This document shows positions 1 through 64,000 of a stretch of DNA of 64,000 nt, in pieces (positions within the stretch are counted from its first letter, which is position 1; each line of letters opens with the position of its first letter). The notes under the pieces were generated by a model that saw only the letters and a list, made by a program, of their open reading frames with translations, was not told the DNA's origin and did not search any database. Origin of the DNA: Armatimonadota bacterium (GTDB lineage: Bacteria; Armatimonadota; DTGP01; JAKQQT01); NCBI GenBank assembly GCA_036504095.1, contig DASXVS010000026.1, positions 124,001 to 188,000 on the forward strand. The letters are read 5' to 3'. Position numbers and translations under genes: made by a program.

Positions 1-296
1 CCCGGGCAAGCATCCTGTGGCGGGTGGTGCTTCCTCTTTCCAGGCCGGCGCTCGCCACGCTCGGAATCTTTACTTTCGTCGGCGCGTGGAACGATTTCCT
101 CGGCCCGATGGTCTTTCTGGATTCCGTGGACAAGTACACCCTGCCGGTCGGCATCGCCCTGTTTCAGAGCTCGTACTACGCGGAATACAGCCTCACGTTG
201 GCCGCCAGCGTGATTTGCACCCTCCCCGTGCTGATCGCGTTCCTCCTCTTCCAGAAGAACATCATCGAGGGAATCGCGCTTACGGGCCTGAAGTGA
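1..296 (+). CDS. Sugar ABC transporter permease, MalG/CUT1 type (5' end outside window)
   Basis: Only the C-terminal part is present; the reading frame is open to the window edge. The visible residues contain the core of a binding-protein-dependent permease, with a GAWNDFLGPMVFL segment, two hydrophobic helices, and the family's usual end (QKNIIEGIALTGLK, compare the common QRYFVRGIALTGLKG). The protein would sit in the inner membrane and pair with a second permease and an ATPase that must lie to the left. Its TGA stop at 294-296 lies inside the 3' end of the convergent GH95 gene, a 17-bp tail-to-tail overlap. The substrate cannot be read from this fragment; the neighbours suggest oligosaccharides from plant cell walls. 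Confidence 0.85.
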   Translation, partial: RASILWRVVLPLSRPALATLGIFTFVGAWNDFLGPMVFLDSVDKYTLPVGIALFQSSYYAEYSLTLAASVICTLPVLIAFLLFQKNIIEGIALTGLK

Positions 297-2670
297 GCGC
301 GATGGTGATAGAATCCGGTTTGCCGGCGCGAAGAGTCATGGACCGCGTTCCCCTCACGGAAGGTGTGCGGATGTCGATGGTCTGATCGATCGCGGATTCC
401 AGGTTGGCGGTCACGCTCTCCGAATTCCACATCAGCTCCCTGAGGGTCACCTGGCCTCGGCACAGGACTCCGGTGAGCCGCCCTGCCGGCATCTGCCGCG
501 GTAGCGCCGGCAGCAGCGTCACTTCACCAGGCCAGGACTGAACCAGGGAGTGGATCAGCACGGCCGGCAACCCGCCGCTCAAGTCCGTGTTGAAGATGCT
601 CCCCGGATCGTGGGACGTTGCCAGGTTCGGGAAGTAGTAATTCCGTGCGAGGCGGTCAACCACGAAGCCCACCGATTCGCTGTCACCGAGGCTGCCGGCC
701 GCGAGGCCCAGCTGCACCAGGCCGAACGCCATGACTCCCCCACCCGGCTCCCTTCGACGCTCTGCGATGCGCAAGTCCAAGGCGCGCTGAAACGCCTTGC
801 GCAACGGTGGGTTATCGCCTATCTCGGATGGCAGACCCCAGAACAGCGGATAGAGGTGCGAGCAATGGCGATGGGCATAGTTGTCGTCCAGGCCGGGCCA
901 TGTCCACTCCTTCACGGCGCCGTCCTTGTTGATCTGATACGCCGGTATCTTGTGAAGCATGCCATTCCATCGGTCGATGAGGTCCGGGTCGGCCCCCAAT
1001 ACCTTGCCGGCTGCGATGAGGTCGGTCAGAAGCCCCTTCAACGCAGCGATATCCATCGTTGCGTTGACGCACGCCTGCGACGGGCTGTTACCAGGGTTGT
1101 TCTCCGGCGAATACGATGGTGAGAACAGCCACTTGCCGTCATTGCCGGACACCAGGAAATCCTCGAAGAAGGCGGCAGCCTCCTTCATATAGGGGAAGGC
1201 GCGCTTGCGAAGGAAATCGCGGTCGCCCGTGTACAGGTAGTAATCGAAGTAGAACCGGGCGGCCCAGGCGGCGCCAACCGTCCAGAAGGTCATCGGCCAC
1301 GTAGCGTCAAAGTGGTTCTGCAGGAAATGCGAACTCGTTCGGGAGGGAACGTAGAGCCCGCGCGCATTGTACAGACGTTTCGCGTTTTCGCGGCACTGGT
1401 CGAGATGGCTCTCGAGATATCCGAAGTAGCTCTTCAGACACTCCGGGAGGTTCCCGGATAGGAGGCTCGCGATGGCAGCCTGCACGTTTCCGTTCTGCGT
1501 ATAGTCACCCGACCACGGAGGCGTCCACGTTCCCGACCACACGCCTTGCAGGTTTGGCGGCCAATCTCCGCAACTCGAAAGAATCGCGTAACGCCCTGCG
1601 TCCAAGGCCTTCTCCAGCATGGCCGGCGACAGTGCGTCTTCCCGTGAACGCCGGACCAGTTCTTCGGCGGCTAATCCCCGATCTATCCCTCCGCCAAGGT
1701 CCAGGTGCACCCTGTCAAACAGCCTGCCGTGAACCTTGCGATGGTCTGACAGGAGCCGATCGAAAGAAGCATCCAGGCGCGCGACGCCCTTTAGCGCCGA
1801 TCCCGCGCTGTCCGGTTCAACCCTCAGAATGACCAGGACGCTGTCCGCTCCCTTCACGGCCAGTCGATTGCCCTCAACCGTGGAGTCGCCGGACGCGGCG
1901 ATCACCTGCGCACCACACCCGTACTCACCGCCCGTGAGGGCGAACGTGCTCCGGTAGAACAACCACCCCTGTTCTGCCATGGCATGCACCTGCTTGATGC
2001 CATGCGCCCCCGCGTGTTGCTCAAAATAGAGTTCGGCGTCAACTCGCCCACGCGGCCCCTCGAGTAGCGTGACCACGGCGTTAGCCGGCCTCGAAACAAA
2101 AGTCCGGCGGGTGAACGTGCCGCGGTCATCCGTCCACCGCACCGTGGCGACGCCGGTCTCGAAGTCCAGTGATCGGACGTAGTCGCGCACTTCGCCGCTT
2201 GCCGCCATGCCGATTCGGAGGTCGCACGCGGGGATGAAAGGATCGGTCCAGCGCTTCCCGCCGTAGCCCTCCTTGTGGGACAGGTCAACAACGAAGTCCG
2301 AAGCCTTCTGATATTCGCCGTTCTTGAGCAATCGGCGGATCTCGGGCAAGTGTGCGCCGGTGTCCGGCGGCGGAAGCGGCTCGTGGATGGGCAGGAAGAG
2401 GCGCTCGTGCGACAGGATGATCGTCTCGTCGAGCGCCTGGCTCATCACGAGGGCGCCCATCTTCCCGTTGCCCGTGATAAGGGCTTCCTCCCAGATGGCT
2501 GCGGGGCGCACACTGATAAAACCACGTCCCGGGACGGGCAGCGTCGGTGTTGAAACGGATTCGGCGCTAGCCGCAAAAGGCACAGCCAGAAGGTCAGCCG
2601 ATGCGGCCGCGGCGGCGGCAGACGCGGCCGCTTTCACAAAACTCCGCCGACTCATCGTGTGATCAGACAA
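280..2670 (-). CDS. Secreted glycoside hydrolase family 95 (alpha-L-fucosidase / alpha-L-galactosidase type)
   Basis: The 796-residue protein has a twin-arginine type leader (SRRSFVKAAAS followed by an alanine-rich stretch), so export by Tat is likely. The GH95 order is complete: an N-terminal beta domain with the LITGNGKMGALV box, an (alpha/alpha)6 barrel with NLQGVWSGTWTPPWSGDYTQNGN carrying the N-x-N pair that matches the catalytic asparagines of AfcA, the SPENNPG segment, HRHCSHLYPLFWG, and a C-terminal beta domain. GH95 enzymes invert alpha-1,2-L-fucosyl or alpha-L-galactosyl linkages. The start is probably TTG at 2670, with GGAGG 10 nt upstream; ATG at 2655 is the alternative. It is the last gene of the leftward arabinose series, 25 bp after GH127. 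Family assignment is firm; substrate is inferred. Confidence 0.88.
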   Translation of the reverse strand: MSDHTMSRRSFVKAAASAAAAAASADLLAVPFAASAESVSTPTLPVPGRGFISVRPAAIWEEALITGNGKMGALVMSQALDETIILSHERLFLPIHEPLPPPDTGAHLPEIRRLLKNGEYQKASDFVVDLSHKEGYGGKRWTDPFIPACDLRIGMAASGEVRDYVRSLDFETGVATVRWTDDRGTFTRRTFVSRPANAVVTLLEGPRGRVDAELYFEQHAGAHGIKQVHAMAEQGWLFYRSTFALTGGEYGCGAQVIAASGDSTVEGNRLAVKGADSVLVILRVEPDSAGSALKGVARLDASFDRLLSDHRKVHGRLFDRVHLDLGGGIDRGLAAEELVRRSREDALSPAMLEKALDAGRYAILSSCGDWPPNLQGVWSGTWTPPWSGDYTQNGNVQAAIASLLSGNLPECLKSYFGYLESHLDQCRENAKRLYNARGLYVPSRTSSHFLQNHFDATWPMTFWTVGAAWAARFYFDYYLYTGDRDFLRKRAFPYMKEAAAFFEDFLVSGNDGKWLFSPSYSPENNPGNSPSQACVNATMDIAALKGLLTDLIAAGKVLGADPDLIDRWNGMLHKIPAYQINKDGAVKEWTWPGLDDNYAHRHCSHLYPLFWGLPSEIGDNPPLRKAFQRALDLRIAERRREPGGGVMAFGLVQLGLAAGSLGDSESVGFVVDRLARNYYFPNLATSHDPGSIFNTDLSGGLPAVLIHSLVQSWPGEVTLLPALPRQMPAGRLTGVLCRGQVTLRELMWNSESVTANLESAIDQTIDIRTPSVRGTRSMTLRAGKPDSITIALTSGP

Positions 2671-2695
2671 TTCCGATTGGCCTCCAGATTGCCGG

Positions 2696-5086
2696 CTAAC
2701 GGGGCGAACTCATAACGGGAGTCGCTCTCCTCACCGCCCGACACCCATACAGACCGCCCGCCATTTTGCCGGGATGCGCCTGGAAGCGGACGTAGATTCC
2801 GTCGCGCCCCGTCGTGATCTCGGTTGGCAGTTCGTACGTCTTGTCGTAAAACACTCCGGGCCGGTTATTTTCGAGCACTTCGGCGGCGATCCTCTCGCTG
2901 CTGACGAGGATGTCGAATTCCCGATTGCCGCTGTCGCCTCCCCAATACGTACAGATGAGATCCATCGGGACCTTCGGATCTATCTTCAGTCCGAAAAGGA
3001 ACCAGCCACCGTCGGTAGCGTGGCGCCATTTGCGGCCCATGAATTCACCGGTTTCGGTGTTGACCCCCTCGAACCGGTGATCGCGCTCGGACTGCATTTC
3101 CCCAACGCGTATCGAATCCGTGGTTCGCGCCTCGAGAGCGCGCGCCCGCGCCTGCTCCGCAAGGTATTCCTGTTGTTTGGCGTTCCACTGTCCCTCGGTG
3201 AACGAGTCCCAATAGACAACGTATGGCGTCTTGTACACCGCATAGAACGGGCGGAGCGTGAGCGGCTTCTTCGACGGTTCGCCCGCCACGCGAAATACCC
3301 GGCCGGATGCCGTAAACGTGAGCGGCTTGCCCGGCACGGGCTTGATGGCCGTGGTCGCGCTTGTGCTTCCCGCGACGATCACCGGCGGGGGCCCCGCCGG
3401 ATTCTCGGCGGCGGCCAGTACGAGCGGTCCATAGAGGAGCGCAACGGTGTGCGCGTCATCACGCATCGGCTCTTCACGAAGGGTCATCGGCATTGAGATC
3501 TCAATCACATCGCCGGATTTCCAGACGCGCTTGATCGTTACGTAGCTTCCGGGCTTGCTGCGAAGCAATTCGCGCGCTCCATTCACCGTCACGGTGTAGG
3601 ACTTGACGGCCCACAGGGGCCTTCGCAAATGAAGGGCAAGCTCGGTGGGTTTGCGGCAGGTTAGGGTCAGTCGCGTCGAGGGCTTGACCGGGTATTCCGT
3701 GTTCTGGCGAACGGTGACGCCCTTGTCCGTCCATCGAAGTTCCGATGCGATGAACAGGTTGACGTACAGATCGTTCGCCGCGCTTCGGAAATAGATGCTG
3801 TCGCCGTATTTGGCGTGGTTTTCCATGCCGGTGCCGGTGCAGCACCAGAAGGAGTCGAACGGCGTGTTGAATGCCTTCGGCACCCCCGTCTTGAGCGGCA
3901 CGTAGTAGCACATCATCCCGTCATCCGGATCTTGCGACGCGAGGATATGGTTGTAGAGCGCCCGCTCGTAGTAGTCGGCATACTGGGGCAGCGGATTCCA
4001 CGAGAACAAGTGCCGCGTCAATTTCAGCATGTTGTACGTGTTGCACGTTTCGGCTGTGGACGGCCCGATGTTTTTGGACATCGCCTCCTTCGGCGGGAAG
4101 TGCTCGTTGTTGCTGTTCCCGCCAATGACGTAGGACCGTTCCTTCGTGACCACGTCCCAGAAGAACGAGGCGATGGTATCGTACTTCTGTTCTCCTGTCA
4201 GTTCATACAGCCGGGCCGCACCAATGACCTTGGGAATCTGGGTGTTTGCGTGGAGGCCGGTGAGGCGATCCTCGCGGTTCGCCAGCGGATCCAGTACGGC
4301 CCTGTGGTAGAACTTGCGCGAGAGGTCGAGGTACTTCGGGTCGCCGGTCAAGGCATAAACGTCGGCCAACGAGTCGTTCATGCCGCCATGCTCGGCCGCA
4401 AGCATCTTCTGCCACTCGTCGTCCGATAGGCCCTTTGTAGTGTTCCACGCCCAGTCGGCCAGACGAACGAGCACTTGCTTAGCCTCATCGCTGCCGGTAT
4501 ACAGGTAAGCGTCGATGAGGCCGGCGAACGTCTTGTGTTCGTTGTACCACGGGACCCAGCTGCCGTTCAGATCGAAGCCCGCGGAAGAAATGGCACCCGC
4601 GGCAACCTTCGCAAAAATCTCTCTGGCGTTCGGCATGCCTCCGATGAACCCGTCGCCGCCGGCTTTCTGGCACGCGGCCAGTTCGCTCACGATGTACCGG
4701 ACCCTCTCCTTGAAGCGGGTGTCGCCCGTGGAAGCGTACATCAGCGAGCAGGCAGAAAGATAGTGGCCAAGCGTGTGTCCTGAAATGCCCTGGCTTTCCC
4801 AGCCGCCGTAGGATTCGCCCTTTGGCTTCAACCCGGCGTTGACGCGAAATCGTGACAGAAGGCGATCCGGCTCGATGCGCAGGAGATAGGCGGCATCAAG
4901 GTCTTGAGCGTGCTTGAACGGCCCGGCGAGGAGCCGGACATCCGAGAGCTCAAACGAGTAAACCTGCGCGTGTACCTTGTTCGCTACTTCCATCTTCGTC
5001 TGGTGGTACACGGGCACGACGGCCTGCAGGCGCGGACAAAGGGTCCAAAGGCTCAGGCCGGCCACGAGCACGGCTGTTCGTTTCAA
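2696..5086 (-). CDS. Glycoside hydrolase family 127, beta-L-arabinofuranosidase
   Basis: This 796-residue protein belongs to the former DUF1680 family. The zinc and catalytic cysteine site of HypBA1 is present: STAETC gives Glu346 and Cys348, and FWCCTGTGMENH gives Cys415 and Cys416, matching Glu338, Cys340, Cys417 and Cys418 of HypBA1. The family N-terminus (LLAGPFKHAQDLDAAYLLRIEPDRLL, then GHTLGHYLSACSLMYASTGD) is intact. HypBA1 releases L-arabinose from beta-L-arabinofuranosides such as those on hydroxyproline-rich glycoproteins. The longest frame begins at 5110, but AAGGAG lies 6 nt before the TTG at 5086, and that start gives a clean signal peptide (KRTAVLVAGLSLWTLCPRLQA), so 5086 is preferred. 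It lies between araD and GH95 in the same direction. Confidence 0.9.
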   Translation of the reverse strand: MKRTAVLVAGLSLWTLCPRLQAVVPVYHQTKMEVANKVHAQVYSFELSDVRLLAGPFKHAQDLDAAYLLRIEPDRLLSRFRVNAGLKPKGESYGGWESQGISGHTLGHYLSACSLMYASTGDTRFKERVRYIVSELAACQKAGGDGFIGGMPNAREIFAKVAAGAISSAGFDLNGSWVPWYNEHKTFAGLIDAYLYTGSDEAKQVLVRLADWAWNTTKGLSDDEWQKMLAAEHGGMNDSLADVYALTGDPKYLDLSRKFYHRAVLDPLANREDRLTGLHANTQIPKVIGAARLYELTGEQKYDTIASFFWDVVTKERSYVIGGNSNNEHFPPKEAMSKNIGPSTAETCNTYNMLKLTRHLFSWNPLPQYADYYERALYNHILASQDPDDGMMCYYVPLKTGVPKAFNTPFDSFWCCTGTGMENHAKYGDSIYFRSAANDLYVNLFIASELRWTDKGVTVRQNTEYPVKPSTRLTLTCRKPTELALHLRRPLWAVKSYTVTVNGARELLRSKPGSYVTIKRVWKSGDVIEISMPMTLREEPMRDDAHTVALLYGPLVLAAAENPAGPPPVIVAGSTSATTAIKPVPGKPLTFTASGRVFRVAGEPSKKPLTLRPFYAVYKTPYVVYWDSFTEGQWNAKQQEYLAEQARARALEARTTDSIRVGEMQSERDHRFEGVNTETGEFMGRKWRHATDGGWFLFGLKIDPKVPMDLICTYWGGDSGNREFDILVSSERIAAEVLENNRPGVFYDKTYELPTEITTGRDGIYVRFQAHPGKMAGGLYGCRAVRRATPVMSSPR

Positions 5087-5149
5087 CAACGTCTCCTTTG
5101 CGTAATCCATCGGCCGGCAAACGGGGCGCCGCTTCCCGGCCGTTGCCCC

Positions 5150-5866
5150 CTACGGTTTCCGGGTCGCGACCGGTTGTCCGTAATAGGCGCCCGGCCCGTG
5201 CTTTCGGAGGAAATGCTTGTCCAGCAGGACCTGTGGGATAGGCGGGCAGTTGGCCAACCGGTACGTATCCAGCGCCATCCCGGCGACAAAATCGAGCACA
5301 ACGGCGTTTTCCAGCGCCTTGGCGGCCGTGCTGCCCCACGTGAACGGGCCGTGGTTCGCCACGAGGACACCTGGAACTTGTGTGGGATCAAGACCGCCAT
5401 CCCGGAAACGCTCGATAATCACCGAACCGGTGTTGGCCTCGTACGCCTCCCGGATCTCCGCCTCATTGAGCGGGCGGGTGACCGGGATGGCGCCATAGAA
5501 GCTGTCCGCGTGGGTCGTCCCCAGGCAGGGAATCTCGACCCCTGCCTGGGCGAACGCGGTTGCATACCGCGAATGGGTGTGAACGACGCCGCCGAGCGCC
5601 GGGAATGCGCGACAGAGCGCCAGATGAGTCGGAGTGTCTGAGGACGGGCGTCCGTCGCCATCGACAACCGCGCCCGTCTCCAGATCCAGAACCACGATGT
5701 GTTCCGGACGGAGTTGTTTGTAATCAACTCCGCTCGGTTTGATCGCCAGAACGCCCTCGTTCCGATCCACGCCGCTTGCATTGCCCCACGTAAGGACCAC
5801 GAGCCCAGCTTCAACCAGCCCCATATTCGCCGCATACACGGCTTCCCGGAGTTCGGCGTATTTCAT
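5150..5866 (-). CDS. araD: L-ribulose-5-phosphate 4-epimerase
   Basis: AraD converts L-ribulose 5-phosphate to D-xylulose 5-phosphate, delivering arabinose carbon to the pentose phosphate pathway in the cytoplasm. The 238-residue protein is a class II aldolase-fold enzyme of normal length. It shows the N-terminal LVEAGLVVLTWGNASGVDR and KPSGVDY phosphate-binding motifs, the metal-binding HTHSRYATAFAQAG pair of histidines, LGTTHADSFYGAIPVTRPL, and the HGPFTWG histidine. Its ATG overlaps the araB stop in an ATGA arrangement (5863-5866), so translation is coupled. GH127 follows after a short gap. Identification is firm. Confidence 0.95.
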   Translation of the reverse strand: MKYAELREAVYAANMGLVEAGLVVLTWGNASGVDRNEGVLAIKPSGVDYKQLRPEHIVVLDLETGAVVDGDGRPSSDTPTHLALCRAFPALGGVVHTHSRYATAFAQAGVEIPCLGTTHADSFYGAIPVTRPLNEAEIREAYEANTGSVIIERFRDGGLDPTQVPGVLVANHGPFTWGSTAAKALENAVVLDFVAGMALDTYRLANCPPIPQVLLDKHFLRKHGPGAYYGQPVATRKP

Positions 5867-7554
5867 CCGCGCGCCTCGTCGCGAAGCTGCAGGAGGTCCT
5901 TCATCACCGCGGACAGATCAGAGGTCCGCCCTTGGATTCCGAGCGCGTCGTGCATCTTCTGGTAGAGGCGGAACAGCCTCTCATACGTTGCCGCGCTGTC
6001 CGCATTCGGGGTAAAGGCGCGTTCCTGGATGCCGGTCATAGCATCCGCGGCATCATCGAAGGAATCAAATCCGCCCGCAGCTTTTCCGGCGACGACGGCC
6101 GCCGCCATGGCGGAACCAAGGGCGCACGTCTGATCGCTTCGAGATATCTGCATGGGCCGGTTCATGACGTCGGCATAGATCTGCATCACAAGCGTGTTCT
6201 TTGCCGCGATACCGCCCGCATTGACGATGCGATCCACCGTTACGCCATATTCCTCGAAGCGCTCCACAATCATCCGCGCTCCGAAGGCGGTTGCCTCGAT
6301 GAGCGCCCGGTATATCTCGGCCGGTGTCGAGTGCAGCGTGAGGCCGAGGATCAGGCCGGTGAGGCGCTGATCGACCAGAACCGTCCGGTTGCCGTTATGC
6401 CAGTCCAGCGCCAGCAGTCCGGTCTCGCCCGGTTTGAGCTTGGAGGCGCCCAGAGTGAGCGCTTCATGGGAGCCTGCCTCCCTGCCGCCGGGCTGAATGA
6501 CGTTGACGAACCAGTTGAAAATGTCCCCCACCGCCGACTGCCCCGCCTCTAGTCCGTACATGCCGGGCAGAATGGACTCCGGCACGATACCGCATAACCC
6601 GGGGATGTCCGGAAGGTCGCGATCCATTTTCGCGACCATCATGTCGCACGATGAGGTGCCGAGGATCTTTACCAAAGCCCCTGGCGTGATGCCGCAGCCG
6701 ACGGCGCCGAGGTGAGCGTCAAATGCGCCGATGGCCACCGGTATGCCCGGCCTCAACCCCAAATCGGCCGCCCATCGCGGAGACAAGCCGCCCGCCGATT
6801 CCGCGACGGTAGCGGCGACGTTGGGCAGCGTCCTCCTCAGCGCCGCAAGGCGCGGATCCAGAGCGGCGAGGAACTCCTCGTCGGGGTAGCCTCCCCAGGC
6901 TGCGTTGAAGAAAGCCTTGTGCCCCGCCGCGCACGCGCAGCGTTTGATCTCGTCCGGGCTTTCGGTCCCGGTCAGAACGGCGGGAATCCAGTCCGCGATC
7001 TCCACCCAAGTCGCCGCGGCCTCCACGATCTCAGGGGCTACTCGCGCGCAATGGAGAATCTTGGACCAGTACCACTCCGACGAATAGCGGCCGCCGCATT
7101 TGGCGAGGTATTCGGGACGCATGACAGCAGCCAGCGCCGTTATCTCCTCCGCCTCGGCGTGAGCCGTGTGGTCCTTCCACAGCCAGGCAAGGGCCGGCAG
7201 TGAATCCGCGAATGCCGGCTGCGCCGCCAGGGGCTGTCCGTCAGCGTCCACGGGCAGCGGGGTGCTGCCCGTGGTGTCAACGCCGATCCCGATGACCTGC
7301 TCGGGGGAGAAGCCCGGAACCGCCCCCGCCTCTTTCAACACGGCACGCACCGTCTGACGGATTCCGTCCAGGTAATCCAGCGGGTGTTGGCGCGCAAGGT
7401 TCGGGTCCGCCGGGTCCAGCACAACTCCGGCCTCGCCGTGGGCGTACCCGTGAACGCTGGTCGCGATTTCACGGCCGGAGGAGACCTCCACCAACAGCGC
7501 CCGCACGGTGTTCGTCCCGAAATCCAGGCCTATGGTATATCTCGTATCGCTCAT
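5863..7554 (-). CDS. araB: Ribulokinase (FGGY family)
   Basis: AraB phosphorylates L-ribulose with ATP. The 563-residue protein has the FGGY actin-like ATPase fold: the N-terminal IGLDFGTNTVRALLVE phosphate loop, the GVDTTGST segment, and the ribulokinase-specific VKILGTSSCDMMVAKMDRDLPDIPGLCGIVPESILPGMYG region, then a C-terminal half with NAGGIAAKNTLVMQIYADVMNRPMQ. The frame extends to a GTG at 7593, but the ATG at 7554 has GGAAG 8 nt upstream and aligns with the family N-terminus. It is followed immediately by araD. A repeat-bearing gap of about 300 bp separates it from the isomerase gene, so it may have its own promoter or depend on read-through. Confidence 0.95.
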   Translation of the reverse strand: MSDTRYTIGLDFGTNTVRALLVEVSSGREIATSVHGYAHGEAGVVLDPADPNLARQHPLDYLDGIRQTVRAVLKEAGAVPGFSPEQVIGIGVDTTGSTPLPVDADGQPLAAQPAFADSLPALAWLWKDHTAHAEAEEITALAAVMRPEYLAKCGGRYSSEWYWSKILHCARVAPEIVEAAATWVEIADWIPAVLTGTESPDEIKRCACAAGHKAFFNAAWGGYPDEEFLAALDPRLAALRRTLPNVAATVAESAGGLSPRWAADLGLRPGIPVAIGAFDAHLGAVGCGITPGALVKILGTSSCDMMVAKMDRDLPDIPGLCGIVPESILPGMYGLEAGQSAVGDIFNWFVNVIQPGGREAGSHEALTLGASKLKPGETGLLALDWHNGNRTVLVDQRLTGLILGLTLHSTPAEIYRALIEATAFGARMIVERFEEYGVTVDRIVNAGGIAAKNTLVMQIYADVMNRPMQISRSDQTCALGSAMAAAVVAGKAAGGFDSFDDAADAMTGIQERAFTPNADSAATYERLFRLYQKMHDALGIQGRTSDLSAVMKDLLQLRDEARG

Positions 7555-7629
7555 GTTCAGATCTTCCGTTCGTTGCGTATGAATTAGCTTCACGTATATG
7601 CGTTACGCCCACTCAGCGATAGAACCCTG

Positions 7630-7801
7630 GTAGGGTCGGCGTCCTCGCCGACCACCAGGCGCTTGGCTGGCGCTCCGCGCCGGTTGGCCGGCGTCCTCGC
7701 CGACCACCGGCCGCTAGGCCGGCGCTCCACGCCGGTAGGCTGGCGCTCCGCGCCGGTTGGCCGGCGCTTCGCGCCGGATGGCGGCGAGGACGCCGCCACT
7801 A
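7630..7801. repeat. Cluster of about seven short palindromic GC-rich repeats
   Basis: Seven consecutive units of about 21-22 bp occur, each a small palindrome built on GCCGGCG-nTCCnCGCCGG or GGCGTCCTCGCCGAC. Successive units differ at the loop and flanking bases. They lie between the isomerase-family gene and araB. An 88-codon open frame through the region only translates the repeats. They could form a run of hairpins in the transcript. The units have no unique spacers, so this is not a CRISPR array. Confidence 0.7.
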
Positions 7802-7852
7802 CCATTCCGGTCGGGAAATGTCGCTGCTTCACCTGAAGCTCAGCAAGTGGGA

Positions 7853-9256
7853 TCAAGCTTCGTGACGATAGACGTCCCAGTCCATATAGGTGGTGAGCGC
7901 TTCCTCCACGGCATCCGCCACCTGGGCTTTGGTGGTGGCCACGTGATGTTCGAAGCCGTTGCGGCAGATGAACTGGAGGAGGTCCTGGAAGCGCGGAATG
8001 TGCACCACGCCGTATCCGCCAAAGGTCAGAAGCTTGTCATCGGTGAACGTTCCCTCACCCACGAACGCGCGGATCATCCCCATCGTATCGTCCGTTGAGA
8101 CGCGGGCATAGGTGAACGGCCCTGGGGCAATCCGGCCAACAATCGTGCCGTACGTGTTGTCTTGGCCAACCGTTCCGGCGATGATCTCCTGGTAGTCCAT
8201 ATGGTGCTCGAGGAAGAATGACTTGGGCAGGTTGGAGCAGTGGAACAGAACCGCCTTGTCGGGGTCGTTGCCGTAGTTGTTGTTCCAGTCCAGAATCGCC
8301 GAAGCCCGGCCGGACGCGGACTGGAGCACATACATGCCAATGAGGCCGGCGATGTCCGTTTCGCACGCGCTGGGCATCAGGCTGTCGCTCATCATGCTCA
8401 TGATCGTGCAGGGAACGACACCGTAGAACTCTTCCATCGCCGTCCAGCACTGGATGGCGGTCGCGGACAGGTCGTTTTCCTCAACGTATTTGTCGATCAC
8501 CGCGCCGAGTTTGGCCATCTTGATCAGCGGCTCGTGGGCGACTCCCTCAACTGTTGTGTACTCGCGGATCGCATCCAGCTTGTTCGTTACGATGGGATCG
8601 GTATCCGACAGGTTCTTGATGCGTCCGAGGACCTCGGAAAGGTCAAGCGTCTCGACGGTGATGCCGCTCGCTTGCAGCAGCTTTTCGCTGTACCGGACCG
8701 TATTGAACGCCGCAGGCCGGGCGCCTATCGCGCCGATGCGCGCGTGCTTCAGGGCCTTCACCACGCGACAGGTTGCGGCGAAGGTCTGGAGGTCATGTGC
8801 AAATTCCTCGCTCGTCGGCGAAACCGTATGCGACTTGGTGAGCGAATACGGGATGCCATACTGGCGCAGGTTGTTGCAGCTGGACATCTTGCCGCAGAAC
8901 GAATCGCGGCGATCCTTGATTGTCATGCGCGAGAAATCATCGGGCGTTGCCTGGACCAGGACAGGGACGTTCAGCTCCGCCCAGTGAATGCTATTGACGA
9001 TGGTGCGCTCCTCGCCGAAGTTCGGCAGCGTGAGGATGATCCCGTCGATCTCGTCGCGATGCGCCCGAAACAGCTCGGCGCATTTTCGTGCGTCCGCCAG
9101 CGTCTCAACGGCTCCATAACTGCTGTCCTCGGGCGTGAGGGCGATTGCCTTGATACCCTGCTTCTCCAAAGTCGCCAGGATGTCCCGTCGGCCACCTTCA
9201 CACAGGTGGGAGGGGAAGAAGCCGCGATTGCCTACGATAACTCCAAACGTTGCCAT
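7853..9256 (-). CDS. L-fucose/L-arabinose isomerase family protein, candidate arabinose isomerase
   Basis: The 467-residue protein has the architecture of the FucI/AraA superfamily: an N-terminal Rossmann-like part (GVIVGNRGFFPSHLCEGGRRDI, then GIILTLPNFGEE), a middle part with MEEFYGVVPCTIMSMMSDSLMPSACETDIAGLIGMY supplying acidic metal ligands, and a C-terminal domain ending in RFQDLLQFICRNGFEHHVATTKAQVADAVEEAL. It is closer to the fucose isomerase-like group than to classical AraA. Because araB and araD follow directly and no classical araA is present, the likely role is L-arabinose to L-ribulose isomerisation. That role is inferred from context; L-fucose remains possible given the GH95 gene. 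The start has AAGGAG 6 nt before ATG. Confidence 0.8.
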   Translation of the reverse strand: MATFGVIVGNRGFFPSHLCEGGRRDILATLEKQGIKAIALTPEDSSYGAVETLADARKCAELFRAHRDEIDGIILTLPNFGEERTIVNSIHWAELNVPVLVQATPDDFSRMTIKDRRDSFCGKMSSCNNLRQYGIPYSLTKSHTVSPTSEEFAHDLQTFAATCRVVKALKHARIGAIGARPAAFNTVRYSEKLLQASGITVETLDLSEVLGRIKNLSDTDPIVTNKLDAIREYTTVEGVAHEPLIKMAKLGAVIDKYVEENDLSATAIQCWTAMEEFYGVVPCTIMSMMSDSLMPSACETDIAGLIGMYVLQSASGRASAILDWNNNYGNDPDKAVLFHCSNLPKSFFLEHHMDYQEIIAGTVGQDNTYGTIVGRIAPGPFTYARVSTDDTMGMIRAFVGEGTFTDDKLLTFGGYGVVHIPRFQDLLQFICRNGFEHHVATTKAQVADAVEEALTTYMDWDVYRHEA

Positions 9257-9325
9257 ATCTTTCTCCTTGATAAATCCCTTACGATTGTCTCCGATATATT
9301 ACTGAGGCTGCCGGGTGAACCCCTG

Positions 9326-11761
9326 TCAGGCCCTGCTGCCGATCTTCAGCACGGTTACAGAATGAGCCGGGAACGTGTACACGAAACTCGGGCTCTTCAA
9401 CGATATTGATCTGCGGGTGGGCGCTACATTGGTCGGGTTCTCCAATGTGTTTTCATCCGCGGGCTTGCCCGTCAACGTCACTGCTTCGGCCGATGGCCCC
9501 ACGTGCGAAATGCCTTTCAGATCGACCCGCGTGACGCTGGCGCTGCCGGAGGTGTTGACCACCTTCAGGACGATGTCCTTGCGATCACCCTTGATGCCTG
9601 CCACCGCGAACAGGGAGTTCATCCGGGGCAGTGCGGCGGAGATCGCGGGTTTGTTATCCACAAAACAGCGCACGTTTGAGCCTGTTACCTCGACGCGGAT
9701 ATCATACCACCGACCGGTTTCGATGGTGCCGGGCACCCGCTTGCCGGCCTCGATCTGGGCGCCATCAACGTTCACCTGGATCGCATGCTCCCGGTTATCC
9801 CAGCCGCCAAGGTTGACCTGAATCCAGTTGGCCGCGTCTTTGGCCCGCACCAGGATCAGGAAGCCTTCGTTTCCGCTGATTTTGCGCGCCTTCAGCGTCA
9901 GCGTATAGTCGGACCAGTTGGGGTCCCCAATCACGGAGCGGCGTTCGGTGCCCAGGTCCATCTGGCGGTAGGCCCCGTCCTGGATGGACCATTCGCCCCG
10001 CGCCGGCTTCCACCCGTCCGTCCCCTTACCGGCGTCCCACGCAAAGAGGCTCTTGCCGTTCCTGCTGACGCGGATATCCTTGAATTCCGCCTGGGTGCGC
10101 CAGGTGCCGACACCGACGGCGCCGGTCCGGGGCGCGCCAGTGGACTGCGCGCCGTTTTCCAGTGTCAGCGGCAGCACGGCGTCACCTTTGTAGTCCTGGA
10201 AAAGCTTTTGAACGTAGTACGACGGCGTCCCGTAGGCGCGGGAGCTGTCGAAGTTGATGAGGTCCGGGTTCCACTTCTTGTAGTTCACATTGGCGAACAG
10301 AGGAGCGTAAGAGGCCATTTCCACGATGTCCGAGTTGCGTTCCATGCCGGTCATGAACGCCGCTTCCCCCAAGGCTCCCGCAAGGCTGCCCTGGCCGTTT
10401 CCCTCGGTCACGGCGTACTCGCCCACATAGATCTTCGGGCCTTTGCGATCGTAAGTATCATACTTGTTCGCGTTGGCGATGAAGAACCCCGGGGCGCTGT
10501 AATAGTGCTCATCCACAATCTGCACAGGCCTGCTGGTTGGCAGTCCACCCCAGAGGTCGGCAATCAGGCGCACCTGCGGATATTTCGCCGTTATGGCGTC
10601 GTAGAACAGGGCATAACGCTCGTTGTACGAAGGACCGCCGTTCTCGTTTCCGATCTCCATGTACTTGAGGTTGAACGGGGCGGGGTGACCGGCAGCGGCG
10701 CGCCTTGCGCCCCAAGTGGAAGTCGCCGGCCCGTTGGCGTACTCGATGGCGTCGAGCGCATCCTGGACATATTCGCCCATCTGTTCCATCGGAACCACCC
10801 CGTGGTGGCTCATCCCTACGTTGATGACGAAGAGCGCGGAAGCGCCCAAGTCCTCGCACAACTGGAGGTATTCGTGGAATCCCAACCCGTTTCCGGACTG
10901 GTATTGCCACAGGTTATACTGGGTGCGCCGGTCGGCGACATCGCCGATCGTCTGCTTCCATCGCTGCGAGGTGGCCATCGTGTCGCCTTCGACCCAGCAC
11001 CCACCGGGGAAGCGCATGAATGACGGCTTGAGATCGGCCAGTTTGCCCGCAAGGTCCGGCCGCATGCCGTTGGCCCTCTGCTTGAACGTATCCTTCGGGA
11101 AGAGCGACACATTATCCAGCAGGACCGTCCCAGTGCTGTTCACACTTAACACGAGGCGGGCTTTGGGGCTTGCGGCGGAGGCGGCGAGCGTCGTTCCGTA
11201 GCGCGCCCACCCCCCGCCGGCCGGCTGGATTTGCCCGGTTGCCAGGACAGCGCCATCCGGCGCCTCGAGGCGGGCCGTGATCGTGCCGGTGAAATCAGCT
11301 TGCGCTTTCGCGGCCAACGAGAGGCTGTAACTCGCGCCGGCGCGGACATCCATGCCCCAGTATCCCTCGTTGATGATGCCGAAACTGCCGGACGACAGCG
11401 AATCCACCTTGATTTGCAGCGCATGCTTGTTGAACGTCGTGGCCTCCGGCCTGCTTACCACGGTGGCGGTTCCAACGGCGTCGCCGGTCTTGACGACAGA
11501 CCAGGGCTCGATGGTATCAGATTCTTCAAACGATCCGTTGCTGACGAGTTCGGCGTACAGGCCGCCGTCCCCGGCGTGGTTGATCTCCTCGAAGAAGATG
11601 CCCCACAGGCTTGGGCTTACCTGATGCCCGGGCTTGTCGACGTTCACGGTAAGCGAGGCGGTCGGGCCCGTTGAGGCTGGCCGAGGCGCGGCTGTTGCTG
11701 AAAAGGTTGCGCCAAGGAGACCGGCGCCAACCAGCGAACTCAATGCGTGCAAGAAGTTCAA
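9326..11761 (-). CDS. Secreted GH51 alpha-L-arabinofuranosidase with carbohydrate-binding modules
   Basis: The frame is open from 12190, but the likely start is TTG at 11761: GGGGAGAAAG lies just upstream and a signal peptide follows (NFLHALSSLVGAGLLGATFSATA). The 811-residue product opens with the GH51 motif SPSLWGIFFEEINHAGDGGLYAELVSNGSFEE, then a CBM4/9-like sandwich (about residues 60-210), and a catalytic barrel with acid/base Glu373 in IGNENGG and nucleophile Glu448 in VGEYAV. A module around residues 540-730 (TWRTQAEFKDIRVSR to VRCFVDNKPA) is inserted before the GH51 C-terminal sheet; the same module occurs in the gene at 55974-57893. The enzyme should remove arabinofuranosyl side chains outside the cell. 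It heads the leftward arabinose series, 69 bp before the isomerase gene. Confidence 0.9.
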   Translation of the reverse strand: MNFLHALSSLVGAGLLGATFSATAAPRPASTGPTASLTVNVDKPGHQVSPSLWGIFFEEINHAGDGGLYAELVSNGSFEESDTIEPWSVVKTGDAVGTATVVSRPEATTFNKHALQIKVDSLSSGSFGIINEGYWGMDVRAGASYSLSLAAKAQADFTGTITARLEAPDGAVLATGQIQPAGGGWARYGTTLAASAASPKARLVLSVNSTGTVLLDNVSLFPKDTFKQRANGMRPDLAGKLADLKPSFMRFPGGCWVEGDTMATSQRWKQTIGDVADRRTQYNLWQYQSGNGLGFHEYLQLCEDLGASALFVINVGMSHHGVVPMEQMGEYVQDALDAIEYANGPATSTWGARRAAAGHPAPFNLKYMEIGNENGGPSYNERYALFYDAITAKYPQVRLIADLWGGLPTSRPVQIVDEHYYSAPGFFIANANKYDTYDRKGPKIYVGEYAVTEGNGQGSLAGALGEAAFMTGMERNSDIVEMASYAPLFANVNYKKWNPDLINFDSSRAYGTPSYYVQKLFQDYKGDAVLPLTLENGAQSTGAPRTGAVGVGTWRTQAEFKDIRVSRNGKSLFAWDAGKGTDGWKPARGEWSIQDGAYRQMDLGTERRSVIGDPNWSDYTLTLKARKISGNEGFLILVRAKDAANWIQVNLGGWDNREHAIQVNVDGAQIEAGKRVPGTIETGRWYDIRVEVTGSNVRCFVDNKPAISAALPRMNSLFAVAGIKGDRKDIVLKVVNTSGSASVTRVDLKGISHVGPSAEAVTLTGKPADENTLENPTNVAPTRRSISLKSPSFVYTFPAHSVTVLKIGSRA

Positions 11762-11851
11762 GGCTTTCTCCCCGAAAGGCGAGCGAAAACACTCGCAGGT
11801 CACACACGATAGATAGATTGCGGCCGGGCCTCCGCGCCGCCCTTTACCGCC

Positions 11852-11880
11852 ATTATACATTGCGCCATGGACTAATGTTG
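11852..11880 (-). promoter_or_regulatory. Candidate promoter of the leftward arabinose series
   Basis: On the minus strand a perfect TATAAT (11852-11857) stands 17 bp from CAACAT (11875-11880), about 90 bp upstream of the GH51 start. The weak -35 box overlaps the 9-mer ATGTTGAAT (11875-11883, read on the plus strand) that is also present in the promoter of the second ArsR-type regulator. A palindrome GAATAGTATTC follows at 11880-11890. The divergent intergenic region 11762-12016 shows nothing else clear. Confidence 0.45.
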
Positions 11881-12016
11881 AATAGTATTCGTCATCCGCG
11901 ATTCGCTCGCGCACGCCGACGCTTGTTCGCCACTTGCCGGCAGGCTCCCGCCGCGGTATCATGGAGGCGATGCCCGAATGCATTCCAGACTCGCCCAAAG
12001 ATAGGTCAGCAGACCG

Positions 12017-12970
12017 ATGAATACCCGAACCCTGAACCTTCACGATGAACGAGACGCCGATGTGTTTCGCGCCCTTGCGTCCGACGTGCGGGTCCGGATC
12101 CTCGACCTCCTCGGCCGCGAACCGATGAATATCAACGCGCTGGGCCAGGCGCTGGGCCTTTCCGCCCCGACCGTGACACACCACATCCACTCACTGGAGC
12201 AGGCTGACCTCGTGGTGACGGAATACGCCCAGGGCACCCAAGGCACACAGAAGATTTGCAACGCCCGTTACGGCAGCCTGGTGGTTTCCCTCGAAGAAGC
12301 GCTGCCTCCCAAGGAACAGGTCGAACAGATTGAGCTCCCGGTCGGCCTTTACACGAATGTCCAGCCCCAGGGCACGTGCGGACTGGCCAATTTGGAGCGA
12401 ATCATCGGGTTCTACGACGACCCACAGTCTTTCCTCCTGCCGGACCGCCCCAGCGCGCACATCCTGTGGATGGCGGAAGGGAGCGTCGAATACGTCTTCC
12501 CGAACAGACTGCCGACTTCCGTAACCATCGACCGGCTTGAGCTGTCCATGGAAATGTGCTCCGAAGCGCCGGAATGCAACAACGACTACCCATCCGACAT
12601 CACACTTTGGATCAACGACGTCGAAGTCGGAACGTGGACATCGCCCGGAGACCTCGGCGACCGCCGAGGCCGCCTTTTCCCGCCGTGGTGGCCGGCACGC
12701 ATCGCCCAGTATGGCATCCTCACCCATTGGACCGTGAGCCACGGCGGCTCCTATCTCAATGGCGAGCGGGTCTCGGACGTAGCGCTTGAACAGGCTCAGA
12801 TATCGCCTAGACGGCCCATCTCGGTCCGCATCGGAGTGAAGCCGGACGCTGCAAACGTCGGCGGGTTCAATCTGCTGGGGCGCGGCATCGGCGACCACGA
12901 CCAGGGTCTTCTGATGCGCCTTTTCTACGCACAGAACCCGGACACCTTGCGCTCGAGCATCGAGTCGTAG
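12017..12970 (+). CDS. ArsR-type transcriptional regulator with large C-terminal domain (copy 1)
   Basis: Residues about 14-75 form a winged helix-turn-helix of the ArsR/HTH_20 type (DVFRALASDVRVRILDLLG, then INALGQALGLSAPTVTHHIHSLEQADLV). About 200 further residues follow, far beyond a normal 100-residue ArsR protein. That region contains IIGFYDDPQSFLLPDRPSAH, VEYVFPNRLPTSV, NNDYPSDITLWINDVEVGTWTSPGDLG and ISVRIGVKPDAANVGGFNLLGRG, which reads as a beta-rich sandwich. No cysteine or histidine metal site of metal-sensing ArsR proteins is visible. It is divergent from the GH51-isomerase-araBD series, so it probably controls that series. A close paralogue lies at 26792-27763. A carbohydrate-sensing role for the C-terminal domain is inferred. 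Confidence 0.85.
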   Translation: MNTRTLNLHDERDADVFRALASDVRVRILDLLGREPMNINALGQALGLSAPTVTHHIHSLEQADLVVTEYAQGTQGTQKICNARYGSLVVSLEEALPPKEQVEQIELPVGLYTNVQPQGTCGLANLERIIGFYDDPQSFLLPDRPSAHILWMAEGSVEYVFPNRLPTSVTIDRLELSMEMCSEAPECNNDYPSDITLWINDVEVGTWTSPGDLGDRRGRLFPPWWPARIAQYGILTHWTVSHGGSYLNGERVSDVALEQAQISPRRPISVRIGVKPDAANVGGFNLLGRGIGDHDQGLLMRLFYAQNPDTLRSSIES

Positions 12971-12977
12971 GCGCCGG

Positions 12978-14015
12978 CTACGCCACATCGATCATGGCTT
13001 TCACAACCCCGTCGCCGTACGCAGCCACCAGGTCGAACGCCTCTTTGACCCGCTCAAGCGGGAAGCGGTGCGTCACCAGGAAATCCACGTCAAGCCGTCC
13101 GGACGCCATTTTGTCCAGGGTCTCCTGAACGCAGCCTTCCTGCCGCCGAACATTCTGGATACAGATCTCTTTCCTTCGGAGCTGATCGATGGAGAAACTC
13201 ACTCGATTCTCTTCAGGAATTCCGACCAGCATCAGTTTGCCGCCCGGCTTCAGCATCTGCACGGCCTCATCCATCGCCGATTGCTGGCCGCAGCACTCGA
13301 ACACAACATCCAGGCCCAACGGCTCCAGCGCGGAGAGGTCTGCAACCACGTCCTGCCGATCCGGATTTCCCGTCCACGCCGCTCCCGCATTGCGCGCCAT
13401 GCTGAGGCGATCATCGATCTTGTCCGTGACGTATACCGCCGCGGCCCCTTCACTGACCGCGTTGGCGAGGACGCAGAGCCCGATCGGGCCGCCCCCGAGA
13501 ATTCCGACCTTAGCGCCGGCCATCGGCACAGACCGGTGCACGGCGTACACCCCGATCGCGAGCGGTTCCGACAACGCGGCCTGGGTTAGGCTCAGGTCCT
13601 GGGGTAGCCGATAGCACGATTCCTGCGGCATCACGAGGTATTCGGACAGACACCCCGGAACCTGGCCGGGACAACCCAGGAACAGTAGTTTGCGGCACGT
13701 GTGCGAACGGCCGGCAAGGCACTGGTCGCACTCGAAACACGAGATTGCCGGATCCACCGCGATGCGATCTCCCGGCTTGACACGTGTGACCCCGGGCCCC
13801 ACCTCTTCAACGATGCCGGCGCATTCATGTCCCACCGCATACGGGAACTGAATGACCTGGCTGCCGATCCTGCCTGTGGTGTAGTAGTGAATATCGGACC
13901 CGCAAACCCCAACCGTGGTCACACGGATTTTTACGTCCCCGGGCTGGGTGATTTCCGGCGTTGGCAGCTCGCGCAACTCCATACCCCGGATTCCAGTCAA
14001 AACCGCAGCCGTCAT
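12978..14015 (-). CDS. Zinc-dependent polyol (sorbitol/xylitol/arabinitol-type) dehydrogenase
   Basis: The 345-residue protein is a medium-chain zinc dehydrogenase of typical length. Catalytic zinc ligands Cys38 (GVCGSD), His63 and Glu64 (GHEC) are present, as are the structural zinc cysteines Cys93, Cys96, Cys99 and Cys107. The Rossmann signature is VGILGGGPIGLCVLANA. The longest frame starts at GTG 14030, but AAGGAG lies 6 nt before the ATG at 14015, which is preferred. It should interconvert a polyol and a ketose with NAD(H). In this setting L-arabinitol, xylitol or a related pentitol is plausible but inferred. It ends 7 bp from the convergent regulator and is divergent from the GH51-GH43-ABC operon. 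Confidence 0.85.
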   Translation of the reverse strand: MTAAVLTGIRGMELRELPTPEITQPGDVKIRVTTVGVCGSDIHYYTTGRIGSQVIQFPYAVGHECAGIVEEVGPGVTRVKPGDRIAVDPAISCFECDQCLAGRSHTCRKLLFLGCPGQVPGCLSEYLVMPQESCYRLPQDLSLTQAALSEPLAIGVYAVHRSVPMAGAKVGILGGGPIGLCVLANAVSEGAAAVYVTDKIDDRLSMARNAGAAWTGNPDRQDVVADLSALEPLGLDVVFECCGQQSAMDEAVQMLKPGGKLMLVGIPEENRVSFSIDQLRRKEICIQNVRRQEGCVQETLDKMASGRLDVDFLVTHRFPLERVKEAFDLVAAYGDGVVKAMIDVA

Positions 14016-14080
14016 ACACTTCTCCTTCACACACTCCGGGTTGTCCGTGGAAACGACCCGCGCACTGCCCCTTTAGATTG

Positions 14081-14110
14081 TTGGCAAAGCGAAACGGAGT
14101 TGTCTAACAT
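14081..14110 (+). promoter_or_regulatory. Candidate promoter of the GH51-GH43-ABC operon
   Basis: TTGGCA (14081-14086) and TAACAT (14105-14110) are separated by 18 bp in an AT-rich patch of the divergent region, about 130 bp before the GH51 start. The reverse complement of the segment around the -10 reads ATATGTT, which resembles part of the ATGTTGAAT motif at the regulator promoters. Assignment is by box similarity only. Confidence 0.35.
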
Positions 14111-14242
14111 ATTTTACGATGATGCACACCCCGGGCGGGCGCAGGCAAATCGCGGGGAACTGAAACGACCTGCGCTGCGGCCGAACCACAGGGGCCATGA
14201 GCATAGAATTAGCCGCGATGTTTGATGGAGGACCAGCGAATA

Positions 14243-16087
14243 ATGGTTAGCGAAAATACCGTACCGGCGGAGAAACGATCTGTTCTGATCGACGCAACGA
14301 CCGAGGGTGAACCCATTTCCCAGTATATCTACAGCCAGTTCATTGAACACTTGGGCCGATGCATCTACGGCGGCATCTGGGCGGAGATGCTGGACGACCG
14401 CAAGTTCTTCGATGGCGTTGGGAGCGAGGCTTCACCCTGGAGCGTGACTGGAAGCGGCGGCGTGGATATGGATGCCGTGAATCCATTCGTTGGTGAACAC
14501 ACCCCGTGCGTTAGCCTCCCCGGCAACGGCACGCCCGCCGGCATCGCCCAGAGTGGGCTTACCGTGGTCGCCGGCCGGAGTTATGTCGGCCGGATCTGGG
14601 TTTCGGGCGACACGAACGCCACCCCGGTGGAAGTAAGCCTGATTTGGGGTGACGGCGATTCGGAACGTCAGACTATCACCATCGGCCCGGTCGGTGAAGA
14701 CTACGTCAAGGCCCCCCTTCAGTTCACCGCCGGCAGGACCACGGACAACGCCCGATTCGAGGTTGTTTCGCGCGGCAGCGGCCGCTTCCGGGTGGGCACG
14801 GCATCGCTCATGCCGGCGGATAACATCCGGGGAATGCGACCTGACACGCTGGACGCGATGCGTGAACTGGATTCGCCACTCTACCGGTGGCCCGGCGGCA
14901 ATTTCGTGAGCGGCTACGACTGGCGCGATGGCATCGGTGATCCCGATCGCCGCCCGCCGCGCAAGAACCCGGCGTGGCGAGGGGTCGAGCACAACGATTT
15001 CGGCATGCATGAATTCCTGGATTTCTGCCGCGAACTCAACACCGAGCCGCTCATCGTTGTGAACACGGGCTTTGGCGATGCGCATTCCGCCGCGCAGGAA
15101 GTGGAGTATGTCAACGGTACCGCCAACACACCGATGGGCCAGTGGCGCGCCGCAAATGGGCGTGTGGAACCGTGGGCAGTTGAGTGGTGGGGTGTTGGCA
15201 ATGAGATGTTCGGCCCCTGGCAGCTAGGATTCATGGCGGTCGAGCAGTACGTGCTGAAGCACAAGGATTTCGAGCGCTCCATGCGGAAGGTGGATCCCAC
15301 GATCAGGACGATTGGCGTCGGCGAGTCCGGGCCGTGGTCGGAGGCGTTCATGGCGCAATGCGGCGGTGACATGGACCTCATCAGCGAGCACTTCTACTGC
15401 AAAGACAAGGCCGATGTGATCGAACACGTGGCACAGATTCCGAGCGAAATCCGGAGAAAGGTCGAAGATCATCGCCGGTATCGGAAGGATCTGCCGGCAT
15501 TGAAGGGCCGGGACGTTCGGATTGCGATGGACGAATGGAATTACTGGTACGGTCCGGACATCTTCGGCGAATTGGGCGTGCGCTATTTCTGGAAGGACGC
15601 CCTTGGCATCGCCGCCGGGCTTCATGAGTTTTTCCGCCAGTCCGACATGGTCTTCATGGCGAATTATGCGCAGACCGTCAATGTCCTCGGCTGCATCAAG
15701 ACGACCCCGACAGCGGCCGCGCTGGAATCCGCCGGGCTTGTGTTGAAATTGTACCGCCAGAAGTTCGGCGTAATTCCGGTGAAGGTGGAAACGGGAGTGA
15801 ACGGTGTGGACGTCTCAGCTGCGCTCACCGCCGACAGGAAGGCGCTCACCGTGGGCGTAGTAAACGCCAGCGGCGTGGTTCAAACGATGGCCATCCAGGC
15901 GAAGAACATCACGGCCTCCGGCGCCGGAACGGTGTATAAAATGGCCTGTGATGACGTGATGGCGCTCAATGACCCGGGCAAAGACCCAGTCATCACGATT
16001 GAGGAGCGCGGCGTTACCGGATACAACGGAAGCGTCACCGTCGAGCCATACAGCGTCACCATCTATGTGCTGGACGTCGCGGCATGA
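14243..16087 (+). CDS. Intracellular GH51 alpha-L-arabinofuranosidase
   Basis: This 614-residue protein has no signal peptide and the standard intracellular GH51 layout. The N-terminal sandwich starts ISQYIYSQFIEHLGRCIYGGIWAEML; the catalytic barrel has acid/base Glu321 in GVGNEMFGPW and nucleophile Glu431 in AMDEWNYWYG; a C-terminal sheet ends VEPYSVTIYVL. It should release L-arabinose from short imported arabino-oligosaccharides. The start at 14243 is chosen because GGAGGA stands 10 nt upstream; TTG and ATG codons at 14222 and 14225 precede the SD. It begins a rightward operon with GH43 and the ABC transporter. Together with the secreted GH51 this gives one enzyme on each side of the membrane. 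Confidence 0.92.
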   Translation: MVSENTVPAEKRSVLIDATTEGEPISQYIYSQFIEHLGRCIYGGIWAEMLDDRKFFDGVGSEASPWSVTGSGGVDMDAVNPFVGEHTPCVSLPGNGTPAGIAQSGLTVVAGRSYVGRIWVSGDTNATPVEVSLIWGDGDSERQTITIGPVGEDYVKAPLQFTAGRTTDNARFEVVSRGSGRFRVGTASLMPADNIRGMRPDTLDAMRELDSPLYRWPGGNFVSGYDWRDGIGDPDRRPPRKNPAWRGVEHNDFGMHEFLDFCRELNTEPLIVVNTGFGDAHSAAQEVEYVNGTANTPMGQWRAANGRVEPWAVEWWGVGNEMFGPWQLGFMAVEQYVLKHKDFERSMRKVDPTIRTIGVGESGPWSEAFMAQCGGDMDLISEHFYCKDKADVIEHVAQIPSEIRRKVEDHRRYRKDLPALKGRDVRIAMDEWNYWYGPDIFGELGVRYFWKDALGIAAGLHEFFRQSDMVFMANYAQTVNVLGCIKTTPTAAALESAGLVLKLYRQKFGVIPVKVETGVNGVDVSAALTADRKALTVGVVNASGVVQTMAIQAKNITASGAGTVYKMACDDVMALNDPGKDPVITIEERGVTGYNGSVTVEPYSVTIYVLDVAA

Positions 16088-16139
16088 TCCGCGCCGTTGG
16101 CGGGGGCGGGCGGCGGTCGGTCTACGTAAGGAACGGTCT

Positions 16140-17183
16140 ATGATGGCAAACCTGACATCTTTCCTGCCGCCCCTGGCATTGCGGTGGGCCGTGTTGGGCG
16201 CTATCGGAGGGGGTCTGATGCAATTGTCACCCGCCTGCGCCGACGCGGAAAAGGCGAAGGAGCCTGAGTTCAACGCCATCATCAATGTGCATGACCCCAA
16301 CGCTATCAAGGCCGGCAAGTACTATTACGTGTTCTCAACCGGCCCGGAGGTCATGATCCGACGATCCAAAGACCTCGTTCACTGGACCTACGTGGGCAGC
16401 GCCTTTCCCGGCGGAACACCGGGCTGGGCGCTGAAGGAGATCCCGGGCGCAAGGTCGGATTCCATCTGGGCGCCGTCCATCTCCAAAGTGAACGGCCAGT
16501 ACCGGCTGTATTACGCCGTTTCCAGGTTCGGCAGAAACCGATCGGTCATTGGGCTGGCCACGAACAAGACGCTGGACCCGGACAGTAAGGACTACCGGTG
16601 GGTGGACCAGGGCAAGGTCGTCGAATCCCAAACGACGGATGATTTCAACGCCATCGATCCGGCATTCTGCAGCCTTGATGACAAGCGCGGCGTCCTGTCA
16701 TTTGGGTCCTACTGGTCCGGCATAAAGGCTGTGCAAATCAGCGTGAAAACCGGCAAGCCCCCCGCCGGAGCGAAGACATTACCGATCGCCCAGCGACCGT
16801 TCCCCGATGCCCTTGAAGGGCCGGAGATCGTGCATATCGGAGCCCATTACTACCTCTTTGTTTCGTTCGACACTTGCTGTCAGGGTATCAACAGCACTTA
16901 CAATATCCGTGTCGGGCGTTCGACCCGATGGGATGGTCCGTACGTTGACAAGGACGGCGTATCCCTGATGCAAGGGGGTGGCACCCTGCTGCTGGCAACC
17001 GCGGACCGCGAGATCGGCCCGGGACACTGCTCGGTTCTCGCGGACGGTTCCAAGCGTTGGCTGGTGTACCACTTTTACGATCGAGACAACAACGGCATAC
17101 CGACACTGCAGTTGAGGCCGCTTTCCATCGGGAAAAATGGCTGGCCTGTGCTGGGCTCCCCGCTCATCCCCGCGAGACCATAG
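16140..17183 (+). CDS. Secreted GH43 endo-1,5-alpha-L-arabinanase
   Basis: The 347-residue product has a signal peptide (ALRWAVLGAIGGGLMQLSPACA) and a single five-bladed GH43 propeller. The catalytic base is Asp52 in NVHDPNAIK, the pKa-modulating aspartate is in DFNAIDPAF, and the catalytic acid is the glutamate of LEGPEIVHI. The arabinanase signatures SIWAPSISKVNGQYRLYYAVSRFGRNRSVIGLATN and SFGSYWSGIKAVQIS match AbnA-type enzymes better than xylosidases. It should cut the alpha-1,5 backbone of arabinan outside the cell. The open frame begins further upstream (15969) inside the GH51 gene, but AAGGA 7 nt before the ATG at 16140 fixes the start. It lies 52 bp after GH51. Confidence 0.9.
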   Translation: MMANLTSFLPPLALRWAVLGAIGGGLMQLSPACADAEKAKEPEFNAIINVHDPNAIKAGKYYYVFSTGPEVMIRRSKDLVHWTYVGSAFPGGTPGWALKEIPGARSDSIWAPSISKVNGQYRLYYAVSRFGRNRSVIGLATNKTLDPDSKDYRWVDQGKVVESQTTDDFNAIDPAFCSLDDKRGVLSFGSYWSGIKAVQISVKTGKPPAGAKTLPIAQRPFPDALEGPEIVHIGAHYYLFVSFDTCCQGINSTYNIRVGRSTRWDGPYVDKDGVSLMQGGGTLLLATADREIGPGHCSVLADGSKRWLVYHFYDRDNNGIPTLQLRPLSIGKNGWPVLGSPLIPARP

Positions 17184-17331
17184 GGACGCCCGGCTCCAAC
17201 CGTGCCATGTGGGCCGCTGTTATCCCCATGCGAGACTCGCTGCCTGACGCGGGCGGCGAATAAGCGGTGCGCCGCCACGGCGATTCTTCGGAAGGGCTTG
17301 CGTGCACTGCGCAACGGAAAGGGCGTAAACG

Positions 17332-18855
17332 ATGGGCGATGGCGCCGTGCTGCTTGAAATGCGGGGTATATCCAAGCGATTCCCCGGCGTGCTGGCCCTG
17401 GACGGGGTGGATTTTACCCTTCGGGCCGGCGAGATACACGCCCTCATGGGGGAGAATGGCGCCGGCAAATCCACTCTGATCAAGGCGCTGACGGGGGTAT
17501 ATCCGCGCGATGCCGGCGAGATCAAACTCAATGGCGAGCCCTTCCTGGCAAAATCTCCCGGGCACGCTCAGGAACTGGGCGTCAGCACCGTATATCAGGA
17601 AGTCAACCTCATCCCTACCCTCTCGGTTGCGGAAAACATTTATCTCGGCCGCCAACCGATGAAATTCGGGCGCATTGACTGGAAGTCCATCAAGCGCGGC
17701 GCAGAGGAAGCGCTCCGACGGCTGGATATCACCGTGGACGTCTCGCGAACGCTCAGCTCATGCTCCATCGCGATCCAGCAAATGGTCGCTATCGCGCGGG
17801 CGCTTGACCTCTCGGCGAAACTCCTGATTCTAGACGAGCCCACGTCCAGCCTTGACCCCGACGAAGTGGAGCGTCTCTTCGCGTTGATGCGGCGCCTGAA
17901 GGAAGACGGGCTGGGCATCATCTTTGTCACCCATTTTCTGGGGCAGGTTTACGAAGTCTGCGACCGCATCACCGTCCTGCGCAACGGGCGCTTGGTAGGC
18001 GAATACGAGACGGCGGAGTTGAGCAGGCTGGACCTCATCGCGAAAATGCTCGGTAAGAACCCCGAGGAGCTTCCCGAAATGGCGCGCTCCGCGGAGAACG
18101 GCGCCGAATCCCGCGCGGAGCCCTTCCTCCGGTGCAGGGGCGTTGCGCGCCGGGGCAGCGTGGAACCGCTGGACCTGGACGTTGTCGACGGCGAAGTGCT
18201 GGGGCTCGCCGGCTTGCTCGGTTCGGGCCGCAGCGAGGTGGCCCGCCTCCTGTTCGGCATCGAGAAGGCTGACCGCGGCGAGATCACCCTGGAAGGCAAG
18301 CCCATTGCCCTCACAACAGCTCGGCGGGCCATCGGCGCGGGCTTTGCGTTCTGCCCGGAAGACCGGAAGACGCACGGCATCATCCCCGATCTTTCGGTGC
18401 GCGAGAACATCATCCTCGCGCTCCAGGCCAGCAAGGGCTTCTTCAACCGGCTTTCCTACAAAGCCCAGACCGAGATCACGGATAACTATATCAAGGCTCT
18501 TTCAATCGTCACTCCCGATGCCGATCAGGCGGTGAAGTACCTTTCGGGAGGAAACCAGCAGAAGGTCATTCTGGCGCGCTGGCTGGCCTCCAACCCGCGG
18601 TTCCTTATCCTGGATGAACCAACTCGCGGCATCGATGTCGGCTCCAAATCGGAGATTGAGAAACTGGTTCTCCAGTTGGCCGCCGAGGGAAAGGCTGTTC
18701 TCCTTATCTCCTCCGAACTCGACGAGGTCGCCCGCTGCAGTACCCGGGTGGCGGTCCTGCGCGATCGGCACAAGGTTGGCGAACTCAGCGGAGTCGAAGT
18801 GAGCGAGAACGCGATCATGCAGACCATCGCCCGAAAGGAGGCCACCATTGGCTGA
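17332..18855 (+). CDS. ytfR: Sugar ABC importer, double ATP-binding protein (YtfR type)
   Basis: The 507-residue protein has two fused ATP-binding domains as in the ribose/galactofuranose (CUT2) class. The first domain has Walker A GENGAGKST (about 40-48) and Walker B LLILDEPTSSLDPDE; its signature is LSSCSIAIQQMVAIARAL, degenerate as in YtfR. The second domain lacks a normal P-loop (GLLGSGRSEVARLLFG) but has a full LSGGNQQKVILARWL signature and LILDEPTRGIDVGSK. It energises import through the two permeases encoded directly downstream. Its last codons overlap the next gene by 8 bp. The close match of both downstream permeases to YtfT and YjfF supports the galactofuranose-type subgroup. Confidence 0.9.
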   Translation: MGDGAVLLEMRGISKRFPGVLALDGVDFTLRAGEIHALMGENGAGKSTLIKALTGVYPRDAGEIKLNGEPFLAKSPGHAQELGVSTVYQEVNLIPTLSVAENIYLGRQPMKFGRIDWKSIKRGAEEALRRLDITVDVSRTLSSCSIAIQQMVAIARALDLSAKLLILDEPTSSLDPDEVERLFALMRRLKEDGLGIIFVTHFLGQVYEVCDRITVLRNGRLVGEYETAELSRLDLIAKMLGKNPEELPEMARSAENGAESRAEPFLRCRGVARRGSVEPLDLDVVDGEVLGLAGLLGSGRSEVARLLFGIEKADRGEITLEGKPIALTTARRAIGAGFAFCPEDRKTHGIIPDLSVRENIILALQASKGFFNRLSYKAQTEITDNYIKALSIVTPDADQAVKYLSGGNQQKVILARWLASNPRFLILDEPTRGIDVGSKSEIEKLVLQLAAEGKAVLLISSELDEVARCSTRVAVLRDRHKVGELSGVEVSENAIMQTIARKEATIG

Positions 18856-19924
18856 CGGATCACTCACCCCGGGCTCCGGGGCAACGGTGGCGCCCGCCCC
18901 CGGAGACGCCGGGGCAAACAGGGAGCGTTTTACGCCCAAGCGTCGAACAAACAGTCTCCTCTGGCCACTGATTGCTCTTGCCCTGCTGTTGCTGTTCAAC
19001 CTGGCGTTCACACCGGGCTTCTTCAGTGTGCAGATCAAGGATGGGCATTATTATGGCAGCCTGATAGACGTGCTGAACCGGGCAGCCCCCGTGATGCTGC
19101 TGGCGCTGGGTATGACGCTGGTCATCGCGACAAAGGGGGTCGACCTCTCGGTTGGCGCCGTTATGGCGATTTCCGGCGCCCTGGCCGCTCAATTGATCGT
19201 GCGATACCACTCACCGCTCGCCGTCATCATCGCTGTACCACTGCTGGTCGCGCTGGTTTGCGGCATCTGGAACGGCATTCTGGTTGCCGTTGCGGAAATC
19301 CAGCCGATTGTTGCGACCCTGATCCTGATGGTTGCCGGTCGTGGCATCGCCCAACTGATTACCAACGGCCTGATCCTGACTTTTGACGACAGGGCATTCC
19401 AGTTTATTGGCCAGGGGCATCTCTTCCGCCTGCCGTTTACCGTAACACTCGTTGGCCTGGCGCTCCTGCTCACGGCGGTCGTGACCCGCCGGACCGCGCT
19501 GGGCCTGTTCATAGAATCGCTGGGAAACAACGAAGCGGCGAGCCGTTACGCGGGCCTGCGCACGACTGCCGTGAAGATCTCCGTATACGCCTTCTGCGGG
19601 CTCTGTGCGGGTCTGGCGGGCCTTATCCCGGTCTCCGATATCCAGGGAGCGGACAGCAACAACGCGGGCCTCTATCTCGAAATGGACGCGATTCTCGCCG
19701 TTGTGCTTGGCGGGACGTCTCTAAACGGCGGGCGCTTCTACCTCGTAGGCAGCCTTATTGGAGCGTTGATTATCCAAACGCTTACGACGACCATCCTGTC
19801 CCGTGGCGTCCCGTCGCAGATGACGCTTGTCGTCAAAGCCATCGTGGTGCTGATAGTCTGCCTGGTTCAGTCTGCTGAGTTCCGCGCCACCGTGGCGCGC
19901 GTGTTCGGAAGGGAAGCCTCGTGA
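18848..19924 (+). CDS. ytfT: Sugar ABC importer permease (YtfT type)
   Basis: The 358-residue multi-helix inner-membrane permease closely follows E. coli YtfT: GSLIDVLNRAAPVMLLALGMTLVIATKGVDLSVGAVMAISGA, then IQPIVATLILMVAGRGIAQLITNG and IQGADSNNAGLYLEMDAILAVVLGGTSLNGGRF. The start is TTG at 18848, inside the ytfR stop region, with AAAGGAGG 6 nt upstream; this indicates translational coupling. The N-terminal 35 residues before the first helix are longer than usual and glycine/alanine-rich. It partners with the next gene to form a heterodimeric channel. Confidence 0.9.
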   Translation: MADGSLTPGSGATVAPAPGDAGANRERFTPKRRTNSLLWPLIALALLLLFNLAFTPGFFSVQIKDGHYYGSLIDVLNRAAPVMLLALGMTLVIATKGVDLSVGAVMAISGALAAQLIVRYHSPLAVIIAVPLLVALVCGIWNGILVAVAEIQPIVATLILMVAGRGIAQLITNGLILTFDDRAFQFIGQGHLFRLPFTVTLVGLALLLTAVVTRRTALGLFIESLGNNEAASRYAGLRTTAVKISVYAFCGLCAGLAGLIPVSDIQGADSNNAGLYLEMDAILAVVLGGTSLNGGRFYLVGSLIGALIIQTLTTTILSRGVPSQMTLVVKAIVVLIVCLVQSAEFRATVARVFGREAS

Positions 19925-20886
19925 AGCCTCGAATCTCCCAGCATCATATTCCGCTCCTCGCGACGATGGTCGTCTTCGCCCTGTTGTACATCATCGCCGC
20001 GGCCCAGTTTCCGGCTTTCCGGCGCCCCGCCATCTTCGGCAACTTCTTCTCCGACAATGCCTTCCTGGGTGTTGCGGCTGTGGGGATGACGTTCGTTATC
20101 CTCTCCGGAGGGATCGACCTGTCGGTCGGGGCGATCGTCGGAATGACCAGCATCCTGGTAGCGGTTCTGATCCAGAACCGCCACTTCTCCCCCCTGCTCG
20201 CGGTGGCCGTTGCCCTGGTGATCGGCACAACGCTCGGCGCGGGCATGGGTGCGGTGATCCGCTACTTCAAACTCCCCCCGTTCCTCGTAACGCTCGCCGG
20301 CATGTTTCTGGCCCGCGGCTCGGGGTTCCTCATAAGCGTCGAGAGCGTGCCCATCAAGGACGCGTCGTACGCGCGCCTCTCCGAGTGGTCATTGTCCCTG
20401 GGGCCGGTGGACGTGCCGGCGACGACATTCATCTTTGTGGCGGTGCTCCTGCTGGGGATTGCCCTGGCGCACGGCACGAAATTCGGGCGCAACGTTTATG
20501 CGCTGGGCGGCGACGATGACGCCGCGAATCTGATGGGACTTCCCGTCGGGCCGACGCGGTTGCGGATATACGCCTTCAGCGGGTTCTGCAGCGCACTTGC
20601 CGGCGTCGTCTATACAATCTACAGCGCATCCGGCAACGCGAGCGCGGCAAACGGGCTTGAGCTTGACGCGATCGCCTCGGTGGTCATTGGCGGAACACTT
20701 CTTACGGGCGGCGTCGGGTACGTGGCCGGAACGCTGATGGGTGTCCTCATTTTCGGCATCATCCAGACGTACATCACTTTCCTCAACCTTTCGTCATGGT
20801 GGACCAAGATCGCGGTGGGCGTTCTGCTGCTGTTCTTTGTGCTGATTCAGAAGGTGCTGGCCCGCCCGGCCGCGCGGACGTCTTGA
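19921..20886 (+). CDS. yjfF: Sugar ABC importer second permease (YjfF type)
   Basis: The 321-residue permease matches YjfF: FFSDNAFLGVAAVGMTFVILSGGIDLSVGAIVG, LPPFLVTLAGMFLARGSGFLISVESVPI, ANGLELDAIASVVIGGTLLTGGVGYVAGTLMGVLIFGIIQTYITF and LSSWWTKIAVGVLLLFFVLIQK. Start is GTG at 19921 in a 4-bp GTGA overlap with ytfT. Together with the upstream ATPase and permease and the binding protein at 25460 it completes a YtfQRT-YjfF importer. E. coli YtfQ binds galactofuranose. Given the surrounding arabinofuranosidases the substrate here is probably a furanose such as L-arabinofuranose; that is inference. A strong hairpin follows the stop. Confidence 0.9.
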   Translation: MKPRISQHHIPLLATMVVFALLYIIAAAQFPAFRRPAIFGNFFSDNAFLGVAAVGMTFVILSGGIDLSVGAIVGMTSILVAVLIQNRHFSPLLAVAVALVIGTTLGAGMGAVIRYFKLPPFLVTLAGMFLARGSGFLISVESVPIKDASYARLSEWSLSLGPVDVPATTFIFVAVLLLGIALAHGTKFGRNVYALGGDDDAANLMGLPVGPTRLRIYAFSGFCSALAGVVYTIYSASGNASAANGLELDAIASVVIGGTLLTGGVGYVAGTLMGVLIFGIIQTYITFLNLSSWWTKIAVGVLLLFFVLIQKVLARPAARTS

Positions 20887-20909
20887 GACTTTCGATGCAG
20901 TGAACGTAG

Positions 20910-20944
20910 ATTCGCCCTGGCTGCAGACTGCAGCCAGGGCGAAT
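20910..20944. terminator. Bidirectional hairpin terminator
   Basis: A perfect 16-bp stem with a 3-nt loop lies between the ends of yjfF (plus) and the secreted protein gene at 20967 (minus). No strong T-run follows on the plus strand. The placement between convergent genes supports a terminator. Confidence 0.7.
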
Positions 20945-20966
20945 TCGTCATTATGGCGCCCCGCGG

Positions 20967-22442
20967 CTAGAGCGGATTGCCCATCGCCGCCTGCAGGATG
21001 CGGACCGCGTCTTCGTGGCAGATCGACGAGTCACCGGCCAACGTGCCCATCCATTGGTCGGACGGTGTGGCCGCCAAAAGCCCCGCCGCAATGCTAAGAG
21101 CGCGCGTCGCGTCGGTAGCGGTCACGTCCGGCATGGTGAGGTGAAATGAGTTCATGTCCGAGGTCCCTGATACCAGCGTGTGCGTGATCAGGTTCGTCCC
21201 CTGCACCAGGTAGAGGGGTTGTGAGAACTGCTGGATGCCCTGGACGGGCCAGTCCGTCCTCGGCTGGGTGGCCTGCGTGGAGAACGCGCCCGCCGAGATG
21301 CGGACAACGCCGCCGCCTGTGCCGCCGTTGAAGTACGAAGTTGCCACGGTGTAATTGCCGGTCCGTGGAACGTCCACATACACCGAGCAGCTTTCTCCCG
21401 GATCGACCCAGCCCAGCTTGTATCCGTTCTCGCCATCGACGCTGAGCAGCGATACGGATCCACTCACCTGGTCGAAATACGCCAGTTGCACTTCGGCAAC
21501 CTGATGCCCGTGGCCGTCATCGTGAAAGATGCTTGCCAGTTGCAGATCGGCGCTGGCAGCCCCAGCGGCTGGAACGGTCACCGTGGCGATCGGCGACCCT
21601 TGGACCTGATAGCTGCCCGGCCTGCCCGCCTTGATATCGTTTTCACCGGATGGAACCGTCAAAGAGTAGGTTCCATCGTCGCGGGAGTAAGTGAAGTACC
21701 CCTGTCTCCAGAAACTGCTCGGCTCCATGGGCGCGCTCGCCGGGGGATTCGCCGTGACGATCGCTTTGCGAACCGCGATGCCGTGCGGCCGGTCTCCGCT
21801 AACCGTTCCACTCACCTGGCCGAAAGCCGGCAGATCGGATACCCGTGTTAGTGTGATCCTCCCGACCTCCGCGTTGCTCCAGTAGAAATCCCAGTCCCGA
21901 TCGTGGGTATCGGCGAGGTTGGGCGGATACTGGTAGGCAGGATTGTGGCGGCCGCTCACATTCTGGATGCGAAACACGTTGTCCCCGGCCCAGAGTGGGA
22001 CGGTCAGCGTATTGCCGGCCGCATCTTCCACGTCGCCGAGATTCGCATAGGCCCAGGCGCCGTTAGTTTCACCGTAGTCCCGCGTGTCGGGTGTTCCGTA
22101 TCGCGTGGCATATGGAGCATCCGGCGAGGTGAATGGCCGCGTTTCGAACGCCAGTACGCATGCCGGATCAGACCATTGGGCGAGGGAGATGCCGATGGTG
22201 TACAGGCCCGGAGTGTTACAGGGGACGCGCCACTCGATATAACTTGCCGGTTGCAGTCCGTCCGTCGTAAGCCCGGATGGGCTGGCAGCCTGCGGGATGA
22301 CGGCTGGCAGGGCGCCACCTGCGCCAAAGCCGACTAGATTCAAGACCGTTGCCGGCATGACTTCAATTGACGCCTGTCCGCAGGCCACTCCGGTTGTCGC
22401 AAGCGCAGCGACCAGCGCAAGAGGGATTCGCAATCCGTGCAT
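20967..22442 (-). CDS. Secreted multidomain protein with dockerin-like C-terminus, function unknown
   Basis: The 491-residue protein starts at ATG 22442, with GAGG 6 nt upstream, and carries a signal peptide (LRIPLALVAALATTGVACG). Residues about 30-190 form a beta-rich module (CNTPGLYTIGISLAQWSDPACVLAFETRPF, then VPLWAGDNVFRIQNVSGRHN) followed by carboxypeptidase-regulatory-like strands (VSGTVSGDRPHGIAVRKAIV, YFTYSRDDGTYSLTVPSGENDIKAG). The same modules in the same order form the N-terminal half of the 1117-residue protein at 29085. The C-terminus (VTATDATRALSIAAGLL, then CHEDAVRILQAAMGNPL) resembles the tail of other secreted proteins here and looks like a degenerate dockerin. No catalytic motif was recognised; a carbohydrate-binding or cell-surface role is inferred. 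Confidence 0.75.
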   Translation of the reverse strand: MHGLRIPLALVAALATTGVACGQASIEVMPATVLNLVGFGAGGALPAVIPQAASPSGLTTDGLQPASYIEWRVPCNTPGLYTIGISLAQWSDPACVLAFETRPFTSPDAPYATRYGTPDTRDYGETNGAWAYANLGDVEDAAGNTLTVPLWAGDNVFRIQNVSGRHNPAYQYPPNLADTHDRDWDFYWSNAEVGRITLTRVSDLPAFGQVSGTVSGDRPHGIAVRKAIVTANPPASAPMEPSSFWRQGYFTYSRDDGTYSLTVPSGENDIKAGRPGSYQVQGSPIATVTVPAAGAASADLQLASIFHDDGHGHQVAEVQLAYFDQVSGSVSLLSVDGENGYKLGWVDPGESCSVYVDVPRTGNYTVATSYFNGGTGGGVVRISAGAFSTQATQPRTDWPVQGIQQFSQPLYLVQGTNLITHTLVSGTSDMNSFHLTMPDVTATDATRALSIAAGLLAATPSDQWMGTLAGDSSICHEDAVRILQAAMGNPL

Positions 22443-22678
22443 GGGTATCCTCATCTATCGAATCTGGGCGCCGGGCCCGCCGTACTTGTGCTCCGGCAGG
22501 AACCTTCAGGACATGCCCGGCAATGTGCTATCACCTTTTCCATAATGCAGTATACACTGTGTGGTATCAATGGGCGCGGCAAGCGACCACGCCCATCCTG
22601 CTTCAGATTGTACCATGGCGTTGAGACGTGTGCGCTCGCTAGCGTTTCCGCGCGTAATCCCGATTCCGAGGTTGACAG

Positions 22679-24898
22679 ATGAAAAGCGTGATTTTGGCCG
22701 CATCGATCGTGTTTGTGATGGGCGCTTTCTGTGGCTCGTTCGCCTGGGCCGCGTGGTCCCCCGCCGGCTCCAACCTGACGACACCGTGGACAGCGCAAGT
22801 GAGCCCCTCAAACGCGCTACCCGAATACCCCAGGCCCCAGATGACTCGCGCTAACTGGCTCAGCCTGAACGGACTATGGGAGTTTGCCGCGGCGAAGGAT
22901 GGCGATACGCCGCCCATCGGTAAAACGCTGCCGGAGCAGATCCTCGTGCCGTTCCCTGTAGAATCATCCCTCTCGGGCCTGGGCCGCCACGAGAGCCAGA
23001 TGTGGTACCGGCGTACATTCGATGTCCCCTCCGGGTGGGCGGGACAGCATGTGATCCTCCACTTCGGGGCGATCGACTGGCAGTGCAGCGTCACCCTCAA
23101 CGGAAGGCAGATCGGCTCGCATCGGGGCGGCTATGACCGGTTCTCGTTCGATATCACCAGTTCACTGAATCCCACGGGGCCGCAGGAACTCATCGTCTAC
23201 GTCGCGGACCCCACGGATTCGGGGCCGCAGGCGCGCGGAAAGCAGGTGCTGAACCCGACCGATATCTGGTTTTCGCCTTCGTCCGGCATCTGGCAGACCG
23301 TCTGGCTGGAACCGGTCCCCGTGTCGCGCATTTCCTCGGTTAAGGCCGTGCCGGACATCGACGCCGGACTGCTTCGCGTGAACGCGGCAATTACGAACGC
23401 CAAGCGCGGCGACACGGTCCGCGTCGTGGCGAAGGACGGCGCCACCATCGTCGGCGCCGTGGAACAGCCCGTTGGCTCGGCAATAACCATCGCCATTCCA
23501 AACGCGCATCTCTGGTCGGTGGACGATCCGTTTCTTTACACCCTTTCCGTCGGACTCTACCGCGGCGGAAGCAAGGTAGACGAAATCGGATCGTACTTCG
23601 GCATGCGGAAGATCAGCGTCGGAAAGGATGCCAAAGGCATTACGCGCATCCTCTTCAACAATAAGTTCGTGTTCCAGGTAGGCCCGCTCGATCAAGGATA
23701 CTGGCCGGACGGCCTTTATACGGCTCCCACCGATGATGCGCTCCGGTTCGACATCGAGGCCACCCGGAAGCTCGGATTCAACTTCACGCGTAAGCACGTT
23801 AAGGTCGAGCCGGATCGCTGGTACTACTGGTGTGACAAACTGGGGTTGATGGTGTGGCAGGACATGCCAAGCCCCGGCGTTGGCGGCCAGGACGCGCGGA
23901 TACAGTTCGAGAAGGAACTGAAGCGAATGGTCGAGGGGCTTTGGAATCACCCCAGCATCATCATGTGGGTTCCATTCAACGAGGGCTGGGGCGAGTATGA
24001 TGCAGCGCGCATCGCCAAACGCGTGAAGGAAATGGACCCGAGCCGCCTGGTGGACAATGCCAGCGGGTGGAACGACGCGGGCGCCGGCGACGTCGTGGAC
24101 ATGCACATCTATCCCGGTCCGAACTCCCCGAACCCCGAGGCGAATCGAGCCGCCGTGTGCGGCGAGTTCGGCGATGCCTGGGAGTACTACCCGGGGCACG
24201 TGTGGACCCGGCCGGGCTACACGTATCTGGCGACCCGCAGCCCGGAGGAGATCACGCACAGGTACGAAGCCCAGCTTCGAACGGCGTACGCACTGAAAGA
24301 CTCGCCAGGCATGAGCGCGTGCGTTTACACCGAGATCACCGATGTCGAGGTGGAGCAGGCGGGCTTCCTGACCTACGACCGCCGGATCAACAAACTGGAT
24401 CCTGTCCGCCAGGCGCTTTACAACAAGGGCCAGTTTCCGAATCCATTGTCGGTCACGTTGTACGCGCCCACATCGGAAACCCAGGCGACGACGTGGAAAT
24501 ACACGTTGACCCAGCCGGCGGACAATTGGATGTCGCCTGATTTCAACGATGCATCGTGGACGCAGGGTTCAGGAGCGTTCGGCCAGGGAAGCGCCGGCGC
24601 GGTATATCGAACCGCATGGTCAAGCCCCGACATCTGGGTGCGCCGCGTTTTTCCGGTAAACGCTTTGAGCGGCGTGCCCTGCATACGGTTGCGGCACGAT
24701 GAAGACGTGGAGGCATATCTGAATGGAGCCCTTGCCGTCAGTGAACCCGGGTTCACGTCCACTTATTGGAATTACGACGTCCTCCCATCGGCGGCATCCG
24801 CGCTCAAAGTCGGTACCAATGTGCTGGCGATTCACTGCCATCAGACCGGAGGCTCGCAGATCATAGACGCCGGTGTAGGCTATCACGCCGTGCTGTGA
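22679..24898 (+). CDS. Secreted GH2-family glycoside hydrolase (copy 1)
   Basis: The 739-residue protein has a signal peptide (ILAASIVFVMGAFCGSFAWA) followed by the GH2 order: a sugar-binding domain (RPQMTRANWLSLNGLWEFA, then WYRRTFDVPSGWAGQHVILHFGAIDW), an immunoglobulin-like domain, and a barrel with FTRKHVKVEPDRWYYWCDKLGLMVWQDMPS. Catalytic acid/base is Glu435 in FNEGWGEYDA and the nucleophile is probably Glu496 in CGEFGDAW. A C-terminal galactose-binding-like domain (WKYTLTQPADNWMSPDFNDASW) is added. The exact specificity (beta-galactosidase, beta-glucuronidase or another) cannot be read. A paralogue with the same domain order lies at 36882-39140. It is divergent from the gene at 20967. 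Confidence 0.88.
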   Translation: MKSVILAASIVFVMGAFCGSFAWAAWSPAGSNLTTPWTAQVSPSNALPEYPRPQMTRANWLSLNGLWEFAAAKDGDTPPIGKTLPEQILVPFPVESSLSGLGRHESQMWYRRTFDVPSGWAGQHVILHFGAIDWQCSVTLNGRQIGSHRGGYDRFSFDITSSLNPTGPQELIVYVADPTDSGPQARGKQVLNPTDIWFSPSSGIWQTVWLEPVPVSRISSVKAVPDIDAGLLRVNAAITNAKRGDTVRVVAKDGATIVGAVEQPVGSAITIAIPNAHLWSVDDPFLYTLSVGLYRGGSKVDEIGSYFGMRKISVGKDAKGITRILFNNKFVFQVGPLDQGYWPDGLYTAPTDDALRFDIEATRKLGFNFTRKHVKVEPDRWYYWCDKLGLMVWQDMPSPGVGGQDARIQFEKELKRMVEGLWNHPSIIMWVPFNEGWGEYDAARIAKRVKEMDPSRLVDNASGWNDAGAGDVVDMHIYPGPNSPNPEANRAAVCGEFGDAWEYYPGHVWTRPGYTYLATRSPEEITHRYEAQLRTAYALKDSPGMSACVYTEITDVEVEQAGFLTYDRRINKLDPVRQALYNKGQFPNPLSVTLYAPTSETQATTWKYTLTQPADNWMSPDFNDASWTQGSGAFGQGSAGAVYRTAWSSPDIWVRRVFPVNALSGVPCIRLRHDEDVEAYLNGALAVSEPGFTSTYWNYDVLPSAASALKVGTNVLAIHCHQTGGSQIIDAGVGYHAVL

Positions 24899-24969
24899 CA
24901 CCATTCGCCTCAACGAGGCGCCCTCCATCAGACCGATGGCGCCGCGGCGAGGCTCCCTGCCCCACCAAA

Positions 24970-25021
24970 GTGCACAAGTTTCCAATACACTTGACAACTT
25001 GTTGCACCCCCATGGTATCAT
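24970..25021 (+). promoter_or_regulatory. Candidate promoter with overlapping inverted repeat, upstream of the binding-protein gene
   Basis: A perfect TTGACA (24991-24996) precedes TATCAT (25016-25021) by 19 bp, and a TG one base before the -10 makes it extended. A near-perfect inverted repeat straddles the -35 box: GTGCACAAGTT (24970-24980) against AACTTGTTGCAC (24996-25007), differing by one inserted base. This is the layout of an operator. If correct, the ytfQ transcript has a leader of over 400 nt. Confidence 0.45.
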
Positions 25022-25459
25022 CCGATAAAGACATCTGACCGCCGGTTATAGCGATCAGGCACCGAGCCTCCGCCGGCCGGGCATTTGCGTTACGCGATGG
25101 GATTCTCGCTCCGCCTGCCGGGTTCGCTCCGACGTGCCGGACAATGCCGGTTTTCGAGGTCGATTGTCAGGCGGTGGTTCCCGCGCACACGGTGACCGTT
25201 GCCGGGCTATCGGCAGCGTCACGGCGCGGACATTCTATCGATAAGCGCTTAACCATGCGCCTTTGGGCACCATTTTGTCATACCATTTCGGGGTGACAGT
25301 CACGTCTCGGCAGAGACGGGCTGGCCAGCCCGTGCACGTACCATTAAGGCACGCGATCAAGCCGTGCCACGGCTCTGTTGAGATGGGCGTCCTCCGAGGA
25401 CGGTAGCCCATCGCCCGGCAGAACCGGCAAGAACTATCAGACACGAGGAGGATGACGAA
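25022..25459 (+). other. Long leader/intergenic region before ytfQ
   Basis: No gene was found in this stretch. The clearest element is a stem-loop at about 25382-25413, with arms GATGGGC and GCCCATC enclosing a GTCCT/AGGAC stem, 50 nt before the start codon. A second self-complementary patch lies near 25305-25342. The region could be a structured 5' leader. No known riboswitch class was recognised. Confidence 0.35.
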
Positions 25460-26527
25460 ATGAAGACGAGTGTTCCGGTTGGATTGTGCTGCATCGGCAT
25501 TGCGGCGACCCTGGGCCTGTCCGCGTGCGGGAACAAGACCCCCACAGCGCCGCCAGCCACAAACCCACCCACCCCATCCGCTCCAGCCGCCGATAATACG
25601 GCCTCCGCGACCGCTGCGCAGATTCCCTCCGCGCCAACGCGGAAGCCCGACGGCAGCCCCATCGTAGTGGGCTATTCCCAAATCGGAGCGGAAAGCGGCT
25701 GGCGCATGGCCAACACAAAATCCATCCAGGACGAGGCCAAAAAGCGCGGGATCGATCTCAGGTTCTCGGATGCCCAGCAGAAGCAGGAAAACCAGATCAA
25801 GGCGCTGCGCACCTTCGTAGCGCAGGGCGTGGACGTGATCATGTTCTCGCCGGTCGTTGAGAGTGGATGGGAGCCGGTACTCAAAGAAATCAAAAAGGCC
25901 AACATCCCGGTCATCGTTTCGGATCGGCGTCCGGACGCCGATGCGTCACTCTACGTAACATTCATCGGTTCCGACTTCATTCAGGAAGGCAAGCGCGCCG
26001 GTGACTGGATGGTCAGAAAGATGGGTGGCAAGGCCAACATCGCGGAGCTGCAAGGCACGGTTGGCAGCGCCCCGGCAAACGACCGGGCCAAGGGTTTCCG
26101 CGACGCGATCGCCAAGTACCCCGGTATGAAGATCGTCATCACGCAAAGCGGTGATTTCACCCGCGCCAAGGGCAAGGAGACCATGGAGGCCTTCCTCAAG
26201 AGCCCGCAGGGCAAAGAGATCAACGCGCTATACGCTCACAACGACGATATGGCCCTCGGCGCCATTCAGGCGATCGAGCAGGCGGGCCGCAAGCCCGGCA
26301 AGGACATCACCATCGTCTCCGTCGATGGCGTCAGAGGCGCGTTTGAAGCGATGACGCAAGGCAAGCTGAACTGCTCCGTGGAATGCAACCCGCTCATCGG
26401 ACCGACGCTGTTCGACGCCGTTCAGGCGGTAGTCGCGAAGAAGCCGGTTCCGCCGCGCATCGTGACCCACGACGATCTCTACGACGAAACGAACGCGGCC
26501 AAGGCGCTGCCGAAGCGCCAGTATTGA
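25460..26527 (+). CDS. ytfQ: Sugar ABC importer substrate-binding lipoprotein (YtfQ type)
   Basis: The 355-residue protein has a lipoprotein signal with lipobox LSAC before Cys23, then a proline/alanine-rich linker of about 40 residues and a periplasmic-binding-protein fold. Its core is strikingly YtfQ-like: IVVGYSQIGAESGWRMANTKSIQDEAKKRGIDLRFSDAQQKQENQIKALRTFVAQGVDVIMFSPVVESGWEPVLKE and ASLYVTFIGSDFIQEGKRAGDW. E. coli YtfQ binds galactofuranose. This protein should capture the furanose substrate for the YtfRT-YjfF transporter encoded at 17332-20886, from which it is separated by a secreted-protein gene and a GH2 gene. GAGGAGG stands 7 nt before ATG. It lies 264 bp upstream of the second ArsR-type regulator. 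Confidence 0.92.
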   Translation: MKTSVPVGLCCIGIAATLGLSACGNKTPTAPPATNPPTPSAPAADNTASATAAQIPSAPTRKPDGSPIVVGYSQIGAESGWRMANTKSIQDEAKKRGIDLRFSDAQQKQENQIKALRTFVAQGVDVIMFSPVVESGWEPVLKEIKKANIPVIVSDRRPDADASLYVTFIGSDFIQEGKRAGDWMVRKMGGKANIAELQGTVGSAPANDRAKGFRDAIAKYPGMKIVITQSGDFTRAKGKETMEAFLKSPQGKEINALYAHNDDMALGAIQAIEQAGRKPGKDITIVSVDGVRGAFEAMTQGKLNCSVECNPLIGPTLFDAVQAVVAKKPVPPRIVTHDDLYDETNAAKALPKRQY

Positions 26528-26591
26528 TCGCAGGGGTTCCGTTGGCCGCCCCTTGCATTCGCGGGCGGCCATACCGGACCAGTTAGAAACG

Positions 26592-26630
26592 CTCACGTGG
26601 ATCCCGCTCGATCAGCGGGACCCACGTGAG
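26592..26630. other. Long inverted repeat after ytfQ
   Basis: Arms of 17 bp (starting CTCACGTGG and ending CCACGTGAG) with a single A/C mismatch enclose a 5-nt loop, 65 bp after the ytfQ stop. No T-run follows. It may be an intrinsic terminator, an mRNA 3'-end stabiliser, or a protein-binding palindrome for the regulator encoded next door. Confidence 0.6.
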
Positions 26631-26733
26631 ACAATCGGCGGCCGCTACGCGGCGAATGTGTCCTTTGGCCGGCGAAAAATGGAGCGCCGAACCAGGCGCC
26701 TTAACATAGCCTTTAATATTCTGGAAACACCTG

Positions 26734-26762
26734 TTGCAGGAATATGTTGAATCGAGTATAAT
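26734..26762 (+). promoter_or_regulatory. Promoter of the second ArsR-type regulator
   Basis: TTGCAG (26734-26739) and a perfect TATAAT (26757-26762) are spaced by exactly 17 bp, 30 bp before the start codon. The spacer carries ATGTTGAAT (26744-26752), the same 9-mer that overlaps the promoter beside the paralogous regulator. An ATATTC/GAATAT pair flanks the -35 box. This suggests autoregulation. Confidence 0.6.
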
Positions 26763-26791
26763 AATAATCATCTCAGCATAAAGGCGGCAGG

Positions 26792-27763
26792 ATGCAGTCT
26801 CGGATTATGGAACTCCGCGGTGGCGATGGGACAGAGGTATTCAAAGCGCTTGCGTCCGAAACGCGGACGGGTATCGTCGCGCTGCTGGCTGAGAGCCCGA
26901 TGAATATCAACGCCCTGGGTCAGATTCTGGGCATCGCGCAGCCGAGCATCACGCGCCACATCCAGGTTCTGGAGCAGGCCGGACTCGTGACAAGCGAGTA
27001 TACGCCCGGCGTTCAGGGGATGCAGAAGGTATGCACGCTGAAATACGATCGTTTCATCGTGTCTTTTGAGATTACGAAAGAATCTGTGGACCGGACCGAG
27101 GAAGTCGAGATGCCAATCGGCCTCTACACTCTCGCGCAGCCTAACGCCACGTGCGGGCTGGCCGGCCGGGACCGCATCATCGGGTTTTACGATGATCCGC
27201 AATCGTTCTTTCACCCCGAGAGGGCGTCGGCGCAGTTGTTGTGGATGGCGGACGGGTTTGTTGAATACGTCTTTCCGAATACGCTGCCCACAAGCGTCGA
27301 GATCACTTGCGTCGAACTGGCCATGGAGATCTGTTCCGAGGCCCCAGATTTCAACAACGACTACCCCTCGGATATTACCGTTTGGATAAACGGGGTAGAT
27401 ATAGGTATGTGGACCTCGCCGGGCGATCTGGGCGGCAAACGGGGACGATTGAACCCTCCCTGGTGGAGCGATCACGTCACGCAGCACGGATTGCTGAAAG
27501 TCTGGTCCGTTGATTCGGTAGGCTCGTACGTCGACGGTTCGCTTGTGTCTAACGCCACGTTGGCCGATATCAGGGTGGCCCCCAAGCAGTCCGTCAATGT
27601 GCGCATCGGGGTGAAGCCCAATGCGGAAAATCCGGGGGGCTTCAACCTTTTCGGGCGCGGATTCGGGAATTATGAGCAGGATCTCGTGCTGAGACTGCAT
27701 TTCACGGGACGCAAGACCAACGGGGCTATGGCGGAACAAATCGCCATCGCGGCCGCGTCATAA
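26792..27763 (+). CDS. ArsR-type transcriptional regulator with large C-terminal domain (copy 2)
   Basis: The 323-residue paralogue of the protein at 12017 has an ArsR winged helix at residues about 14-80 (VFKALASETRTGIVALL, then INALGQILGIAQPSITRHIQVLEQAGLV) and the same 200-residue C-terminal domain (GRDRIIGFYDDPQSFF, VEYVFPNTLPTSVEIT, NNDYPSDITVWINGVDIGMWTSPGDLGG, SVNVRIGVKPNAENPGGFNLFGRGFG). The two are alike over their whole length except the N-terminal tip and C-terminal end. ATG at 26792 has a purine-rich SD. Its placement after the binding-protein gene suggests control of the transporter or of the locus as a whole. The domain's ligand is unknown; a sugar is the obvious candidate. Confidence 0.85.
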   Translation: MQSRIMELRGGDGTEVFKALASETRTGIVALLAESPMNINALGQILGIAQPSITRHIQVLEQAGLVTSEYTPGVQGMQKVCTLKYDRFIVSFEITKESVDRTEEVEMPIGLYTLAQPNATCGLAGRDRIIGFYDDPQSFFHPERASAQLLWMADGFVEYVFPNTLPTSVEITCVELAMEICSEAPDFNNDYPSDITVWINGVDIGMWTSPGDLGGKRGRLNPPWWSDHVTQHGLLKVWSVDSVGSYVDGSLVSNATLADIRVAPKQSVNVRIGVKPNAENPGGFNLFGRGFGNYEQDLVLRLHFTGRKTNGAMAEQIAIAAAS

Positions 27764-27866
27764 CACTCGGATACACTGAGCCGGGCGGTGCTCCGGCCAG
27801 AAGGCCTTTGTCGAAGAGCGCAAGGGCTCGACAGGTACGATACCGCTCTCAAATTGGAGAAAGACA

Positions 27867-28649
27867 ATGAGCAAAGTCTCAAAGAAGGCATTTACGCTGA
27901 TTGAGCTGCTGGTCGTTATAGCAATCATCGCCATACTGGCAGCCATCCTGTTCCCCGTTTTCGCCAAGGCACGCGAACGGGCCAAGCAGACCACCTGCAT
28001 TAATAACTTGAAACAGATCGGCATCGCGATGGTCTCGTATACTTCCGATAACGACGAGAAGTACCCCGCCTGGTCCCCCGGCGGCACGACGACGGGATTT
28101 CTCAGCGTTGAGGATTTCACCACGACGAAGGAAGACCGCGCTGTAGGCTGGCCGACGTTCAACACATCGCTTCCGCAATACGCGATGGCCCCCATCTCCC
28201 TCCAACTGGACCCGTACATCAAGACCCGCAACGTATGGGCGTGTCCGTCCGATTTCGGCCTCTACAAGACCAACGACTATTGGGGCAGCAGTCACCCCAA
28301 AATGTTCCCGCTCAAAAAATGGCATCTCCTCTCAAACAACGCTGAAGTAGGTTCCAGCTACGGTTACCGTGGCACCAACGTTGTCTCAAGCGGGTTTCTC
28401 ACCAAGCCGGACCCCGGCTTCTTCGCGCTCGCAGGCTACACGACAAGCGCCGTGAAGTCGCCGTCGCGCCGCGCCATGTTCTGGGACCACCGCGGCTGGC
28501 ATATGAGCTCCGGTGGCGACAACGGGGCCGATCCCAAGGCCAAGGTCGAGGTCCTTTTCATTGACTCCCATGTAGCGACCGTGCCGTATGTCGAGTTCGT
28601 TTCGGGCAAGGACCAGGCATGGGGCGCCCCCATCAACCTGCCTAACTAA
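27867..28649 (+). CDS. Prepilin-like DUF1559 protein (module copy 1)
   Basis: The 260-residue protein has a type IV prepilin N-terminus ([32 protein letters not shown]) with the cleavage site before Phe and Glu5 in the expected place. It continues with the DUF1559 pattern [26 protein letters not shown] and a C-terminal [14 protein letters not shown] segment like the H-x9-DG motif. Such proteins are abundant in Armatimonadota and Planctomycetes and are thought to be pseudopilin-like surface or secretion-associated proteins. SD GGAGAAAG precedes ATG. It is followed by a terminator and then the 1117-residue secreted protein. A paralogue with a conserved leader lies at 32678. Confidence 0.85.
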
Positions 28650-28681
28650 CACAGCAGCATCCTGCGGCGCGAATCAACTAT

Positions 28682-28715
28682 AGAGGGCCGGAAGCGATTC
28701 AGGTACCGGCCCTCT
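28682..28715 (+). terminator. Hairpin terminator after the first prepilin-like gene
   Basis: A 10-bp perfect stem (AGAGGGCCGG with CCGGCCCTCT) and 14-nt loop lie 33 bp after the stop, followed by GGATTT. The same core hairpin appears after the paralogous gene at 33494. Confidence 0.7.
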
Positions 28716-28810
28716 GGATTTGGCACCTGACTTGCAGAGCCCAGAACATCCGGGCTGCCAGTTTATATCCGCGCTGGGTGTTGCCGTTGGCGGGCCCAAC
28801 CGGCGCGGAG

Positions 28811-29040
28811 TCATACAACCAAATAGCGGAGGCCGGGGCACTGTGCGCCCCGGCGGATAAGAAGCGTCGCAACCCTGCGCGACGCTGATAACAGAACAAC
28901 GTTCCGATCATTCTATTCCGCGCTGGCGCAGCGTATTTCCACCACGCGCGCTCAGGGCGGGGCACGCATGATCGAACGGTTCTCGGCAGTCCTCTACGGC
29001 AGCGGTTTGGCCGCCGCGTTGGCGCCGGAGCGGACAGCAT
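28811..29040 (+). ncRNA. Conserved leader element, copy 1 (candidate structured RNA)
   Basis: This non-coding stretch before the 1117-residue gene aligns with 33620-33853 before the 956-residue gene. The conserved blocks are a CCGGGGC-loop-CCCCGG hairpin whose loops differ, a CCCTGCGCGACGCT hairpin, AACAACGTTCCGATC, TTTCCACCACGCGC, and a GGCAGCGGTT...GCCGCCGCGTTGGCGCCGGA block, with variable spacing between them. Coding regions on either side begin differently, so the leader is conserved independently. It may be an untranslated regulatory RNA or duplicated promoter region. No named riboswitch fits. Confidence 0.4.
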
Positions 29041-29084
29041 TACGATCTCTCGGTAATCTCATAGCCAATAGGAGAAACCAGCTA

Positions 29085-32000
29085 ATGCGCATTCGCATCA
29101 CGACGGCGGTGCTGGCGGGACTCGGTCTCGCCTGTCTCGCGTCGGCAACCCGCGCCCAGAGCACGATCCCCGTGCTCCTCTCGAACATCTACCACTCGGA
29201 AGGCGTAGGACCAGGCGGCGGAAGGCCGTTCTGGCGGGCCAGCCTCACCAACGACCCCGACCCCGCTCCCTACCTCGGCCACGTGGAAGACATTCAGTCT
29301 GCCAGTTACTTTGAATACAAGGTGAGCTGCAACACTCCGGGCCTGTACAACGTCGAAGTTGTCTGTTTCGAGCCCAGCGACCCCCACATGGAACTGCAGT
29401 TCGAAACTCGTCCGTTCACTCTGAACGATGATCCGACCGTGACGCACTACGCTACCCAGAACAGCAAAGATTACGGCCAGTTCGGCACGTGGGGCAGTGC
29501 AGGCGTACCGCGGGTCTATTCGGACCTGAATCCGGTTGTGGCCGCAGACGGAACCACAGCGCTTACCGTCCCTCTGTGGGCCGGTGACAACATCGTCCGC
29601 GTCCGGAATATCGCCAACAGGCATCATGCTCCCGTTTCCGGCTATCCGATCGTCGGCTCCGACCTTGGCCGCCTCGACCTCCGCGAACTCACCGTATCGA
29701 ACACCGGATGGAGCAACTTGCACGTTGCGGCGGTTACCTTGAACCGCGTGGGCGACTTGCCGGCGATGGGCACCATCACGGGCACGGTCACCGCCGACGT
29801 ACCCGCCGGCCTTCCGGTCCGCAGCGCCCTGGTTTTGGCGAATCCTCCCGGGGCTTCCCCGCCGGAGATCGCGAGTTGGTGGAACTGGGGATACTACACC
29901 TATTCCAAAAAAGACGGCACTTACAGCCTCCAGGCGCCGGTGGGCTCCCGCGACATTAAGGCCGGAAGGCCCAGCGGCTATCTGCCAACCGGTTCGACGG
30001 TCAGCAATGTGACTGTTCCCGGCACAGGTACCGTTACAGCAAATATCACGCTCCCCTCCCTGTGGTTTAAGGACGGCAGCGGCGATTGGAACGCTTTCCC
30101 ACAGGCCGAATACTTTGACGCGAAAAACGACAACATTTCGCTGGTCCCGTCGCCTGGCGAGAACGGCTTCCGAATGGCGTGGTCGTGGGCCGTCAAGAAA
30201 GTATACCTCATCGTTGACGTGCCGGTTTCCGGCAACTACGAGTTCACAGACTCCTTCACGTCCGGCGACGGCGCCGACCAGACGATGCGCCTCAGCAGCA
30301 ACCTCGGACCGTATACCGATGTCGTTCAGGTATCGGCTACCCTTCCCCCCGCCGGGTGGGAGAATCCGGTAACGGCTACCGCGCCCAACTCCATCTACCT
30401 CGCGCAGGGGACGCAGACGCTGACCCTGGGCTTGCTCAACGGCAACTGCGACTTCGACGGCTTCCAGCTTCGGCAACTGCACACGCCCGTCACCCTCGGC
30501 GTCGTCCAGGGAACCATCACCGATAGCCTCACCGGCAAACCGGTGGTCGGCGCCACGGTTTCGTTCGCCGGCATAAGCGTGACGACGGATGAGAACGGCA
30601 ACTACAAGGGCGTTGGTCCTCTGGGAACCGCGCAGACGTTCACCGTTTCATCCCCGCTGCAGGACGCAGGGTACGCAGGAACAGTGGACGTTGTTTCAAC
30701 CGCGACCACCGTCAAGAACGCCTCGCTGCCGATTCGACCCAACATCGCCCTCAGCACCGCGAACGGATACGCCTTCAAGGCGATCCTCAACACGGGCGAC
30801 GCAGCGGATTACAGCGCCGTGTCGGCCGATGAATCCGGGATGTCGCCGTACATCGTTCCTGGCAGTTGGGATTCGATTTCGGCGACCGACGACATTTACG
30901 GCTGGATTCGCGTGCACTTCACCCTGCCCGCCAACTTCCTCACGCTCATCCCCGGCCGAGCCGTGCGATTCCACGTCTCCGGCGGAGGCATCGACGACGT
31001 CGACAAGACATACCTCAACGGAACGGTGATCGGCTCCGCCGGCTCGTTCCCTAACCCGGCGCTGCCCATCCAGCCCGCCGGACATACCAACCGCGGGACC
31101 CAGACGTACGATGTAAGCTACCCCGGCCTGGACCAGAGTTGGGGAGAAGAACGGATCTACACCTTCCCGGCGAGCTTGCTCACTACGGGAGACAACGTTC
31201 TCGCGATCAAGTGCTTTGACCTGACCGCCGCCGGCGGCCTGATCGGTAACGCCGCCATTGAAATCGCCCCTCCCACCGGCGCCGTGAACGGCACCGTCAA
31301 GGTTGGCGGAAACCCGGTTGCGGGCGCTCGCGTGGCCGTCTCCAATGCTAACGGCATTTCCAGCGCTTGGGGCTGGACCGACGCGACCGGCGCATTCTCG
31401 CTGCCATACGCAGCGGCGGGACCGGGCGTACTCGGCGTAACCAAACTTGGCGTTAACGCCATCGTTCAGCCCGTTATGGTTCCGACCAACGGAGCCCTGA
31501 CCTTCAACCTGACCCCCACGGCGGTCGCCGCACCGTACAGCGCACCGCTTTACGACAACTTCGACGATAACGCCGGCGCCCCCACGTGGCAGAACAAGTG
31601 GTGGCCGGTGGCCCTCGAAAACAACTCCGACCCGCTGAATACCCCAACCGTTGTCCAGCCGGGCTACGACATCAGCTCAGGAGGCACAGTCACTATCCCG
31701 AGCACCGTGACGGTCAAGCAGCTGGCCAGTGGCCATCGCAACTCCATCGTCTCCAAAGACCGCTTCAGCCGGTTCGCCTCCACTAACGAGGCTAAACTCG
31801 TCTCCGCCAAGGGACCGGTTACGGCATCCGATGACTGGGGCTGGAACACCATCCTCAACCTCCACGGCAACTCGGCAGTTGACCCCACCGTCCCAACGCC
31901 GAACATCTTCAACCCCGAAGTTGAGCTGGACATCGAAGGCTGGCGCAGCAACGGCACCACGAACATTGTTCAGTGGATCGTCTGGGACACCAACGGCAGA

Positions 32001-32438
32001 CGCTCTAACGGCATCGTTCCCTTCACGCTGGCTCAGATGGCCGACATAACGACCGCGAACCCGATGGTCCTAGCCATCAACCGGACCGGCTCCGTGTACG
32101 ACTTCTTCATCAATGGAACGCTCGTTCACTCGGAGCAGGATCCGATCTCCATGCCGGACCATCGCATCGCCCTCTACGGCTACCAGCTCGTTGCCGAGAA
32201 CACGTGGGACTGGGTGTCCGGCGGCCCGATCGCCAGCACCACAACAGTAAAGGGTGACGTGAACTCGAACGCCATCCTCGACTATGAAGACGTTGTTAAC
32301 GCCCTCCGCATCGCGGGCGGTCTCAGCACGTCCACACCTGCGCAGATCACCGCCGGCAACCAGGCGGGTGGAGACGCCATCATCAGCGTACTCGATGCCG
32401 TTCGCATCGATCAGGCGCTGGGTGGCAAGGCTCTGTAA
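29085..32438 (+). CDS. Giant secreted multidomain protein with dockerin-like tail (module copy 1)
   Basis: The start is ATG 29085, with AGGAGAA upstream; an earlier in-frame codon at 28968 lies in the conserved leader. The 1117-residue product has a signal peptide (ITTAVLAGLGLACLASATRAQ). It then has a beta-sandwich shared with the protein at 20967 (CNTPGLYNVEVVCFEPSD, VPLWAGDNIVRVRNIANRH), a carboxypeptidase-regulatory-like repeat (IKAGRPSGYLPTG), a second sandwich, another regulatory-like repeat (VQGTITDSLTGKPVVGATVSF), a galactose-binding-like domain (IRVHFTLPANF, GIDDVDKTYLNGTVIG), a third such repeat, and a LamG-like domain (YDNFDDNAGAPTWQNKWWPV). The tail GDVNSNAILDYEDVVNALRIAGGL...AVRIDQALGGKAL resembles a dockerin. 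No catalytic residues are visible; surface binding or scaffolding is inferred. Confidence 0.8.
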   Translation: MRIRITTAVLAGLGLACLASATRAQSTIPVLLSNIYHSEGVGPGGGRPFWRASLTNDPDPAPYLGHVEDIQSASYFEYKVSCNTPGLYNVEVVCFEPSDPHMELQFETRPFTLNDDPTVTHYATQNSKDYGQFGTWGSAGVPRVYSDLNPVVAADGTTALTVPLWAGDNIVRVRNIANRHHAPVSGYPIVGSDLGRLDLRELTVSNTGWSNLHVAAVTLNRVGDLPAMGTITGTVTADVPAGLPVRSALVLANPPGASPPEIASWWNWGYYTYSKKDGTYSLQAPVGSRDIKAGRPSGYLPTGSTVSNVTVPGTGTVTANITLPSLWFKDGSGDWNAFPQAEYFDAKNDNISLVPSPGENGFRMAWSWAVKKVYLIVDVPVSGNYEFTDSFTSGDGADQTMRLSSNLGPYTDVVQVSATLPPAGWENPVTATAPNSIYLAQGTQTLTLGLLNGNCDFDGFQLRQLHTPVTLGVVQGTITDSLTGKPVVGATVSFAGISVTTDENGNYKGVGPLGTAQTFTVSSPLQDAGYAGTVDVVSTATTVKNASLPIRPNIALSTANGYAFKAILNTGDAADYSAVSADESGMSPYIVPGSWDSISATDDIYGWIRVHFTLPANFLTLIPGRAVRFHVSGGGIDDVDKTYLNGTVIGSAGSFPNPALPIQPAGHTNRGTQTYDVSYPGLDQSWGEERIYTFPASLLTTGDNVLAIKCFDLTAAGGLIGNAAIEIAPPTGAVNGTVKVGGNPVAGARVAVSNANGISSAWGWTDATGAFSLPYAAAGPGVLGVTKLGVNAIVQPVMVPTNGALTFNLTPTAVAAPYSAPLYDNFDDNAGAPTWQNKWWPVALENNSDPLNTPTVVQPGYDISSGGTVTIPSTVTVKQLASGHRNSIVSKDRFSRFASTNEAKLVSAKGPVTASDDWGWNTILNLHGNSAVDPTVPTPNIFNPEVELDIEGWRSNGTTNIVQWIVWDTNGRRSNGIVPFTLAQMADITTANPMVLAINRTGSVYDFFINGTLVHSEQDPISMPDHRIALYGYQLVAENTWDWVSGGPIASTTTVKGDVNSNAILDYEDVVNALRIAGGLSTSTPAQITAGNQAGGDAIISVLDAVRIDQALGGKAL

Positions 32439-32443
32439 GTACC

Positions 32444-32478
32444 GGTGGCCGCCCGAGCGGACGGCCACCCTTCTTGTT
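32444..32478 (+). terminator. Hairpin terminator after the 1117-residue gene
   Basis: GGTGGCCG (32444-32451) pairs with CGGCCACC (32462-32469), followed by CTTCTTGTT. It lies 6 bp after the stop codon. Confidence 0.7.
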
Positions 32479-32494
32479 GAAACATGAACGCGAT

Positions 32495-32525
32495 GGGGGC
32501 TCAAAAGCACTGCTCTTGAGCCCCC
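32495..32525. terminator. Second hairpin in the same gap
   Basis: A perfect 10-bp stem, GGGGGCTCAA with TTGAGCCCCC, has an 11-nt loop. It may back up the terminator at 32444. Confidence 0.55.
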
Positions 32526-32677
32526 CGCTCGCGATGCGGAGCGAGCACTGACCGCCCTGGCGGTCGCCTCAGACGGGTGGGAAGCAGTGTGCGGGCCTGG
32601 AGTTCCGGCCGGACAGCCTCTGTGGAAGAGCGCGGGGGTAGACCGGCGCGGTACCGCTCTGAGATTGGAGAAAGACA

Positions 32678-33469
32678 GTGAACAAAGTCTCAAAGAAGGC
32701 ATTTACGCTGATTGAGCTGTTAGTCGTTATCGCAATTATCGCCATATTGGCAGCGATCCTCTTCCCCGTTTTCGCCAAGGCGCGCGAACGGGCCAAACAA
32801 TCGACCTGCATCAACAACATGAAGCAGATCGGCATCGCGATGCTCTCCTACACGTCGGATAACGACGAGAAGTACCCTGCCTGGACGCCTCCGGGCGCCA
32901 CCGGCCTCATCAGCACCGAAGATTTCAAAGCCACGTATGAGAACCGTCTCTACATGGGCGGCACGGTTGATATCCAGGCCGCTTCCGGGGAGAAAGCCAC
33001 AATTTCCACTCAGCTGGCGCCCTACATCAAATCCAAGGAAATCTGGGCCTGCCCTTCCGACTGGGGGATGTACCGACAGCAGGACGACTGGGGCGGCACC
33101 CCGAAGACGCCAAAGCCGTTCAAGGACTGGGTGCTGGTAGGCGACCGGAAAACCAAGGTGGGCGTGAGTTACGGCTACCGCGGCACAAATCTCGTTAACC
33201 AGGGAGCTCCCCTAATGCGGTTCAAGGACACCTCAGGGACGGCCCTCGCGGGGTGGTCCACTTCGGCCGTAAAGCAGCCGTCCGCCCGCGCCATGTTCTG
33301 GGATCACCGCGCTTGGCATATGGTAGGCGCGAACGACCCGTACACAACGATTCACTCGAGGGGCAAAGTCGAAATCCTGTTCATCGACACCCACGTGACC
33401 ACCGTGCCTCAATCCGTTCTCGACAATTCAGCGAGCACGGAGAACTTCTGGTCGAACTTCACCAAGTAA
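32678..33469 (+). CDS. Prepilin-like DUF1559 protein (module copy 2)
   Basis: The 263-residue paralogue of the protein at 27867 starts at GTG, with GGAGAAAGACA directly upstream as in copy 1. It shares the [36 protein letters not shown] prepilin leader, [28 protein letters not shown], and the terminal [16 protein letters not shown]. The middle part diverges (an inserted [39 protein letters not shown] region aligns only loosely). The upstream 100 bp, including a GAGCG...CGCTC hairpin, are conserved with copy 1, showing duplication of gene plus leader. It would be processed by a prepilin peptidase encoded elsewhere. Confidence 0.85.
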
Positions 33470-33493
33470 GTAATCCGGATGCAGAACTCGCGC

Positions 33494-33527
33494 GGAGGGC
33501 CGTGCAATCTCCTCGAACCGGCCCTCC
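33494..33527 (+). terminator. Hairpin terminator after the second prepilin-like gene
   Basis: GGAGGGCCG (33494-33502) pairs with CGGCCCTCC (33519-33527), followed by CATTTC. It has the same core stem as the terminator at 28682, consistent with duplication. Confidence 0.65.
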
Positions 33528-33619
33528 CATTTCAGCGTCCAACCTCAGGACCCTGCGCTAAGCGGGCAGCCGATAAAAAACCGCTCTTGACGGCGCGTTC
33601 AGCGAAGTCCAACCGCCCC

Positions 33620-33853
33620 GAAATCATACAATACTACGGCGAAATCCGGGGCACGAGGCACCCCGGCGCAAAGGCAGCATCGCATCCCTGCGCGACGCTA
33701 TGACAAAGAACAACGTTCCGATCGTTCTGGGCTGAGCTTGGGCCACGCGTTTCCACCACGCGCCCAACGCCGGCCACGTACGAAAGTACGGTTCTCCATG
33801 GTCCACAACGGCAGCGGTTCGGCCGCCGCGTTGGCGCCGGAACGGACACCATT
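33620..33853 (+). ncRNA. Conserved leader element, copy 2 (candidate structured RNA)
   Basis: This is the counterpart of 28811-29040. The GC-rich hairpin at about 33647-33668 keeps its stem while the loop has changed (CACGAGGCA here). AACAACGTTCCGATC at about 33709-33723 and the GGCAGCGGTTCGGCCGCCGCG block near the 3' end are nearly identical between copies. It ends about 40 bp before the start codon. Confidence 0.4.
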
Positions 33854-33891
33854 CAGTCACCGACAAGCCCTCAACAAGGAAAGGCAGAGTC

Positions 33892-36762
33892 ATGAAATGT
33901 AGACATGTGGTTTGGCCGGCGGTTATCTCGGCATCTCTCTTGGGTTCACTGCTATTTGGATCCCTGCCGGCAAGCGCCAGCACTGTCGCCTACTGGCGAT
34001 TCGAGGACGGTCCCGCGGATGCGCTGATGACCCACGTATCGGGGGTTGACGGCACCTGGTCCGCCGATGTTGCGGACAGCGCCGGCAACGGGAACGCCCT
34101 GTCGGTCTGGAGCACAGGCGGCGGGGGCGGCTATATATACAAGTCCGACGTCCCATCGGCCACGATCCCTCAGACGGGCACCGCCAATAACTTCAGTGTG
34201 AAGAACTCAGGTGGCGGCCCGGCGATGTGGTGCAACACCCTCAGGACCTGGGCCCCCGCAGCGTTCACGATTGAAGCCTCTTTCAAGCCCGAATCCGGCG
34301 GATATCGCACAATCGTAGGTCGTGACAGCAGGGGAGCTGGAACCCAGGGCGGCGCCGATGCAGCCGCGTCCGCGCTGTACTTCCAGATACGCCCGGATAA
34401 CAGCGTCGCGATCATCTTCGAGGATGTGAGCGGCTATCAATACTCGGCGGGTTCGGCCGCGGGGCTCATTCAAGGATTCGACTACTCCACGGATCCCGAT
34501 GGGCTTAACGGAAGATGGTACAGCATGGCCGGCGTCAGCGATGGCGCAACGCTTTCTCTGTATCTCAATGACCTTGCTGCGGGCACCGGCTACCAGTTGG
34601 TGGCACAGACGGATATGAGGCTGAAGGGCAGCCCCAACACAGCGTTCACTCCCGGAATCGGCAGTGCCGGCGACTGGACTGCGGGCGACTTCTCGGTCGG
34701 CCGCGGTTTGTATAACGGCGGCCACGGCGACCGCGCCTACGGTTTCATCGACGAAGTGCGCCTCTCCGACACTGCACTCACTTCAAACCAATTCCTGTCC
34801 TCGAGTGTCGGCGAACCGGTACTGCAGGGAATCGTTACGGACAGCCTCTCCGGCAATCCCGTGACCGGCGCTGCGGTAAAGGTGGGCACGAGATCCACGG
34901 CAACGGATAGCTCCGGCCACTACACGCTGACCAACTCGGCTGGCGTAGCGCTGCCGATGTCCGTCACCGATGCCTATGGCGAAACTTCCTATACCTCCAC
35001 GGTGACCCTGTCGACGTCCGGTCCCGTGACCCGCAACGTATCGATTGCGATCCGGCCCCACATTTTCCTCTCTACGGGCAATGGCTACGCCTGGAAGGCG
35101 ATCCTCAACACCGGCGACGCGGCGGACTACAGCGCCGTTTCGGCGGACGAAACCGGGATGGTTCCGTACACGGTTCCGGGAAGCTGGGATTCGATCTCGG
35201 CAATCAACGACATCTACGGCTGGATCCGCGTTCATTTCACCCTGCCGGCAAACTTCACGACGGCAATCCCGGGCCGCGCGGTGCGATTCCACATCTCCGG
35301 CGGCGGCATCGACGATGTCAACAAGACCTACCTCAATGGTACGCTGATCGGCTCTGCAGGCTCGTTCCCGAACCCGGGCCTCTCTGTTCAGCCTGCCGAT
35401 CACTTGAATCCCCCCACCGGGCAGACCTACACGACGACCTGGCCCGGCTTGGATCCGTCCTACGGAGAGGAACTCCTCTATACCTTCCCGGCGAGCCTGC
35501 TCACCGCCGGCGACAACGTTGTGGCCATCAAGTGCTTCGACTGGACCGCCGGTGGCGGCGTGTTCGGTAACGTGACCCTGGAGGTTATTGGAGCGACCGG
35601 CGCCGTTACAGGCACGATTACGGCGGGCGGAAGCCCGGTCGCGAGTGCTCGTGTGGCGGTTTCCGACGCCGCGGGAAACTCGAACGCCTGGGGTTGGACC
35701 GACGCCAACGGCGCCTTCTCACTGCCGTTCGCGACAGCGGGATCCGGTGTGCTCGGCGTAACCAAGCTAGGCTTTGACTCCATCATTCGGCCGGTCATGG
35801 TTCCGACGAATGGCACCTTGCACCTCAATCTGACCACGACGACCATTGCCGCTCCGTACGGCGCGCCGCTGTATGATAACTTCGACGATAACGCCGGCGC
35901 CCCCACATGGCAGAACAAGTGGTGGCCGGTGGCCCTCGAGAATAACTCCGACCCGCTCAACACTCCCAGCGTTGCCCAGCCCGGCTACGACGTAAGCTCG
36001 GGCGGCCTCGTCACCATCCCGAGCACCGCGACGGTCTACCAGAATGCCAATGGCCACCGCAGCGCCATCGTGTCCAAAGACCGCTTCAGCCGGTTCGCCT
36101 CCGTGAACGAGGCCAAACTCGTCTCCGCCAAGGGCCCGGCCGCCGGGTCAACCGATGACTGGGGCTGGAACACCATCCTCCACCTCAACGGCAACCCCGT
36201 CGTCGATCCCACCGTCCCAACGCCGAATATCTTCAACCCCGAAGTTGAGTTGGACCTCGAAGGCTGGCTGAGCAACGGCACCGAAAACCGGGTTCAATGG
36301 ATCGTCTGGGACTCCGCAGGCAGGCGTTCTTCCGGCGTGGTGCCTATGTCTCTCCTTCAGATGGCGGACGTAACGCCGGCCAACCCGATCATCCTCGACA
36401 TCAACCGGACCGGCTCCGTGTACGACTTCTTCATCAACGGAACGCTCGTTCACTCGGAACTGGGCCGAACGCCCATGATGGACCATCGGATCGCTATGTA
36501 CGGCTACCAGCTCGTTGCCCAGAACACGTGGGACTGGGTGGCCGGCGGCCCGATCGCCAGCGCCGCACCAATTAAGGGTGACGTGAACGCAAACGCCGTT
36601 CTCGACTTCTCCGACGTGGTTGACTCCCTCCGCATCGCGGGCGGCCTCAGCACGTCCATATCCGCCCAGATTACCGCCGGCAACCAGGCGGGTGGAGACG
36701 CCATCATCAGCGTGCTCGATGCCGTTCGCATCGATCAGGCGCTGGGTGGCAAGGCTCTGTAA
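33892..36762 (+). CDS. Giant secreted protein with LamG-like N-terminus and dockerin-like tail (module copy 2)
   Basis: The 956-residue protein has a signal peptide (VISASLLGSLLFGSLPASAS) and an N-terminal LamG/concanavalin-like domain (VAYWRFEDGPADALMTHVSG to DRAYGFIDEVRLSDTALTSNQFL, residues about 25-300) unrelated to copy 1. From about residue 310 it follows copy 1 closely: LQGIVTDSLSGNPVTGAAVKV, WIRVHFTLPANFTTAIPGRAVRFHISGGGIDDVNKTYLNG, the regulatory-like repeat with AWGWTDANGAFSLP, YDNFDDNAGAPTWQNKWWPV, and the tail GDVNANAVLDFSDVVDSLRIAGGL...AVRIDQALGGKAL. DNA identity between the copies is high in this part. So it is a duplicate with an exchanged N-terminus. A polysaccharide-binding surface role is inferred. 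Confidence 0.8.
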   Translation: MKCRHVVWPAVISASLLGSLLFGSLPASASTVAYWRFEDGPADALMTHVSGVDGTWSADVADSAGNGNALSVWSTGGGGGYIYKSDVPSATIPQTGTANNFSVKNSGGGPAMWCNTLRTWAPAAFTIEASFKPESGGYRTIVGRDSRGAGTQGGADAAASALYFQIRPDNSVAIIFEDVSGYQYSAGSAAGLIQGFDYSTDPDGLNGRWYSMAGVSDGATLSLYLNDLAAGTGYQLVAQTDMRLKGSPNTAFTPGIGSAGDWTAGDFSVGRGLYNGGHGDRAYGFIDEVRLSDTALTSNQFLSSSVGEPVLQGIVTDSLSGNPVTGAAVKVGTRSTATDSSGHYTLTNSAGVALPMSVTDAYGETSYTSTVTLSTSGPVTRNVSIAIRPHIFLSTGNGYAWKAILNTGDAADYSAVSADETGMVPYTVPGSWDSISAINDIYGWIRVHFTLPANFTTAIPGRAVRFHISGGGIDDVNKTYLNGTLIGSAGSFPNPGLSVQPADHLNPPTGQTYTTTWPGLDPSYGEELLYTFPASLLTAGDNVVAIKCFDWTAGGGVFGNVTLEVIGATGAVTGTITAGGSPVASARVAVSDAAGNSNAWGWTDANGAFSLPFATAGSGVLGVTKLGFDSIIRPVMVPTNGTLHLNLTTTTIAAPYGAPLYDNFDDNAGAPTWQNKWWPVALENNSDPLNTPSVAQPGYDVSSGGLVTIPSTATVYQNANGHRSAIVSKDRFSRFASVNEAKLVSAKGPAAGSTDDWGWNTILHLNGNPVVDPTVPTPNIFNPEVELDLEGWLSNGTENRVQWIVWDSAGRRSSGVVPMSLLQMADVTPANPIILDINRTGSVYDFFINGTLVHSELGRTPMMDHRIAMYGYQLVAQNTWDWVAGGPIASAAPIKGDVNANAVLDFSDVVDSLRIAGGLSTSISAQITAGNQAGGDAIISVLDAVRIDQALGGKAL

Positions 36763-36768
36763 ATCACA

Positions 36769-36796
36769 GGGTGGCCGCCCAACCGGGCGGCCACCC
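36769..36796 (+). terminator. Hairpin terminator after the 956-residue gene
   Basis: A perfect 12-bp GC-rich stem (GGGTGGCCGCCC with its complement) and an AACC loop lie 6 bp after the stop. It resembles the terminator at 32444 after copy 1. Confidence 0.7.
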
Positions 36797-36815
36797 CTTC
36801 CGTGGAATCACACAG

Positions 36816-36857
36816 ACGCGAAGAGGGGCTGTCCATACGGGCAGCCCCTCTTCGCGT
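36816..36857. terminator. Bidirectional terminator between convergent genes
   Basis: A perfect 16-bp stem (left arm starting ACGCGAAGAGG) with a 10-nt loop is followed by TTTG on the plus strand. It lies 24 bp from the stop of the minus-strand GH2 gene. Confidence 0.75.
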
Positions 36858-36881
36858 TTGTGAATGATCGGGGGATTCGGA

Positions 36882-39140
36882 TCAGGACGGGGGCTGGTAG
36901 CCGAACCCAACGTCTATGTACTGGCCGCCGGCCGTCTGGTGGCAGTGCACCGCCAGGGTGTTCGTACCGGTGGTCACCGCCGCCGCCGCCGCCGCAGACA
37001 CAGCGAACAGGCTGTAATTGGTGGTATAGCCCGCGGCCGAAACTGCCAGGACACCGTTGATGTAGACCTCAGCATCCTCATCGTGGTGCATCCGGAGAAC
37101 CGGAGTGCCGGCCGGCACGCTCGTGATGTTGAAACCCCGCCGCAGCCATATGTCGCCCGGCGTGGCGGTCCACTGGGTACGTATGATTCCCCCCGGCGTG
37201 CCGTTGCTGCCGAACCCGCCCTGCCCGGTGGCCCATGCGGAGTCTCCGAATGTCGGGTTCATCCATGTGGTCGCCGGTTGAGTGATAGTGTACTTCCACG
37301 TCACACCGGCCGCCTCTGACGTGGGCGAAACGAATACCGGCGGCGGAGGGAAGATCCCCTTGTTGATCTTGGCGATCCGCGCGACATCCATCTTCGTGAC
37401 GGCGCGGTCATACGTCATCAGCCCGTTAATCTCCGTCTCCACGTCGGTGGTCTGCGTGTATACCGCGGCGCTGAGGCCAGGGTTGTCTTTGAGGGCGTAG
37501 GCGTTTCGAAGCAGTTCCGTGTACGCCTGCATCAATTCCTCGGACGTGTTGTAACCGGCATAGGACCAGCTGTTCGTGTTCCAGAGATGATCCGTCACCT
37601 TGAGCCCGAGGCCTCCAAACTCCCCCAGTGAAGCGGCGCGCTTGGGCTCGGGGTTGGGAGAGCCGGGGCCGGGGTAAACATGCCAATCGACAAAATCGCC
37701 GACACCCGCGTCGGTCCAGCCGGTGGCATTATTGACGAGGCGGCTGGGATCGAGCGCTTTGACCCAGGGCGCCAGGCGCGTCGTGTCATACTGGCCCCAT
37801 CCTTCGTTGAAGACAACCCACGTCACGATGCTCGGGTGGTTCCATTTTCCCTGGACCATCCGTTTCATCTCCCTTTCGAACTGGGTGCGACTGTCATGCG
37901 AAGCCACCGGAGGCGCGTTTCGCATGCTGGGCATGTCCTGCCAGACCAGCAGCCCTTTCTTGTCGCACCAGTAGTACCAGCGTTCCGGCTCCACCTTAAT
38001 GTGCTTGCGCACCATATTGAATCCGAGGCTCTTCTCCATGTCCAGGTCGTACTGAAGCGCCGCATCCGTGGGAGCGGTGTAGAGGCCGTCGGGCCAGAAC
38101 CCCTGGTCCAGCGGTCCCACCTGGAATACGAAAGCCCCGTTCAAAAGGGGGCGTGTGATGCCGCCTGGGTCCTTGCCGATTTCGACCTTCCGCATCCCGA
38201 AATAGGAGCCGATTTCGTCGATCTTGTCGGCGCCCTTATAGAGCCCGATGGTGAGGTTGTACAGATAGGGATTGTCCGGCGTCCAAAGCGTCGGATTCGG
38301 CACTGGAAGCATCAGGTCCACACCCGGCGCACCCGTGACCTCACCGACGACCGTCGCGCCATCCGCCGACGTTGCCCTTGCCTGGACGGTATACGTCCGA
38401 TCCAGATTCAGTGCGGAAACGTTCAGGCGCAGTCTTCCCGTATCGATGTCCGGCGTCGCGTGGAACGTATCAATTCGGGCTTTCGGGACCGGTTCCAGCC
38501 ACACGGTCTGCCAGATGCCGGTAGACGATGTATACCAGATCCCGTTCGGATTGGGGTCCTGTTTGCCGGTGACCTGCTCCCCAACGGGGGTCGTGTCATA
38601 GACGTAGACAATCACCTCTTGAGGGCCGGCGGGCTTCAACGCGCTGGTGATGTCATAAGTGAACGGATCGTAGCCGCCACGATGCGATCCAACCTGCCGC
38701 CCATTGACCGTCACCGTGGAAAGCCAGTCCACGGCGCCGAAATGCAGCAGCACGCGCTGCCCCGCCCATGCGGACGGGATATCGAATGTCCGACGGTACC
38801 ACGACCGGTCATAGTGCTGCTTGATTCCGGAGAGCGCGGACTCCATGGGGTACGGAACCAGTATCTCTTTCGAGAGGGTCACGCCCACCGGAGGTGTTTC
38901 GCCCGAGGCCGCCGGCTGAAACTGCCAGAGTCCGTTCAGATTGAGCCAGTCGGGCCGGGTCATCTGCGGGCGAGGATATTCAGGAAGCGCGTTGGTTGGC
39001 GAAACGTCGGCCGCCCACCGGGTCATGATATTGCCTGGCACCGGGGTCCAGGCTGCGTGGGCGGTTGTGAGCGCCCCGGCAAGGGCGCAAAGCGCGGTAA
39101 GCAGGCCGCACGCGGTCCGCGGGCGTATGTCTCGGGTCAT
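36882..39140 (-). CDS. Secreted GH2-family glycoside hydrolase (copy 2)
   Basis: The 752-residue paralogue of the GH2 enzyme at 22679 has the same order: signal peptide (ACGLLTALCALAGALTTAHA), sugar-binding domain (RPQMTRPDWLNLNGLWQFQP, WYRRTFDIPSAWAGQRVLLHFGAVDW), an immunoglobulin-like domain, a barrel with MVRKHIKVEPERWYYWCDKKGLLVWQDMPSM, the acid/base glutamate in VFNEGWGQYD and probable nucleophile in LGEFGGLG, and a C-terminal galactose-binding-like domain (WKYTITQPATTWMNPTFGDSAW). The pair is similar throughout, so they probably act on related beta-linked residues; specificity is not readable. It faces left, convergent with the 956-residue gene. An 877-bp gap lies upstream. Confidence 0.88.
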   Translation of the reverse strand: MTRDIRPRTACGLLTALCALAGALTTAHAAWTPVPGNIMTRWAADVSPTNALPEYPRPQMTRPDWLNLNGLWQFQPAASGETPPVGVTLSKEILVPYPMESALSGIKQHYDRSWYRRTFDIPSAWAGQRVLLHFGAVDWLSTVTVNGRQVGSHRGGYDPFTYDITSALKPAGPQEVIVYVYDTTPVGEQVTGKQDPNPNGIWYTSSTGIWQTVWLEPVPKARIDTFHATPDIDTGRLRLNVSALNLDRTYTVQARATSADGATVVGEVTGAPGVDLMLPVPNPTLWTPDNPYLYNLTIGLYKGADKIDEIGSYFGMRKVEIGKDPGGITRPLLNGAFVFQVGPLDQGFWPDGLYTAPTDAALQYDLDMEKSLGFNMVRKHIKVEPERWYYWCDKKGLLVWQDMPSMRNAPPVASHDSRTQFEREMKRMVQGKWNHPSIVTWVVFNEGWGQYDTTRLAPWVKALDPSRLVNNATGWTDAGVGDFVDWHVYPGPGSPNPEPKRAASLGEFGGLGLKVTDHLWNTNSWSYAGYNTSEELMQAYTELLRNAYALKDNPGLSAAVYTQTTDVETEINGLMTYDRAVTKMDVARIAKINKGIFPPPPVFVSPTSEAAGVTWKYTITQPATTWMNPTFGDSAWATGQGGFGSNGTPGGIIRTQWTATPGDIWLRRGFNITSVPAGTPVLRMHHDEDAEVYINGVLAVSAAGYTTNYSLFAVSAAAAAAVTTGTNTLAVHCHQTAGGQYIDVGFGYQPPS

Positions 39141-39359
39141 GGTCAGGCTGGCCTCTCTCTTTGAATCAGGTTGGCAAGGGTCCCGCGAAACGGACGTGCC
39201 GCCGCGCAGTCATCTCACACGCTCATTGTATGAAATGCCCGCAGCGCGCCGTCATTTAGCGCCGGCGTATTTCGATTTCCTCCGGTCCGGTTCCATGGCC
39301 CGTTCGCACGGCTCCTGTGCCGGCCTGCGCGTCCAGCTATAACCAAACGCCCCACCAGG

Positions 39360-39429
39360 TTCGTGACGGGCTAATGCGTCCACCATTGCGACAATTCGTG
39401 ACGGGCTAATGCGTCCACCATTGCGACAA
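39360..39429. repeat. Perfect tandem duplication of a 35-bp unit
   Basis: Two identical 35-bp units (39360-39394 and 39395-39429), each beginning TTCGTGACGGGCTAATGCG, are directly adjacent. They lie in the AT-richer gap between the GH2 gene and the SprB-like gene, 67 bp upstream of a sigma-54-like promoter. Their position would suit binding sites of an upstream activator, but a replication slippage is equally possible. Confidence 0.8.
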
Positions 39430-39495
39430 ATGGTACTCTTTTACCGAGCTTACACGCTTGATTTATAATTCTGCTAGCTCGCTTTCATTAGTTAA

Positions 39496-39512
39496 TTGGC
39501 ACAAGTTTTGCC
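39496..39512 (+). promoter_or_regulatory. Sigma-54 (RpoN)-type promoter
   Basis: TTGGCAC-A-AGTT-TTGC matches the -24/-12 consensus (TTGGCACG-N4-TTGC) at all strongly conserved positions, with correct GG-to-GC spacing. It points toward the SprB-repeat gene about 500 bp downstream. The intervening stretch holds no convincing gene and contains a GTCACC-GAACA-GGTGAC hairpin at 39735-39751, so a long leader would result. Confidence 0.55.
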
Positions 39513-40017
39513 CACTGCATCTCAGGGTATTCTGGCGGTGTCTGCAGCCCGTAACGGGCCTGACATCTGCGGGGCCCCGCGAGACGCTCTAACCGGAAGG
39601 GGCAGATTGCTGTGATCGCGATCGATGAGTTCTGTGGCAAATCGGATCTGCAAGCGACGGCACTCTCGTCGATCGCATATCGTTCGCTCGATTCGTCAAA
39701 GCATCGAGCTCACAGCGCGCATCTGTCTCGACAGGTCACCGAACAGGTGACAGAATTGGACACTCGCCAATCTCGGCGTGGCAACGCAGCATCCAGTCAT
39801 CACGGACCGACGTGGTATCGACCGGTGTCGGATTTCATTATTCCGTCCGTACGGCCGGGTAACACGGGTCCGTTTCGTTTTATTCGGGCGCAGAGCGCCC
39901 CATGTTCAGTCTCCTGAGTTCGCCATTCGGAATGGTCGCGGCATCGAGTAACCGGACCGGACTGAATGGGCAGGCAGTGGGTGCAGTACGTTATCAAGCA
40001 CCCGGAGGGATTTTATA

Positions 40018-40725
40018 GTGAATACTCGTTTGTTGCGGTGTCTCTTACCGGTGTTTATGCTTCTGGCCACATGCGGCCTTTCGCAAGCAGTAGTCAGCAC
40101 CGGAATTGCGCCGACCGGAGATCCGGGTGGGTTCGAGATCGAGGGCGACCTCACCTCGAATACCACCGCCCTCACCACCGATTGGTTGGATGGTCCTGCA
40201 GGAGTGCAGGGCATTTTGAACAACGACGGCACAGTGAGGACTCTGCCGCCTCCTGGCGTCACTTACCGACGCCTCGATGCGTACAACACTCTCGACGATG
40301 TTTTCGCCGGAAGTAACCAGGTCAACGCCGACCCGAATACATATAAATGGCAGACGGGTTCGGCCAACAACAAGACCGACATGAACAACGTTTATGTTCA
40401 TGTCTCCGTTCAAAACACGACGTCTACCCTGTACCCGGACACCCACGTTGGCGACCGGTGGATAACCGCATCGGCGGACCGACTGGTAACCAACGGAACC
40501 AGCTATGTCGACTTCGAACTGTGCCAGGCGGCGGTCACGAAGGTAACCGATCCGCTTTGTTCGGTGAAGGCGCCGTGCGGTTATTTCGTCACGAACCCGC
40601 TCAATACCTCTACGGGAGGGCGGACCCCCGGCGATGTGCTGATTACCGCCAACTACGGGCAGGGCGGGACTGTGGCAACCATGCTTGTCTCTGAATGGCA
40701 GCAGGTGGGCGGAGTCTGGCAATAG
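40018..40725 (+). CDS. SprB-repeat adhesin-like protein, N-terminal part ending at an in-frame amber codon
   Basis: The frame starts at GTG 40018 with GGAGG upstream and codes for 235 residues: a signal peptide (LLRCLLPVFMLLATCGLSQA) and the start of a surface-protein domain (FEIEGDLTSNTTALTTDWLDG, then YTWQTGSANNKTDMNNVYVHV-like sequence, then GDVLITANYGQGGTVATMLVSEWQ). It stops at TAG 40723-40725 in the middle of a domain. The same reading frame continues without a shift into the 3' part, whose first residues (VDVTAGVLPGTAFVATSTTNGLPVPYGAFGLFTYLSNQFVEISVDVTQL) are the natural continuation. A C-to-T change from CAG would explain it. Either the gene is a pseudogene or the stop is read through. 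Confidence 0.8.
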   Translation: MNTRLLRCLLPVFMLLATCGLSQAVVSTGIAPTGDPGGFEIEGDLTSNTTALTTDWLDGPAGVQGILNNDGTVRTLPPPGVTYRRLDAYNTLDDVFAGSNQVNADPNTYKWQTGSANNKTDMNNVYVHVSVQNTTSTLYPDTHVGDRWITASADRLVTNGTSYVDFELCQAAVTKVTDPLCSVKAPCGYFVTNPLNTSTGGRTPGDVLITANYGQGGTVATMLVSEWQQVGGVWQ

Positions 40726-40746
40726 GTTGACGTAACCGCCGGCGTA

Positions 40747-43056
40747 TTGCCCGGCACCGCTTTTGTAGCGACGTCGACGACTAACGGGTTGCCGGTGCCG
40801 TATGGAGCCTTCGGCCTGTTCACCTACCTGTCGAATCAGTTCGTCGAGATATCCGTCGATGTCACACAACTCGTCAAAGCAGTGGTAAACCCCTGCTCGG
40901 GCATCAACATCAAGACGGTTTTCGTCAAGACAAAGACATCGACCGCCAGTAACGCGGTCCTGGAAGATCTGGTCGATCCGATACCGGTGTCCTTCAGCGC
41001 CGGCTTCACGGTCTCGGCGATCGGGACAAACCCGAAGTGCAACGGCGGAACTGACGGCTCAATCACCGCGACAGCCACCGGCGGTTCGGGCACACTGTCG
41101 TACTCCATAAACGGCGGGGCGAACTACCTGTCCTCCAACGTGTTCAACGGTCTTGCGGCCGGCACCTATACCGTAACGGTGAAGGACTCCGGAGGCTGTG
41201 TCATCACCAGCGGTCCGGTGACGCTAGTGAACCCGCCGGCGCTCGTAGCCAGTTCCCTGGCGGGAACCATCTCGTGCAATGGCGGAACGACCACGGTCAC
41301 CGTCGGCGCCACGGGCGGCACACCGCCGTACTTAGGGACCGGCAGCTTCACAGTGAGTTCCGGCCCCTACTCCTTCACGGTGACTGACGCCCATGGGTGC
41401 TCTTCCACAACAACCGGCACCGTCTCTCAGCCCCCGGCGCTTTCCGCCTCGATCACCGCGCAGACCAACGTGGCCTGCTTCGGTGACAAGACCGGCAGCG
41501 TCACGGTGGCGGGTGCGGGCGGTACGAGCCCCTATTCCTACTCCATCGACGGTACCAACTTCGGCGCCAGCGGCACCTTCAGCGGGCTTGCGGCTGGTTC
41601 CTACACCGTCACGGTCAAGGACGCCAACGGGTGCACGACGACCCAGGCGGTGACCATCACCCAACCGGCGGCGGCGCTTTCGGCCTCCATCACCGCGCAG
41701 ACCAACGTGGCCTGCTTCGGTGACAAGACCGGCAGCGTCACGGTGGCGGGTACGGGCGGCACGAGCCCCTACTCCTACTCCATCGACGGTACCAACTTCG
41801 GCGCCAGCGGCACCTTCAGCGGGCTTGCGGCCGGTTCCTATACCATCACGGTCAAGGACGCCAACGGGTGCACGACGACCCAGGCGGTGACCATCACCCA
41901 GCCGGCGGCGGCGCTTTCGGCCTCCATCACCGCGCAGACCAACGTGGCCTGCTTCGGTGACAAGTCCGGCAGCGTCACGGTGGCGGGTGCGGGCGGCACG
42001 ATCCCCTACTCCTACTCCATCGACGGTACCAACTTCGGCGCCAGCGGCACCTTCAGCGGGCTTGCGGCTGGTTCCTACACCGTCACGGTCAAAGACGCCA
42101 ACGGGTGCACGACGACCCAGGCGGTGACCATCACCCAGCCGAACTCGGCGCTTTCCGCCAGCGCGAAATCAACCGACGTCGGTTGCGCTCCCGTCAGCGC
42201 GGGATCGGTCACAGTGACAGTCAGTGGCGGCACTGCTCCATACGCAGTGGTTGTTAACAGTGTCACCAAGAACATCACCACCTCGGGCGGCAGCGCGACC
42301 TTCGGCACTCTGCCGGCAGGTACTTATACTGCGACGGTGACTGACGCCAACGGCTGCAAGACGACGGCCACGGCCACGGTCAATCCGTCCAACTGCGTGC
42401 CTATGGCGATTGTCACCGACAGCTCGCTCTGCACCTACGACGTGGATCCGAGCACGCCGTGCAAGGACTTCCGCTTGCTCTTCACCCAGGATCCGAAGAA
42501 TAAAGGGTGTTACAAGCTCACGGCCAGCAACCCTGGCCAGACCTACTTTAACGTGTTCGGCTCCGGCACACCCGGCGATACGCTCACGTTTGTCCTGACT
42601 ATCCCGTATCCCTTCGTAACGCAGGGTGCGAATCCAATCCACGCCTATGACGGCGTAACGATCACCCCGACCAGCACCGGTGAGTGCCTCACCCCGGGGA
42701 ACGGAATTCCGATCAAATCGGTAACGCCTTCGCCGATAATCACGCTCAACTCCTACAGCCCGAAGGCCATGGGCTCGTCGGTCACCCTGACCGCTCAGGT
42801 CGTCGTGCCGGCGTCCGGCTTCGTGTATCTCAACATCCACCTGGACTACGGCCTGAAGGGTATGGGCGGATACTCGCCTGATCTCAGCAGCAACGCGTTG
42901 CAGTGCGGGACTTCGACGGTTGTCCCGATCCCGAACGGCGATCACTACCTGTTCGGCTTGTCGGGCGACGTGACAGGATCGGACCAGATCTGCAACATCA
43001 ACCAGTTCAGCGGGGGCACGAGTGTGGGCCTGACTCCCACAACCGGCGCCTACTGA
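40747..43056 (+). CDS. SprB-repeat adhesin-like protein, C-terminal part after the amber codon
   Basis: The open frame is the direct continuation of the preceding one. The only early start is TTG 40747 without an SD, so independent translation is doubtful. It finishes the N-terminal domain and continues with SprB-type repeats (CNGGTDGSITATATGGSGTLSYSINGG), three nearly identical 79-residue repeats at 41437-42147, one diverged repeat and a C-terminal domain with several cysteines (CTYDVDPSTPCKDFRLLFTQDPKNKGCYKLT). SprB-type repeats are known from the gliding adhesin of Flavobacterium. Here the intact protein would be about 1012 residues and exported. A role in adhesion is inferred from the repeat family. 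Confidence 0.75.
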   Translation: MPGTAFVATSTTNGLPVPYGAFGLFTYLSNQFVEISVDVTQLVKAVVNPCSGINIKTVFVKTKTSTASNAVLEDLVDPIPVSFSAGFTVSAIGTNPKCNGGTDGSITATATGGSGTLSYSINGGANYLSSNVFNGLAAGTYTVTVKDSGGCVITSGPVTLVNPPALVASSLAGTISCNGGTTTVTVGATGGTPPYLGTGSFTVSSGPYSFTVTDAHGCSSTTTGTVSQPPALSASITAQTNVACFGDKTGSVTVAGAGGTSPYSYSIDGTNFGASGTFSGLAAGSYTVTVKDANGCTTTQAVTITQPAAALSASITAQTNVACFGDKTGSVTVAGTGGTSPYSYSIDGTNFGASGTFSGLAAGSYTITVKDANGCTTTQAVTITQPAAALSASITAQTNVACFGDKSGSVTVAGAGGTIPYSYSIDGTNFGASGTFSGLAAGSYTVTVKDANGCTTTQAVTITQPNSALSASAKSTDVGCAPVSAGSVTVTVSGGTAPYAVVVNSVTKNITTSGGSATFGTLPAGTYTATVTDANGCKTTATATVNPSNCVPMAIVTDSSLCTYDVDPSTPCKDFRLLFTQDPKNKGCYKLTASNPGQTYFNVFGSGTPGDTLTFVLTIPYPFVTQGANPIHAYDGVTITPTSTGECLTPGNGIPIKSVTPSPIITLNSYSPKAMGSSVTLTAQVVVPASGFVYLNIHLDYGLKGMGGYSPDLSSNALQCGTSTVVPIPNGDHYLFGLSGDVTGSDQICNINQFSGGTSVGLTPTTGAY
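41437..42147 (+). repeat. Three tandem 237-bp coding repeats
   Basis: Units begin at 41437, 41674 and 41911, each 237 bp (79 residues), and a diverged fourth begins at 42148. They differ by only a few bases, mostly synonymous, with single changes such as K-T to K-S and T-S to T-I. Such identity indicates recent unequal recombination or gene conversion. Confidence 0.9.
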
Positions 43057-43109
43057 CGCGAATGTGATAACATCGGGCCCACTGGAAAGGGCCACTGACG
43101 AAACCCGCT

Positions 43110-43184
43110 CCGCCGCCGGAGACGAAATACCGGCGGCGGGGCCATGACCAGGAGGGGCGGCGTTTCAATGATGGGACGCCGCCC
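43110..43184 (+). terminator. Two consecutive GC-rich hairpins after the SprB-like gene
   Basis: The first hairpin is CCGCCGCCGG/CCGGCGGCGG (43110-43139) with a 10-nt loop. The second is GGGCGGCGT/ACGCCGCCC (43155-43184) with a 12-nt loop. Neither has a long T-run. They lie 53 bp and more after the stop. Confidence 0.55.
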
Positions 43185-43439
43185 TTCCGCGGTTCTCCTA
43201 TCTCGCAACCGAGCGGGCCCGGAAAGGCCCGTAACAGATTCACGCAGCGCTCCACTGCCCGCCTGAGTCTGCCAGGATACCGCTCCAGCCCGTTGGACAC
43301 GCCTGGAGACCCGGGGATAGCATGGACTATGGCACGGTAATCGGCGATACCCCCGCGGCAAAGGGACCGGATGCGGCCGAACGAGGGGATTGACCCACAA
43401 GGGTGACCGGAACCGGGTTCCGGCAGAAAGGTGAAAGCA
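43185..43439 (+). other. Leader region before the molybdenum-cofactor operon
   Basis: No gene was found here. The stretch holds several GC-rich self-complementary patches, and an SD (AAAGGTG) directly before the moaC start. Molybdenum-cofactor operons in some bacteria carry a Moco riboswitch, but I could not match its consensus here. Left unassigned. Confidence 0.3.
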
Positions 43440-44345
43440 ATGCGGGACGTATCGGCAAAAAACGACTCCTTGCGGACCGCGACCGCGCGCGCGGTGTTGA
43501 CTGCGTCTCCGCGAACCATTGAGGCGATCCGTGAAGGGCGGGCGCCCAAGGGTGACCCGATTCCCGTCGCCAGGGTGGCAGCGATCCAGGCGGCCAAAAA
43601 CACGCCCCAGCTCATACCTTACTGCCACTCCGTTCCCCTCGATTACGTGCGCGTGGAATTCGACATCGCGGCGGACTCGATCACCGTCACCACTGAGGTC
43701 AAGGCCGTCTATAAGACCGGCGTCGAGATGGAGGCGCTGACGGCGGCGGCCGCCGCCGTCCTGAACCTCTATGACATGCTCAAGTTCATCGACGATGAGA
43801 TGGAGATCCGGTCGGTGACGCTGCTGGAAAAGACCGGCGGCAAATCGAACGTGGCCGCCGTCGATCCATTCCGTGCTGCCGTCATTGTCATTTCCGACAG
43901 CGCCGCGGCTGGTACACGGGCCGATCGGTCGGGCATCATCCTGCGCGAAGGTCTCATCGAGAATGGCGGAGAGGTTGGCGATGTGGTGATCGTACCGGAC
44001 GATATCGAGCCGATCCGCCGCGCCGTCCTGGATGCCTGCGACGCTGGGGTGGACTTCGTGTTCACCACTGGTGGAACAGGGCTGGGGCCGCGCGACGTGA
44101 CGCCGGAGGCGGTCGCAACGCTGATCGAACGCCCCTCCCCAGGCATCGAGGACCAGCTTCGAGCCTACGGCGGGCGCCGCACACCGTATGCGATGATGAG
44201 CCGACTATGCGCCGGCACACGGGGCGCTACTCTCATCGTCTCCCTTCCGGGAGCGCCGGCGGCGGTCCGCGATGCGTTGAGCGCTCTGTTCCCGTACATC
44301 GGGCATGCGCCTCATGTGATCCGCGGAGGCGGGCATGGCGACTGA
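43440..44345 (+). CDS. moaC: Fused cyclic pyranopterin monophosphate synthase and molybdopterin adenylyltransferase (MoaC-MogA/MoaB)
   Basis: The 301-residue protein joins two cofactor enzymes. Residues about 1-145 are MoaC: RTATARAVLTASPRTIEAIREGRAPKGDPIPVARVAAIQAAKNTPQLIPYCHSVPLDYVRVEFDI and VKAVYKTGVEMEALTAAAAAVLNLYDMLK. Residues about 148-301 are MogA/MoaB: VISDSAAAGTRADRSG, FVFTTGGTGLGPRDVTPEA and SLPGAPAAVRDAL. MoaC completes formation of cyclic pyranopterin monophosphate after MoaA; MogA adenylates molybdopterin before metal insertion by MoeA. These steps are not consecutive. ATG at 43440 follows AAAGGTG; a GTG at 43431 lies within the SD. The 3' end overlaps moeA by 11 bp. Confidence 0.92.
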   Translation: MRDVSAKNDSLRTATARAVLTASPRTIEAIREGRAPKGDPIPVARVAAIQAAKNTPQLIPYCHSVPLDYVRVEFDIAADSITVTTEVKAVYKTGVEMEALTAAAAAVLNLYDMLKFIDDEMEIRSVTLLEKTGGKSNVAAVDPFRAAVIVISDSAAAGTRADRSGIILREGLIENGGEVGDVVIVPDDIEPIRRAVLDACDAGVDFVFTTGGTGLGPRDVTPEAVATLIERPSPGIEDQLRAYGGRRTPYAMMSRLCAGTRGATLIVSLPGAPAAVRDALSALFPYIGHAPHVIRGGGHGD

Positions 44346-45564
44346 ACGCCCACCTTTGACCGATTACGCGCAGGCGCTGGAAACAGTCCTTGAGTACGCC
44401 GCTCCGCTTGGAACGGAGGATTGCGCGCTCGGCGATCTGCTCGGCAGGGTACTCGCGGAGCCTGTTTGCGCTGAACTCGCGATGCCCTTCTTCGACAGCT
44501 CTTCGGTGGACGGTTACGCCGTAACCGAGGAGGACGTGGATGCGGGACCAAAAGGCGAATGCCTCCGCCTGGAACTGGCCGGGACGATCCGCGCAGGCGA
44601 CGATCCGACCGGGATCGTGCTCCAACCCGGGAGAACACTTCAGATACTCACGGGGGCGGCGCTGCCGCAGGGAGCCGCCGCCGTCGTCATGCAGGAGGAC
44701 GTTCACGTAGAAGGCGGTTCGGTGGTCATCGACGCACCGGTGACAGGCGGGCAGTACATACGCAGACGGGGCGAGGAATTCGACGCCGGAAGTGAGGTGG
44801 CGCCGGCGGGGATCGTGGTGACTCCGGGTGTGGTCGCCGCCATCGCGGCGATCGGCAAGGCGAATGCGACGGTCTTCCGCCGGCCGCGAGTGGGGCTTCT
44901 CGTGACCGGTGATGAACTCGTCGCCCCAGGTAATCCCCTCAGGCCCGGCCAGATATACGAGTCGAACTCCCACGGCCTTACAGCCTCGCTTCTCGCCATG
45001 CGTTTCGAAGCGCCTGTGGTAGAACGGGTCCCCGACGACGCCCCGCAGACCCGCGCGGCCCTCGCGAATCTGCTCCGCGACTGCGACGTAGTCCTCACAT
45101 CCGGCGGTGTATCGGTCGGCGAATACGACCATGTGAAGCCGGCGCTCGCCGACCTCGGGGTCGAGACAATTCTCTGGGGAGTGGCCATGAAACCGGGAAA
45201 GCCGTTCTACTTCGGGTGGAAGGATGGCTGCGCGGTTCTCGGCCTGCCCGGCAACCCGGTCGCTGCCATGGTCACGTTCCATACGCTGGTGAGGCCGTAC
45301 CTGTTGCGGAGCATCGGACTCTCCGGCAGGCTCGCGCTCTCGCGGGCGGGGCTCGCCTCGGCCTTAACGAAGGAACCCGGCCGCCTGGAGTTCGTGCCGT
45401 GCCGGCTGACCGGTGGGATTGCCGACCCGGTGCTGAAGCGGGGATCGCATATGCCCGGCACCCTTGTTGCGGCAAATGCCCTGGCGATCTGCCCCCGCGG
45501 TATCGCCTCCCTCGCGGCCGGCGACGAGGTCGAGGTGATGATGCTCGAAGGGAGCGTGACATGA
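44335..45564 (+). CDS. moeA: Molybdopterin molybdenumtransferase
   Basis: MoeA inserts molybdate into adenylated molybdopterin. The 409-residue protein has the normal domain set: an N-terminal helical part with AMPFFDSSSVDGYAV, the beta-rich domain II with LTGAALPQGAAAVVMQEDV and GQYIRRRGEEFDAGSEV, the MogA-like domain III with LLVTGDELV, VVLTSGGVSVGEYDHVKPAL, GVAMKPGKPFYFG and LGLPGNPVAAMVTF, and a C-terminal domain IV. It overlaps the fused moaC-mogA gene and ends in an ATGA overlap with moaD, so the steps MogA-MoeA are coupled in translation. Confidence 0.95.
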   Translation: MATERPPLTDYAQALETVLEYAAPLGTEDCALGDLLGRVLAEPVCAELAMPFFDSSSVDGYAVTEEDVDAGPKGECLRLELAGTIRAGDDPTGIVLQPGRTLQILTGAALPQGAAAVVMQEDVHVEGGSVVIDAPVTGGQYIRRRGEEFDAGSEVAPAGIVVTPGVVAAIAAIGKANATVFRRPRVGLLVTGDELVAPGNPLRPGQIYESNSHGLTASLLAMRFEAPVVERVPDDAPQTRAALANLLRDCDVVLTSGGVSVGEYDHVKPALADLGVETILWGVAMKPGKPFYFGWKDGCAVLGLPGNPVAAMVTFHTLVRPYLLRSIGLSGRLALSRAGLASALTKEPGRLEFVPCRLTGGIADPVLKRGSHMPGTLVAANALAICPRGIASLAAGDEVEVMMLEGSVT

Positions 45565-45800
45565 CCATTCAGGTCGGCTACTATGCGTCGTTCAGGGAGC
45601 AGAGCGGCCTCTCACGCGAATCCATCGAAACCCGTGTGGCTACCGCCTCGGAGCTGTTCGATGAGCTGCGCATCCGCCACGGGTTCACGCTTCCGATGGA
45701 AGCGGTCCGCGTAGCGATCAACCGTGAGTTCAGACAGATGGACGCCCGCCTCGCGGACGGAGACGAGGTCGTTTTCATCCCGCCGGTGGCTGGAGGCTGA
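45561..45800 (+). CDS. moaD: Molybdopterin synthase sulfur carrier subunit
   Basis: MoaD is the ubiquitin-fold sulfur carrier that, as a C-terminal thiocarboxylate, supplies the dithiolene sulfurs of molybdopterin. The 79-residue protein has the right length, the FREQSGLSRESIE and LADGDEVVFIPPVAGG segments, and the essential C-terminal Gly-Gly. Its ATG overlaps the moeA stop by 4 bp. moaE follows 3 bp later. No moeB homologue that would activate it is in the window. Confidence 0.93.
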   Translation: MTIQVGYYASFREQSGLSRESIETRVATASELFDELRIRHGFTLPMEAVRVAINREFRQMDARLADGDEVVFIPPVAGG

Positions 45801-45803
45801 GCC

Positions 45804-46244
45804 ATGTTCCGTATCGTTCAGGCGAAAATAGAACCGTCGGAGATGCGACTCGCAGCCGCGGGAGGATTCGTCACGTTTGAGGGACGCGTCCGCGACCACA
45901 ACGACGGTCGAACCGTTACCGGTCTCGAGTACGAGGCGTTCGTCGAAATGGCGGAGTCCCAGGGAAAAGCGCTTCTCGCCGAGGCTCGGGCCGCGTTTGA
46001 CATCCTGGATGCTCGGGCGGCCCATAGAATCGGACGCTTGGAGATCGGCGACGTGGCGGTCTGGATCGGCGTGAGCGCGGTTCACCGCGCCGATGCCTTC
46101 CGCGCTTGCGAGTGGATAATCGACGAGATAAAGGAGCGCTTGCCGATCTGGAAGAAGGAATATTACTCCGGCGGCGACAGCGGCTGGGTCGGCGCACCGG
46201 AGGCGCTTCCGTCGGCTGAAACCATCCCCGACCCTCGGGGCTGA
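45804..46244 (+). CDS. moaE: Molybdopterin synthase catalytic subunit
   Basis: MoaE with MoaD converts cyclic pyranopterin monophosphate to molybdopterin. The 146-residue protein shows the family motifs FVTFEGRVRDHNDGRTVTGLEYEAFVEMAE, HRIGRLEIGDVAVWIGVSAVHRADAFRACEWIIDEIKERLPIWKKEYYSGG, with the active-site lysines in IWKKE. It is of standard length and directly follows moaD. Confidence 0.94.
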   Translation: MFRIVQAKIEPSEMRLAAAGGFVTFEGRVRDHNDGRTVTGLEYEAFVEMAESQGKALLAEARAAFDILDARAAHRIGRLEIGDVAVWIGVSAVHRADAFRACEWIIDEIKERLPIWKKEYYSGGDSGWVGAPEALPSAETIPDPRG

Positions 46245-46303
46245 AGTGAGTCACCTGTGCCGTTGGTCACCGGACCACCTTCGTCTCTATACTTGATCTC
46301 ATT

Positions 46304-47356
46304 ATGACGGACCTTTTTGGTCGGACTATTGACTACCTCCGCGTAAGCGTGACAGACCGGTGCAACTTCCGGTGCGTCTACTGCATGCCCGCGGAAGGGA
46401 TGCGCTTCCAGCCGATGGATGATGGCCTGACGCTCGATGAGCTTGGCCGCCTGGCTGATGCAGCCGTTCGTCTGGGCGTCCGCCGCGTCCGACTGACCGG
46501 CGGCGAACCGTTGGTACGTCGGGACATCGTGGGCATCGCCAGGAGGTTCAAGGACGCCGGCATCGCGGAGATATCGTTGACGACCAACGGTCAGCTTTTG
46601 GCGCCGATGGTCTGCGACCTGAAAGCCGCCGGTCTCAACCGCGTCAACATCAGCGTTGACAGCCTCAAGCCCGAGGTGTTCCATCGAGTGAGCCGCGGAG
46701 GCGATTTGGACACGGTGTGGCAGGGCGTTGAAGCGGCTCTGGAAGCAGACCTCCAACCGGTAAAGATCAATTGCGTGGCGATGCGGGGGGAGAACGACGC
46801 AGAGGCCGCGGATTTCGCGGCGCTCACAATCGACCGCCCGATACACGTCCGGTTCATCGAATTGATGCCGATCGGCGGGACCAACGTCAAAATCGCCGAG
46901 GAGAGAGTCATCTGGCGCAGCTACGTCGGCAAGACGGAGTCTCTCGCACCGGCGACAGACGTAGTCACCGGAACAGCCGCGCTCTACATCCCTCTCTCGG
47001 ATATCCGCGCGCGGGTTGAGGAACTCGGCCCGCTCGAACCGGCGACCGTCAGCACGGCCGGGCCCGCGCGCAACTTCCGCCTCCCGGGGGCGAAAGGGAC
47101 CATCGGATTCATCAGCCAGGTCTCCAACACGGCGTGCGCCGCCTGTAACCGCATGCGCATCACTCCGGACGGAATGCTGCGGCCCTGCCTGATGGCGCAG
47201 GGTGAGGTCGACCTCCGGACGCCGCTACGGAACGGTGCGACCGACGAGCAATTGGAAGCTTGTTTCCTTCGGGCGCTTGCCCGAAAGCCGTTCGAGCACG
47301 ATCTTGCCGGCGGGCATTTCGCCAGCGACCGGACGATGAGCCAGATCGGCGGGTAA
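46304..47356 (+). CDS. moaA: GTP 3',8-cyclase
   Basis: MoaA is the radical-SAM enzyme that starts cofactor synthesis from GTP. The 350-residue protein has the N-terminal SAM cluster Cys20, Cys24 and Cys27 (DRCNFRCVYC), VRLTGGEPLVRRDI for SAM binding, VNISVDSLKPEVFHRVSRG, and the C-terminal cluster motif CAACNRMRITPDGMLRPC. A GG-ending C-terminus (MSQIGG) is present, as in active MoaA proteins. It is the last gene of the rightward cofactor operon, 59 bp after moaE, and convergent with modB. Confidence 0.95.
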   Translation: MTDLFGRTIDYLRVSVTDRCNFRCVYCMPAEGMRFQPMDDGLTLDELGRLADAAVRLGVRRVRLTGGEPLVRRDIVGIARRFKDAGIAEISLTTNGQLLAPMVCDLKAAGLNRVNISVDSLKPEVFHRVSRGGDLDTVWQGVEAALEADLQPVKINCVAMRGENDAEAADFAALTIDRPIHVRFIELMPIGGTNVKIAEERVIWRSYVGKTESLAPATDVVTGTAALYIPLSDIRARVEELGPLEPATVSTAGPARNFRLPGAKGTIGFISQVSNTACAACNRMRITPDGMLRPCLMAQGEVDLRTPLRNGATDEQLEACFLRALARKPFEHDLAGGHFASDRTMSQIGG

Positions 47357-47396
47357 GAGCCGACCTGCCCCCTCATCCCCCAATTCCGGGGCGGGT

Positions 47397-47415
47397 GTCC
47401 GGCGAGCCGCCGGAC
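47397..47415. terminator. Hairpin between moaA and modB
   Basis: An 8-bp stem (GTCCGGCG with CGCCGGAC) and 3-nt loop lie in the 104-bp gap between the two convergent genes. No T-run follows. Confidence 0.45.
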
Positions 47416-47460
47416 CCACCGTGATCGGCATTCATCGTTCATCGCTCCTCACTCCGCGTT

Positions 47461-48282
47461 TCAACCGTGCGGGCCTTCCCATCGCCCGAGGAATGCCTTC
47501 GCGGTCACCAGCGTTGCGACCGCCAGCGCCAGCGAGAGGACCGACACGGCAACCGCGGTGTCGAGGTCGCTTTCCATCGCGGTCATCACCGCGAGCGTCA
47601 GGGTTTGGGTGCGGCCGGGGAAATTGCCGGCAAACATCATCGTGGCGCCGAACTCGGAGAGCGCACGCGCCCATGCGAGAACCAGGCCGCCGGTAAGCGA
47701 CGGGCCGGCCAGAGGGACCGTCACAACCCAGAACGTTCGCCACCGCCCCGCCCCCAGCGTGTAGGCAGCGCGTTCCAGTTCGCGATCCACCCCTTCGAAC
47801 CCAGCCCGTGCCGCCCGAATGAAGAACGGGCTCGCGATGAACACCTGCGCCATGATCACGGCCACCGTAGTAAAGCCGATCTCAATGCCAACTGCTTCCA
47901 GGTGCCGCCCGATCAATCCGCGCCGGCCGAACGCGAGGAGCAGGGCGACACCGGCGACTACCGGCGGGACCACTACCGGAAGGTCCACCAGCGTGTCCAG
48001 GATGCCCTTTCCGGGAAAACGCTTGCGAGCGAGCAGATACGCCATCGGGGTCCCCAGTATCACACAGAGCGCGGTGGAGATCAACGTCGTGCGCATCGTC
48101 AGCCACAGTGCTCGGACCGCCATCTCGGAATGCAGGTGCGAGAGCCCGCTGTTTGTGAAAAAGGACAGCAGGAGCGCCGCGATGGGCACTGCCAGAAAGG
48201 CAATGATTCCCATCGAGGCGAGGCCCAGCACCCAGCCTTCGCCGTGGTCCCAATGTCGAGTTGACTTAGCGCGATTGCCCAT
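47461..48282 (-). CDS. modB: Molybdate ABC transporter permease
   Basis: The 273-residue inner-membrane protein has the ModB fold: several hydrophobic helices, TMRTTLISTALCVILGTPMAYLLARKRFPGKGILDTLVDLPVVVPPVVAGVALLLAFG, and the EAA loop ELERAAYTLGAGRWRTFWVVTVPLAGPSLTGGLVLAWARALSEFGATMMFAGNFPGRTQTLTLAV, which is diagnostic for molybdate/tungstate permeases. The start ATG 48282 is chosen from length and alignment; the frame remains open to 48441 inside modA. It overlaps the modA 3' end by 17 bp. No modC ATPase is encoded beside it. Confidence 0.93.
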   Translation of the reverse strand: MGNRAKSTRHWDHGEGWVLGLASMGIIAFLAVPIAALLLSFFTNSGLSHLHSEMAVRALWLTMRTTLISTALCVILGTPMAYLLARKRFPGKGILDTLVDLPVVVPPVVAGVALLLAFGRRGLIGRHLEAVGIEIGFTTVAVIMAQVFIASPFFIRAARAGFEGVDRELERAAYTLGAGRWRTFWVVTVPLAGPSLTGGLVLAWARALSEFGATMMFAGNFPGRTQTLTLAVMTAMESDLDTAVAVSVLSLALAVATLVTAKAFLGRWEGPHG

Positions 48283-49081
48283 GGGGATTGGGGAGCCGGA
48301 ACCCGTGGCGCAGAAGGATACGTCTCCCCTCGGGCCCGCGAAGGAGCCGGATGAATTCGGTGGCAAGCGCCTTGTGCCGGCTTTCCGCGACGACCGCAAC
48401 CGGGTATGTGGCGATGACGTTGAACCGCGCCGGGATAACAATCGACTTCACGCGCGGCCGGACGGTCGCGGCGTCAGTCACGTAAACGAACGCGGCATCA
48501 GCTTCACCCAACGTCACTTTGGAAAGGACAGAGCGCACGTTGAGTTCGCGGCTCACAACGTTTGCCATCACACGGCTCCGGAAATCGCGTCCGAACCGGC
48601 CCGAATCGTCCATCGACCGCAAGACTTGATCGGCATAGCGCCCCGCCGGCACATTCTCTCCGGCCAGGACAAGCCGGACGCCCGGTCGCGCAAGGTCGGA
48701 AAGGCTTTTCACCTTTGCCTCGGACGCCGGGGTGACGACAGTCAGCGAGTTCTGGGCGAAAAGCACAGCCCCCCTAACCATGTGCTTGCTCCGGAGGGCC
48801 TGCATGTGGTCGAGATCGGCGCTGGCAAATACGTCCGCGGGTGCGCCCTGCTCTATCTGAGTGCGAAGCACCTGGCTCCCCGCGAAGTTGAACGCCACGG
48901 TGTTGCCGGGGTGTGCTCTGGAGAAGCGCCTCCCCAGTTCCGTGAAAGGCTCGGTCAGGGAGGACGCGGCAAAGACCCTGAGGCTTTCCGAACATGCCGG
49001 AAGGCTGCAGGTGGCCGCAAGCGCGGCGGCGATCATGAAACGTCTGGCGTTGGTCATCAGGGCGTCACCGCAGCAATGGGC
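48266..49081 (-). CDS. modA: Molybdate-binding lipoprotein
   Basis: ModA captures molybdate or tungstate for ModB. The protein has a lipoprotein signal ending LPAC and the family sequence LRVFAASSLTEPFTELGRRFSRAHPGNTVAFNFAGSQVLRTQIEQGAPADVFASAD, then LVLAGENVPAGRYADQVL and VVSRELNVRSVLSKVTLGEADAAFVYVTDA. ATG 49081 has GGAGAG 5 nt upstream. ATG 49057 gives a shorter, more typical signal peptide, so the start is uncertain by eight codons. It precedes and overlaps modB, and is divergent from msrP. Confidence 0.93.
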   Translation of the reverse strand, partial: AHCCGDALMTNARRFMIAAALAATCSLPACSESLRVFAASSLTEPFTELGRRFSRAHPGNTVAFNFAGSQVLRTQIEQGAPADVFASADLDHMQALRSKHMVRGAVLFAQNSLTVVTPASEAKVKSLSDLARPGVRLVLAGENVPAGRYADQVLRSMDDSGRFGRDFRSRVMANVVSRELNVRSVLSKVTLGEADAAFVYVTDAATVRPRVKSIVIPARFNVIATYPVAVVAESRHKALATEFIRLLRGPEGRRILLRHGFRLPNPHGQSR

Positions 49082-49320
49082 CATCCAGGCTCTCCATTGC
49101 TGCACAGAGACATTATGCGGTGAATACGCAGAGGCGGGCGAATGCGATCGCCCATCGGCGTTCGGCCGCTGCGGAAGCTGCATATGCTTCGCCTCTCGGA
49201 GCGGAACTCTGGAAGCACAAACCGGTTGCTGATATCAAAGGCTCCTATTGGCCATGGAGCAGAGCGACGCGTGACGAAAGCTGCTCCGCCACCGGCGTGC
49301 CGCCAGATCGTGAGGATGGT

Positions 49321-50292
49321 ATGGAAGATCGGTCAGAACCGCCCAGCAGCGAGATAACGCCGGAAAACACGTATCTCAACCGCCGCGCCTTCCTGAAGGC
49401 CGGGGTGCTAGCCGCGTCTGTGCTGGCCACCGGAACCCTCTATCGCCGGTTGAATACACCGTCCAGTGCCCCCGTCAACGCTAAAGAGATCAACGTGGTC
49501 GCACCCATTGGGCCGCCCGAATCGGGCTTTCACGTGGACGAACCCAGGACCTCGTTCCAGGACATCACGCATTACAACAACTTCTACGAGTTCTCCACGA
49601 ACAAGGATGCTGTCGCCGACGCTGCGGCGGACTTCATGACCTCCAGCTGGAAAGTAGAAGTCGGCGGGTTAGTGAACAAGCCCAAGGTGTTCGACCTTGA
49701 CGACATTCTCAAGATCGCGCAGGCCGAGGAACGAGTCTACCGCATGCGATGCGTGGAAGGTTGGTCGATGGTGATCCCATGGGCCGGTTACTCGCTGTCG
49801 AAGCTCCTGAAGCGGGTTGACCCTTTGGGAAGCGCGAAATACGTGGCCATGCAGACTCTGCTCGATCCGCGGAGGATGCCGGGCCAGAATACGAGCGTCC
49901 TCCAGTGGCCGTACGTGGAGGGCCTACGCATGGACGAAGCTATGCACCCGCTCGCCATCCTGGCATCGGGCATCTACGGCCACGCCCTACCCCCCCAGGA
50001 CGGCGCCCCGCTGCGCCTGGTCGTGCCGTGGAAATACGGCTTCAAGGGCATCAAGTCCATCGTGAAGATAATGCTCGTTGAGACCCAACCCGCAACCACG
50101 TGGAACATCGCTGCTCCGTCGGAATACGGGTTCTACGCAAACGTCAATCCGAACGTCGATCACCCCCGGTGGAGCCAGGCGACAGAACAGCGCATCGGCG
50201 AAAGCGGTCGCCGCAGGACGCTCATGTTCAATGGCTACGAACGGCAGGTAGGCAGCCTGTACACGGGTATGGACCTGCGGAAGAACTTCTGA
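49321..50292 (+). CDS. msrP: Protein-methionine-sulfoxide reductase catalytic subunit
   Basis: MsrP (YedY) is an exported molybdopterin enzyme that repairs oxidised methionines in envelope proteins. The 323-residue protein has a Tat leader (NRRAFLKAGVLAASVLATG), the FYEFSTNKDAVADAA and WKVEVGGLVNKPKVFDLDDIL segments, the molybdenum-ligand Cys144 in YRMRCVEGWSMVIPW, and LRLVVPWKYGFKGIKSIVKI. The open frame reaches back to 49120, but GAGG shortly before ATG 49321 and the Tat leader position fix the start. msrQ follows 34 bp downstream, and the modA gene is divergent. Confidence 0.95.
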   Translation: MEDRSEPPSSEITPENTYLNRRAFLKAGVLAASVLATGTLYRRLNTPSSAPVNAKEINVVAPIGPPESGFHVDEPRTSFQDITHYNNFYEFSTNKDAVADAAADFMTSSWKVEVGGLVNKPKVFDLDDILKIAQAEERVYRMRCVEGWSMVIPWAGYSLSKLLKRVDPLGSAKYVAMQTLLDPRRMPGQNTSVLQWPYVEGLRMDEAMHPLAILASGIYGHALPPQDGAPLRLVVPWKYGFKGIKSIVKIMLVETQPATTWNIAAPSEYGFYANVNPNVDHPRWSQATEQRIGESGRRRTLMFNGYERQVGSLYTGMDLRKNF

Positions 50293-50326
50293 CCGGCGTG
50301 CCGATTGAACGAGGAACTGTGCCGCT

Positions 50327-50953
50327 TTGAAAGACGTGCGTTTCGCCAGATTCGTGTTGTTCGTCAACTGCCTGGTTCCGGGGGCGCTCCTGTCGTGGGA
50401 CGCGTATCACCACAGGGCAGGGGCGAACCCGGTCAACTACGCCCTACGAACGACGGGGTTTCTCACGCTCACCTTCGTCGCCTTGACGCTGCTGGTGACG
50501 CCGGCCCGAAAGCTCACGCGCCTGAGTTGGCTCTATCACTTTCGACGCCCACTCGGGCTCTTCGCCTTCTCCTATGCCGTCACGCACTTCACGGTATTCT
50601 TCGCCTTTGACCGGGCGATGAGTCTGCGGAGCACCATTTCCGAAATGGTCAAGCGCCCGTACCTGATAGTCGGATCGGCAGGATTGCTGGCAATGGTTCC
50701 TCTGGCCGCAACATCCACCAACGCGATGATCAAGCGTTTGGGACCGAAGCGCTGGCAGGCGCTGCATCGGCTGGTCTACTTCACTGCGATCGCGGGCGTC
50801 GTGCATTTCTACATGCTCGTCAAATCCGACCATCGTCTGCCGGTCGCGTTCGGGGTCGTGATGGCAGCGCTGTTGGGTTACCGCCTGGTGTCCCTCATTC
50901 AGGGGCGAACACGCCGGCGTGAGCGCGCACAGTTGCATCCGAGCCGAACATGA
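50327..50953 (+). CDS. msrQ: MsrQ heme-binding membrane subunit of the methionine-sulfoxide reductase
   Basis: MsrQ (YedZ) is a six-helix heme b protein that passes quinol electrons to MsrP. The 208-residue protein has the ferric-reductase-like fold: NYALRTTGFLTLTFVALTLLVTPARKL, LYHFRRPLGLFAFSYAVTHFTVFFAFD with helix histidines, KRPYLIVGSAGLLAMVPLAATSTNAMIKRLGPKRWQALHRLVYFTAIAGVVHFYML. The start is TTG 50327 with GAGGAA about 10 nt upstream. The 229 bp that follow before the hydroxylase genes hold nothing recognisable. Confidence 0.93.
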   Translation: MKDVRFARFVLFVNCLVPGALLSWDAYHHRAGANPVNYALRTTGFLTLTFVALTLLVTPARKLTRLSWLYHFRRPLGLFAFSYAVTHFTVFFAFDRAMSLRSTISEMVKRPYLIVGSAGLLAMVPLAATSTNAMIKRLGPKRWQALHRLVYFTAIAGVVHFYMLVKSDHRLPVAFGVVMAALLGYRLVSLIQGRTRRRERAQLHPSRT

Positions 50954-51182
50954 CACCCTCGTGGTCATCGGGCTGAAGCGAACGGGCCCAGCAGCAAGAC
51001 CAACGGGGGCCGCGCTGGTCCGGTGATTTGCCTCGGCAAGCCGGGCCTGCTATATGGTACGGTTGGAACGGTTCGCCCCGCCCCGTTTCAACTCGAAGAT
51101 GCGTCCGCCGCGCAACGGCATTACACTCCTGATGCCGGACCGGCGGGCACTGGCGCTCTTGCGGGGAAGACGGGAGCGAGCA

Positions 51183-51659
51183 ATGGAAGAGGATATCCGA
51201 TTCACGCTCAACGGTAAGGCTGTCACACTTACGGCCGACCCCGACCGCATGCTTCTGTGGGTTCTCCGCACCGATCTCGGACTCACCGGCACCAAATATG
51301 GATGCGGCGAGGGCATATGCGGAGGCTGCACCGTCCTGGTCGATGACAAACCCCTCCGGTCCTGCGTGACCCCCCTTTCGCAAGTGAAGGGCAAGACTGT
51401 AACCACTATTGAGGGCCTGGCACAGAACGGAAAACTGCATCCCCTGCAGCAGGCGTTTATGGACCACGACGGGTTGCAGTGCGGGTACTGCACCCCCGGG
51501 ATGATCCTCACCGCGTACGGCCTCCTCAAAGGGAATCCCAAGCCCTCCTATTCCGACATCGTTACGGGAATGGACCAAAACCTGTGCCGCTGCGGCGCCC
51601 ACAAGCGCATCATCGAAGCTATCCAGGCCGCCGCGAAGGAAATGCCGGGAGGAGCCTGA
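51183..51659 (+). CDS. Molybdenum hydroxylase 2Fe-2S small subunit
   Basis: The 158-residue protein has both [2Fe-2S] clusters of the xanthine dehydrogenase/isoquinoline 1-oxidoreductase family. The plant-type cluster is YGCGEGICGGCTVLVDDKPLRSC and the second is CGYCTPGMILTAYGLL...QNLCRCGAHKRII. ATG 51183 with GGGAG upstream is chosen over the long N-terminal extension back to 51054, which is not family-like. It lacks a signal peptide, so it would have to be exported as a complex with the Tat-tagged large subunit encoded 2 bp downstream. No FAD-binding subunit gene accompanies it. Confidence 0.93.
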   Translation: MEEDIRFTLNGKAVTLTADPDRMLLWVLRTDLGLTGTKYGCGEGICGGCTVLVDDKPLRSCVTPLSQVKGKTVTTIEGLAQNGKLHPLQQAFMDHDGLQCGYCTPGMILTAYGLLKGNPKPSYSDIVTGMDQNLCRCGAHKRIIEAIQAAAKEMPGGA

Positions 51660-51660
51660 A

Positions 51661-53841
51661 ATGGGAAGCGATCTGTATGAGGAGAGGTACTTCGCTGACG
51701 CCGGACTCTCTATGCCGTTCACCCGGCGGGAGTTTCTCAAGGCGCTTGGCGGTGGTGTGTTTATCCTGTTCGTGGGCGGCGATTTCCTGGCGGGAGACGC
51801 CTTCGCGCAGCGCCCGGGCGGGCGCCCTGCGATGCCGTCCGATTTCAATGCATTCCTCCGCATCGGCGAGGACGGCAGGGTGACGTGTTTCACCGGCAAA
51901 ATCGAGATGGGGCAGGGCATCATCACGTCGTTTACCCAGATGCTGGCTGACGAGCTGGATGTGTCGCCGGGTTCCATCGATATGGTCATGGGCGATACTG
52001 ACCTGACTCCCTGGGATGGCGGCACCCACGGCTCGATGTCCACACGCTTCTTCGGGCCGCCCCTGAGAGCCGCGGGAGCGGAAGCCAGGGCCGTTCTGCT
52101 CCAACTGGCCTCGGAACGTCTGAGCATACCGGTAGAGCAGTTGGACGTCGAAAACGGCATCGTCTTCGATCGAACCAGGAAAGAATCAAAGGTATCGTAC
52201 GCCGAACTGGCCAAAGGGAAACAAATCGTCAGGCACATGACGCCGGCCCCGGCCGTGAAGAAACCAGAGTCCTTCAAGGAGATCGGTAAACCAAAGACGA
52301 GGCGGGATGCCCTCGAGAAGGTCACCGGCAAGGCGAAATATGCCGGGGATATCCGGCCGGAAGGGATGCTGTACGCGAAGATCCTCCGGGCGCCCGCACA
52401 CAACGCGACGCTCAAGTCGGTCGACGTGTCCGGTGTAAGCGAGATCAAGGGCGCTCGAGTCGTAAGGGACGGCGATTTTATAGCCGTGCTCCACGAGCAT
52501 CCCGACGCCGCTGAACAGGCGCTCTCAAAGATCAAGGTGGAGTTCACGACTCCCCCACTTGACGTGGATGACGTGACCATCTTCGATCACCTGCTGAAAG
52601 TCGCCGGTACGGGCGACCAGTTATCCAGCGCAGGCGACCTGAAGAAGGGCGAGGCAAACGCGAAAACGGTGATCGAGAGCACTTTCCTGAACAGCTACGT
52701 CGCCCATGCGCCGATGGAGCCGCACACTGCGGTTGCCCAGGTGGATGGCAAGAAGACGACAGTCTGGGCATCCACCCAGGCGCCCTTCCCCGCCAGGGAC
52801 GAGGTCGCGCGGGCGCTTGGCTGCCCGCCGAACGACGTCCGCATCATCACTCCGTTCGTCGGCGGCGGCTTCGGCGGCAAAGGCCGAAACCTGCAGGTCG
52901 TCGAGGCGGCCCGCCTGGCGAAACTGGCCGGGAAGCCGGTCCAGGTCGCGTGGACTCGATCGGAGGAATTCTATGATGACAGCTTCCGCCCGGCAGCCAT
53001 CGTCAAGATTCGATCGGGCGTGACCGAAACCGGTGGCATCGCCTTCTGGGATTATCACGTATACTACGCCGGTTCGCGAGGCGCGGAGCACTTCTACAAC
53101 ATCCCCGACTACTCCACCGTCTCGGTCGGCTCGGGCTTCGGAACCTCCGCGGGTACCCACCCCTTCGCCACGGGAGCCTGGCGTGCGCCGGGCAACAACA
53201 CGAATACGTTCGCGAGGGAGTGCCAGACCGACATCTTGGCGGAGAAGGCCGGCATCGACCCCGTGGAGTTCCGGATGCGGAACCTGAAGGATGAGAAGCT
53301 GAAGGGCGTCCTCACCGCCGCCGCGAAGCAGTTCGGGTGGACGGCGGGGAAGCCTCCTGCTGGAAAGGGCTACGGCGTAGCGCTGGGGACCGATTCGGGG
53401 ACCGTCGTCGCGTCGATGGCGGAGGTTTCGGTAGACACGAAGACCGGCGACGTGAAGGTCAACCGGGTGGTCTGCGCGCAGGACATGGGCCTGGTGATCA
53501 ACCCCGAGGGGGCGCGGATTCAAATGGAGGGCTGCATCACAATGGGGCTCGGGTACGCGCTGACGGAGGAGGTCCGCTTCAAGGGCGGTGACGTACTGGA
53601 CCGGAATTTCGACACCTATCAGATTCCCCGGTTCTCATGGCTCCCGAAGATCGAGACGCTGTTTGTCGAGGACAAGAACGCACCCGCTCAGGGAGGCGGC
53701 GAGCCGGCGATCATCACGATGGGGGCCGTCGTCGCCAACGCCATCTTCTCCGCGACCGGCGTGCGGCTGTATCAGCTGCCGATGACGCCGCAGCGGATTC
53801 TGGATGCCCTCAAGAAGCGTACCGCGAAAGGGACAGCGTAA
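51661..53841 (+). CDS. Molybdenum hydroxylase large subunit (isoquinoline 1-oxidoreductase beta-like), Tat-exported
   Basis: The 726-residue protein binds the molybdopterin cofactor. It starts with a Tat motif (FTRREFLKALGGGVFILFVGGDFLAGDAFA), then has FTGKIEMGQGIITSFTQMLADEL, RRDALEKVTGKAKYAGDI, STFLNSYVAHAPMEPHTAVAQV, PFVGGGFGGKGRNLQVVEAARLA for the cofactor, GAWRAPGNNTNTFARECQTDILA, and GGGEPAIITMGAVVANAIF with the conserved catalytic glutamate. The family hydroxylates N-heterocycles or oxidises aldehydes; the substrate here is unknown. The gene order (small subunit, large subunit, pentapeptide-like protein, MocA, XdhC) links it to dedicated cofactor maturation. Electrons probably go to a periplasmic or membrane acceptor because there is no FAD subunit. 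Confidence 0.93.
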   Translation: MGSDLYEERYFADAGLSMPFTRREFLKALGGGVFILFVGGDFLAGDAFAQRPGGRPAMPSDFNAFLRIGEDGRVTCFTGKIEMGQGIITSFTQMLADELDVSPGSIDMVMGDTDLTPWDGGTHGSMSTRFFGPPLRAAGAEARAVLLQLASERLSIPVEQLDVENGIVFDRTRKESKVSYAELAKGKQIVRHMTPAPAVKKPESFKEIGKPKTRRDALEKVTGKAKYAGDIRPEGMLYAKILRAPAHNATLKSVDVSGVSEIKGARVVRDGDFIAVLHEHPDAAEQALSKIKVEFTTPPLDVDDVTIFDHLLKVAGTGDQLSSAGDLKKGEANAKTVIESTFLNSYVAHAPMEPHTAVAQVDGKKTTVWASTQAPFPARDEVARALGCPPNDVRIITPFVGGGFGGKGRNLQVVEAARLAKLAGKPVQVAWTRSEEFYDDSFRPAAIVKIRSGVTETGGIAFWDYHVYYAGSRGAEHFYNIPDYSTVSVGSGFGTSAGTHPFATGAWRAPGNNTNTFARECQTDILAEKAGIDPVEFRMRNLKDEKLKGVLTAAAKQFGWTAGKPPAGKGYGVALGTDSGTVVASMAEVSVDTKTGDVKVNRVVCAQDMGLVINPEGARIQMEGCITMGLGYALTEEVRFKGGDVLDRNFDTYQIPRFSWLPKIETLFVEDKNAPAQGGGEPAIITMGAVVANAIFSATGVRLYQLPMTPQRILDALKKRTAKGTA

Positions 53842-54176
53842 TGGAGCAGAGAAGCCCTGATGTTGAATCGCCCGGCGCCGGATCCGTAGGACAAACCGGC
53901 CGCGTGGCCGTTCGGTCGGCCGCGGTGCGCTCCGCGGCCGTGGGCTCCGCGGCCGTGGGCTCCGCGGCGACGGGCTCTGCCGCTGTTGGCGCAATCGCCA
54001 TCGGCGCGCTGGCAATCGGGGCCATGTCGCTGGGCGCGCTGGCCATCGGCGCCCTCGCTGTGGGACGGCTGGCCTTGCGCCGCGGTGTCATCAGGGAGCT
54101 GACCATTGGAGACCTGCGGGTTCGGCGACTGCGTGTGGAGGAACTCGAAGTGACCCGCCAGGTTTCGCCACAATGA
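53841..54176 (+). CDS. Pentapeptide-like alanine/glycine-rich protein in the hydroxylase operon
   Basis: The 111-residue protein starts at ATG 53841 within a TAATG one-base overlap with the large-subunit stop. After about 20 residues it consists of roughly 17 consecutive five-residue units, for example VAVRS AAVRS AAVGS, then IAIGA LAIGA MSLGA, then LTIGD LRVRR LRVEE LEVTR. The consensus is x-A-[VI]-G-[AS]. This is the pattern of a pentapeptide-type right-handed beta-helix, with small residues inside; the last five units become charged. No signal peptide or catalytic motif. I do not recognise a named function; its coupling to the hydroxylase suggests assembly or stability of that enzyme. Confidence 0.7.
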   Translation: MEQRSPDVESPGAGSVGQTGRVAVRSAAVRSAAVGSAAVGSAATGSAAVGAIAIGALAIGAMSLGALAIGALAVGRLALRRGVIRELTIGDLRVRRLRVEELEVTRQVSPQ

Positions 54177-54235
54177 TCCGCCTGGGCGCCATATGAACGC
54201 ATCTTCCGGGTTCACTGAACCAACCAGGCTCTGGA

Positions 54236-54853
54236 ATGACAACTGACACGGGCGGCGACTGCGGAGCCGTTGTGCTCGCCGCCGGGGCTGCCCGGCGATT
54301 TGGGCGCCCGAAACTGCTGATGCCGTTCGGCGAATCGACGGTCGTGGGCTCGGTCGTCCGTGCCCTGGCCTCGGCCGGCGTCGCTCCGATCGTCGTCGTC
54401 GCCGGTGCGGAGATCGAGGGGATACGACTGGCGCTCGCCGGCGAACCGGTCAAGGTCGTCTGCAATGCCAGCCCGGACGACGGGATGCTGTCCTCCATTC
54501 GCGCCGGCTTGGAGGCGCTGCCGGCGGTGCTTGGGCGTTTCCTCGTCGTACTCGGCGACCAGCCGCGGATTCGCGGGGAGGATATATCGCGCCTCATACG
54601 GGAACACGCCGCGAGCGGGAGCCCGGTCACGATTCCCGTGGTCGGCGGTAAACGCGGCCATCCGGTCGTTTTTATCGGCGCGTATCGCCGGCGTATCCTG
54701 GATCTGGCGGACGGGCTGACTCTCCGCGACCTGATGGAAGCCCACCGGGATGACATCATCGAGGTACCCTGTGATTTCGACGCCTATGTTCGCGATATAG
54801 ATACACGGGAGGATTATGAGCACGAGTTACGACAGTGGCACGCCGAGCGGTGA
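54236..54853 (+). CDS. mocA: Molybdenum cofactor cytidylyltransferase-like protein
   Basis: The 205-residue protein is a MobA-like NTP transferase: the nucleotide loop VVLAAGAARRFGRPKLLMPFGESTVVGSVV, then LVVLGDQPRIRGEDISRLI with the metal-binding aspartate, and GKRGHPVVF followed by LRDLMEAHRDDIIEVPCD. This fits MocA, which makes molybdopterin cytosine dinucleotide for xanthine-dehydrogenase-family enzymes, rather than MobA, which makes the guanine form. It follows the hydroxylase genes and overlaps xdhC by 38 bp. So the hydroxylase probably uses the cytosine dinucleotide cofactor. Confidence 0.88.
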   Translation: MTTDTGGDCGAVVLAAGAARRFGRPKLLMPFGESTVVGSVVRALASAGVAPIVVVAGAEIEGIRLALAGEPVKVVCNASPDDGMLSSIRAGLEALPAVLGRFLVVLGDQPRIRGEDISRLIREHAASGSPVTIPVVGGKRGHPVVFIGAYRRRILDLADGLTLRDLMEAHRDDIIEVPCDFDAYVRDIDTREDYEHELRQWHAER

Positions 54854-55898
54854 TCGAGGGGTCTTCGGCGAAATCATGGCCCTTCAATTGGCCGGACAGC
54901 GCGCGGCCCTTGCAGCGCCGGTCCGGCTCGCCGGGTCTTTGCCGTGCGCGGGGCAATCCAGGGTTCTGGTCAGGGAAGACAGCACCATCAAGGGAACGAT
55001 CGGCGGCGGCCTGCTCGAGGCGGCAGTACGGCGTCAGGCGGCGAAGGTCATTCAGGCGGGCGAGCCCTGCCTCCTGGAGTTCGAACTGACGCAGGACGAG
55101 GCTGCCGAGGCGGGGATGATCTGTGGCGGCGCATGCACGGTCCTCATTGAGCCGATCCAGCCCGGACGCGACGAAGACGTGAATTCGGCCGCTGCCGCCG
55201 CGGAGGCCGATGGAACCGGCATCACGATGATCACCGTCCTTCCCGAAAGCGGTGCCTATTGCAGACTAGCCCTGCTGCCGGACGGTGAACTGGTGGGATC
55301 GACGGGCCATCCCGAGATGGACGCGGCGCTGCGGCAGGAGGCGGAACGGCACGGGCTCGGTGAGGAGCCCCGACTCCTCACCGAGCCGTTACGGGCATGC
55401 ATTCAACGGGTCTCCCGCCGTCCGGACCTGTACATTTTCGGGGCCGGCCACGTCGCGGTACCGGTCGCGCACATCGCGGCGCTCGCCGGTTTCCGCATTA
55501 CGGTCGTGGACGATCGCGCCGAGTTCGCCGATCCACAACGTTTCCCGCGAGCCGACGGCGTGATGAGCCTGTCGGTGGATGAAGCGTTCAGCGGGCTGCC
55601 TATCGATTCCGCCGCCTTCGTGATCGCCATCACGCGAGGGCATTTCCTGGACGAGGACGTCGTCGCCCACGCCCTGCAGACCCCCGCCCGGTACATCGGG
55701 ATGATCGGAAGCCGGCGAAAAGTGGCGACGGTCTTCGACCGGCTCCGCGAACGGGGATTTGACGAGGCGGATATCGCGCGGATCCACGCCCCGATTGGAA
55801 TCGACATCGGCGCCGAAACCGTTGATGAGATCGCGATCAGCATCGTTGCCGAGATCGTATCCGTGCGCCGCGGCCTGGACATTCGGCGCAGCGCCTGA
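54816..55898 (+). CDS. xdhC: XdhC-family molybdenum hydroxylase maturation factor
   Basis: XdhC proteins bind the cofactor, help its sulfuration, and insert it into molybdenum hydroxylases. The 360-residue protein has both domains: the N-terminal XdhC part (QRAALAAPVRLAGSLPCAGQSRVLVREDSTIKGTIGGGLLEAAV, then MICGGACTVLIEPI with its cysteines) and the C-terminal Rossmann-like part (DLYIFGAGHVAVPVAHIAALAGFRITVVDDRAEFA, then AFVIAITRGHFLDEDVVAHALQTPARYIGMIGSRRKVATVFDRLRERGF, and HAPIGIDIGAETVDEIAISIVAEIVSVRRG). Start ATG 54816 lies inside mocA. This is the last gene of the molybdenum region. Confidence 0.93.
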   Translation: MSTSYDSGTPSGDRGVFGEIMALQLAGQRAALAAPVRLAGSLPCAGQSRVLVREDSTIKGTIGGGLLEAAVRRQAAKVIQAGEPCLLEFELTQDEAAEAGMICGGACTVLIEPIQPGRDEDVNSAAAAAEADGTGITMITVLPESGAYCRLALLPDGELVGSTGHPEMDAALRQEAERHGLGEEPRLLTEPLRACIQRVSRRPDLYIFGAGHVAVPVAHIAALAGFRITVVDDRAEFADPQRFPRADGVMSLSVDEAFSGLPIDSAAFVIAITRGHFLDEDVVAHALQTPARYIGMIGSRRKVATVFDRLRERGFDEADIARIHAPIGIDIGAETVDEIAISIVAEIVSVRRGLDIRRSA

Positions 55899-55973
55899 AA
55901 GGGGCAGATCGCCCGCCGGGACGTGCAGAGCCCTTAGCGGCGCCCGACCACTCGACGTCCCCTGTCGGTTGGC

Positions 55974-57893
55974 TCAGGGGTTCGTTTCGAGGCCGCTCAG
56001 CTTGCGGGCGATTGCAATGGCGTCCGAGAGGTCGATGGTCGCCGCGCCGGCACCTGTGGCGGCATTCAGGCGGGCGAGGTCGGCGCTGGTCGCTTTGTAC
56101 GCGCCGCCGGCGATGGCCAGCGCCCGTGAAAGCTCCACCGTGCTGAACGCCGGGGACAACAGATTCAAAGACCACTGCTGGCCAAAGCCATCCCAGTAAT
56201 CCCAACTCTCTACGAGGGCGCCGCTGGCGGTGGAAATGCCCTCAACATCCATGGCCTTGTTGAGGTTGTTTTTCGGCGCGATCTTGTACCAGCCGTCCCC
56301 CATCGGGATCAGGTACCAGCGCTGCGCCGGGCCGCCGCTGTTGTCCTGCAACCGAAGTTTGGTGCCGTTGTCGGTTATTCCTGAGGGCAATTCGACGCAG
56401 CGATTGCCGGCGAGTGCGGTGCGGATGCGGTAAGTCCCGTCGGTCTGCAGGTCGAGAAAGAACCTCTGTTCATCGGCTCCAGAATAGCTGCGGGTCGCGA
56501 TATCGATCTGGGCGCCGTTGTTGGGGTCGGCGTTCTTCACATCCAGCGCCGTGCCCGGAGCATGGCGAGGAGACAGGCGATAAACGCCGTTGGGCACGTC
56601 TGTGCTGTAGACCGTCTGCTGAAAAGTATGAATACCCATATCGCGGCGAAGGGCCGCGACCATCAGGACGTTGCGGCGACGGTTTTCCGGGCTATCCTCG
56701 TTGTCGTAGTTCAGACCATAAGGCCAGAAGTGCATTGAATCGCCATTCAGGACTCTGGGGCCACCCTCCAACGCGGAAAGCTGGGCATTGGCGTATTGGC
56801 CCGTCCACGCCCCGCCAATCATCAGTTCACCCCAACGGCCGATGGTGCCGGCGCCCATGCAGTGGCTCAACTCATGAATCGCCACCCGCGAATTGTAGGA
56901 GCCGCCGAAGCGGATGTTCCCATCGTAGCTTGCGTCGGCGGTCGGCGTGCCGGGGCTGTTATTGGCGATTACCTGCTTGTCGAAGAGGCCGAGAGAGTTG
57001 TACAGCGTCACAGCAGTGTCCATCGAATCGATGATGGCCTGACGCCGGTTGGGATCGATGCCGTCATACCCCCACCCCAGGTTCCAGGTGAGGCGATTGC
57101 GGTTGACTTTTCGGATGATGACCGCCTGGGCGACCGCGTTCAGCCCCGCGAAACTTGGCCCGCTGGGCATCGCGTCGAAGGTTGCGCGGACAGCGGCGCC
57201 AAAGTAGACGGAGCGCCCCAGCATTTCGCGAAGACGCTGTTCCTCCTCGCCATTAAGCAGGCTGTTGCCGGACGACGCCAGTATCTGCTGGATGCGGGCC
57301 GACCGGTCTGACTGATCCAGCATGCGCGCTGTGTCGTGAATCAGAACGCCATCGAGGTAGCATCGGATATCGCTGCCTGAGAGCTGGACGCGAATGTCAT
57401 ACCAGCGCCCTGTCTCGATTGTGCCCGCGACCCAGGGGGCTGAAACACCGGCCATTTCGAGCCCGTGATACGCATTCCCCCACCCGCCGATGTTCCACCA
57501 GGATTTGACGGCGCCTCCCGGCGAACCGAAAACAACCACGAAGCCCTCGCTGCCGCTGATCTTGCGCGCCTTGAGTGTGAGGGTGTAGTTGGTCCACGCT
57601 GTGCTTCCCACGGTTGCCAGAGCGGGCGTGCTACTCCCGGTCTGGCGCAGGGAACCGTCCTGGATCTGCCATGTTCCGCCGGAAGTCGTCCAGCCGGGCA
57701 TCCCCGATGAGAAATCGCTCTGGTACAGAGTCTGCGTTCCACTGACAACTTTGACGTTGGCGAACTCCGCCTGAGTATTCCACGTGCCCACGCCAATGAG
57801 CCCCGTTATCGGGCCGGCGATCGCCGCGTTCCCGATGAGCACGCTCGCCGCCATCAGGGCGCAGAGCAGCAGCAACTTGGTATGTCTGCCCAA
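55974..57893 (-). CDS. Secreted protein with CBM-like module, HELSH peptidase-like domain, ricin-type lectin and dockerin-like tail
   Basis: The 639-residue protein has a signal peptide (LLLLCALMAASVLIGNAAIAG). Residues about 30-190 carry a module also found in the GH51 enzyme at 9326 (GTWNTQAEFANVKVVSG, YTLTLKARKISGSEGFVVVFG, AGTIETGRWYDIRVQLSGSDIRCYLDGVLIHD). The centre has RVAIHELSHCMGAGTIGRWGELM, a zinc-peptidase-like HExxH but without the usual third histidine at the metzincin position, and SMHFWPYGLNYDNE further on. A ricin-B-type lectin follows (RLSPRHAPGTALDVKNADPNNGAQI, GPAQRWYLIPMGDGWYKIAPKNNLNKAMDVEG). The C-terminus (LARLNAATGAGAATIDLSDAIAIARKLSGLETNP) matches other dockerin-like tails here. 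Catalytic activity is not proven. Confidence 0.75.
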   Translation of the reverse strand: MGRHTKLLLLCALMAASVLIGNAAIAGPITGLIGVGTWNTQAEFANVKVVSGTQTLYQSDFSSGMPGWTTSGGTWQIQDGSLRQTGSSTPALATVGSTAWTNYTLTLKARKISGSEGFVVVFGSPGGAVKSWWNIGGWGNAYHGLEMAGVSAPWVAGTIETGRWYDIRVQLSGSDIRCYLDGVLIHDTARMLDQSDRSARIQQILASSGNSLLNGEEEQRLREMLGRSVYFGAAVRATFDAMPSGPSFAGLNAVAQAVIIRKVNRNRLTWNLGWGYDGIDPNRRQAIIDSMDTAVTLYNSLGLFDKQVIANNSPGTPTADASYDGNIRFGGSYNSRVAIHELSHCMGAGTIGRWGELMIGGAWTGQYANAQLSALEGGPRVLNGDSMHFWPYGLNYDNEDSPENRRRNVLMVAALRRDMGIHTFQQTVYSTDVPNGVYRLSPRHAPGTALDVKNADPNNGAQIDIATRSYSGADEQRFFLDLQTDGTYRIRTALAGNRCVELPSGITDNGTKLRLQDNSGGPAQRWYLIPMGDGWYKIAPKNNLNKAMDVEGISTASGALVESWDYWDGFGQQWSLNLLSPAFSTVELSRALAIAGGAYKATSADLARLNAATGAGAATIDLSDAIAIARKLSGLETNP

Positions 57894-58097
57894 ATCAGAT
57901 CTCCCAATTTCGTATCGAATCAGCCCGCTCGCATCGAAGCCGGCTTCAATCGGGTATCCGTGACGAAGTGCAGCGGGAAAGGTCCGCCCATCACGGTTTC
58001 AGTATAGCAACGGGCCTGTATCTAACAAGCCGCCCGGAGCCTCCGCGGCCAACGATGCCCTCAGGAATGCCCGGGGACTGCGGACCGCGGCACGAGG

Positions 58098-59021
58098 TCA
58101 GGTCCGAATGCTCGGGACCAGGACGTTCAGCACGTGCGGGTAAATGACAAACTCGACCGGTGTCGTGCCCACGACCTCTCCGTCTACGAGGACGGGCGCC
58201 GGCGCGTCGGTCTCGATGAGAACGTGCTGCCCGCGCAGCATCGTGACCTTCGGATGGGTGGTGTGGGCGCCCTTGAACACGCTGGGGAATGCGCGAATGA
58301 ATTCGATAGCGCCCACATCGGCGAGGAGGACGATGTCGAACAGGCCATCGTCGATCACCGCGTCGGGCGCGATTCGCATCCCGCCACCATAGGTGGACGT
58401 GTTCGCCACGGAGCAGAGCATTGCACGGCGCTCGAATCTCTCGCCGTCCACGGTGATCCGCATGGGAACGGCGCGATAGGTGAGCAGACACTGAAGCACA
58501 GCGACGATGTAGGCGGACCTTCCGCGGAAAAACCGGAATCCGCGGTTCACCCGCGCCGCCACAGCGGCATCAAATCCGCACCCGGCAACATTGTGGAACC
58601 ACCGGCCCTGAACTTGGCCAAGGTCCAGCGCCTGCGGCGCGCCGTGGAAGATGGTCTGCACAGCCAATTCCAGGTCTGTCCCGAGTCCGAGGTGGCGCGC
58701 AAAATCGTTGCCGGTTCCCAGCGGCAGAACGGCGAGGGTTGCCCCTGTCCCGACCAGGCCGTTGACCACCTCGCTGATGGTTCCGTCGCCACCCGCCGCA
58801 GCCACGATGGACGCGCCCGATTCCGCGGCGTCCCGCGCGCACCGCGCCCCATCGCCGGGCCCCCTCGTCTCAACCATCTCCACGCTGAACCGCGACTCAT
58901 CGCAGGCCCGGGCAAGGCTCTTCCTGAGCCTTGCCAGATTCGCTGCGCCGGACCCGCGCCCGGACACCGGATTGAGAACAACGACTACCCTGGTTCGCTC
59001 CGGGTCGTCTTCCATGCACAC
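58098..59021 (-). CDS. Diacylglycerol kinase / YegS-like lipid kinase
   Basis: The roughly 307-residue protein is a DAGK-catalytic-domain lipid kinase. It shows VVVVLNPVSGRGSGAANLARL at the N-terminus, the nucleotide-binding AAAGGDGTISEVVNGLVG, LPLGTGNDFARHLGLGTDLE, and the C-terminal VANTSTYGGGMRIAPDAVIDDGLFDIVLL. Likely substrates are diacylglycerol or a related membrane lipid. Start choice is uncertain: GTG 59021 has GGAGGG 8 nt upstream, ATG 59015 and ATG 59039 are alternatives, and the frame stays open to 59237 through the tRNA fragment. Confidence 0.88.
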   Translation of the reverse strand: MCMEDDPERTRVVVVLNPVSGRGSGAANLARLRKSLARACDESRFSVEMVETRGPGDGARCARDAAESGASIVAAAGGDGTISEVVNGLVGTGATLAVLPLGTGNDFARHLGLGTDLELAVQTIFHGAPQALDLGQVQGRWFHNVAGCGFDAAVAARVNRGFRFFRGRSAYIVAVLQCLLTYRAVPMRITVDGERFERRAMLCSVANTSTYGGGMRIAPDAVIDDGLFDIVLLADVGAIEFIRAFPSVFKGAHTTHPKVTMLRGQHVLIETDAPAPVLVDGEVVGTTPVEFVIYPHVLNVLVPSIRT

Positions 59022-59165
59022 TGCCTGCGCCCTCCGCATGAATTCCCATCCAGCGGGACAGCCCGCCGCCGCCGGACCAAATTGATCTTGAGTGGAGTAT
59101 ACAGCATGCGATCTCGGCCAGTCGATAACCCAGCAGTGGTTGAATCCACGCTGGGTTAACTCTCT

Positions 59166-59211
59166 GGCGCCCCGGGCAGGAATCGAACCTGCGACCCACT
59201 GCTTGGAAGGC
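59166..59211 (-). repeat. tRNA-Arg 3'-half fragment (att-like site)
   Basis: On the minus strand the piece runs from the anticodon loop (CTTCCAA, where the intact tRNA has CTTCTAA) through variable loop, T arm, acceptor 3' strand and encoded CCA. Upstream sequence cannot form the 5' acceptor or the D arm, and the anticodon stem does not pair, so it is not a functional tRNA. Confidence 0.85.
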
Positions 59212-59337
59212 GTCCGATTCAGACCCACACCCTCCAAGCGTGATCAGAACCCCGTAGCTGCTATAAGTTTTCGCGCCTTGTCTCGGAGGGGGTTTCAAGG
59301 TTTTCGCGTCCAGGGTGAGCGGGTAGTTTTCGTGTCG

Positions 59338-59793
59338 TCACGGAAAGTAGGTCCATCGGCCTTCTTCGTCAGGGGTGTCGTCTTGGCGGCGGAGTTTCTC
59401 GATTGAGCGAACGTAACCCGCGGCTTCAGCTTCCGTCCGGGACATGAATTTGCCGCGAATTGATCGCCCGAATCGTCGGGATCCGGGGTAGTAGTAGACT
59501 CCGGAATCCGTGTTTACCCAAACGGTTCCGGGTGGATACGTTAAATGCTGAACGGCTTCGTCTGCGCGCGCTACGGAAGGCGGTGTGCCGACTGCAAAAA
59601 GGGAAACGCCGGCCAGCGCCGCCACTCCGGCATAGACACCAACCCATTGATGGCGTCGCAGGAAGTAACGCCATTCCTCCCGTTCCCGCCAACGTTGGAA
59701 CAAGAACCAAGGGCTGACACAGAGGATCACCGCGAGAACTGGCCCGCACCAAAAAAGGGCAAACATCGAAAGCATGTAAATCCATTCGCTCAT
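59338..59793 (-). CDS. Small membrane protein with C-terminal VWVNTxSGVYYYPGSR motif
   Basis: The 151-residue protein starts at ATG 59793 with GGAG 6 nt upstream. Two hydrophobic segments (LSMFALFWCGPVLAVILCVSPWFLF and VGVYAGVAALAGVSLFAVG) are separated by a basic stretch (RWREREEWRYFLRRHQW). The C-terminal part, VWVNTDSGVYYYPGSRRFGRSIRGKFMSRTEAEAAGY, is a small module seen in many exported bacterial proteins, where it ends in E-A-x-A-x-G-Y/F. Its function is unknown. It is the only clear gene between the two tRNA-derived repeats and could be cargo of a former element. GC content of the surroundings is lower than that of neighbouring genes. Confidence 0.7.
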   Translation of the reverse strand: MSEWIYMLSMFALFWCGPVLAVILCVSPWFLFQRWREREEWRYFLRRHQWVGVYAGVAALAGVSLFAVGTPPSVARADEAVQHLTYPPGTVWVNTDSGVYYYPGSRRFGRSIRGKFMSRTEAEAAGYVRSIEKLRRQDDTPDEEGRWTYFP

Positions 59794-60116
59794 CGCTCAC
59801 TCCTCCGCGCTGGTCGCGCGACGCAAAGTTGTTCCCCGCCTCGTGGCGGTCCTTCTCAGACACGCGCAGCGCCTCGGCGTAAATCTCGCGGCTTCTCGCC
59901 GCCTTGCCTTCGCTCGCCAGGTGCCTGTCGAACGAGACGGACTGCGTCTCAAGCGTGAATTCCCCACTCTGAACCGGGTGGTTACGTGGCATTGATGGTT
60001 TTCGCTCTGTGTCTCTGGCCTTGCCTAAGCTTTTAGAGCCGTGGGCCTGCGAATATTACCAAGACACCTGGCAATAACGTCCTTTTCCGTGGGATTTCGT
60101 GCTCAAGAGTGCTCTC

Positions 60117-60192
<76 letters not shown>

Positions 60193-60235
60193 TCGCAACC
60201 TTTCCATTATACTACACAACAACCATACTCAGTCA

Positions 60236-61093
60236 TCACCTCAGCGCGGAATGCCCGGCAAGAGGAACTCTAGCCCGAAGCGCCGGCAGGTGAATTCCGG
60301 ATTCCCGGATCAACTCGGAGACCGTCACCGCGCGAAAACCGCGCGCCTGAAGCCCCTCCAGAATATCCGGCATCGCGGCCAGGGTCTGCGGATAGTCCTC
60401 ATGCAAGAGGATAATGTCGCCGGGTCGAACGTCGCTCAGCACGCGATTAACGATCCAGCGCGAGTCCTTCGCCTGCCAGTCGCCGGTATTGTTCGACCAC
60501 AGCACGGTCAACATCCCCTCTCTGGCGGCTTCCCCCGTCACCCGATCGTCGAATTGCCCTCCCGGGGGCCTGAACAGCCGGACGCGGTAAGTGGCCGCTC
60601 GTTCTATGACGATAGTGTCGTTTTCGAGTTCGGCGCGGATCTGGTCGGCCCGAAGCCCCGGAAGCCGTAAGTGCGTTCGCGTGTGGTTGCCCACATCGTT
60701 CCCTTCGGCCAGCATGCGCTTCACATAGTCCGGGTGGCGCACAACGTTGGATCCGACCAGAAAGAAGGTTGCATGGGCGCCATACCGCTTCAGAATGTCC
60801 AGGAGTTCCGGACTCGTCTCGTGGGGACCGTCGTCGAACGTCAGTGCCACCACTCGGGAGCGGGCAGAGCCCTGTCGCAAGATCCCCTGCCGGGCGTCGA
60901 AACCGTAGCGGCCCTGCCAGCGTAGTATCCACTGACTGGGGTTGGCGTACCGGAAGAAATGGCCTTGCCGGTACATACCGGCGAGGGTCACTCCTCCGCA
61001 TGCCACTGCCAGTACAAACAGGGCCAGAACGCCTCGCACGAGTCTGCGCGCGCCACCAGGTTGCCGTTGGGTTGTTGCGGGCATATCGTCCAT
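60236..61093 (-). CDS. Polysaccharide deacetylase (carbohydrate esterase family 4)
   Basis: The 285-residue protein has an N-terminal signal anchor (VRGVLALFVLAVACGGVTLAGMY) and a NodB domain with all CE4 motifs: TFDDGPHE (catalytic base and metal aspartates), NHTRTH (zinc histidines), RPPGGQFD, WSNNTGDWQAKD and ILLHEDYPQT (catalytic histidine region). It probably de-N-acetylates peptidoglycan or another extracellular polysaccharide at the membrane face. The start at ATG 61093 is chosen over the upstream extension to 61192; ATG 61084 is also possible. It is divergent from the gene at 61176. Confidence 0.92.
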   Translation of the reverse strand: MDDMPATTQRQPGGARRLVRGVLALFVLAVACGGVTLAGMYRQGHFFRYANPSQWILRWQGRYGFDARQGILRQGSARSRVVALTFDDGPHETSPELLDILKRYGAHATFFLVGSNVVRHPDYVKRMLAEGNDVGNHTRTHLRLPGLRADQIRAELENDTIVIERAATYRVRLFRPPGGQFDDRVTGEAAREGMLTVLWSNNTGDWQAKDSRWIVNRVLSDVRPGDIILLHEDYPQTLAAMPDILEGLQARGFRAVTVSELIRESGIHLPALRARVPLAGHSALR

Positions 61094-61175
61094 TATATCA
61101 TAAGGCCAAGGGTCAGGCGCCTGCGCCTGTCTGCACACACCCGCGCATTCTGCGCCTGCTCGCGAAGGAGACACC

Positions 61176-61742
61176 ATGCAACAACCGTTCAATCAACCGG
61201 GTGGGTCCTACGGGAACGCTCCCTATGCCGCGCCTCCTCCACGGCGAGGCTTCAACTGGCTGACCTGCTGCCTCGGCTGCTTCGGCCTCGCCGTCATCCT
61301 GGCGATCGCTATGGGGGCGCTATTCTATGCCAAGCTGAGCAAATCCGCCGGACCGGCCATCACAACAGCTAATTACCAGGCGGAATTCCCGGCCGGCGTC
61401 CCCATCTTTCCTGGACTGACGTTCGATGAACAGATGACCGCCCCCCTGCGCTATGCCGGAGGCGCGGTCGGCTTCATCCCGAACGCACACGGAGCCAGGA
61501 TGCGCATGATGGTTTTCCGCAGCCCAAAGCCCGCAAGTGTCGTAGGCGCCTGGTACAAGAGCAAACTCGTTCCGAAGGGCTGGTCCACGATGGCTTCGGG
61601 CAATCCCTCATCGTGGCAGTTCGAGAAAGGCGATGAGATGATGCTTGTGTCTGATGCAAACCAGCAGCAACAAGCCGTCATGATCGCGTTCGGCAAGGGC
61701 TTGCCCGCCAAATCCCACACGCGGATTCAAGTGAACCCGTGA
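61176..61742 (+). CDS. Single-pass membrane protein of unknown function, coupled to an ABC ATPase
   Basis: The 188-residue protein has a Pro/Gly/Tyr-rich cytoplasmic start (QQPFNQPGGSYGNAPYAAPPPRRG), a transmembrane helix at about residues 28-52 (LTCCLGCFGLAVILAIAMGALFYAKL, with a Cys pair at its start), and an exported domain with FPAGVPIFPGLTFDEQMTAPLRYAGG and VVGAWYKSKLVPKGWSTM, a pattern common in small periplasmic domains of unknown role. GAAGGAG lies 6 nt before ATG. Its stop overlaps the start of the ATPase gene by 4 bp (GTGA), so the two are translationally coupled. Confidence 0.75.
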   Translation: MQQPFNQPGGSYGNAPYAAPPPRRGFNWLTCCLGCFGLAVILAIAMGALFYAKLSKSAGPAITTANYQAEFPAGVPIFPGLTFDEQMTAPLRYAGGAVGFIPNAHGARMRMMVFRSPKPASVVGAWYKSKLVPKGWSTMASGNPSSWQFEKGDEMMLVSDANQQQQAVMIAFGKGLPAKSHTRIQVNP

Positions 61743-62524
61743 CGGCGCAATTCGGCAGCCCCAACGCGATCGAAACGTTCGACCTTTCGAAAGCCTACGA
61801 AGGACGCGCCGTGGTGGACCGGCTCAACATGTCGGTCCGCCGCGGCGAGTTCTTCGGATTTCTGGGTCCGAACGGCGCCGGCAAGAGCACCACGATCAAG
61901 ATGCTCACCGGACTCCTTCGCCCGACCTCCGGGCACGCCCTCGTGGCCGGCTTTGACATCTCCGCCGATCCGCTCAAAGCGAAAGCTAACATCGGCGTAC
62001 TCCCCGAAGAGTTGAACCTATATGAGCGGCTGACCGGGATCGAGTTCCTGGAGTTTGCCGCCCGCATGTACGGCCTTCCTGGCGCGCAAGCCACGGCGCG
62101 CGCCGACGAATTGCTGCGCCTCCTTCAACTGGACGCCGACGCCGACAAGATGATCGTGGATTACAGCCAGGGTATGAAAAAGAAGACTGCCCTGGCCGCC
62201 GCCATTATCCACAACCCCCCGGTCATCTTCCTGGACGAACCGTTCGAAGGCGTGGACGCCGTCTCCGGCCGCATCATCAAGGACACCCTCCATCGCCTCA
62301 CCGAACAGGGCACCACGGTGTTCTTCAGCAGCCACATTCTGGAGGTCGTGGAACGGCTGTGCAGCGAGGTCGCCATTATCGACAAGGGCCGACTCGTGGC
62401 CCAAGGGAACATGGCGGAGTTGCGGGAGCGGACCCACGCCGGCGGCGATGCCACGCTGGAAGCGATGTTCATGCAACTCGTCGGCGCGGCCGGACAGACC
62501 GAAGGGCTCTCCTGGCTGGCGTGA
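61739..62524 (+). CDS. ABC transporter ATP-binding protein (ABC-2 exporter type)
   Basis: The 261-residue protein begins with GTG in a GTGA overlap. It has Walker A GPNGAGKST, the Q-loop region GVLPEELNLYERLTGIEFLEFAARMYG, a signature YSQGMKKKTALAAAIIHNPP, Walker B VIFLDEPFEGVDAVSGR, and the H-loop FFSSHILEVVERLCSEVAII. This is the drug/lipid export or ABC-2 type. No ABC-2 permease is encoded next to it; the next gene is on the other strand and unrelated. The coupled single-pass protein upstream is not a permease. The permease may be elsewhere in the genome. Confidence 0.9.
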   Translation: MTAQFGSPNAIETFDLSKAYEGRAVVDRLNMSVRRGEFFGFLGPNGAGKSTTIKMLTGLLRPTSGHALVAGFDISADPLKAKANIGVLPEELNLYERLTGIEFLEFAARMYGLPGAQATARADELLRLLQLDADADKMIVDYSQGMKKKTALAAAIIHNPPVIFLDEPFEGVDAVSGRIIKDTLHRLTEQGTTVFFSSHILEVVERLCSEVAIIDKGRLVAQGNMAELRERTHAGGDATLEAMFMQLVGAAGQTEGLSWLA

Positions 62525-62614
62525 AGCCGGGGGCTAGGGATCAGGATTCAAGGCGTACCGGTTCACGGATTCCTGAATGCTGGATGCCGGATGCTGAATG
62601 CTGAATGCCAACGA

Positions 62615-64000
62615 TCATGGATTAGCTTCCAATCCCGCCACCTTGCGCGCGATGCGAACGGCAACGACCAGATCTAGGCGCTCTGCCGACACACCGGACA
62701 ATACCAGATCGGTTCGCACGGAGCGTTCTGTGCCTGCCCCGCTGAGGCCGCCGAACCGGCGCAGGATGGCTACAACGTCGGCCGTCGTGAACGGCGCGAC
62801 CGCATCCTGTGGACCTTGGACGAAGACGCTCACGGGGTTGTCAGCGCCGCCCGCGTGTTTCAGAGCATAGTACGTCTGGAATGCGACGAACCGCCCGTCG
62901 GCACTGATAACAGGAAAGCACGAATCGAGGGCCATGCCTGCGCCGAGTGACGGGATGGCGACACCGGAGGTGACGCCCCGCTGCCAGTCGCTGACGGCAA
63001 GAGCGGTCAGGTTATACCCGGCCTTCAGCGCGAGGTTTGGCGCGAGGGTTTCGAAAGCTATGATCCGCCCGTCCGCGCTGATGGAGGGGAAGAACGAGTC
63101 ACGCTTGCCCTGTTCGCCGGACGAAGTGAGGGAAACACGCGTCGTCGTCCTTGTCCAGGTGTCGCGTACGAACACGTCATCGTGGTTGTTGGTGTCGCCC
63201 GGAACGAGGTTCGTGGAGAGCGAATCGAACGCGACATACCTGCCGTCGGCGCTGACGGAGGGATCCATCGCGCCCCTGTTCGCCTGTTCGCCGCGCGAGG
63301 AGACCGAAATGAGGGTCGTGGTGTTGGCCTGCATGTCTCGAAGAAAGACGTCCTGTGCGTTGTTGGTGTCGCCGGGAACGAGGTCCGTGGCTTCTGAAAA
63401 GAAAGCGATGTACCGGCCATCCGCGCTCATCGAAATGGAGCCCCATCCGCCTCCGAATCCGTCTGTCTGGCGGCCGGTAGACGAGACATTCGCACGGACC
63501 GTTACGCCGGTCCTGGTGTCGCGCCGGAAGACGTCCCAGGTAGCGTTCGTGTCATCGGGTACCAGATTCGACGCTTCCGAGGCAAACGCGACATAGCGGC
63601 CATCCGCGCTCACCCTGGCCTCCAGTGAACGGTTATTGCCCGGCTTGCCTTCCGTGGAGACAGAAACGCAATCGGTTTTGCCGGTTCGCAAGTCGTGCCT
63701 GAATATCTGCCATTGGCAAACGCCGGTACCTGGGGCCAGGTTCGTGGCCCACGAGCCGAATACAACGACCCGCCCGTTCGCGCTGATATTAGCGTGGCAC
63801 GAATCCAGGTTCGCCTGTTCACCTGACGAGGACACGGATGCGCGCGTTACGGCGCCCGTAAGCATATCGCGCACGAAGATGTCCGCCTTGTCGTTCGTGT
63901 CCTGTGGAACGAGGTCCGAGGCGGTGGAGCTGAAAGCAACATACCGTCCATCGCCACTGATCGATGCGTCGAAGGCTGAGCCAATCCCCTTCAGACAGGA
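62615..64000 (-). CDS. PD40 beta-propeller secreted protein with dockerin-like tail (5' end outside window)
   Basis: The reading frame is open to the right edge, giving at least 461 residues. It consists of repeats of about 60 residues with the pattern ISADGRYVAFxSxATxLVPGDTNxxxDVFxRDxxTxxTTRVSVSSxGEQAN, the PD40/TolB-like propeller blade, at least seven times. The C-terminus (PFTTADVVAILRRFGGLSGAGTE, then LDLVVAVRIARKVAGLEANP) resembles the tails of the proteins at 20967, 29085, 33892 and 55974. The signal peptide would lie outside the window. The function is unknown; propellers of this kind usually bind proteins or carbohydrates. Confidence 0.82.
   Translation of the reverse strand, partial: SCLKGIGSAFDASISGDGRYVAFSSTASDLVPQDTNDKADIFVRDMLTGAVTRASVSSSGEQANLDSCHANISANGRVVVFGSWATNLAPGTGVCQWQIFRHDLRTGKTDCVSVSTEGKPGNNRSLEARVSADGRYVAFASEASNLVPDDTNATWDVFRRDTRTGVTVRANVSSTGRQTDGFGGGWGSISMSADGRYIAFFSEATDLVPGDTNNAQDVFLRDMQANTTTLISVSSRGEQANRGAMDPSVSADGRYVAFDSLSTNLVPGDTNNHDDVFVRDTWTRTTTRVSLTSSGEQGKRDSFFPSISADGRIIAFETLAPNLALKAGYNLTALAVSDWQRGVTSGVAIPSLGAGMALDSCFPVISADGRFVAFQTYYALKHAGGADNPVSVFVQGPQDAVAPFTTADVVAILRRFGGLSGAGTERSVRTDLVLSGVSAERLDLVVAVRIARKVAGLEANP

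Follow-up and report, generated by a model that had tools for sequence, protein, structure and literature searches.

The gene at positions 12017–12970 of the 64,000-nucleotide stretch of Armatimonadota DNA analyzed here (hereafter, the window) encodes a protein (P1) for which, as for its paralogues, the best reading is that of a one-component regulator responding to arabinosides, probably as a repressor, through a sensor of the carbohydrate-binding type; this interpretation, built on sequence comparisons and structure models, we consider likely. The family to which P1 belongs is not a local curiosity, as it is widespread, counts hundreds of members and is essentially unstudied. The broader proposition, that this ArsR-type family reads imported (arabino-)oligosaccharides directly in several phyla, through a CBM-like sensor that has a homologue in an accessory domain of GH2 glycosidases, seems to us about evenly poised between right and wrong. 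The window features that bear on both are the following:

280–2670, minus strand: GH95 glycosidase (domain search)
2696–9256, minus strand: GH127 beta-L-arabinofuranosidase, class II aldolase, FGGY kinase and fucose-isomerase-like protein (pentose catabolism)
9326–11761, minus strand: GH51 alpha-L-arabinofuranosidase, divergent from P1, start inferred (Pfam ASD1_dom 2.8e-52, Alpha-L-AF_C 2.9e-35)
11762–12016, no strand: divergent intergenic region GH51/P1, candidate regulatory region
12017–12970, plus strand: ArsR-type regulator P1, divergent paralogue (317 aa, ATG start)
12074–12223, plus strand: winged helix-turn-helix of P1, residues 20–69 (Pfam HTH_20, HTH_5; Foldseek)
12317–12934, plus strand: C-terminal beta domain (CTD) of P1, residues 101–306, proposed ligand sensor (AF2; GH2 accessory-domain homology)
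12978–14030, minus strand: zinc-type alcohol/polyol dehydrogenase (Pfam ADH_N, ADH_zinc_N)
14222–16087, plus strand: second GH51 arabinofuranosidase (Pfam Alpha-L-AF_C 5.4e-16)
15969–17183, plus strand: GH43 glycosidase, overlapping the GH51 ORF, true start probably downstream (Pfam Glyco_hydro_43 2e-37)
25460–26527, plus strand: periplasmic sugar-binding protein, directly upstream of P2 (Pfam Peripla_BP_4 9e-51)
26755–26768, plus strand: candidate operator of P2, AGTATAATAATAAT, a 10.3-bit match to GYTATNNTNATARC over the -10 box
26792–27763, plus strand: paralogue P2, canonical family member (323 aa, winged-helix Pfam matches)

The plus-strand ORFs at 17332–20886 we take, from family knowledge, to encode a CUT2-type sugar ABC transporter (an ATPase and two permeases).

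An earlier note on this DNA had given the coordinates, strand and 317 aa length of the P1 ORF correctly, and its description of an ArsR helix-turn-helix followed by a C-terminal domain of ~200 residues agrees with the domain searches and the structure model. Residues 20–69 exceed the Pfam cut-offs of both HTH_20 (8.7e-11, 42.1 bits vs. 27) and HTH_5/ArsR (2.4e-7, 31 bits vs. 22), while no Pfam match was found beyond residue ~70; the PDB sequence matches of P1 are limited to the helix part, and the winged helix of the full-length model resembles CzrA/SmtB in fold (Foldseek, TMt 0.6–0.7). As a guide to the CTD, the full-length Foldseek search was dropped, since the winged helix and scattered sandwiches dominated its matches and a viral library added nothing but weak, uninformative ones; a CTD-only model was used instead.

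That model (AF2 on residues 106–311, 77 aligned sequences; pLDDT 96.4, pTM 0.91) predicts an all-beta domain with 11 strands and one short helix, which makes the previously given label “beta-rich” the right one. Sequence searches of Pfam, NCBIfam and the PDB returned no relative of the CTD, and none of 18 CTDs matched a Pfam CBM family. Beta sandwiches are common and many of them are carbohydrate-related. Comparing the predicted CTD with PDB folds, the check proposed in the earlier note, returned carbohydrate-binding or -degrading proteins as 43 of the best 50 matches (our own count), including BcsB, cycloisomaltooligosaccharide glucanotransferase, CBM35, CBM36, alginate lyases, malectin and VIP36/Emp47, every match being weak (E about 1e-3 to 1e-2, TM-scores about 0.1–0.6) and the best TMt (0.56) belonging to CBM36 with xylotriose (CBM36 range: TMt 0.51–0.56, TMq 0.34–0.37). 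These matches to a predicted structure support a fold class for the CTD, not a family assignment. The CTD motifs quoted in the note are all present (GGFNLFGRG in P2, the P1 version being GGFNLLGRG), and the conservation is not due to chance: across 142 non-redundant relatives from several phyla, 12 positions have a conservation that rounds to 1.00 (C121, G122, F139, W151, G155, Y159, E179, E183, P222, G233, G288 and G292).

Judged by profile comparison, the CTD core is homologous to the GH2 accessory domain. Profile searches placed it in nine GH2-type enzymes, which are Armatimonadota ORFs of ~840–1117 aa carrying it C-terminally, after the GH2 catalytic domains (GH2 domains were Pfam-confirmed in all five scanned); aligning the regulator CTD with the GH2 accessory domain gave an hhalign E of 9.9e-18 (98.9%) at 24% identity, and a GH2-only profile retrieves both window regulators (2.1e-8 and 1.2e-7) and other regulators down to ~1e-15. 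Missing from the GH2 copies are the ~45 residues at the start of the CTD, and likewise C121, G122, F139, W151 and E183, which are invariant in 69 regulators, and the nearly invariant D194 and Q231, whereas G155, Y159, E179, D212, G233, G288 and G292 are common to regulators and GH2 copies. The loss of the regulator-only residues in the GH2 copies suggests a regulator-specific site, and we infer that this set is the likely ligand or signal-transmission site and that the shared set is structural. As the GH2 copies are without both the ~45 residues and most of the putative pocket residues, a shared fold need not mean a shared ligand.

A divergent CTD copy (E 1e-33) also lies directly after the signal region of a 710 aa protein with a lipoprotein-like N-terminus, no Pfam match being found in the rest of it (L216:196-2328, minus strand, Bacillota genome G430), which is apparently a third, extracytoplasmic protein context of the domain. 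Conversely, the home genome encodes a fourth ArsR protein (L036:6372-7184, minus strand, contig C79:~100 kb) whose helix is 43% identical to that of P1 and whose different C-terminal part matches the VHL beta domain (PF01847, E 2.6e-5), the gene adjoining an apparent glycyl-radical enzyme and its activase; from these sequences, one DNA-binding half seems to have been paired with different sensors.

The gene neighborhoods are rich in genes for arabinoside use: GH51 or GH43 lies within 6 kb of the regulator at 45 of 86 loci, any of GH51/43/2/127/95 is nearby at 65 of them and sugar transport at 51, these 86 loci representing the closest relatives only, many of them on incomplete contigs. The 4.68 Mb home genome has five GH51 and about six GH43 genes, which gives an expectation of ~0.03 for a 13-kb segment, a null that reflects the gene density of this one genome. 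On plasmids, the regulator adjoins an alpha-N-arabinofuranosidase (GH51) and an ABC transporter in Rhizobium, Sinorhizobium, Roseibium and Skermanella, an SBP-permease-permease-GH2(-like)-GH43 set in Priestia (similar sets occur in Deinococcus), and GH43 with an oligosaccharide MFS transporter in Enterococcus.

Two DUF1559 pseudopilin-like proteins are encoded in the window (27867–28649 and 32678–33469, plus strand), the first of them immediately following P2. A gene of this type likewise comes right after the regulator at many Armatimonadota loci (cluster c4, 26 loci) and so may belong to the operon under its control. Several large, probably secreted window proteins (28968–32438, 33892–36762, 20967–22454, 55974–57893 and 62615–63874) have dockerin-like tails of ~60 residues that are similar by eye (e.g., GDVNSNAILDYEDVVNALRIAGGL...ISVLDAVRIDQALGGKAL), with Pfam finding no dockerin domain in those that were scanned. 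A 769 aa protein at 40747–43056 (plus strand) contains five SprB repeats (PF13573, 6.4e-35) in this Armatimonadota genome; such repeats are best known from Bacteroidota gliding adhesins.

A 14-bp palindrome, GYTATNNTNATARC, was found upstream of 46 non-redundant Armatimonadota regulators (LL 61.5, vs. 28–36 for shuffles and 23.5–38.0 for other upstream regions). It often covers the -10 box, 5–40 bp before the start codon, so that part of the motif's signal comes from the promoter itself; its position suits a putative autorepression. The P2 promoter reads TTGCAG-N17-TATAAT, with AGTATAATAATAAT on its -10 box; the match to the palindrome is moderate for P2 and weaker for P3, the third copy introduced below, and in the intergenic region at 11762–12016 the best score is only 2.6, with no convincing P1 operator. 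Scanning the window with the palindrome gave five sites of at least 9 bits vs. 1.9 expected, which is no enrichment, and no regulon is therefore claimed. Two other operator candidates, a 9-mer shared upstream of P1 and P2 (ATGTTGAAT) and a palindrome at 11880 (GAATAGTATTC), were dropped, as they would be expected by chance about 0.7 and 0.24 times, respectively, in regions of that size.

Under the preferred reading, P1 and its paralogues would act as one-component transcription factors, whose ArsR-type winged helix would bind promoter DNA, probably as a dimer, and whose CTD would bind an arabinofuranoside-type sugar or oligosaccharide delivered by the neighboring ABC importers. Without the ligand, the regulator would most likely act as a repressor, both at its own promoter and on the arabinosidase and transport genes beside it, and binding of the ligand would release it from the DNA.

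P1 itself is, going by its sequence, a fast-evolving, divergent member of the family and P2 a canonical one. The two are 55% identical over 304 aa; P2 departs from the family consensus at only one position, whereas P1 has lost K236, D248 and F291 (each at least 95% conserved in the family) and is, with P3 (0.98), one of the two longest end branches of the tree (0.84, the median being 0.11). P3 starts at C26:120286, ~3.7 kb left of the window, as the first gene of a sugar ABC transporter set, which places three regulators within ~32 kb of the arabinoside cluster. The long branch and lost residues, together with the lack of an operator match upstream of P1, would also fit a decaying P1 that leaves P2 as the only working sensor. 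We think this unlikely, since the P1 ORF is intact, the invariant C121, W151, Y159, E179, E183 and D194 are all kept, and P1 and P2 differ less at the first two codon positions than at the third (0.31/0.24/0.62), which indicates that coding constraint has acted. Whether repression is the right sign of the response can also be questioned, as several pentose regulators are activators (e.g., of the AraC type), so that the family might activate its arabinoside genes. The palindrome, however, sits on the -10 box, a repressor position, characterized ArsR proteins are mostly repressors, and the ArsR regulator of Caldicellulosiruptor is called a repressor from its site position in the account given of it (PMC8579813), all of which leaves activation with little weight in our judgment.

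What the CTD senses, if anything, has alternatives of its own. It could be mainly a dimerization or scaffold sandwich, sugar control being exerted via another input (e.g., a co-regulator or a catabolite signal), and both the weakness of the PDB fold matches and the GH2 copies keeping the structural core, not the candidate pocket residues, would agree with this; a polar, aromatic and Cys set that is invariant only in the regulators, and across phyla, nevertheless goes beyond the needs of a scaffold, making this explanation quite improbable to us. The earlier claim that P1 has “no metal site” stood in part: the canonical ArsR/SmtB metal-ligand motif (CxC in alpha3 or alpha5 ligands) is absent from the P1 sequence, but C81 (92%) and C121 (100%) are conserved among the 142 members, C121 being lost in the GH2 and lipoprotein copies of the CTD. 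A modified ArsR protein sensing a metal or a thiol/redox signal through these two cysteines, with the sugar locus as target and not signal, could explain that pattern, and yet, besides the missing motif, the NCBIfam metalloregulator model NF033788 stays below its cut-off of 55 for both P1 (48.4 bits) and P2 (54.2 bits), and the annotated plasmid neighborhoods examined hold no metal transporters or resistance genes, so we regard it as very improbable. The note's central idea, a one-component carbohydrate regulator with a lectin-like domain, is thus favored by the CTD fold matches, the GH2 homology and the GH51/GH43/GH2 and importer neighbors, its metal-free part being only partly secure.

In GTDB genomes, 550 relatives were confirmed by a single strict scan, and the best 80 come from Armatimonadota, Bacillota (Paenibacillus, Cohnella, Alicyclobacillus and Halanaerobium), Chloroflexota, Deinococcota and Pseudomonadota. 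The full-length query has a match in 55 of 151 Armatimonadota genomes (many of these helix-only) and the CTD profile in 36 of 201 (some via GH2 enzymes), the Armatimonadota members forming one side of a supported branch in the tree, and Paenibacillus-type genomes have up to eight regulator copies. One Armatimonadota regulator (L049; G079:C3:343352-344264), which has an intact paralogue next to it, is encoded in two separate frames, with the break after residue ~250, and is either a broken gene or an assembly error. Family members were also found in 263 plasmid records, mostly of Rhizobium and Sinorhizobium, where the usual annotation, if there is any, is “ArsR family” or “helix-turn-helix”. 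COG4189 is possibly the COG of this family, and a literature search on it returned one unrelated paper only. Labels as general as “ArsR” or “helix-turn-helix”, given to hundreds of these regulators, conceal what is probably a means of controlling the use of plant cell-wall sugars by soil Paenibacillus, rhizobia, Deinococcus and Armatimonadota. If the broader proposition is true, an enzyme and a transcription factor share one sugar-recognition module, and such a sensor would show a polysaccharide-recognition module turning into a transcription sensor, and would give an unnamed domain family a testable ligand class.

Among known systems, the ArsR/SmtB metalloregulators (SmtB, CzrA and CadC), which are typically single-domain proteins of about 100 residues treated as metal sensors, have the winged helix fold and sequence in common with P1, which, in contrast, is three times longer, lacks the canonical metal motif and has a large beta CTD and a sugar gene context. 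The GH2 glycosidases (e.g., L034, L161, L162 and L164) have a CTD core homologous to that of the regulators, placed C-terminal of the TIM barrel, but missing its ~45 initial residues and those specific to the regulators. CBM35/CBM36, the carbohydrate-binding domains of BcsB, and malectin are weakly like the CTD in fold (TMt mostly 0.1–0.4 outside CBM36), with no detectable sequence similarity. AraR has a DNA-binding family and a sensor domain unrelated to those of P1. This GntR-family protein is described as regulating arabinose and arabinofuranosidase genes in Bacillus and Caldicellulosiruptor (PMC8579813). An arabinan cluster listed for Geobacillus has the order ArsR-SBP-permease-permease-GH43-GH2 (PMC4428132). 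ArbA/ArbR of Caldicellulosiruptor, an ArsR-family repressor of arabinoside genes predicted in 2021 and divergent from abfA (PMC8579813), partly anticipates the idea of an arabinoside regulator; P1 is likewise ArsR-type and divergent from GH51, the family having GH51 neighbors in other phyla as well, and the passages describing ArbA, on which this likeness rests, mention no sensor domain. The literature searched, outside which most subscription journals lie, contained neither an experiment on a family member nor an account of the CTD. The description of the CTD and of the family appears to be new: the winged helix class and the regulatory job are already known, and the sensor domain shared with glycosidases is undescribed.
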